Positions 1 through 32,668 of a DNA stretch of 32,668 nt are shown in pieces. Position 1 is the first letter of the stretch. Each line of letters starts with the position of its first letter. The notes below the pieces were generated by a model. It did not search any database. It worked only from the letters and a program-made list of their open reading frames with translations, and was not told the origin of the DNA. The DNA is taken from assembly GCA_012718855.1 (NCBI GenBank), contig JAAYBS010000045.1, positions 1 through 32,668 of the forward strand. The letters run 5' to 3'. Source of the stretch: Syntrophomonadaceae bacterium (GTDB taxonomy: Bacteria > Bacillota > Syntrophomonadia > Syntrophomonadales > Syntrophomonadaceae). A program made the position numbers and the translations under genes.

Positions 1-300
1 GATCCATTAAATCATGATCTGGTTAGTGCCCGCTGGTTTACTGAATTTATGCGGGCTGGAGAGCAGGGATTAAATCGAGCCGCTGAATTATCCATGCCCT
101 TGTTAATCATTCATGGTGCACAGGATCAAATTGTAGACCCTCAGGGCAGCAGGATTTTATATGATCAGGCGGCTTCATCTGATAAAACTTTGCAAATTTT
201 TGAAGGATTATACCATGAAACTATGAATGAAGCTCCCGACGACAGTAAAATGGTTATTAAAACCGTAGCCGATTGGATTACTAAACAATTTGAAAAATAA
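1..300 (+). CDS. alpha/beta hydrolase (lysophospholipase/monoacylglycerol lipase-like), C-terminal fragment, 5' end outside window
   Basis: Frame is open from base 1 (DPLNHDLVSARWFTEFM...) to the stop at 300; 'LLIIHGAQDQIVDP' and 'GLYHETMNE' match the Asp/His region of serine hydrolases. Confidence 0.8.
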   Translation, partial: DPLNHDLVSARWFTEFMRAGEQGLNRAAELSMPLLIIHGAQDQIVDPQGSRILYDQAASSDKTLQIFEGLYHETMNEAPDDSKMVIKTVADWITKQFEK

Positions 301-304
301 GAAA

Positions 305-1417
305 TTAATCAAAGGGAAAACAATATTGGTACAGGCCCAGTTCCTCACGCATAATCTTCATATCATTTTGTAAAGGTATATTTACCGGAACACCGGTATG
401 CTGACGTTCCAACCAGGCGTCATATTCTTTTTCTCCGGCAGTGAATATTCGATTGTGTCCCGGAGCCTTGCGGGAATTGCGAAGTTGTCTGAGGATTTCT
501 CCGCTGGTAGTTTTAAATTTTTCCACATCAATAAAAGAATTAATATCAATGGCTATAAAAAAGTGCCCTAATCTATAAGGCTGCTTATTACCGTGCTCAT
601 CAACTCCAGTCAGAGCTTTTAAAAACGCGCCACCCTGAAGTGCAGCTGACAAAATTTCCACGGCGGTTGCATAGCCATAACCTTTGTGACCGCCTTGTTC
701 TTCGCCAATACCTCCCAGCGGAGTAAGAGCGGCAGTACCGGCAACCAGGTCTTTTAAAATTTGGGCAGTATCAGTTCGGGTCATACCATCTGCATCAATA
801 ACCCATCCAGGGGGAATTTCTTGATTGATACGTTCATAGACTTCTATTTTACCCCGCTGGGATACTGAAGTGGCACAATCGATTACAAACGGAAATGCTT
901 CATCACTGGGAATGCCAATAGTCAAAGGATTGGTCCCCAGCATATTTTCTACCCCAAATGTGGGGGCAATTGATGGACGGGCATTGGTTCCGGTGATTCC
1001 AATCATATTCTTTTCTATGGCCATCAGAGTATAATAGCCGGCAATCCCATAATGAGTTGAATTACGGGCGGCAACCATTCCCATACCATATGTTTGGGCT
1101 TTATCAATCGCCATTTGCATACAGCGGTATCCAATTACGTGCCCCATACCGTTATTGCCGTCTACTACAGCAGTTGTGGGTCCATCACGAATTATATCAA
1201 TGGCAGTAATGGGTAATTGTATGCCGGCTTTGATGCGATCATAATAGATTGGTTTTAATCGTCCAATACCATGAGAATCAATTCCTCGCTTATCTGCAGT
1301 AATTAAAACATCAGCACATATTCGGGCATCTTCCTCCGGTACTCCTAACCCCTTAAATACATCAATCATGAACTCTTCCATTAATTTAAATGGTATGGAA
1401 ACAAAGTTATCACTCAT
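305..1417 (-). CDS. Ldh family (malate/L-lactate/ureidoglycolate dehydrogenase type) oxidoreductase
   Basis: 370 aa; 'DKRGIDSHGIGRLKPIYYDRIKAG', 'NNGMGHVIGYRCMQMAIDKA' and 'GTNPLTIGIPS' are typical of the Ldh_2 family. Confidence 0.88.
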   Translation of the reverse strand: MSDNFVSIPFKLMEEFMIDVFKGLGVPEEDARICADVLITADKRGIDSHGIGRLKPIYYDRIKAGIQLPITAIDIIRDGPTTAVVDGNNGMGHVIGYRCMQMAIDKAQTYGMGMVAARNSTHYGIAGYYTLMAIEKNMIGITGTNARPSIAPTFGVENMLGTNPLTIGIPSDEAFPFVIDCATSVSQRGKIEVYERINQEIPPGWVIDADGMTRTDTAQILKDLVAGTAALTPLGGIGEEQGGHKGYGYATAVEILSAALQGGAFLKALTGVDEHGNKQPYRLGHFFIAIDINSFIDVEKFKTTSGEILRQLRNSRKAPGHNRIFTAGEKEYDAWLERQHTGVPVNIPLQNDMKIMREELGLYQYCFPFD

Positions 1418-1427
1418 TATTTACCTC

Positions 1428-2915
1428 CTATTTATGTTGGGTAAGGGTACAATTAACAGCTTTTTGCCAGCCCTGAAGTCTTTCCTCACGTTCCGACTCT
1501 GATATAAGCGGACTAAAACAGCGATCCAGCTTACGCATGGTGCGTAGTTGATCAGGATGCTGCCAGAAACCGGACCCCAAACCGGCTAAATATGCTGCCC
1601 CAACGGCAGTAGAATCAGTTATAACTGGACGGTCCACCTCAACATTTAAAATATCTGATTGAAATTGCATAAGAAAATTATTGGCGGATGCGCCTCCGTC
1701 AACATTCAATACTTTTAGAGAAATCCCTGCGTCACCAGTCATTGCCTGCAATACATCGTAAGTCTGATAAGCAATGGACTCTAAAGCTGCCCGGGCAAAA
1801 TGTGCCCGGTTACTTCCGCGGGTAAGACCGGTAATTGTACCCCGCGCATGCATATTCCAATGAGGTGCTCCCATACCTGTAAAAGCTGGTACCAAATAAA
1901 CTCCTTCATTGGAGGCCAGCGATGCGGCCAGAATTTCTGACTCGGCTGAGCTTTTAATTATACCTAATTCATCACGCAACCATTGAATAGCGGCACCGGC
2001 GATAAAAACACTGCCCTCCAAAGCATAGTTAATTTGACCATTTACATTCCAGGCTATAGTAGTTAATAATCCGTGCTGAGATTCAACTGCCTGGCTGCCA
2101 GTATTTAAAAGCAGAAAACAACCGGTTCCATATGTGTTTTTAGCCGCACCAACATCAAAGCAGGTCTGACCGAATAAAGCTGCCTGCTGGTCACCAGCCA
2201 TTCCGGCAATGGGAATTTCAGTACCTAATAAATCCGGATCAGTATAGCCATAAATTTCCGAGGAAGTTCTAACAACGGGTAAAACTGATTCCGGAATATC
2301 AAAGTAATTTAGTATATCTTTATCCCACTTTAATTCATGGATATTATACAGCATAGTTCGTGAAGCATTTGAACAATCGGTAACATGTATCTTTCCGCCG
2401 GTTAGTTTCCATAATAGCCAGGTATCTATGGTACCAAAAATCAATTCGCCCTGTTCCGCTCTGCTTCTGGCGTCGGGAATATTCTCCAGAATCCAGGCTA
2501 CTTTAGTAGCTGAAAAATATGCATCAATAACCAAACCGGTTTTATGGCGAATAATACTTTCCATACCGGCTTTTTTCATCTGTTCACATAGATCAGTAGT
2601 ACGTCGGCATTGCCATACTATGGCATTGCTTACCGGCAAACCGGTATGGCGATCCCATAAAAGGGAAGTCTCACGTTGATTGGTTATTCCTATGGCGTAA
2701 ATATCACGGCTGGTAATATTGGCCTGTAAAATCGCTTGAGTAGCTGTGCTTAGAGTAACTGCCCAAATTTCTTGGGGATCATGTTCAACCCACCCTGGTG
2801 CAGGATAATATTGAGTGAATTCCCGGTAAGCTCTGGAAATTATGTTTCCGGTAGAATCGAGTATTAAAACAGTTGTCCCGGTAGTTCCCTGATCAATGGA
2901 AAGTATATAACGCAC
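1428..2915 (-). CDS. glpK: glycerol kinase
   Basis: 'YILSIDQGTTGTT', 'NQRETSLLWDRHTG', 'GTGCFLLLNTG' (FGGY kinase). The ORF track extends to 2939 with a TTG start; the GTG at 2913-2915 (VRYILSIDQG), behind ggagg, fits known GlpK N-termini better. Confidence 0.93.
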   Translation of the reverse strand: MRYILSIDQGTTGTTVLILDSTGNIISRAYREFTQYYPAPGWVEHDPQEIWAVTLSTATQAILQANITSRDIYAIGITNQRETSLLWDRHTGLPVSNAIVWQCRRTTDLCEQMKKAGMESIIRHKTGLVIDAYFSATKVAWILENIPDARSRAEQGELIFGTIDTWLLWKLTGGKIHVTDCSNASRTMLYNIHELKWDKDILNYFDIPESVLPVVRTSSEIYGYTDPDLLGTEIPIAGMAGDQQAALFGQTCFDVGAAKNTYGTGCFLLLNTGSQAVESQHGLLTTIAWNVNGQINYALEGSVFIAGAAIQWLRDELGIIKSSAESEILAASLASNEGVYLVPAFTGMGAPHWNMHARGTITGLTRGSNRAHFARAALESIAYQTYDVLQAMTGDAGISLKVLNVDGGASANNFLMQFQSDILNVEVDRPVITDSTAVGAAYLAGLGSGFWQHPDQLRTMRKLDRCFSPLISESEREERLQGWQKAVNCTLTQHK

Positions 2916-3111
2916 CTGTAATTTAAGCACCTCCAACAATTAAAATTGTCCTTACAAAAATTATAGTCTTACCTTAAGAGTTTAACCATAGATTCAATCT
3001 GCATAAAAATTCTGAAAGAGTAAACTTCTAAGCAATATATAACGATATAATTATAGAAAGATACGTAATACTGGCAAAGAGAGGGGGATAGCCACCGTGG
3101 TGGCGTAAATA

Positions 3112-3903
3112 ATGAAAATATTCGTATTGTTAGGGCCTTCCGCTGCTGGTAAATCAGCTTTAATGGATTATTTATTACTGAATGATAATGATTTTATAGC
3201 TCCAATTATTTCTTTTACAACCCGACCAATGAAAGCCGGAGAGAAAGTGGGTAGAGAATATTATTATATAAGCAAGGAGACCTATACTGATTATTGTGTA
3301 AAAGGTAAAATTCTCGAAGAAATTACATATTTGGATCATCATTATGGTATTACCTACGATGAAATAGAAAAAGTAAAGCAAGCCGGCAAAAATGGTATTC
3401 TGATTATGAATACCGCCGGGTTAAGAATTCTAAAAGAAAAGCTGGGACCTCAGAATATAGTGAGTATATTTATTTACCGGGATTTGAAAGATATTTTTGA
3501 TACCATTCGCAGTGAAAGCGGAGATGAAACTCAAAAACTAAATCGCATTGAGTTGGCTAAACAGGAATTGAAAGAAATCAGTTCCAGCGACCATGTAGTA
3601 TACAACATTTCTTCTCTGGCAGATGCTTACCGGCAGTTAATTACCATCATTCGGAGAGAGATTAATGCCAAACCGGAGACAACTGTAATAAAGCCAGGAC
3701 AGCGTTATCGGCATTTTAACGATGCAGAGGTTGAGATAATAGATTTAGCATATTATACTGAAGATTATCGCCCCCTGGTAATATACAGGGATGTTGTAAC
3801 CGGCAAAGCTTATGCCCGTCCCTATGAGATATTTTGTGGATATAAGTATTTATCCCGGGAAAAGCGTACGGTTAAGAGATTTGAACTAATAGAATACGAA
3901 TAA
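3112..3903 (+). CDS. guanylate kinase-like P-loop protein fused to a C-terminal DUF1653-like domain
   Basis: N-term 'VLLGPSAAGKSALMDYL' P-loop and 'SFTTRPMKAGEKVGREYYYIS' (guanylate kinase signature); C-term 'PGQRYRHFNDAEVEIIDLAYYTEDYRPLVIYRDVVTGKAYARPYEIFCG' resembles DUF1653. Confidence 0.75.
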   Translation: MKIFVLLGPSAAGKSALMDYLLLNDNDFIAPIISFTTRPMKAGEKVGREYYYISKETYTDYCVKGKILEEITYLDHHYGITYDEIEKVKQAGKNGILIMNTAGLRILKEKLGPQNIVSIFIYRDLKDIFDTIRSESGDETQKLNRIELAKQELKEISSSDHVVYNISSLADAYRQLITIIRREINAKPETTVIKPGQRYRHFNDAEVEIIDLAYYTEDYRPLVIYRDVVTGKAYARPYEIFCGYKYLSREKRTVKRFELIEYE

Positions 3904-3908
3904 GGATA

Positions 3909-5063
3909 GTGATAAATTTGCTGAGTATCCCCTTTAATCGCCAGTATATTACGGGGAAAGAGTTGAATTACATTCAGGATTGTATAGCCCGGGGGAGTTT
4001 AGCGTCAAGTGGATACTATACTGGATTGACTCAGGAGATGTTGGAAAAAACATTAAACTGTCAAAGAGTATTGCTGACCACTTCGGCAACCAGTGCTCTC
4101 GAGCTTGCTATGCTGTCTTTAGATATAAAAGCAGGAGATGAAGTTATTCTTCCATCCTATACGTTTGTTTCAACAGCCAATCCAATATTACTTCGTGGTG
4201 CTCGCCCAATTTTTGCCGAAATTGACCCCGATACACTAACAATTGATATTGATGATGTTGCTCAAAAAATAACTACTAGAACACGGTGCATCATACCGGT
4301 ACACTATTCCGGTGTTTCATGTGATATGGATAAGTTGATATCATTGGCTATTCAGAATAATATACAGATTATGGAGGATGCAGCCCAGGGGGTAGGAGCA
4401 TTTTATAAGCATAAACCGCTGGGCACAATTGGTTGCCTTAGTTGTTATAGTTTTCATGCTACCAAGAACATTGTTAGTGGTGAAGGCGGAGCTTTAATTA
4501 TTAATGATCTTGATGCAGATAAGATATTACAGGTTGAGGCTTATTATGAAAAAGGAACAAATCGCAGACAGTTTTTGCGTGGTGCAGTTGAACGTTATAC
4601 TTGGACTGAAGTTGGCTCCAGTTTCGGCATGTCAGATTTATTGGCAGCCTATTTGTATGCACAACTTGAAAATCTGGAACTGGTCACCTCGTTGCGTAAA
4701 CAAAAGTTTATGATTTATCAACAGGAATTTGCCGCCTGTGAAATAATGGAAAAGTTACAACTCCCCAAATGGTATGATTATTCACAACCAAACTATCATA
4801 TTTATTATATGCTCTGTCCCGACCAATACAAGCGTAATGTTTTGTTGGACCGTCTGAAACAAAAAAACATTGAGGCTACTTTTCACTATATACCATTACA
4901 CAGTTCACCTATGGGATTAAGTCTTGGATATCAGGTTAGCGATCTTCCGATAACAGAAGATATAAGCAGTCGTTTAATTCGATTACCGATATATCCGGAC
5001 CTTACCGAATTGGAACAACAATATGTTATAGATTCGGTCAGGGAAATTGTTGATAGCTGGTAA
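3909..5063 (+). CDS. DegT/DnrJ/EryC1/StrS family PLP-dependent sugar aminotransferase (WecE/ArnB-like)
   Basis: GTG start; 'GDEVILPSYTFVSTANPILLRGARPIFAEIDPDTLTID', 'IMEDAAQGVGAFYKHKPLGTIGCLSCYSFHATKNIVSGEGGAL' (PLP-lysine motif). Confidence 0.92.
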   Translation: MINLLSIPFNRQYITGKELNYIQDCIARGSLASSGYYTGLTQEMLEKTLNCQRVLLTTSATSALELAMLSLDIKAGDEVILPSYTFVSTANPILLRGARPIFAEIDPDTLTIDIDDVAQKITTRTRCIIPVHYSGVSCDMDKLISLAIQNNIQIMEDAAQGVGAFYKHKPLGTIGCLSCYSFHATKNIVSGEGGALIINDLDADKILQVEAYYEKGTNRRQFLRGAVERYTWTEVGSSFGMSDLLAAYLYAQLENLELVTSLRKQKFMIYQQEFAACEIMEKLQLPKWYDYSQPNYHIYYMLCPDQYKRNVLLDRLKQKNIEATFHYIPLHSSPMGLSLGYQVSDLPITEDISSRLIRLPIYPDLTELEQQYVIDSVREIVDSW

Positions 5064-5080
5064 TAAACAAGGAGCATTTA

Positions 5081-5983
5081 ATGAATTCAATATCAGTAGT
5101 TATTCCAGTTTTTAATGGCAGTCATAGCTTATCGGAGTTATATAGTCGTCTGGTTAATATACTTCAACAGATGGCGGTTCCATTTGAGATTATTATGGTG
5201 GATGATGCCAGTAAAGATGATAGTTTTGAAGTCATGCAAAACCTTAGACAGCATGATAAGCGAGTTGGAATTATAAAACTGGAGAAAAATTACGGACAAC
5301 ATGCTGCTACATTATGTGGTTTGGCTCAAAGCCGGGGAGATTATATAATCACCATTGATGATGACTTACAACACCTTCCGGAAGCAATACCGGATTTGAT
5401 GAAGAAAATTACCGAAGGATATGACGCTGTATTTGCAATATTCGAAAACAAACAACATAGCTTTTATCGCAATTTAGGCAGCGATTTTATGAATTTAACT
5501 CTTAATATAATTTTCAATAAACCTCGTTCAGTTCGAACGAGCAGCTATAGGATATTGACGGGTAGATTAGCAAACATTATGAAAGAACATGATCAGGCTA
5601 ATGTTTACCTGGCTGCGTTAATCTTTAAAAACACTTCAAAGGTGGCTAATATAAGCGTTGAACATCAAAAAAGGCAATATGGACAAAGTAATTATAATTA
5701 TTATCGTCTGCTTAAATTAGCCCGTACTTTATTTTATAACTATTCCAATCTGCCGATTTTATTTACATTAATTCTCTGGATAGTTGCTTTCGTTATGTAT
5801 AGATTTGTTAAAATCAATGATTTTTTGAATAGCAGTATCATAGTTATGAGTTTGATTTTGCTCGTTCCAGCCATTATATCCATAAGAGTAATTATTACCT
5901 ATTATAAATTGCGAATACTTGCCAGAAGATTTCCGGCTTACACGATTCACAGTATTGATATGGAGGAAGGTGAGCTGATTTGA
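5081..5983 (+). CDS. family 2 glycosyltransferase, ArnC/dolichol-phosphate-sugar synthase-like, with C-terminal TM helices
   Basis: 'SVVIPVFNGSHSLSELYSRL', 'IIMVDDASKDDSFEVM', 'YIITIDDDLQHLPEAIPDLM'; two hydrophobic C-terminal segments. Confidence 0.9.
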   Translation: MNSISVVIPVFNGSHSLSELYSRLVNILQQMAVPFEIIMVDDASKDDSFEVMQNLRQHDKRVGIIKLEKNYGQHAATLCGLAQSRGDYIITIDDDLQHLPEAIPDLMKKITEGYDAVFAIFENKQHSFYRNLGSDFMNLTLNIIFNKPRSVRTSSYRILTGRLANIMKEHDQANVYLAALIFKNTSKVANISVEHQKRQYGQSNYNYYRLLKLARTLFYNYSNLPILFTLILWIVAFVMYRFVKINDFLNSSIIVMSLILLVPAIISIRVIITYYKLRILARRFPAYTIHSIDMEEGELI

Positions 5984-7260
5984 AACTCTTATGCCTGGGA
6001 GGAGGATTTATGCAGGTAAACGCTATCCGTAAGGCTAAAGACAAGGGCCATACGGTTATCGTATCTGATTACCTGAGTAATCCACCAGGGTCCCAATGGG
6101 CTGATTATTTTGAACAGGTAAGCACTTTTGATATTGAAGCTAATATTGAGGTGGCTAGAAAATATGAAGTGGATAGAGTGTTTACAATTGGTACTGATCA
6201 ACCTGTATATACTGCTGCCTGTGTAGCTGAGGCATGTCAATTGCCACATATAGTAACTGAGTGGTCAGCTCTAAGAGCAACCAATAAAAAATTTATGAAG
6301 CAAGTATTTGATAATAATAATATACCCGGTAGCAAGTATAGATTACTTGACCGGTCTGATTTAAACAACTGGACAGAGCTGTATAAAAAATTGTCAACTT
6401 TACAGTTTCCCGTAGTTGTAAAACCCCTGGATAGTCAGGGGCAAAGAGGAATTTACAAAATACAGGTTCTGAAGCCTGATATCGTTGAATTTATGAATGA
6501 TACATTTTCTTACACCAGGTGTGATGAGATAATAGTAGAAGAGTTCTTCACCGGTGATGAGATAACTGTAAGCGCCTGGGTTCATGGGGATGAATTTAAG
6601 ATACTTATGGTTACAGATCGACCTCTAATTAATATTGAACCACATCTTGGAACTCCTGACGGGCATATTTATCCTTCCATTTACTGGTCTTCACATAAAA
6701 ATGTAATTGAAGAAATCATTAAACAAATTATAGTTGCTTTTAGAATTACCGGTGGACCTCTTTATGTTCAAATGATGATAAACCAGAATTCGGTTCAAGT
6801 GGTGGAAATAGCACTTCGTATTGGTGGGGGACATGAAGAAGAATTAATACCATTAGTGACCGGGTTAGATGCATTGGAACTTTTTATTGAAGAAATCAGC
6901 AACAATGATTTAGATTTTTCAACAGTTCCGCTAATTGATCCTGAAAATATTACCAGATCGGCTATGGTTAAATTCATTGTTGCCGAACCGGGAATCGTAT
7001 CTTTCTGTAAAGAATTATCATCGGTAAAAGCTATGCCGGGGGTAATTAATGCAGGATTTTATAACCCAAACATGGAAAAGATAGAAGAACTAATTAATAG
7101 TACCCGCCGAATTGGATATCTGATTGTTGAAGGAGAAACTGCTCAAGATGTTCAGGATAAAGTAAGAAGTGCTTACCGGCAAATCGAAATTATTGATAAC
7201 CGTGGTAAAAACCTGGTTGTTGACACTGCCAAACATAACAGTTATTACCATACTTATTAA
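5980..7260 (+). CDS. ATP-grasp domain protein (carbamoyl-phosphate-synthase/carboxylase-like ligase fold)
   Basis: TTG start overlapping the upstream stop (TTGA); 'FPVVVKPLDSQGQRGIYKI', 'IIVEEFFTGDEITVSAWVHG', 'VQVVEIALRIGGGHEEELIPLVTG'. Confidence 0.85.
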   Translation: MKLLCLGGGFMQVNAIRKAKDKGHTVIVSDYLSNPPGSQWADYFEQVSTFDIEANIEVARKYEVDRVFTIGTDQPVYTAACVAEACQLPHIVTEWSALRATNKKFMKQVFDNNNIPGSKYRLLDRSDLNNWTELYKKLSTLQFPVVVKPLDSQGQRGIYKIQVLKPDIVEFMNDTFSYTRCDEIIVEEFFTGDEITVSAWVHGDEFKILMVTDRPLINIEPHLGTPDGHIYPSIYWSSHKNVIEEIIKQIIVAFRITGGPLYVQMMINQNSVQVVEIALRIGGGHEEELIPLVTGLDALELFIEEISNNDLDFSTVPLIDPENITRSAMVKFIVAEPGIVSFCKELSSVKAMPGVINAGFYNPNMEKIEELINSTRRIGYLIVEGETAQDVQDKVRSAYRQIEIIDNRGKNLVVDTAKHNSYYHTY

Positions 7261-7279
7261 TTTAAAAGGAGTATTAAAT

Positions 7280-8326
7280 ATGAGGCTGAAATTACCACTT
7301 ATTTTACTTATTATTTCTTTGTTATTAATCTCCACGGGAGGCTGCCAAACAGAAAATACTACCCCCAAATCAACTACCGGAGGTCAGGAGGTTACAGTTG
7401 CAATTCAGTATGGGTTGGCCTATGCACCATTACAAATAGTAAAGGAGAAAAAACTTATTGAAAAATATCTTCCTGGTGCACAGGTGAATTGGAAACAGTT
7501 GGGGACCGGACCGGTTATTCGCGATGCCATGGTAGCGGGAGAAGTTGATATCGGTTTTATGGGGGTGTCACCATTTTTAATTGGTTGGGACAAGGGAGCC
7601 GAATGGAAAATTTGTATAGCCTCCGGCAGTCAACCACTTACATTATTAACTTATAAAGATAATATTAAGACTATAGAAGATTTTAAACCAGGAGATAAAA
7701 TTGCAACCCCTGCTTTAGCCAGTATTCAGCATATGCTCTTAGCCATGGAAGCTGAGAAAAAGATGGGAGATGCCCATGCATTGGACAATCTATTGCTTTC
7801 AGTTACACATCCCGATGCCATGGCGGGGTTATTAGGGAAAAAGGATGTAACTGCTCATTTTTCATCTCCCCCATATTTATTTAAAGAACTGGATGATCCA
7901 ACTATAAAAACGGTATTGGAAGGTGAGGATGCTTTTGGCGGAGAATTTACTTTTATCTTTGGAGTTGCAACCAACCAATTTCACGATAATAATCCGGCGG
8001 CGTACAGTGCTTTTATAAGTGCTTTTAATGAAGCCGTTGCATTTATTAATGATTCTCCTCATGAAGCAGCTGCAATTTTGGCACCACAGTACAATCTCAG
8101 TGAAGAAGAAACTTATCGTTATTTAACCTGGGAAGGGACCAACTATTGTACTACGCCATATGGCTTAATGGGATTTGTAGAATTTATGCATAAGCAGGCT
8201 TTCATTAGCCGTAAACCTGAACATTTATCTGAGATTGTTTTTGAAAATGTTGAGGCAGCTATCGGTAAACGTTATGGTGAAGCATCAGTTATTGAACAAA
8301 TTCAGGTAAGAGAACATGCTCAATAA
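7280..8326 (+). CDS. ABC transporter substrate-binding lipoprotein, SsuA/TauA/NMT1 type
   Basis: ATG at 7280 after aaaagga; signal 'MRLKLPLILLIISLLLISTGGC' with lipobox-like Cys; 'VTVAIQYGLAYAPLQIVKEKKLIEK', 'GEVDIGFMGVSPFLIGW'. The track's start at 7169 lies inside the upstream gene. Confidence 0.85.
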   Translation: MRLKLPLILLIISLLLISTGGCQTENTTPKSTTGGQEVTVAIQYGLAYAPLQIVKEKKLIEKYLPGAQVNWKQLGTGPVIRDAMVAGEVDIGFMGVSPFLIGWDKGAEWKICIASGSQPLTLLTYKDNIKTIEDFKPGDKIATPALASIQHMLLAMEAEKKMGDAHALDNLLLSVTHPDAMAGLLGKKDVTAHFSSPPYLFKELDDPTIKTVLEGEDAFGGEFTFIFGVATNQFHDNNPAAYSAFISAFNEAVAFINDSPHEAAAILAPQYNLSEEETYRYLTWEGTNYCTTPYGLMGFVEFMHKQAFISRKPEHLSEIVFENVEAAIGKRYGEASVIEQIQVREHAQ

Positions 8327-9113
8327 TAATAAGTCTGAATCAATATATAAAACTATTATTCAAAAAGGCTTTATTCTCTTAAGCCTTATGTTTTTGTGGG
8401 AATTAATCGCCCGAAGCGGTATTTTTAATGAATTATTATTTCCTCGTTTCTCAACCATAGCACTCTCTTTTTTTCAGCAGGTACAAAATGGATATTTGAT
8501 TGAAATCACCTTAGTTTCCTTATCTTTAATATTTAAAGGCTTGCTAATTTCATTAATAATTGCATTATTATTAAGCTTTCTGGCTATGATGGGTAATTTT
8601 TTTCATAATCTGGTTGAAGTATTGAATTCAATTTTCCATCCTTTGCCTGGGATTGCGCTGCTGCCGGTAGCCATGTTATGGTTTGGTCTCAGTGAAGCCA
8701 GTATAATTTTCATCATCGCTCATTCCGTAATCTGGCCTATGGTTATCAGTTTTTTGACCGGACTTAAATCAATACCCCGTATTAATATAGAGGTAGGTCA
8801 GAATATAGGTTTAAAAGGTCCTGCTTTAATATGGGGAGTAATGCTTCCAGCAGCCTCTCCCTATATTTTGTCGGGGATTAAAATCGGTTGGGCCAGAGCC
8901 TGGCGTTCTGCTATAGCTGCTGAAATGGTGTTTGGGGCTGTTGGAACTGCCGGGGGACTTGGATGGCATATTTTTAAAACCCGTTATGATTTCGATATTG
9001 TAGGTACTTTTGCTGCACTGCTTACTATTATGGTAGTGGGTATAGTGGTAGAAGAGTTGTTTTTTAATAGCATCGAAAACCGTACTATAAAAAGATGGAA
9101 TATGATTGTTTAA
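8316..9113 (+). CDS. ABC transporter permease, SsuC/TauC type
   Basis: Multi-TM; EAA loop-like segment 'INIEVGQNIGLKGPALIWGVMLPAASPYILSGIKIGWARAW'; overlaps the SBP gene end. Confidence 0.88.
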   Translation: MLNNNKSESIYKTIIQKGFILLSLMFLWELIARSGIFNELLFPRFSTIALSFFQQVQNGYLIEITLVSLSLIFKGLLISLIIALLLSFLAMMGNFFHNLVEVLNSIFHPLPGIALLPVAMLWFGLSEASIIFIIAHSVIWPMVISFLTGLKSIPRINIEVGQNIGLKGPALIWGVMLPAASPYILSGIKIGWARAWRSAIAAEMVFGAVGTAGGLGWHIFKTRYDFDIVGTFAALLTIMVVGIVVEELFFNSIENRTIKRWNMIV

Positions 9114-9128
9114 AGGAGTATAGCGGTA

Positions 9129-9869
9129 TTGTTATATATCGACAATGTTGGTAAAAGCTTTATAAACAATGGCATTTCGGTAAACGTTTTAAGTAATATC
9201 ACATTTCGGGTTTTATCAGGGGAATTTTTCTGTCTGCTGGGACCATCAGGTTCCGGGAAAACAACCTTGCTCAGATGTATCGGAGGATATGAGAAAGTCA
9301 CCTCCGGTACGATAAAATTAAATAACCATACGGTATCTGCTCCGGGTATTGATCGAATCATGGTATTTCAGGGATTCGACCAATTATTTGCCTGGAAAAC
9401 GGTATCAGGTAATATCGAATATCCTTTAAAAGTTAATGGTATCAGTCGGGTTGAGCGTAGAGAACGAACAGAAAAGTACTTATCCCTGGTAGGTCTTCAT
9501 AATTATGCGAATTATTATCCCTTTCAACTTTCCGGGGGGATGAAACAGCGTACTGCCATTGCCAGAGCTTTAGCACTTGAACCTCCCTTATTGCTAATGG
9601 ATGAACCCTTTGGAAATCTGGATGCTATAACCCGTCATACTTTACAACGGGAATTATTGCGAATAAAAGATGAAACTAATACTACCGTTCTTTTTGTTAC
9701 GCATGATATTGATGAGGCTATTACCCTGGGGGACAGGATTTTAATATTTTCCCGTCAGGGTACAGTAAAAAGCCAAATTGAAAACAACCTGAACCGGCCG
9801 AGAATACCGAGCATGCCTGGTTATGCTTCATTATGGGCTAATATTTATGAGACCCTGGGGGAAGGATGA
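9129..9869 (+). CDS. ABC transporter ATP-binding protein, SsuB/TauB type
   Basis: Walker A 'GPSGSGKTTLL', signature 'LSGGMKQRTAIARALA', Walker B 'LLLMDEPFGNLD'; TTG start. Confidence 0.93.
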   Translation: MLYIDNVGKSFINNGISVNVLSNITFRVLSGEFFCLLGPSGSGKTTLLRCIGGYEKVTSGTIKLNNHTVSAPGIDRIMVFQGFDQLFAWKTVSGNIEYPLKVNGISRVERRERTEKYLSLVGLHNYANYYPFQLSGGMKQRTAIARALALEPPLLLMDEPFGNLDAITRHTLQRELLRIKDETNTTVLFVTHDIDEAITLGDRILIFSRQGTVKSQIENNLNRPRIPSMPGYASLWANIYETLGEG

Positions 9870-9881
9870 TATTTTCAGTTT

Positions 9882-10853
9882 ATGAATTCTACGTTTAAAG
9901 GAGTCCTGAAACTTCTATTTACAGTAATACTGTTAATAGTTGTATTGTATAAGGTGAATTTGGGGACTCTTAAAGCAGTCATTCTGACAATCAACATTTA
10001 CTATTTAACTGCAATCATTGGATTATCACTGCTGGTCTTTTTAACTGCTGCTATCCGTTCGCTCACCTTTATCAGAGGCATGGGAGTAAAATCGATTAAT
10101 TTAATTGATGCATATAAATATTATCTGGTAGCTGCATTTTATAATCAGTTTTTACCCACTACTATGGGGGGAGATGTAGTTCGTATTTATATGATTCAAA
10201 AAAAGTCAGCTGATGTATTTCAGGCAAGTTCTTCAGTTGTTACTGAGCGTTTGATCGGATTAGTCACCATAATATTCATATCGTTTATTGCTACTTTTTT
10301 AATTCCCTATAACCCTGACTTGATAATCTTTAGGCATATGCTGATGGTTTTGTTGTTATTAGCTGCAGGTTTCATAATAATCATTTTCCTGCCTGCAGCT
10401 TTAACATTTTTTAATAGAGTATTTATGACTATCGGTTTTAAAAAAGTTAATCATTTTGTTCAGCAGTTTATTACAGCTTTACATGACTATCGGGAAAAAC
10501 CTGGTTTGCTTATATGGGGCTTTGTTCTAACCATGGTCTATGATTTGGGCGATATTACTGTTGTTTATTTATTGGGTTTACTTATAGGTATTGAGATTGC
10601 CTTCTGCTACTATTTATTATTTATTCCCCTGGTTCATATTGTAAGCATCATACCCATATCACTTAATGGCGTGGGATTAAGAGAAAATACTATGGTATAT
10701 TTATTTGGACTGGTTGGGGTAAGTTCATCATTAGCCTTTTTATTATCTATCCTGATTTATCTGGACAGACTTATTAAGGCTATAATCGGTGCTTTATGGA
10801 TCACGGCAGAAAACGGAAAGCTAACTATAATAAAGGGAGATAAAAATGCTTAA
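9882..10853 (+). CDS. lysylphosphatidylglycerol synthase TM region/UPF0104 (YbhN/AglD-like) flippase-like membrane protein
   Basis: 'YKYYLVAAFYNQFLPTTMGGDVVRIYMIQ' and 'SIIPISLNGVGLRENTMVYLFGLVG' are hallmarks of the family. Confidence 0.87.
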   Translation: MNSTFKGVLKLLFTVILLIVVLYKVNLGTLKAVILTINIYYLTAIIGLSLLVFLTAAIRSLTFIRGMGVKSINLIDAYKYYLVAAFYNQFLPTTMGGDVVRIYMIQKKSADVFQASSSVVTERLIGLVTIIFISFIATFLIPYNPDLIIFRHMLMVLLLLAAGFIIIIFLPAALTFFNRVFMTIGFKKVNHFVQQFITALHDYREKPGLLIWGFVLTMVYDLGDITVVYLLGLLIGIEIAFCYYLLFIPLVHIVSIIPISLNGVGLRENTMVYLFGLVGVSSSLAFLLSILIYLDRLIKAIIGALWITAENGKLTIIKGDKNA

Positions 10854-12813
10854 TAAATATAATTATCATCTCCTGGTTCTGGTTATATTTATAAACCTGT
10901 TGGTTTTATGGGCTTATGGACTATCAGCCATAAATATAATTAAGATATTATTAACTCTGATGTTTGCAACCTTTATTCCCGGCCTTATTATACTGAAACT
11001 GCTTAAAATTACTGCTGATTCAGCCTATTATTTTCTGTTGGCATCAATAATGGGGATAACAGTTAACTGTATAACCTTCATGTTATTATCCAGCATCGAT
11101 ATGCTGTTTTTAATTTATCCATTGATAGTAGTAACTATATTTATTTATTGTTATCAGGGGTATTTAAAGGAAGATTATAAATTATTAGCCAGAAGCTTTA
11201 AAGAACTTCCTTTCACTACGTTGGCTAATCTATCTTTCGGATCTTTTCTCTTGTTGGCACTCATTATAATATTTTATTATCAACCTAATGTACTACCCGG
11301 AAATGAAGCCGTAGTCTATCATGTAGATTATCCCTGGCATATAGGGAATATTGCTGAAATTTTACACCACTGGTATCCTCAGGACCCCCGTTTGGCAGGC
11401 AATCCATTTCATTACCATATTTTTTGTTATGTCTATATGGCCTGTTTATCTTTTATAAGTAAAATTAGCATTCCCATCATCTATTTAAGAGTCTATATTA
11501 TTGTATTGCTCTATTTATTAATGGGCGGAGCTTATTTTGCCGCCAGCAGACTTTTTAATAGTCGCAGAGCCGGGGTAGTACATGTATATATTACCTTTTT
11601 CCTCGGTACGGCACTGTTATCATGGCCACATAATGTTTTATTACGTAACTTCTTTATTAGCCCGACTTTCTTACTGGCGATGGTATTTCTTTTCCCGCTT
11701 ATATCAGAGATGCTGAGATACTTGTCTAATAACTCCAGGGGGCAATTAATACTGGTATGGCTGCTATCATTTATTATAAGTGGTGCAAAGGGCAGTTTTT
11801 TTCCGATAATATGGTCTGCATTGGCTATAGCAGGATTTTATTGCTATGCTGTGAGACAACCAATCATAAATATAGTTAAACTCATGTTTAGCAGTTTAAC
11901 TGCCTTTTTAATTGTCTATGTCTTAATCTTTCAAGGGACAGGCAGTGAAGGGATTAACATTTTTCCATTGGAGATACTGTATACTACTGCTTTTTACAAA
12001 TATTTCAGTCAGATAACGGTTTTTCATGAGACAATTTTTATACTGGGTATCTTTCTAATTTACCTGCTGTTGTTTTTTAGTTTTCGTATCTTCGCCTTTA
12101 TTAATTTATGTCGCAAAAACCGTTCAGGTTTAGATAAAATTACTACGATATTCCTGGTTTCGATAATCTTTATGGCTTCTATTTCGGGATATTTATTATC
12201 CTATCGCGGAACTTCACAGTACTATTTTTTGTTTGTCGGCTTTGCAGTGTTAAACCTGGTTTCAGCAGGTTATTTAACCAATAGTTTTAAAGCAGGTAAG
12301 TCGTTAATATTAAAAATAGTATTAATAATATTTATCGTGTTTTCATCTGTTGATACCGTAATAACCATTAATTTTCAACAATATATTAATTATAAATTTG
12401 ATTCTATACGCAACAAACCACTTACTCCTTCAATGTATGCAGGTTTGAATTATCTTCGTTTGCATTCTCCTGTCAATTCAATTGTTGCCGGTTATCGTTC
12501 CTTCTGGTTGAATGATGAAGATCCCCGTTATTTCTATTATTCAGCCTTTGCAGAACGAAGGTTCCTGGTCGAAGGTTGGGCATATATGAGTCCTGAATAC
12601 CAGATGACAGCTCAGGAAAGATATGAAGATATTAAAAAACTATTTTCAACCCGTGATGCTAAAATTGCTGAAATAATAATTAAGCAACACAATATCGATT
12701 ATATTCTGGTTGATAAAGGGCATAAACAAAAATTGAGATTTCAGTGGCAGAATATACTCGATAATGTCTACTCAAATGAGGAAATAGAAATTTATCAATA
12801 CACACCAAAATAA
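10846..12813 (+). CDS. large multi-TM membrane protein, probable GT-C-type glycosyltransferase
   Basis: 655 aa, many TM segments; luminal-loop-like motif 'YHVDYPWHIGNIAEILHHWYPQDPRLAGNPFHYHIF'; soluble C-terminal tail. Confidence 0.65.
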   Translation: MLNKYNYHLLVLVIFINLLVLWAYGLSAINIIKILLTLMFATFIPGLIILKLLKITADSAYYFLLASIMGITVNCITFMLLSSIDMLFLIYPLIVVTIFIYCYQGYLKEDYKLLARSFKELPFTTLANLSFGSFLLLALIIIFYYQPNVLPGNEAVVYHVDYPWHIGNIAEILHHWYPQDPRLAGNPFHYHIFCYVYMACLSFISKISIPIIYLRVYIIVLLYLLMGGAYFAASRLFNSRRAGVVHVYITFFLGTALLSWPHNVLLRNFFISPTFLLAMVFLFPLISEMLRYLSNNSRGQLILVWLLSFIISGAKGSFFPIIWSALAIAGFYCYAVRQPIINIVKLMFSSLTAFLIVYVLIFQGTGSEGINIFPLEILYTTAFYKYFSQITVFHETIFILGIFLIYLLLFFSFRIFAFINLCRKNRSGLDKITTIFLVSIIFMASISGYLLSYRGTSQYYFLFVGFAVLNLVSAGYLTNSFKAGKSLILKIVLIIFIVFSSVDTVITINFQQYINYKFDSIRNKPLTPSMYAGLNYLRLHSPVNSIVAGYRSFWLNDEDPRYFYYSAFAERRFLVEGWAYMSPEYQMTAQERYEDIKKLFSTRDAKIAEIIIKQHNIDYILVDKGHKQKLRFQWQNILDNVYSNEEIEIYQYTPK

Positions 12814-13042
12814 TATATATTTGCCAATCTTTATATTGCCCTCAATGTCTTTCTTCATTATTTATCCTTAATTAGTTGCAAAAAGCATTCAATGCACATG
12901 TTAAAGGCCCTGCTTATACCGTGATAACTAACTTATATAATTAACAGGCATACTTTAATGTTATAGTTTAATTAATAGAGTGTTGAATAGGGGTCATGAA
13001 CTAAATAGCCGGTCTAAATTAAGCGCATAAGGAGGGATAAAT

Positions 13043-15262
13043 ATGCGGGTTTCAAGGCGTCAGTTTTTAAAATATGGCGGCGGCGGTATTGCTGTTGTTG
13101 CTGGTGCCGGATTAATTGGTAATGCAATCTTTGATAAAGATTCTGATGATACAAATGACAAACTTGAAGTAGTTTATAAACACGGAGTTTGTGGAATATG
13201 TGAATTAAATTGTGCTATGACCGGCAAAATCGAAAATGGCCGTCTGGTTAAACTGGAGGGTAAATCCGTTGATCAACACAGTCGGGGTTCACTTTGTGCC
13301 AAAGGAAACTCTGGAATAAATATGCTTTATGATCCTGACCGTCTAAAGTCTCCACTGGTAAAGACTGTATCTGGCAGAGTACCCGGACAGGACCCCCGCT
13401 GGAAAAAAATCTCCTGGGATGAAGGAATACGTCAGGCTTCCGCAGCTATACAGAAAGCTATTGATGAATATGGCCCTGAATCAGTAATTTGGATTGGTCA
13501 TCATAAAGGGGTAGATTTTTTAAATGCCATAGGCAGTCCCAACAATATTACTCATCAATCAACCTGTAATAATGTTCGCCAGTTAGCTACCCAGCTGACT
13601 TTAGGCGCAGGTAATTATGTACCCGATTTTGAGCATAGCAAATATATACTTTGTTTTGGCTGGGATCAATTGGGAAAAGGGAAAAACTCTTTTGCCCGCG
13701 GTCCTATAATGGGTAAAAACGAAAACGGAGCTAAACTGGTAGTTTTTGATCCCCGACTTTCCACTACTGCAGCTAAAGCTGACGAGTGGTTACCGATTCG
13801 CCCGGGAACAGATTTAGCAGTTATATTAGCTATGTTGAATGTTATAACTACTGAGGACCGCGTAAACAGGGAATATGTTGAAAATTATGTTCATGGTTAT
13901 GAGGAACTCAAGGAGGAAGTAAAAAGCTATACTCCTGAATGGGCAGCTAAAATAAGTGACATTAAAGCTGAAGATATTCGTCGAATTGCCAGGGAGTTCA
14001 GCGGAGGCTGTCCAGCTGTAATACCTATTCATAAAAGAGAAGCTATCCAGTCACATCCGGGCGGATTTGAAATGGTTCGAGCCTGTCTGGCAATGATGGC
14101 AATAACTGGGAATATTGAACGCGTTGGAGGAGCGTTATTACCACGCGTTGCACCGATCAGTTTTCCATCTGCTCCCGGTAAACCGGAACCCATGGCTGAG
14201 ACACGCCGTGTTGATGGAGGACATTTATTCCCGCTTTCAATTACTGCACCTCTTAGAGGTCCGGGGCTGTATCAAAGTGTACCGGATATGATCCTGGCTG
14301 ATGAACCTTACCCGGTGAAAGTGGCTATTGTTTACGCTCAATCATTGCAGAGTATGCCTAATCCCGAAAAATGGGTAAAAGCTTTTGAAAAGTTGGATTA
14401 CATTATTAACATTAATATTTATCCGGATGAGATGGCTACAATTGCAGATTTAGTATTACCTGAATCTACTTATCTGGAGATGTCTGCAGTATCAGTAAGA
14501 ATTACTAATGCCCGCTATCCTCAGATTGCTCTGGCAGAGCCTATGATAAAGACTTTGCACAATACTAAGTCCGGAGATGAAATTAAATACCTGATTGCCC
14601 AAGAGATGGGATTGAAAAAATATATGGCACCTGTAGGAGATAAAGTGCTGGACAGCAAGATAAGAAGGTATAATATAACCTTCCAGGAGGCACTAAAAAA
14701 AGGTGGCATAATCAGTGGCAATAAGGGGTTTAAGCCATTAAACCTGACAGAGTTAAAGACAGAAAGCGGAAAAATTCAATTATTATCTCCCAAACTTCAG
14801 GAAATGGGATATCATCCTTTGCCCTGGTTTGATGAGAATTGGGTAATTAATACCAAAGCAAATGATGAGTTTTATATGGTAACTACCCGGCCACCTACTC
14901 ATCGTCATGCCAAGACTCATAATATGGAGTGGTTGCAGGAGATTACTCCTAAAGGGGTAGTATATATGAATACCAGCAAGGCTAAAAAACTGGGTATTAA
15001 TAATGGAGACACTATTGAAATAAGCTCTCAATTTGGCAAAGGAACAACTGAAGTATCACTGACAGAGGGTATTCGTCCTGATACGATTTGCTTCCCACAT
15101 GGATTCGGTCAAAAATCACCGTTTTTAAAACTTTCTTACCAGAATGGCATGAATGATGGTGATGTAATGCCTGCAGTTGCCAAGGAGGTCAATATTGAGT
15201 TAAATGATCCTACCGGTGCCTGTTTGGATTGCTTTATGACCGTTAGAGTAAGAAAGGTGTGA
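13043..15262 (+). CDS. molybdopterin oxidoreductase catalytic subunit, PsrA/PhsA-like, Tat-exported
   Basis: Tat signal 'SRRQFLKYGGGG'; [4Fe-4S] CX2CX3CX27C ('CGICELNC...SLCAKG'); candidate Mo-ligand region 'THQSTCNN'; RBS aggaggg. Confidence 0.88.
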   Translation: MRVSRRQFLKYGGGGIAVVAGAGLIGNAIFDKDSDDTNDKLEVVYKHGVCGICELNCAMTGKIENGRLVKLEGKSVDQHSRGSLCAKGNSGINMLYDPDRLKSPLVKTVSGRVPGQDPRWKKISWDEGIRQASAAIQKAIDEYGPESVIWIGHHKGVDFLNAIGSPNNITHQSTCNNVRQLATQLTLGAGNYVPDFEHSKYILCFGWDQLGKGKNSFARGPIMGKNENGAKLVVFDPRLSTTAAKADEWLPIRPGTDLAVILAMLNVITTEDRVNREYVENYVHGYEELKEEVKSYTPEWAAKISDIKAEDIRRIAREFSGGCPAVIPIHKREAIQSHPGGFEMVRACLAMMAITGNIERVGGALLPRVAPISFPSAPGKPEPMAETRRVDGGHLFPLSITAPLRGPGLYQSVPDMILADEPYPVKVAIVYAQSLQSMPNPEKWVKAFEKLDYIININIYPDEMATIADLVLPESTYLEMSAVSVRITNARYPQIALAEPMIKTLHNTKSGDEIKYLIAQEMGLKKYMAPVGDKVLDSKIRRYNITFQEALKKGGIISGNKGFKPLNLTELKTESGKIQLLSPKLQEMGYHPLPWFDENWVINTKANDEFYMVTTRPPTHRHAKTHNMEWLQEITPKGVVYMNTSKAKKLGINNGDTIEISSQFGKGTTEVSLTEGIRPDTICFPHGFGQKSPFLKLSYQNGMNDGDVMPAVAKEVNIELNDPTGACLDCFMTVRVRKV

Positions 15263-15873
15263 TGAAAATGACACCAGTCGAACTAAACGCTAACTTGTTC
15301 TGGTCAGCCCGGGAAATGTTCAAATTTCCTGACAAACAAATACTGACCGATTATAAATACGACTTACAGGCATTCCTGCAATGGGGAGCAAACTCCAGGA
15401 TTATCGGTGCTGAAGAAATACTGAATCTTCTGAGAGAAGGCCAACTCGATTGGGAAGAGATTCAAATTGATTATACCAGTTTGTTTATTAACAGTTTCCC
15501 ACAGGCTAAAGCACATGCTTTTGCCGGTTGGTACCTCGGGGATAAAGAATATTATGGTGCTCAGGAAGCTATAACGAGAGAGTTTTATAACAATTATGGG
15601 GTTATTCTGGATGAGAATACCAATCTGCCCGCTGATCACATCCTGGTTCAAACTGATTTTATTGCCATGATGATCGAAGAGTATGTTGATAAAGGCGATA
15701 TAAAATATCTGGAGGCAATCAGTGAATTTTGTAACCAGCATATGAAACTGTGGTTGGAGCCATTTCTATATGCCTGTGAATTGCATGCTCAAACCCAATA
15801 TTATCGAGTCATAGCAGCTGTATTTAGAGAAATGTTTAACCAGTTGGTAATAGATTTAGGGGAGGTGGCATAG
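15262..15873 (+). CDS. TorD/DmsD-family molybdoenzyme maturation chaperone
   Basis: 'IDYTSLFINSFPQAKAHAFAGWYLGDKEYYG', 'LPADHILVQTDFIAMMIEEY' typical of TorD family. Start could be GTG 15259, ATG 15262 or ATG 15268. Confidence 0.82.
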   Translation: MKMTPVELNANLFWSAREMFKFPDKQILTDYKYDLQAFLQWGANSRIIGAEEILNLLREGQLDWEEIQIDYTSLFINSFPQAKAHAFAGWYLGDKEYYGAQEAITREFYNNYGVILDENTNLPADHILVQTDFIAMMIEEYVDKGDIKYLEAISEFCNQHMKLWLEPFLYACELHAQTQYYRVIAAVFREMFNQLVIDLGEVA

Positions 15874-15874
15874 C

Positions 15875-16441
15875 ATGGCTAAAGTTAAACCGGCACGTTG
15901 GGGAAAAATTGTTGATTTGAATAAGTGTGTTGGTTGTCATGCCTGTAGTGTGGCATGTGTTGCTGAAAATAAAATAAAGCATGGCAAACATAGAACTAGA
16001 ATTGTAGAACACGAAGAAGGTACATTCCCCAATGTTTATCGTTATACGGAAAAATGGTCCTGCAATCATTGTCAAAATGCTCCGTGTGTTGATGCTTGTC
16101 CTACTGAGGCTTCACATTACACTGAATGGGGAACAGTTGAAGTAAAACCGGAGCTGTGTATCGGTTGTGGTTATTGCGTATTGGCCTGTCCTTATCGCGT
16201 ACGAATGATGAATGACCGACGCGATGGTGGACTTCCGGAAAAATGCACCTTATGTATTCATCGTCTTGAAAAAGGGGAAAAGCCTGCCTGTGAAACAACT
16301 TGTATTGCAGGTGCAATTATAACAGGCAATCTGGATGACCCCCATAGTGAAATTAATGAATGGATGGCCAAAGGAGCAGTTGAGCGTAGGCCCGATTTAT
16401 TAACTCATCCCAATGTATTTATTATTCCTTATAGGAGGTGA
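15875..16441 (+). CDS. 4Fe-4S ferredoxin electron-transfer subunit, PsrB/PhsB/NrfC-like
   Basis: Four Cys clusters: CVGCHACSVAC, CNHCQNAPCVDACP, CIGCGYCVLACP, CTLCIHRL...CETTC. Confidence 0.93.
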   Translation: MAKVKPARWGKIVDLNKCVGCHACSVACVAENKIKHGKHRTRIVEHEEGTFPNVYRYTEKWSCNHCQNAPCVDACPTEASHYTEWGTVEVKPELCIGCGYCVLACPYRVRMMNDRRDGGLPEKCTLCIHRLEKGEKPACETTCIAGAIITGNLDDPHSEINEWMAKGAVERRPDLLTHPNVFIIPYRR

Positions 16442-16446
16442 GCATA

Positions 16447-17391
16447 ATGGAACATTTATTTACCTGGAATTATCTAATTGCAATTTATCTTTTTACTGCC
16501 GGGCTTTCATCCGGGTCAGCTATTGTAGGAGCTATTGGTGATATCCTTGAAAATATGGATGATCGAATAAAACGGCTGGCAACCTATCTGGCGCCCTTTC
16601 CGGTTATGCTGGGATTGGTGGCACTGGTTGCTGATCTGCATCGTCCTTGGTATTTCTATAAGGTACTTATTAATTATCATATTACCTCAGTAATGTCATG
16701 GGGTGCATTCTTTCTGCTGGTATTTCCTATTATTGCAGTAATATTTGCTGTTATGGTGTATTTCAACTATAAGGGTATATTACGAAAACTGTTTGCCTGG
16801 TTGGAACTGGTACTTGGTCTGGCAATAGGAATTTATGCCGGTTTGCTTTTGGCTGCTATTTATAATAATCCGGTATGGAGTAATCCTTTAATAGCCTTTT
16901 TATTCTTTGTTTCAGCTATTTCAACCGGAATTTGTATGATAATTCTGGGGGGCAAATTATGGGATCAGGTTGAAGGTTTAATTAGAAAAATTATACCGGG
17001 CAGGTTCTTACCTGAAGTTAGATTATTAAATCTTGATCATCAGGCTATTCGCAGCCTCATTGGGGTAGATGCAGTTATTATAATTGTTGAGTTAATGGTT
17101 ATATCTACGCTGATAATCAGTTATATGCTACGTCCAACCGGTGATGTTGCACTGGGTGCATTTATAACTGGTGGATATTATTTATCATTCTGGATTGTCG
17201 TAGTTCTGTCAGGATTATGCTTACCGCTATTACTAGGTATAATGGAACTAAGAGATCGTTTTACGCATCGTACTAATGTAATAGTATCCTGGGTTGAACC
17301 TGTATTAGTCATAATTGGTGGATTTATGCTTCGCTGGGTGGTAGTATATGGAGGACAATTAGTGTATCCTATTCTGACTTACTATAAATAG
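16447..17391 (+). CDS. NrfD/PsrC-type polytopic membrane anchor subunit
   Basis: Multi-TM; 'LFTAGLSSGSAIVGAIGDILE', 'LVALVADLHRPWYFYKVLINYHITSVMSWGAFFL'. ATG at 16447 has aggaggtg upstream; the track's 16438 GTG is within the RBS. Confidence 0.9.
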   Translation: MEHLFTWNYLIAIYLFTAGLSSGSAIVGAIGDILENMDDRIKRLATYLAPFPVMLGLVALVADLHRPWYFYKVLINYHITSVMSWGAFFLLVFPIIAVIFAVMVYFNYKGILRKLFAWLELVLGLAIGIYAGLLLAAIYNNPVWSNPLIAFLFFVSAISTGICMIILGGKLWDQVEGLIRKIIPGRFLPEVRLLNLDHQAIRSLIGVDAVIIIVELMVISTLIISYMLRPTGDVALGAFITGGYYLSFWIVVVLSGLCLPLLLGIMELRDRFTHRTNVIVSWVEPVLVIIGGFMLRWVVVYGGQLVYPILTYYK

Positions 17392-17444
17392 ACCAATCTT
17401 TTCAGGATAACTGAGGCGGCAAATATAGAAATATTTATTCAATA

Positions 17445-17475
17445 TAAATGAGGTGTCAGGGTGGCACCTCATTTA
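17445..17475. terminator. bidirectional stem-loop between convergent nrfD-like and lysR-like genes
   Basis: Perfect 11-bp inverted repeat TAAATGAGGTG-TCAGGGTGG-CACCTCATTTA with a 9-nt loop and AT-rich flanks; overlaps the lysR stop codon. Confidence 0.75.
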
Positions 17476-18383
17476 TTCCATGAAAAGCCGCTTCTTTTCG
17501 GATGAGTTAAAAAACTTATAAACTTTTCGGCCATCATTGAGGGCTCTTCATCATCACGGTATATCAGATTAATATCCACACTTAAATTATCAATTTCTTT
17601 AATTTTTACAATAGTTAATGAACCATTTGCCAATTCGTTTTCAACTGCAATTTTAGGTACGATTGATATTCCCATTCCACTCTCAATCGCCGCTTTTACT
17701 GAATGAATGCTGTTCATTTCAGAGACCAGATTAAATTCTTCCAGATTATAACCTGCCTTAGCAAAGGTATCATTAATAACATCGTAAACAGCAGCACCTT
17801 TTTCCCTCGTCACAAATGGTTTGCTCTTAAGCTCTTGCAGGCTGATCTTTTTTCGTATTCGCATATTATCATTAGTCGGAAAAACAAGTACTAGCGGTAT
17901 GCTGTCCAGATGAAAGACGGTTAAACCTGGTGTTATAACTGCTCCTTCTACAACTGCCAAATCGAGTTCTCGGTTTAAAACTTTGTTAATGGTTTCTTTG
18001 CTGTTGGAAATATTAAGTTTAATATTAGTCTCCGGATATTTTAACTTAAAGGCGCGCAAACTTGAGGGCATGGCAAAATTACCAGCAGTACAACTGGCGC
18101 CAATTGTCAAATTGGGAGGGGTTAAGTGAGTTAACTGGTGCAATTCATTATGCATATCCTGATGCAAAGCTATAAACTTGTCTGCATACTCAACAAAAAT
18201 TTTACCAGCTTCAGTTAACGTTACTCCATGTGTAGTACGGTGAAAAAATTTTACTCTGTAATAATCCTCCATGGCTTGAACTTTGCTGCTAATTGCTGGT
18301 TGGGATAGATGTAATAGTTTGGCTGCCTTTGAAAAGCTCCTGGTTTCAGCTATTACTGGAATTATTTCAAATTGACTTATCAT
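17469..18383 (-). CDS. LysR family transcriptional regulator (CysL/YeiE-like)
   Basis: HTH 'FSKAAKLLHLSQPAISSKVQAMEDYYRVKFFHRTTHGVTLTEAG'; LysR substrate-binding domain 'ESGMGISIVPKIAV'. Confidence 0.93.
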   Translation of the reverse strand: MISQFEIIPVIAETRSFSKAAKLLHLSQPAISSKVQAMEDYYRVKFFHRTTHGVTLTEAGKIFVEYADKFIALHQDMHNELHQLTHLTPPNLTIGASCTAGNFAMPSSLRAFKLKYPETNIKLNISNSKETINKVLNRELDLAVVEGAVITPGLTVFHLDSIPLVLVFPTNDNMRIRKKISLQELKSKPFVTREKGAAVYDVINDTFAKAGYNLEEFNLVSEMNSIHSVKAAIESGMGISIVPKIAVENELANGSLTIVKIKEIDNLSVDINLIYRDDEEPSMMAEKFISFLTHPKRSGFSWNK

Positions 18384-18457
18384 TTATATACCCCCGGGCA
18401 TTTCTTTGTTAACATAAATATTTTTAGTTTTATCGAACCTTTATATTTAAATATAGC

Positions 18458-18477
18458 AGATATAAATGCATATATCT
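18458..18477. promoter_or_regulatory. candidate LysR-type operator in the lysR/topB divergent region
   Basis: AGATATA-AATGCA-TATATCT perfect 7-bp inverted repeat, 74 nt upstream of the lysR start; fits an ATA-N-TAT LysR-like pattern. Confidence 0.35.
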
Positions 18478-18584
18478 ATTTCCTTAAAGTTATTGTCTAT
18501 TCGCAGTATATATTATTAATAACTATATAATCCGCTATAATGTAATAAGTTTGATTGCAGTTTTTAATATAAAGAGGTGAAAAC

Positions 18585-20642
18585 ATGAAGTCTCTGGTAC
18601 TGGCTGAAAAGCCCAGCGTTGGTCGGGAAATAGCCCGGGTACTTAAGTGTAATAACAAAGCCAAAGGTTATATAGAAGGTAATAACTATGTAGTTACCTG
18701 GGCACTTGGACATCTGGTAACTTTGGCTGAGCCTGATAATTATGACAGCAAATATAAACAATGGCGTATGGAGGATTTACCCATGCTGCCTGAAAAGATG
18801 AAACTAAAAGTTATTAAACAAACTTCTCATCAATATCAGGTGGTTAAAAATCTGATGAACCGAAACGATATCAATGAATTGATTATTGCTACTGATGCAG
18901 GCAGGGAAGGGGAATTGGTAGCCCGCTGGATCATGGATATGGCCAAATGGAAAAAACCCTTTAAAAGGTTATGGATATCATCCCAGACAGACCAGGCCAT
19001 CCGGGATGGATTTTCCAATCTGCAACCGGGTCCAGTTTATAATAACTTATACGATGCGGCAGTTTGCAGAGCCGAAGCAGATTGGCTGATTGGCCTGAAT
19101 GTAACCCGTACCCTGACCTGTAAATTTAATGCACAGCTTAATGCGGGACGTGTACAGACTCCGACTTTGGCACTTATAGTTAACCGGGAAGCCGAGATCA
19201 AAAAATTTAAACCGGTTGACTATTGGACCATACGGGCAGATTTTGGTGACTATTTTGGTGACTGGCGCGGCAATAAAGATGGTAAAATTAACGACTACAC
19301 AAAAGCACAGGAATTGGAAGCAAAATTTAAAGGCCAGCCAGGAATTATAAAAGATATAAAGACGGAGACTAAAAGTGAACCGCCTCCGCTGGCTTATGAT
19401 CTGACTGAATTACAGCGGGATGCAAATCGTCGTTACGGATGGTCGGCTCAAAAAACTTCTTCAGTATTACAGGACTTATATGAACAGCATAAGCTGGTTA
19501 CTTATCCTCGTACTGACTCCCGTTATATAACCAACGATATTGTCCCCACCCTGGGTATTCGTTTAAAAGCTATGGGGGTTGGACCTTATATGTCATTGGT
19601 CAAACCTTTATTGGGCAAAACCTTGAAACCGGGAAAACGTTTTGTGGATGACAGCAAAGTAACTGATCATCATGCTATTATTCCAACTGAACAACCCCTG
19701 AATTTATCTGTATTGAATGAAGATGAAAAGCGTCTCTATGATTTAATTGCCCGTCGTTTCATAGCTGTATTATATCCGCCGTTTAAGTATGACCAGACAA
19801 CTATCATTACTGAAATTGCCGGAGAAAAGTTTATTTCACGAGGAAAAGTTATAACGGATCGGGGATGGCGAGCCATACAAGCTGGCATTTCAGATAAAGA
19901 GAATGCCGATTCTGATGCAGAACCTGAACAAACTCTATCGCAGCATTCCATTAACGAACAGCTGGCTGTAAAAAAGATTAAGATAAACAATCACAAAACC
20001 AAACCACCAGCCCGTTATACGGAAGCCACCCTGCTGACGGCTATGGAACACAGCGGAAAATTTATAGAAGATGAAGAGTTACGCGAATCAATTAAAGGCA
20101 GCGGTTTGGGGACTCCAGCCACGAGGGCAGAAATAATTGAAAAGTTGATTCGAACCAGTTATATAGAAAGACATGGTAAGGAACTAATCCCAACTTCTAA
20201 GGGAATACAACTGGTTGACCTGGTTCCAACCGCATTGCGCTCACCGGAACTTACTGCCCAATGGGAACAGAGATTGACCAATATTTCTCGGGGCAAGGAA
20301 AAGAAAACTGTGTTTATTGCAGATATTCGCCAGGATACTATTGATTTGGTCAATGTAATAAAAACTGATACCAGTAGTTATCGAGCTGACAATGTTTCTA
20401 AAACCAAATGTCCCGCCTGTGGCAAAAATATGCTGCTCGTAAACGGCAAACGTGGAAAGGTGCTGGCCTGTCCGGATAGAAACTGTGGATATCGCCAGGA
20501 GGAGAATGAAGATATTTTCTCCCGCAAAGGAAATAGCCGTGCCACGCAAAGATTGATTGCCCAGTATAGTGATCAGGAAGAACTGGGAACCAGTCTGGGT
20601 GAAAAACTCAAAGCAGCTATGGAAAAGAAAAACTCAGGCTGA
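18585..20642 (+). CDS. topB: DNA topoisomerase III
   Basis: 'LVLAEKPSVGREIARVL' TOPRIM, 'LITYPRTDSRY'-type active site ('LVTYPRTDSRYIT'), C-terminal zinc ribbon 'CPACGKNMLLVNGKRGKVLACPDRNCGY'. Confidence 0.95.
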   Translation: MKSLVLAEKPSVGREIARVLKCNNKAKGYIEGNNYVVTWALGHLVTLAEPDNYDSKYKQWRMEDLPMLPEKMKLKVIKQTSHQYQVVKNLMNRNDINELIIATDAGREGELVARWIMDMAKWKKPFKRLWISSQTDQAIRDGFSNLQPGPVYNNLYDAAVCRAEADWLIGLNVTRTLTCKFNAQLNAGRVQTPTLALIVNREAEIKKFKPVDYWTIRADFGDYFGDWRGNKDGKINDYTKAQELEAKFKGQPGIIKDIKTETKSEPPPLAYDLTELQRDANRRYGWSAQKTSSVLQDLYEQHKLVTYPRTDSRYITNDIVPTLGIRLKAMGVGPYMSLVKPLLGKTLKPGKRFVDDSKVTDHHAIIPTEQPLNLSVLNEDEKRLYDLIARRFIAVLYPPFKYDQTTIITEIAGEKFISRGKVITDRGWRAIQAGISDKENADSDAEPEQTLSQHSINEQLAVKKIKINNHKTKPPARYTEATLLTAMEHSGKFIEDEELRESIKGSGLGTPATRAEIIEKLIRTSYIERHGKELIPTSKGIQLVDLVPTALRSPELTAQWEQRLTNISRGKEKKTVFIADIRQDTIDLVNVIKTDTSSYRADNVSKTKCPACGKNMLLVNGKRGKVLACPDRNCGYRQEENEDIFSRKGNSRATQRLIAQYSDQEELGTSLGEKLKAAMEKKNSG

Positions 20643-20839
20643 CCACTGGTCTTGGAAAGCCCCTATGTGGCCACTACTGCCAGAAGGCATAAAGGCCACA
20701 GAAGAACTATCCCCATGTGGCTCCTAAAGCAACAAAATGCCGCTTTGGCTTCCCTTTCCGAACAGCCGATCCGGCTTGCAAAGCGTGAAAGAGATCGCTC
20801 GTACACGGCATGATGCTTCGATAGAAGCGATGATGGGGT

Positions 20840-21268
20840 TTACTTTTCGGTGCGAAGCGTCATGCAGGTGCTGGTGGCAAACGCAACCAGATTCCCAGCC
20901 TCATCGAATACCTCGCACTGAGCCAGGCCGATTTTCCCGCCGGAACGAAGGGTTTTGCCAACAAACCGCAGCATTCCCTGCCGGACAGGCCTCAGGAAAT
21001 TTACCTTTACTTCGATGGTTGTGTAGAATTCTCCTTGATTGAGGGTTGTTAAATAGGCCGAGGCCATAGCGGCGTCCGCTACCGTAGTAATGATCCCGCC
21101 CTGCACCATACCGGCCGGATTCGTATGTTCAGTCTGCGCTTCATATTCCAGTGTGACTTCGCCGACCCGAAAATCCGTCGCCCTGAAGCCCAGAAGATCG
21201 GCAACCGGCGCTGTTGGCATCTGTCCTTGTTTCGCAAGTTCAAGATAATACATTTCCTTTACCTCCAA
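20840..21268 (-). CDS. PaaI-family hotdog-fold acyl-CoA thioesterase
   Basis: 'HTNPAGMVQGGIITTVADAAMASAYLTTL', 'TTIEVKVNFLRPVRQGMLRFVGKTLRSGGKIGLAQCEVFDEAGNLVAFAT'. Confidence 0.88.
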   Translation of the reverse strand: MEVKEMYYLELAKQGQMPTAPVADLLGFRATDFRVGEVTLEYEAQTEHTNPAGMVQGGIITTVADAAMASAYLTTLNQGEFYTTIEVKVNFLRPVRQGMLRFVGKTLRSGGKIGLAQCEVFDEAGNLVAFATSTCMTLRTEK

Positions 21269-21374
21269 TAACGATCTTTCGACATTACGTTCAACCGGTT
21301 TTTTTATCCATTTGAAAACATTTACATCCTTCGCTTCCTTTGATTAGATGGCGCAGCGATAGGCCTGCCGCCAC

Positions 21375-21392
21375 TATTTACTAGTTGGTAGA
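21375..21392. promoter_or_regulatory. candidate TetR operator upstream of the thioesterase
   Basis: Imperfect palindrome CTATTTACTAGTTGGTAG, sharing the ACTAGT centre with the site upstream of the tetR gene. Confidence 0.45.
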
Positions 21393-21414
21393 TACCTTAA
21401 AAAAACGTCCTATT

Positions 21415-21975
21415 TCAGGGTTTTAAAATCTGTCTCATCAACACATCGATCACTGATTTTCGGAGGTCTTCCTTTAAAGCCCGCGAATACTGCAGCGCAC
21501 CTTTTAGCGACGTCAGCATCAGTGCGGCGTATTCTCTCGCGGTGCCTTTGAACTCGAACACGCCCTCATCCAGTCCCTGCTGCAGAATCGCGGTCAGACT
21601 GTCGAGTTCGAGTGCGGAAAGCCGCTGCAATTCGGCTTTCATCGCTTCAGGGATGACATTATACGCGGCTTGAAGCGAGGAAACCGGGCAGATCATTTCG
21701 CCCGGATTACTAATAAGAACCGCCTTAACATATAGAGACAGCATTTCGGTTGGGCTTTGACGCTGTGCAATGATTGCATTCAGCAACTGACTGCGCTCGC
21801 CAACCATCTTCAGCACGGCTATTCCGAGATCTTCCTTGCTGGGAAAATAGTAATGAATACTCGCCTTCGTAATACCCACTATTTCGGAAAGATCGCTATA
21901 GCTGAAGCTGTCGAACCCCGACTGCTGGATTAGTTGTAAAGCGGTATCAAGAATTTGCTGCCGTTTGTTTTCCAT
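21415..21975 (-). CDS. TetR/AcrR family transcriptional regulator
   Basis: 'RQQILDTALQLIQQSGFDSFSYSDLSEIVGITKASIHYYFPSKEDLGIAVL' N-terminal HTH. Confidence 0.93.
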   Translation of the reverse strand: MENKRQQILDTALQLIQQSGFDSFSYSDLSEIVGITKASIHYYFPSKEDLGIAVLKMVGERSQLLNAIIAQRQSPTEMLSLYVKAVLISNPGEMICPVSSLQAAYNVIPEAMKAELQRLSALELDSLTAILQQGLDEGVFEFKGTAREYAALMLTSLKGALQYSRALKEDLRKSVIDVLMRQILKP

Positions 21976-21989
21976 GCCTTTATACTAAT

Positions 21990-21999
21990 CTACTAGTAG
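21990..21999. promoter_or_regulatory. candidate TetR autoregulatory operator
   Basis: Perfect 10-bp palindrome CTACTAGTAG, 14 nt upstream of the tetR ATG. Confidence 0.45.
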
Positions 22000-22057
22000 G
22001 ATGGTTTGCAAGCGCTTTTTTTCGTCCTTTTTCAGTGGTCTCGGACGGTTCTACTGG

Positions 22058-23488
22058 TCAGATTTTACTGCGTTTATAACCACGTACGTTTTGTTCTAAT
22101 AGTTCACCTAATTGGAATATGGCGTCCTCATTGCCTGTCCGACTGATAATCTGCAAACCAATAGGAAGACCGTCATCGTCAACCCCGACTGGAATTATAA
22201 GGGCGGGAAGTCCCCAGGCGTTTACAAAAGCCACAAAAGGTAAATACCGTTTGAAAGAAAAGGTAAGGGAAAATATTTCATCAATTACTTTCCCGTGGGG
22301 TGGTGCTGCTCGATGATAGACGGGGAGAATCAGAAGTCGGTTTTCAAAATAGTCGTCTAAAGCTCGGTCCCCCTGAGTTAAAAATCTTTCTATTTGAGCA
22401 AGTTTGCGCTTACCAGGGTTACTAATTCGTGCTGCCACTAATACCCAGGTAAAATAACGATGATAATCTGATGAGTTAAACATTCTTTCGAGGCAATACT
22501 CTTTAAGCGGGTAAAGCGCTTTTCCTCCGGCAGCAATTTCTTCCATTTCACGGCTACCACCAATCGCCATAAGGCTCTGCCAAAGTTCCGCTGATTCTTT
22601 TAGGTAGGGTGGCTGTTCATCAACTACAGGAAAATCAGCTGACAAGATAGTGCTGACTTTTGTTATAGCTCTTCCGGTACCAGGATTAACCGGATAAAAA
22701 AGACTTTGACGGGGGATGACTATCGTAAACTGACTGATATCCTTTTTATCGGGTTCTTTAAAAGCCACAATATCATTAATCAGACGGGCATCCCTAACAG
22801 ATTTAGCCAAAGCACCTATTCCCTCCATACGTGCCTTTAATGGATGAGTCTGAAAGGGGAAATGTCCAACCAGAGATGCTTGACCGTTTCCAGTTTTAAA
22901 GCCAATTACCCCGTTAAAATGACTGGGAAAACGAATAGAACCGCCAATGTCTGAACCTAATCCGACAGCAGCACCTCCGGATGCTATCAGGGCACCTTCA
23001 CCGCCGCTGGAACCGCCTGTTGTCCTATCGAGACCCCAGGGGTTATTAGTTCGCCCATATAATTTATTATCAGTTTCCTGGCAGTAACATAGTACCGGAG
23101 TATTGGTTTTACCTAAAATAATAGCCCCTTCTCTTTTCAAGCTGGCTACCGCATCTGCATCTCTAGTTTCAACCAGGTTTTTACGATTGGGAAGTCCTGC
23201 GGTAGTTTTCATACCGGCTACATGAAAAGATTCTTTCATACTGATAGGTACGCCAAACAGACGACCTTTTGCATCTATGGGACTGGAACGTAAAATATCA
23301 TCAGCTGTTTTTGCTTCCAGACGGGCTTCCTCAAATCTATCTTCCACCAGACAATTAACCCTGGGGTTAATCTTTTTTAATCTATTAATATATGTTTCCG
23401 TAACTTCAAATGATGACAGTTCACCTTGTTTTATCTTTTCAGCAATACTGGTCGCATCCATATCAAGAATGAAAGGCATGATAGTCAC
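22058..23488 (-). CDS. amidase (amidase signature family, GatA-like)
   Basis: 'GVPISMKESFHVAGMKTTAGL', 'GRTNNPWGLDRTTGGSSGGEGALIASGGAAVGLGSDIGGSIRFPSHFNGVIGFK' (Ser-cisSer-Lys triad region). Confidence 0.93.
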   Translation of the reverse strand: MTIMPFILDMDATSIAEKIKQGELSSFEVTETYINRLKKINPRVNCLVEDRFEEARLEAKTADDILRSSPIDAKGRLFGVPISMKESFHVAGMKTTAGLPNRKNLVETRDADAVASLKREGAIILGKTNTPVLCYCQETDNKLYGRTNNPWGLDRTTGGSSGGEGALIASGGAAVGLGSDIGGSIRFPSHFNGVIGFKTGNGQASLVGHFPFQTHPLKARMEGIGALAKSVRDARLINDIVAFKEPDKKDISQFTIVIPRQSLFYPVNPGTGRAITKVSTILSADFPVVDEQPPYLKESAELWQSLMAIGGSREMEEIAAGGKALYPLKEYCLERMFNSSDYHRYFTWVLVAARISNPGKRKLAQIERFLTQGDRALDDYFENRLLILPVYHRAAPPHGKVIDEIFSLTFSFKRYLPFVAFVNAWGLPALIIPVGVDDDGLPIGLQIISRTGNEDAIFQLGELLEQNVRGYKRSKI

Positions 23489-23498
23489 TCCATTTCAA

Positions 23499-23525
23499 AT
23501 ATATTGGGTTATATCGCCAATATAT
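23499..23525. promoter_or_regulatory. candidate operator: 9-bp perfect inverted repeat upstream of the amidase
   Basis: ATATATTGG-GTTATATCG-CCAATATAT, immediately upstream of the amidase start (minus strand) in the divergent intergenic region. Confidence 0.4.
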
Positions 23526-23654
23526 CATATATACTATAGATAAGGTTTAATTTGATGATAAATTAATTAATTGGATAATCTTATCAGGTTTTACTTGACC
23601 TGAGTTTGATAGTGTATTAAACATAAGTAAAAGGGAATCGGAGGGGACTATAAT

Positions 23655-24443
23655 ATGAGTAATAAAACCGTATCGGTGGAAAAAGACGGACATGTACTGT
23701 TAATTGGCATGAATCGACCGGAAAAACGTAATGCTCTTAGTCTGGACATGTACTGGGAAGTAGCGGCTGCTTATGGTGAGCTGCATAATGATCCGGAATT
23801 ACGCTGTGGTTTGTTGTTTGCCCATGGTGATCATTTTACGGCCGGTCTGGATTTGGTGCAGTGGGCAGGTGTATTTGCCGAAGGTAAATTTCCGGATTTA
23901 CCGGAAGGTTTTATTGACCCATTCGGCCTGGATGAAGACAAACGTCTGAGCAAACCTCTGGTAATGGCTGCACAGGGAATTTGTTATACTATTGGTTTTG
24001 AATTTTTGCTGGCAACTGATGTAAGAGTTGCGGCCTCTGATCTTCGTCTGGGGCAGATTGAGGTAACCCGCGGCATTTATCCGGTAGGTGGTGCAACCGT
24101 TCGTATGTATCAGGAAATGGGATGGGGTAATGCCATGCGTTATCTATTAACCGGTGATGAAATATCTGCTCAGGAAGCTTATCGCATGGGTCTGGTTCAG
24201 GAAGTCACTGAGCCGGGTAAGCAATTTGACCGGGCACTGGAGATTGCAAAACGCATATCCATGCAGGCTCCGCTGGGAGTTCAAGCTGCATTACGCTCGG
24301 CCCGCATTGCCAGAGTAGAAGGGAACAAAGCAGCTTTAGCCCAACTTATGCCAGATATTATGCCTATCATGAAAAGTGAGGATGCTGCCGAAGGAGTTCA
24401 GGCATTTATAGAACGACGTCAGGCTAACTTCAAGGGGCGGTAA
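23655..24443 (+). CDS. enoyl-CoA hydratase/isomerase (crotonase) family protein
   Basis: 'VLLIGMNRPEKRNALSLDMYWEV', 'GDHFTAGLDLVQW', 'PLVMAAQGICYTIGFEFLLATDVRVAASDLRLGQIEVTRGIYP'. Confidence 0.92.
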   Translation: MSNKTVSVEKDGHVLLIGMNRPEKRNALSLDMYWEVAAAYGELHNDPELRCGLLFAHGDHFTAGLDLVQWAGVFAEGKFPDLPEGFIDPFGLDEDKRLSKPLVMAAQGICYTIGFEFLLATDVRVAASDLRLGQIEVTRGIYPVGGATVRMYQEMGWGNAMRYLLTGDEISAQEAYRMGLVQEVTEPGKQFDRALEIAKRISMQAPLGVQAALRSARIARVEGNKAALAQLMPDIMPIMKSEDAAEGVQAFIERRQANFKGR

Positions 24444-24594
24444 TCTATTCATTTATCAAAAACTTCATCAGATGAGATATAATTATATTTAAAATGACGG
24501 GGGACTGCGACAAGGATAACTTGACCGGTTCCCTGAATGTTTATTGAATGCGATAACACGGCAGTTTAATTATTATCATCCCGGAGGATAATAT

Positions 24595-26046
24595 ATGTTA
24601 CCGGAAAACTTATGGTTAGTATTAGTTGATATCGTTTTAATAATCAATTTCTTGCTGATAATACTGGTAGTTATTTTTGAACGCCGTAATCCGATGGGGA
24701 CATTATCCTGGATATTGCTGCTGGTATTCATTCCCTTGCTGGGATTTTTAATGTACATATTTTTAGGGCAAAATCTACGCCGCAAAAAAATATTCTATTT
24801 AAAGGAAGAAGAAGAACGCATAGTAATTCCCATGGTAGCCTGGCAGGACGCCAGTCTTTATCACCAAAGCATGGAATTTAATGATCCCAGGGTAGCAGAA
24901 TATCAGGATTTGATTCGTATGCTTCTGGCTAGCAGCCATTCTTTAATTAGTCAGGATAATCAGGTGGAAATATTTCATAATGGAATTGATCTGTTTGACA
25001 GTATGATTAATGACATTAAAAATGCCAGAGATTATATCCACATGCAGTATTTCATAATTCGAAATGATAATCTGAGCAGAAATATAGTTAATATTTTGGC
25101 CGAAAAAGCTGCTCAGGGCGTAGAAGTAAAAATACTTTATGATGGCATGGGCTGTATTGCACTACCTAGAAATTTCTTTGACCAACTGCATAAAAATGGA
25201 GGACAAACGGTCTCCTTTTATCCACCATTTTTGCCCTACATTAATCAGCGTATTAATTATCGTAATCACCGTAAAATAAGTGTTATTGATGGCAAGATTG
25301 GATATGTTGGCGGGTTTAATATTGGTGACGAATACCTGGGGTTGTCCAAAAAACTGGGTTATTGGCGAGATATTCATTTGAAAATCGAAGGTTCTGCGGT
25401 TGACGGGTTGGAAATGAGATTTTTACTTGATTGGCGTTATGCTGCCCGTGACCCTTTGCCTCAAGTGGCCCGATATTTTTCGTCACGACCTGCAGGAGAA
25501 AGTGCGATACAAATAGTTGCCAGTGGGCCGGATACTACTTATCCCTCCATAAAAAATGGCTATTTGAAACTCATCAATAAAGCCCAACGAAATATTTTTA
25601 TTGAAACTCCATATTATATTCCTGACGAAAGTATTCAGGAAGCCCTCAAGATTGCTGCCTTATCAGGAGTGGATGTGCGTCTGATGATTCCATACAAACC
25701 TGATCATTACTATGTTTACTGGGCATCACTTTCCTATATAGGAGAACTTTTAAAGGCTGGAGTTCGTTGTTATCGTTATAAGCGCGGATTTCTGCACAGT
25801 AAAATGGTGGTCATTGATGGATTTGCCTGTTCAGTAGGTTCAGCTAATATGGATATTCGCAGTTTCCAATTAGACTTTGAGGTAAATGCCTTTATTTATG
25901 ACGAACAAATCAGTTCCTATCTGGAAGAAGAATTTTTACGAGCTATCAATCTTAGTGAAGAAATAACTCCGCAAATATATGCCAACCGCTCATTATATAA
26001 CCGCTTCAAAGAAGGATTTTTCCGCCTGTTTTCACCTTTATTTTAA
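24595..26046 (+). CDS. cls: cardiolipin synthase
   Basis: Two N-terminal TM segments and two HKD motifs: 'HRKISVIDGKIGYVGGFNIGDEY' and 'HSKMVVIDGFACSVGSANMDIRS'. Confidence 0.94.
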   Translation: MLPENLWLVLVDIVLIINFLLIILVVIFERRNPMGTLSWILLLVFIPLLGFLMYIFLGQNLRRKKIFYLKEEEERIVIPMVAWQDASLYHQSMEFNDPRVAEYQDLIRMLLASSHSLISQDNQVEIFHNGIDLFDSMINDIKNARDYIHMQYFIIRNDNLSRNIVNILAEKAAQGVEVKILYDGMGCIALPRNFFDQLHKNGGQTVSFYPPFLPYINQRINYRNHRKISVIDGKIGYVGGFNIGDEYLGLSKKLGYWRDIHLKIEGSAVDGLEMRFLLDWRYAARDPLPQVARYFSSRPAGESAIQIVASGPDTTYPSIKNGYLKLINKAQRNIFIETPYYIPDESIQEALKIAALSGVDVRLMIPYKPDHYYVYWASLSYIGELLKAGVRCYRYKRGFLHSKMVVIDGFACSVGSANMDIRSFQLDFEVNAFIYDEQISSYLEEEFLRAINLSEEITPQIYANRSLYNRFKEGFFRLFSPLF

Positions 26047-26052
26047 GCCTGT

Positions 26053-27882
26053 TTATTTGCTTTTTGAGCGGCGGGTTTTACCAATAGAGGGTTTGAAGTT
26101 AGTATCTTTAACCAGTGCCTGACGTGAACTGCCAATCAAATCAGATCGTCCGGATTTTACCAAAGCCTCGCGCACTAATGTTTTGTTTTTGGGATCACGA
26201 TACTGCAGTAAAGCGCGTTGTGCTTTACGTTCCCATGTATCCCGGGGAATATATACTTCCTGGTTGTTGAGTGGATTAATACCGGTATGATACATACTGG
26301 TTGATATAGTCATAGGCGTCGGAGTAAAATTTTGCACCTGTTCAGGATGATACTGAAAATGATCCCGCAAAAATTCCGCTAGTTCAACACTCTCGTCCAG
26401 GGTGCTGCCCGGATGTGCAGATATAAAATATGGGATTAAATACAGGTCCTTCTTTAGTTTGTTTTTTGTCTGTTTAAAAGCCGATATGAATTGCATATAT
26501 TCTTTTTTGCCTGGTTTAGCCATAAGGGAAGTAACTGCCGGGGAAATATGCTCCGGAGCAATTTTTAACTGTCCGCCTACATGATATTTGCATAAGTCAT
26601 GTAAATATTGACCGGAGGTATCCTTCAGAACCAAATCATAACGAACTCCGGAAGCTACACGAATATGTTTAATCTGACTTATGTTCCGCAACTTTTTCCA
26701 TAGTTTAATCGAGGGAGTATGGTCAGTTTGCAGGTTGGAGCAAACATTTGGATACAGGCAGCTTATACGATTGCATTTTTTACACTTGTCGGGGTTTTTA
26801 CCCTTCATTCCGTACATATTGGCTGATGGCGCACCGACATCAGGAATAACACCTTTAAAATCAGGATGTTGCGTAAAGGTTTCGGCTTCTTTTACCAGTG
26901 AATCTATGCTGCGACTCTGAATATACTTTCCCTGATGGATAGCCAGCGAACAAAAAGCACAGCCCCCAAAACAACCCCGATGAGTTACCAGAGAAAACTG
27001 GACAGACTCCAGAGCCTTGATTCCTCCGCTTTTATCATACATCGGATGAGATTGGCGCATAAACTGGCTGGAATATATGCGGTCTATTTCAGCGGTGGTA
27101 AGAGGCAATGGCGGAGGATTCATAACTACCCAGCGCACACCATGTTTTTGTGCCAAGGGGGGAGAGGAGTAGGGATTATTATGCTGGTATATTAATCGGG
27201 TACTACGGGAAAAAGCCTGCTTGTTGCCAGCAACCTCTTCATATGCCGGTAACTCAAGTGGCGAAGAGGGTAAGGTTGAACTCATATAGCCGGTACCGGG
27301 CAGGGAAGTTAAGTTTTTAATCTCATTGCCATTTTCAAGGTACTGGGCAATTTTCAGCAGGGTATATTCTCCCATGCCATAAACCAGTAAATCAGCTTTA
27401 CTGTCCGATAAAATAGAGCGTCTCACTTTATCTGCCCAGTAATCATAATGAGCTAACCGGCGTAGACTGGCTTCTACTCCGCCAATAATTATCGGAACAT
27501 CTGGAAAAGCCTCACGGAGTCTATTAGTATAAACAATGGTAGGACGATCCGGTCTTAAACCCGCTTCGCCTCCAGGTGAATATAAATCCTGATTACGCTT
27601 CTTCTTGTCGGCAGTATAATGATTCACCATGGAATCCATATTACCGGCAGAAACTCCAAAGAATAAGCGGGGTTTTCCCAGGGAAAGAAAATCATCCAGT
27701 TTGGTCCAATCAGGTTGTGCGATAATTCCAACCCGATAGCCATATGACTCTAAAAATCTTCCTAATATAGCAGATGCCCATGCCGGGTGATCGACATAGG
27801 CATCCCCACTAACCATAATTATATCCAGGGTATCCCAATTTCTATGTTTAAGGTCTGATTTGCTTACGGGTAAAAATTCCAT
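26053..27882 (-). CDS. YgiQ family radical SAM protein
   Basis: 'VTHRGCFGGCAFCSLAIHQGKYIQSRS' CxxxCxxC-type radical SAM; 'DAYVDHPAWASAILGRFLESYGYRVGIIAQPDW' N-terminus typical of YgiQ/UPF0313. Confidence 0.94.
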   Translation of the reverse strand: MEFLPVSKSDLKHRNWDTLDIIMVSGDAYVDHPAWASAILGRFLESYGYRVGIIAQPDWTKLDDFLSLGKPRLFFGVSAGNMDSMVNHYTADKKKRNQDLYSPGGEAGLRPDRPTIVYTNRLREAFPDVPIIIGGVEASLRRLAHYDYWADKVRRSILSDSKADLLVYGMGEYTLLKIAQYLENGNEIKNLTSLPGTGYMSSTLPSSPLELPAYEEVAGNKQAFSRSTRLIYQHNNPYSSPPLAQKHGVRWVVMNPPPLPLTTAEIDRIYSSQFMRQSHPMYDKSGGIKALESVQFSLVTHRGCFGGCAFCSLAIHQGKYIQSRSIDSLVKEAETFTQHPDFKGVIPDVGAPSANMYGMKGKNPDKCKKCNRISCLYPNVCSNLQTDHTPSIKLWKKLRNISQIKHIRVASGVRYDLVLKDTSGQYLHDLCKYHVGGQLKIAPEHISPAVTSLMAKPGKKEYMQFISAFKQTKNKLKKDLYLIPYFISAHPGSTLDESVELAEFLRDHFQYHPEQVQNFTPTPMTISTSMYHTGINPLNNQEVYIPRDTWERKAQRALLQYRDPKNKTLVREALVKSGRSDLIGSSRQALVKDTNFKPSIGKTRRSKSK

Positions 27883-27958
27883 TGGTATTTAGTCCAATCA
27901 ATATAATTATGGATGACCACCCCGGCTGATTTTTATGTCACCCCATTACCGCATTACT

Positions 27959-28867
27959 TTACACCATAGTCCGGATTATATCATTTTCATTACCATATAT
28001 GTAATCAATTATTGGTATTTGAATCATGGTGTAGGCACCAGGCTTTTGCTTCATACTGGCGCGAGCTGACGCTATCATGATCTGGGAGGTTAAAGCCGGA
28101 TTGTTGATCTTCATAGAATAACTAAGCAATTGATTATGCGTGATTCCGGATACACCCTTACGCTCCATATTTACAGCATGTCCCATATCTAATAACTTGC
28201 TTACATCATCAACCTGAGTTACTATGGTTTCATCCTTGGCAAAATAGGCATCCTTTTTAATGGCATTTGCTACTTCATTAAAATCAGCCTCAGGTTTTAA
28301 CTGAACATAAACCATACGACGATGAATACCGGTACCCGCAGGTATAGTCATTGAAAGAGCATTATCAACTCCAGGAATAGATTTTGCGGCAACGGTATGT
28401 CCCATACTCATTCCCGGGCCGAAATTAGTATAAGTAATCCCACGCGGTACCATAAATTCAAACATACAGCGAACCATGGAATCGGTACCGGGGTCCCAAC
28501 CAGCTGAAATAACCGCTACCGAATTATTAGCCCGGGCAACTTTATCAAGCTCTATACGTAGATCAGCCAACTCGCCATGAATATCAAAACTATCTACGGT
28601 ATTAATCCCTTGAGCCAGTAATTGCAAAGCTGTCTGCTGAACTGCCCGGGTAGGAATACATAATAGGGCAACATCAACTTCGGATAATTGATCAATTGAT
28701 TCTACCAGATTATAATGCCTTGCCAGTGAAAGACCAGAGCTATCCAAATCAGCAACAGGTTGTACAATACCGACCAACTGCATGTCAGGTGAAGCCTGAA
28801 CTGCACCAACTGCATGTTTGCCAATATTACCGAAACCTAAAATGGCTACTTTTATTTTATTCTGCAT
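27959..28867 (-). CDS. ddh: meso-diaminopimelate D-dehydrogenase
   Basis: 'VAILGFGNIGKHAVGAVQASPDMQLVGIV', 'ISAGWDPGTDSMVRCMFEFMVPRGITYTNFGPGMSMGHTVAAK' matches the Ddh family. Confidence 0.92.
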   Translation of the reverse strand: MQNKIKVAILGFGNIGKHAVGAVQASPDMQLVGIVQPVADLDSSGLSLARHYNLVESIDQLSEVDVALLCIPTRAVQQTALQLLAQGINTVDSFDIHGELADLRIELDKVARANNSVAVISAGWDPGTDSMVRCMFEFMVPRGITYTNFGPGMSMGHTVAAKSIPGVDNALSMTIPAGTGIHRRMVYVQLKPEADFNEVANAIKKDAYFAKDETIVTQVDDVSKLLDMGHAVNMERKGVSGITHNQLLSYSMKINNPALTSQIMIASARASMKQKPGAYTMIQIPIIDYIYGNENDIIRTMV

Positions 28868-29052
28868 AAATACACCTCTGTAATAAAATTCTATATCTTA
28901 TTATAGGGTAAAGAACGATGATGAATGAATCAAGAGAATAAATCACAACATATTGTATACTTGGTTCGGCCAAAATAATTTCCGGTCCATATAGATAACT
29001 AACAGACTATAGTAAAATAATTAATAACTATTTAACGAAAGATGGTGAAGTA

Positions 29053-29868
29053 ATGCCTAACCACAGAAGTACTGGCTATATTAAAGTGATTGTAACCGTT
29101 ACTTTTCTATTAATGATTATTGTTAATGCGCTTGCCAATATACTGCCTATCAATAACCTGAATACCGGTCAGGTTTCCGAATTTTATCCAAGTTTATTTA
29201 CACCGGCAGCTTTGACATTTTCTATTTGGGGTCTGATCTATATTTTATTGGCAGGCTACACACTTTATCAACTGGGCTTTTTTCATAATCATAAAAGCAG
29301 GCTAGATGAAAAACTATTTGCTAAGATAGGTATTTATTTTTCTATTTCATCCATAGCTAATGTACTATGGATTTTCGCCTGGCATTACCTTTTTATCAGT
29401 TTATCTATGATTCTTATGATTATAATTCTGATTTGTTTAATAATGATTGTGCAATTATTAAACCAGGAAGAATATACAATTAGAGAAATAATATTGGTTA
29501 AAATTCCTTTTAGTATTTATTTTGCTTGGATTACTGTAGCAACTATTGCTAATTTCGTAGCATTATTGGTCGGTTTGGGGTGGAATGGAATAGGGGCATC
29601 GGCAGTAATCTGGACTATAATATTTATTATCATTGGCTTCTGTATAGGAGTTATAGCCACTTTTAAAAACCGGGATATTGCCTATGGTCTAGTAATTATT
29701 TGGGCGTATACTGGCATTTTAATTAAGCATATTTCGGCCAACGGATTTGCCGGACAATACCCTTCAATAATAAGTACCGTTATTATTTCCATTGCCTTAT
29801 TATTAATCATGGAAGGATATCTGATAATTACTTCTTTAAAAAGATCAGCAAATCCATCCAATAGGTGA
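29053..29868 (+). CDS. TspO/MBR-related (tryptophan-rich sensory protein-like) membrane protein
   Basis: 'YPSLFTPAALTFSIWGLIYILLAGYTLYQLG', 'IANVLWIFAWHYLFISLSMILM', multi-TM. Confidence 0.75.
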   Translation: MPNHRSTGYIKVIVTVTFLLMIIVNALANILPINNLNTGQVSEFYPSLFTPAALTFSIWGLIYILLAGYTLYQLGFFHNHKSRLDEKLFAKIGIYFSISSIANVLWIFAWHYLFISLSMILMIIILICLIMIVQLLNQEEYTIREIILVKIPFSIYFAWITVATIANFVALLVGLGWNGIGASAVIWTIIFIIIGFCIGVIATFKNRDIAYGLVIIWAYTGILIKHISANGFAGQYPSIISTVIISIALLLIMEGYLIITSLKRSANPSNR

Positions 29869-29937
29869 AGCATAACCGAGTGAGTTATATTCTATGTAAG
29901 CAAAAAACGGATAAGTAACCTTACCTGATGAAAACAC

Positions 29938-30786
29938 CTAACAATTAATCATCAGTCCACCTTCACCCGCATAGGTTCCTATAGTTGCACTCATCGGTGC
30001 AATGATAATGGGTTTTTCTGGCTTATAACGCTCCGTTATTGTTTGACCTAAGCGTTGAGCAACCTCTTCACAATTCACATGGCTTATTCCTATCAATCTC
30101 TGGCTTATGGGGGTACCCTTAAGGTTTCCCAATAATTCAACCATTCTATCAATGGCCTTTCTACGACTTCTTACCTTTTCAATAATAACCGGAGTGCCGG
30201 TAGTTCTATCTCTACTTAATATGGGTTTAATATTAAGCAGGTTACCGGCAAATCCTTCAAATTGGCTTAATCTGCCGCCCTTAACTACATTGTCCAGAGT
30301 ATCCAGTGTAAAAATGGTTTCAGTTTCAGCCCGCATAGCAGAAAGATTTTCTATAATTGTATCTAGAGAAAGACCCTCTCTGCTCATCAGTGAGGCTTTA
30401 ATTGCAAAAATACCTACTCCCAGAGAGCCGGTATAGGTATCAAATATTCTTATTCCTTCATTATTCAACATTCTACTTGCTAATAATGCGGTTTGATAGG
30501 TACCGCTTAGACCTGAGGAAAGACTGATAAATATAACCTGTCCTACTTGTTCGAGCCCCTTTTTAAAATAATCGATAAAGGTTTGGGGATCAGGAGTAGA
30601 TGTTTTAGGAAGGGTTTTTGAGGCGCTCATTTTCCGGACAAACATGTCAGGAGTAAGCTCAATTCGGTCCAGGAATGTTTCCCCATTACTAAAAGTAACT
30701 TTTAAAGAAATCATCTCAATCCCATATTCTTTCAATTCTTTGTCAGGTAAATCACAGGAGGTATCCGTAATAATTTGAACTGGCAC
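29938..30786 (-). CDS. DegV family fatty-acid-binding protein
   Basis: 'VQIITDTSCDLPDKELKEYGIEMISLKVTF', 'SKTLPKTSTPDPQTF', 'FISLSSGLSGTYQTALLA'; GTG start. Confidence 0.93.
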   Translation of the reverse strand: MPVQIITDTSCDLPDKELKEYGIEMISLKVTFSNGETFLDRIELTPDMFVRKMSASKTLPKTSTPDPQTFIDYFKKGLEQVGQVIFISLSSGLSGTYQTALLASRMLNNEGIRIFDTYTGSLGVGIFAIKASLMSREGLSLDTIIENLSAMRAETETIFTLDTLDNVVKGGRLSQFEGFAGNLLNIKPILSRDRTTGTPVIIEKVRSRRKAIDRMVELLGNLKGTPISQRLIGISHVNCEEVAQRLGQTITERYKPEKPIIIAPMSATIGTYAGEGGLMINC

Positions 30787-31119
30787 TATAACCCCACCTT
30801 TAATTATTATATTTTTAACTTAGTTCTTAAGGTATTTCATCTTTTCAGCCCATCTACATGGTTATAATTTATATTTAGCCATTATTAACAGAAACATGCA
30901 ATAATTATTAAAAATCGCAAGATAAGTTATAAAAGCTTTGAATATTTATGATTATTCCCATCTAATAGCATTGGGATATATTTAAATAATAGCCCTCCGG
31001 GTTTCCTTTCTTATACGCTTATTTCCACCATATTGCCCCCATGCTCATAAAGTGAATAAAATCGACAAGGAGACTATAATAAAAGCAGAACACCGGACCA
31101 TTTTCGGAGTTTAGTATGT

Positions 31120-31140
31120 AGGAAGGTGAAATTATGAATA
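31120..31140 (+). repeat. 21-bp direct repeat, copy 1 (RBS plus start region AGGAAGGTGAAATTATGAATA)
   Basis: Exact copy recurs at 31346-31366 as the translation initiation region of the GNAT-like gene. Confidence 0.85.
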
Positions 31141-31345
31141 CCCCGCAAAATACCTCTATTAAGCGCTCTCCACTGTAGCTTGCTGGTTCTCTGTTTAAAT
31201 ATCTTTTAAAACCGATTAATGAAAAATATTTTGTCTGATGCTGTAACGGGTTATTGATGTCAGCCGTTTTTCGATGTCCAATATGAGGTTCGATGTTGGG
31301 CACTAGCTTTGTGTGCATATCAACCCATTTCAGTATCAAACCATC

Positions 31346-31366
31346 AGGAAGGTGAAATTATGAATA
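31346..31366 (+). repeat. 21-bp direct repeat, copy 2 (initiation region of the GNAT-like gene)
   Basis: Exact match to 31120-31140. Confidence 0.85.
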
Positions 31367-31962
31367 ACTTGGCATGTACGGTTGAATGTGCTGGGATTCA
31401 GGATATACCAGCCATGCTGAGTCTAGAAAAAAGGTATTTTGATAGCTGTTGGCATTCTGAATCTACATTTATCCGTAAATTAATTGAAAAAGAACCTATG
31501 ATGTTTCGTGTTTGTAAAATCAATGGAAAAGTCAGAGGATATTATTGGGTTATTCCGTTGGAGCATTCCATTTGGAAGAAAATTCTGACCGGGGAAATGA
31601 ATGAAAGCGAAGCTATGAGGCACATAAAGTCTTTTGATGAACCCGACCTATACCTTTATATCTGCTCGGTAATTGTTGACCTGGAGGATAAGCAGCATAA
31701 GAAATATACCAAGGCATTAGTAAGAGATTTTGGCAGACATTTTGTTCCGCTGCAAGATGCTAATATTCCTGACATTAGTGCAATTGGCGCCTTTACCATC
31801 TCTGAAGGCGGAAGGCGACTTATGGAACGATCTAATTTTGATTATCGGGGAAGCTTCAAGGCTGGTGGTAAACCAGTCAGATCCTATGCCATTAACAGTA
31901 AGACTCTGGCCAAACAAACCATAGCCACCCGGCAAAAAGTTAATCAGAGAGATATTGCTTAA
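31360..31962 (+). CDS. GNAT-like acetyltransferase/uncharacterised protein
   Basis: ATG at 31360 behind aggaaggtg; 'IQDIPAMLSLEKRYFDSCWHSESTFIRKLIEKEPMMFRVCKINGKVRGYYWVIPL' has GNAT-like N-terminal architecture. Family call is tentative. Confidence 0.55.
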   Translation: MNNLACTVECAGIQDIPAMLSLEKRYFDSCWHSESTFIRKLIEKEPMMFRVCKINGKVRGYYWVIPLEHSIWKKILTGEMNESEAMRHIKSFDEPDLYLYICSVIVDLEDKQHKKYTKALVRDFGRHFVPLQDANIPDISAIGAFTISEGGRRLMERSNFDYRGSFKAGGKPVRSYAINSKTLAKQTIATRQKVNQRDIA

Positions 31963-32003
31963 AGTTAAAGATGGCAATGCAACTGTATGAGTATTATAGG
32001 GCA

Positions 32004-32036
32004 GGGGAGAAGTGTAGACTAAAACACCTTCTCCCC
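32004..32036. terminator. stem-loop terminator between the convergent GNAT-like and M15 peptidase genes
   Basis: GGGGAGAAG-TGT...ACA-C-CTTCTCCCC stem (one bulged C) followed by an AATTATTTTAT AT-rich tail. Confidence 0.65.
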
Positions 32037-32038
32037 AA

Positions 32039-32668
32039 TTATTTTATAAGTTCATAATGCATGGAGTCATTATAACTGTTACCCCAACTAAATCCAGCCG
32101 GTTTAAAGGCTTTTTCCCATAGGATTAAATTCGGGTCACTGGCTGAATCTACATATCTGAAGTGGTCTCTGGCGTTGATATCTATGGCTGTACCCCAGGA
32201 ATGATTACTCAAGCCCTTATCAGGGGCCCAGTTTACATGTCTGGTCACATATGTTCCATCCATCGTTTCAATTAGACTTAATAGTGATACCTGCTTGCCG
32301 TTTACTATAACCGTACCATTATTTATGTAATTAAACGCCATAATGAAGTTATCTGCTGCTAACTTATGTACCTGTACTTTTTTATTTGTTCCGGGCAGGG
32401 TTATAGTAACAATATTATCAACTACCCATTGGGGGTCTACCTCGATTCTACCCCCGCTTAATTCCCTATAGTGAAACTGGCCAAAGATACCTTTAACCTT
32501 GCTTAATTTCGGATACTTATTAATATCTGTACTTGTTTGCCCTCGGGAAACCGGAGTGCTATTGCTGATGTTGTTATTTATGGGTTGAGCAACGGGCTGA
32601 CTGGTTTTGACTGTGACAGGGGGCTTGTCCACTTTTACATTCTGGGCAGCAACGGATTTTACTTCCGC
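32039..32668 (-). CDS. M15 family D-Ala-D-Ala carboxypeptidase-like peptidase, 5' end outside window
   Basis: 'NHSWGTAIDINARDHF' and 'SMHYELIK' zinc-ligand motifs of M15C peptidases. Frame stays open past the GTG at 32632 to the window edge (AEVKSVAAQNVKVDKPP...). Confidence 0.85.
   Translation of the reverse strand, partial: AEVKSVAAQNVKVDKPPVTVKTSQPVAQPINNNISNSTPVSRGQTSTDINKYPKLSKVKGIFGQFHYRELSGGRIEVDPQWVVDNIVTITLPGTNKKVQVHKLAADNFIMAFNYINNGTVIVNGKQVSLLSLIETMDGTYVTRHVNWAPDKGLSNHSWGTAIDINARDHFRYVDSASDPNLILWEKAFKPAGFSWGNSYNDSMHYELIK

Follow-up and report, generated by a model that had tools for sequence, protein, structure and literature searches.

A putative Arn-like lipid-linked amino-sugar pathway as a module of thiosulfate/polysulfide loci

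What does a compact set of Arn-like genes make, and why does it stand next to genes for thiosulfate and polysulfide metabolism? The question is raised by a 32,668-nucleotide stretch from a Syntrophomonadaceae bacterium (contig JAAYBS010000045.1; here, the window), in which nine co-directional open reading frames (ORFs) fill 3112-12813 at gaps of 5, 17, -4, 19, -11, 15, 12 and -8 bp when the substrate-binding protein (SBP) starts at 7280. An earlier note had reported these nine ORFs, and the starts, stops and overlaps it gave are all present. Its nine-gene operon holds as regards the tight packing, but the cassette is an eight-gene operon, 3909-12813, that leaves out the gene at 3112. The features of the region are as follows.

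3112-3903, + strand: guanylate-kinase-like and DUF1653 fusion, outside the cassette though 5 bp upstream
3909-5063, + strand: DegT aminotransferase, WecE type (dTDP-4-amino-4,6-dideoxygalactose transaminase; NF008687, PDB profile, Lys186)
5081-5983, + strand: GT2, putative ArnC-like transferase of a sugar to undecaprenyl phosphate, with hydrophobic segments at its C-terminus (NF007986, PDB profile, motifs)
5980-7260, + strand: ATP-grasp ligase with LAL_C2 domain, proposed to N-acylate the amino sugar (GARS_A, ATP-grasp_4, LAL_C2)
7280-8326, + strand: lipoprotein SBP of an SsuA/TauA-like ABC importer (NMT1_2, SsuA_fam)
8316-9113, + strand: importer permease (BPD_transp_1; nearest NCBIfam models SaoP, NtrB and TauC, all below cut-off)
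9129-9869, + strand: importer ATPase (ABC_tran; nearest NCBIfam models SaoA, NtrCD and TauB, all below cut-off)
9882-10853, + strand: YbhN/UPF0104 (LPG_synthase_TM) membrane protein (PF03706, 1e-35; TIGR00374, 60 bits)
10846-12813, + strand: large membrane protein that occupies the GT-C slot and carries the motif HVDYPWHIGN at residue 159 (slot, motif, hydrophobicity)
13043-17391, + strand: thiosulfate/polysulfide reductase (Phs) operon of PhsA-like protein, NarJ-like chaperone, FeS subunit and NrfD (NF012032, Pfam)
17469-18383, - strand: LysR regulator, 49-51% identical to Thermosyntropha copies
3891-18569: presence/absence island

The guanylate-kinase-like gene, a candidate member of the cassette, was rejected because it is present in genomes that lack the cassette (G001, 90%; G004; G012; others); in the sister species G001 the order is GlpK-GMPK-TopB with no cassette between. 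A promoter and terminator scan was uninformative, with matches no more numerous than in shuffled sequence. At the other end, the earlier note had closed the unit at 12813. The evolutionary unit extends further, through the Phs operon and the LysR gene: by blastn, a sister-species locus (L137) joins 2359-3890 directly to 18570-19887, with 84% and 89% identity to either side of the empty site, and exactly the 14.7-kb block 3891-18569, comprising cassette, thiosulfate-reductase operon and LysR gene, is missing. Cassette and Phs operon are thus jointly present or absent in the window's genus. The PhsA-like protein scores 444 bits against the NF012032 PhsA model, under its cut-off, and the LysR protein 219 bits against NF040786 (cut-off 250). 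A LysR homologue adjoins the cassette in Thermosyntropha, and LysR genes occur in most other loci. The earlier description had overlooked the sulfur context.

The ATP-grasp gene and the genes around it are seen again in 80 named loci from Bacillota, Spirochaetota, Chloroflexota, Calditrichota and Nitrospirota, mostly with gene order kept, and the ATP-grasp is found in 21/399 genomes of an even sample of the phylum. Conservation in both sets rules out a chance arrangement and gives a strong positive answer to the synteny check that had been proposed for this locus. Gene content was counted in the 51 fully flanked loci. DegT, SBP and LysR genes are each found in 43 of these; GT2 is a separate gene in 43 and fused to the ATP-grasp in 6 (eight loci in all carry such fusions); the GT-C slot is occupied by a PMT-like protein in 47 and by the window type in 3. 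Rhodanese genes accompany the cassette in 47/51 and YeeE/YedE sulfur transporters in 39/51. Full DegT/GT-C/GT2/ATP-grasp/EamA-EamA/SBP/permease/ATPase sets are seen in G140 and G102, and in Acetobacterium DegT lies elsewhere in the genome. That sulfur genes almost always adjoin the cassette, and that it mostly brings a dedicated importer along, is a new and testable observation; no description of such a system was found in the literature searched on rhodanese/YeeE/ATP-grasp/glycosyltransferase, on ArnC with ATP-grasp, or on sulfo-acyl glycans.

Which sugar could be involved? Pfam and NCBIfam agree with the earlier DegT, GT2 and ATP-grasp assignments, and place the aminotransferase in the WecE rather than the ArnB type: it scores 482 bits against NF008687, above the curated equivalog cut-off of 375, and 221 bits against the ArnB model, while its 414 bits against the subfamily model TIGR02379 fall just short of 435. 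The best PDB profile match is WecE (4piw/6blg, E 1e-164, versus 2e-64 for ArnB), and Lys186 in SFHATKN is invariant in 4/4 aligned sequences. Homology to WecE suggests that the enzyme would aminate dTDP-4-keto-6-deoxyglucose, supplied by RmlA/RmlB, to dTDP-Fuc4N. RmlA/RmlB genes adjoin the cassette in Thermosyntropha; no close RmlB was found in the window's own genome (82.7% complete), the best match being 31%, so the supply of dTDP-Fuc4N there is putative.

The GT2 would then transfer Fuc4N to undecaprenyl phosphate. Its best model is ArnC (NF007986), at 144 bits below the 529-bit cut-off, and in PDB profiles it is nearer to ArnC (9hwj, 2e-55) than to GtrB (1e-38) or DPMS (3e-29); the motifs DDD and RxYGxSNY are invariant. 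The ATP-grasp, acting together with the GT2, is proposed to couple a carboxylate to the 4-amino group, replacing the formylation and deformylation steps of ArnA/ArnD. Its PDB relatives are the uncharacterised 4dim and the L-amino acid ligases 4wd3 and 3vot, and it has the ATP-grasp fold residues and a LAL_C2 domain (Pfam; profile alignments to 4wd3 and 3vot); an invariant Gln264 occupies the first metal position and Glu276 the second. No biochemistry was found in the literature for this ATP-grasp group.

The ORFs at 7280-9869 form a complete three-gene ABC importer of the sulfonate/taurine type, directly after the ATP-grasp in most loci. The earlier description had omitted it, although it ranks among the most conserved parts of the cassette. 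The SBP start was revised from 7169 to 7280, where AGGAG precedes an ATG; the lipobox cysteine is invariant in 28 sequences. SsuA is the best PDB match (2x26, 3e-12), and the protein remains under the SsuA/TauA family cut-offs (SsuA_fam, 93/163.5 bits; taurine model, 35/304). The importer would supply the acid for the ATP-grasp, plausibly a small sulfonated carboxylate. In family and three-gene make-up it resembles SsuABC/TauABC, but differs from these in its sub-cut-off scores throughout, its lipoprotein SBP and its tie to a glycan pathway.

A flippase would turn the lipid-linked sugar outward. The f14 genomes and spirochaetes carry an ArnE/F-like EamA pair, one lineage having the whole set plus the pair, whereas the window cassette has YbhN in its stead. 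The YbhN/UPF0104 assignment of the earlier note was upheld by Pfam and NCBIfam, but its role as flippase of the cassette at large was not: YbhN is missing from the corresponding place in Thermosyntropha, and cassettes in general do not conserve it; at most it could be a lineage-specific flippase.

Transfer to a cell-surface acceptor would fall to whichever protein occupies the GT-C slot. Here this is the last ORF of the cassette, which matches nothing in Pfam or NCBIfam and whose AF2 model, built from three sequences, is unusable (pLDDT 39); the protein's GT-C nature is therefore suggested only by slot, motif and hydrophobicity. Two Thermosyntropha genomes have orthologues, 40-42% identical, at the equivalent position, and none was found outside Syntrophomonadaceae in the 399 phylum genomes or a GTDB contig scan. 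The DxPW motif region aligns weakly to the PMT-like family (profile E 0.067). The slot protein of most other loci, which is not orthologous to the window's, has a GT-C fold (pLDDT 92; TM 0.60 to ArnT 5ezm). PDB profile searches with both slot families returned nothing useful.

Together, the WecE-type aminotransferase, the ArnC-like GT2, the ATP-grasp fusions, the GT-C fold in the slot elsewhere, the EamA pair and the synteny support the Arn-like logic first put forward in the earlier note. Positions 3909-12813 of the window probably specify a lipid-linked amino-sugar pathway of Arn-like design, evolving as a module of thiosulfate/polysulfide loci, with acylation of the 4-amino sugar by the ATP-grasp. 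As in the Arn modification of lipid A with L-Ara4N, a 4-keto-sugar aminotransferase, an ArnC-like GT2 predicted to act on undecaprenyl phosphate, an EamA pair in some lineages and a putative GT-C transferase occur together, and a 4-amino sugar would be modified at its nitrogen. Unlike Arn, the cassette has a predicted WecE-type dTDP-Fuc4N route and not UDP-Ara4N, an ATP-grasp in place of ArnA/ArnD, a dedicated ABC importer and a sulfur locus, is found mostly in Bacillota, and has GT-C-slot proteins with no sequence match to ArnT detectable by PDB search. The genes of the cassette, and those annotated on its flanks, include neither the ArnA UDP-GlcA decarboxylase/formyltransferase nor the ArnD deformylase. 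The RmlA-RmlB-WecE route to dTDP-4-amino-4,6-dideoxygalactose is also that of enterobacterial common antigen, where WecD acetylation and WecF follow and the sugar enters a pyrophosphate-linked trisaccharide; the cassette differs in its ArnC-like GT2 and ATP-grasp.

Could the acid be an ordinary one? The same lipid-linked pathway might have the ATP-grasp add a common amino or hydroxy acid in general envelope decoration, with the importer merely co-regulated in a common sulfur regulon, where it would scavenge sulfonates for their sulfur. L-amino acid ligases are, after all, the nearest structures with a name, LAL_C2 is detected in 30/34 members, the cassette is surrounded by LysR and sulfur genes, and in 14/79 loci the next three genes lack an SBP. 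However, the annotated flanking genes include none recognised as acting in desulfonation, and the importer stands directly behind the ATP-grasp in most loci. In L085 a DASS anion symporter takes the importer's place immediately after the ATP-grasp, and in L099, a single long-branched locus, an XcbC-like lyase, an FAD reductase and ComA surround it, so that genes for making sulfonates flank the ligase there. The last arrangement recalls the bacterial coenzyme M pathway, but was seen in that locus only and not in the window. These supply genes make an ordinary acid a possible if doubtful choice, and suggest a sulfonated acyl group. (L093 has a gene of equal length where L085 has the symporter.)

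The sulfur genes themselves invite two further readings. Were the amino sugar to receive cysteine or some other thiol acid from the ATP-grasp, a coupling like that in mycothiol and bacillithiol, the surface thiol could take sulfane sulfur from rhodanese lipoproteins and relay it to YeeE. The frequent rhodanese and YeeE/YedE association would suit such a relay, as would the thioredoxin reductase-like and CoA-disulfide reductase genes present in cassette loci, but no sequence evidence points to a cysteine substrate, and the importer family and ComA genes favour sulfonates over thiols, which leaves this an unlikely account. Still less probable, indeed very improbable, is that the cassette is an ordinary surface-glycan cluster whose place next to sulfur genes reflects hitch-hiking and has no bearing on function. 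Related clusters of DegT, GT2, EamA-type and ATP-grasp-paralogue genes do exist apart from sulfur genes (L142, L145). In favour of the Arn-like reading, 0/17 control loci with paralogous ATP-grasps carry SBP, PMT, YeeE or rhodanese. Against hitch-hiking, the association holds in most of the 51 loci, across several phyla, varied gene orders and three GT-C-slot families of unlike sequence, and extends to the shared presence or absence of cassette and Phs operon noted above.

In the most specific and rather speculative form of the Arn-like reading, the ATP-grasp would N-acylate Fuc4N with a sulfo-acid (3-sulfopropionate or sulfoacetate, for instance) that is imported or derives from ComA, and the sulfonated sugar would be displayed at the surface as part of the thiosulfate/polysulfide machinery. 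If true, sulfur metabolism would have a sulfonated glycoconjugate of its own, of a class not known before. The uncharacterised ATP-grasp group gains a concrete, testable substrate class, and cultured organisms (Thermosyntropha lipolytica, Halanaerobium and Acetobacterium species) are at hand for tests. Since rhodaneses and sulfur transporters accompany it so often, the pathway may serve anaerobes in modifying their envelope, or its sulfur-handling proteins, as part of thiosulfate or polysulfide metabolism. Such a link would join two fields that are kept apart in the papers searched.

The window, the complete contig C15 of a 2.09-Mb genome (82.7% complete, 231 contigs), carries at 3112-12813 the nine co-directional ORFs described in an earlier note, which included three importer genes in its count without identifying them. 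All but the last are assigned by family match:

First ORF (3112-3903): guanylate kinase with DUF1653
Second ORF: DegT aminotransferase
Third ORF: GT2
Fourth ORF: ATP-grasp with LAL_C2
Fifth ORF: NMT1/SsuA-like binding protein (SBP)
Sixth ORF: importer permease
Seventh ORF: ABC ATPase
Eighth ORF: LPG_synthase_TM/YbhN
Ninth ORF: 655-aa membrane protein, no family match

The SBP most likely starts at 7280, not 7169, because AGGAG followed by ATG lies there.

The proposed nine-gene unit did not survive comparison with relatives. The guanylate-kinase-like gene is ruled out as a cassette member: family members carry it, several of them without the cassette, and it is 90% identical in the congeneric G001 and about 48-59% in many family members. 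The DUF1653 fusion is conserved family-wide, and several genomes also have a second guanylate kinase homologue. In G001, contig C59 (L137) reads GlpK - GMPK - topoisomerase; by blastn, window 2359-3890 aligns to L137 1-1545 (84%) and 18570-19887 to 1618-2935 (89%). Since both flanks align around it, a 14.7-kb block is present in the window and missing from G001. Its contents are the eight cassette genes, a thiosulfate reductase operon of PhsA type (with subunits NarJ-like, FeS and NrfD) and, in convergent orientation, a LysR gene. The rest of G001, which is about 80% complete, yielded no close PhsA. G+C is 36% in the cassette and 41% in both the Phs operon and the flanks. Separately, 20737-21268 holds two overlapping, unannotated opposite-strand ORFs (101 and 142 aa) at a local G+C peak (about 48%).

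Conserved synteny, named earlier as a finding that would support the idea, is observed: DegT-GT2-ATP-grasp order recurs across Bacillota and further phyla. Scanning GTDB contigs with an ATP-grasp alignment gave 258 relatives, the closest named ones being Thermosyntropha and Syntrophomonas (Syntrophomonadaceae); the named loci are the best 80 of 258, a set biased toward window-like loci because the best-scoring relatives were selected. Genes are arranged as [RmlB-RmlA]-DegT-GT2-ATP-grasp-SBP-permease-ATPase in Halanaerobiales, Clostridia, Eubacteriaceae and other groups, and Spirochaetota, Chloroflexota and Calditrichota keep all or some of this arrangement. It ends with a PMT-like protein (about 520 aa), mostly encoded on the opposite strand. 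Over the 51 loci with adequate flank on both sides, ATP-grasp occurs in 51, DegT in 43 (Acetobacterium has a DegT elsewhere in the genome), GT2 in 43 as a separate gene and in another 6 fused to ATP-grasp, SBP in 43, permease in 41, ATPase in 38 and RmlB in 17. The GT-C slot is filled by PMT-like proteins in 47/51, and another 3 have the window-type protein there. Among 399 evenly sampled genomes of the phylum (268 genera), 21 genomes from 15 genera carry ATP-grasp at E <= 1e-70. Nine fetched sample loci (L178-L180, L183-L188) carry DegT, GT2, ATP-grasp, importer and GT-C-slot protein; two borderline matches (L181, L182) have unrelated surroundings. In the ATP-grasp tree, cassette members stand apart from nine paralogues (94/82); L026 and L099 sit at the base on long branches.

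We infer all proposed reactions of the pathway from homology. Against the equivalog model of dTDP-4-amino-4,6-dideoxygalactose transaminase the aminotransferase scores 482, above the cut-off of 375, and a PDB search matches it to WecE at 1e-164 vs ArnB at 2e-64. Searching the window's genome (82.7% complete) turned up no close RmlB; rmlB-rmlA lies directly upstream of the cassette in both Thermosyntropha genomes. The earlier reading of GT2 as ArnC-type agrees with its nearest structures, ArnC (2e-55) ahead of GtrB (1e-38) and DPMS. GT2 and ATP-grasp form a single polypeptide in eight loci, and this fusion ties the ligase to lipid loading.

The cassette commonly lies among sulfur genes. Fully flanked loci carry rhodanese (47/51), LysR (43/51), YeeE/YedE (39/51) and thioredoxin reductase-like families (24/51). 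The annotated locus L035 is flanked by YeeE/YedE halves, LysR, two rhodanese lipoproteins, a further YeeE/YedE and CoA-disulfide reductase. YeeE-like SoxT proteins import sulfur in a characterised bacterium (PMC11582611). In the two Thermosyntropha genomes the cassette adjoins LysR, NrfD/FeS/molybdopterin subunits and a double-rhodanese protein bearing a lipoprotein-type signal, ordered differently from the window. SBP, permease, PMT, YeeE and rhodanese were all absent from 17 loci of more distant ATP-grasp paralogues. At L142 and L145, a paralogous ATP-grasp clusters with DegT, GT2 and an EamA-type protein without sulfur genes. Lipid-linked amino-sugar clusters with an ATP-grasp thus form a broader set, which extends beyond sulfur loci.

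Several neighbours were noted in passing. Thioredoxin-reductase-like family F4 lies near the cassette in 29 loci, and L106:18122-19339 fuses such a protein to a thioredoxin domain. L040, L052, L056 and L062 have an additional NMT1-like ABC importer that is more distantly related (its SBP about 22-25% identical); in some, a 565-aa protein beside it probably resembles the L035 CoA-disulfide reductase/rhodanese. In a spirochaete, L080:7021-8985, directly 3' of the ABC genes, encodes a protein that by eye resembles SelD fused to Cys-rich and YedF/TusA-like segments, which hints at a selenium link.

What might the ligase add? Its closest PDB structures are 4dim (uncharacterised) and L-amino acid ligases, and its metal positions Gln264 and Glu276 are both invariant. 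An ordinary amino acid is possible, a thiol acid less likely. We favour a small sulfonated carboxylate as the putative acyl group, because three supply arrangements adjoin the ATP-grasp. Most loci have an SsuA/TauA-like importer (SsuA_fam matches 28/28 binding proteins tested, the window's SBP falling below the cut-off); L085 has a DASS anion symporter next to the ATP-grasp, and L093 an equal-length gene. The third, in a Nitrospirota MAG (L099:4228-8915), is a row of XcbC-like lyase (416 of 575 bits), ATP-grasp, fumarate-reductase/aspartate-oxidase-like (NadB/FrdA-like) flavoprotein and ComA phosphosulfolactate synthase (257 of 280 bits), adjoining DegT, RmlB, GT2 and EamA. ComA and XcbC convert PEP and sulfite to sulfoacrylate, reduction of which would give 3-sulfopropionate. 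Against the sulfonated carboxylate, however, the ComA case is one long-branched locus, and the importer is absent from 14/79 loci (no SBP within the three genes after ATP-grasp).

The PMT-like protein of most loci has a predicted structure (pLDDT 92) with a GT-C fold, matching ArnT 5ezm (TM 0.60) and oligosaccharyltransferases. The window's 655-aa protein gave an unusable model (three sequences, pLDDT 39) and matches the PMT-like family only weakly, around a DxPW motif (E 0.067), so that we only infer it to be a GT-C protein. A third protein family, with a GLDFTDTGF motif and weak PMT_2 match, fills the slot in family f14. There, G140 has the operon DegT-GT-C-GT2-ATP-grasp-EamA-EamA-SBP-permease-ATPase; G102 keeps this order, interrupted by an opposite-strand ORF, and G227 has the same type with one EamA recognised. 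An EamA pair also adjoins GT2 in four spirochaete loci.

No published account of this gene combination was found in the open-access literature. The arrangement with an EamA pair is the closest analogue of Arn. Unlike Arn, the system described here is missing ArnA/ArnD, its aminotransferase is WecE-type, its flippase varies among loci, and a PDB search with its GT-C-slot proteins gave no ArnT by sequence. It would operate like Arn, yet it is a distinct system.
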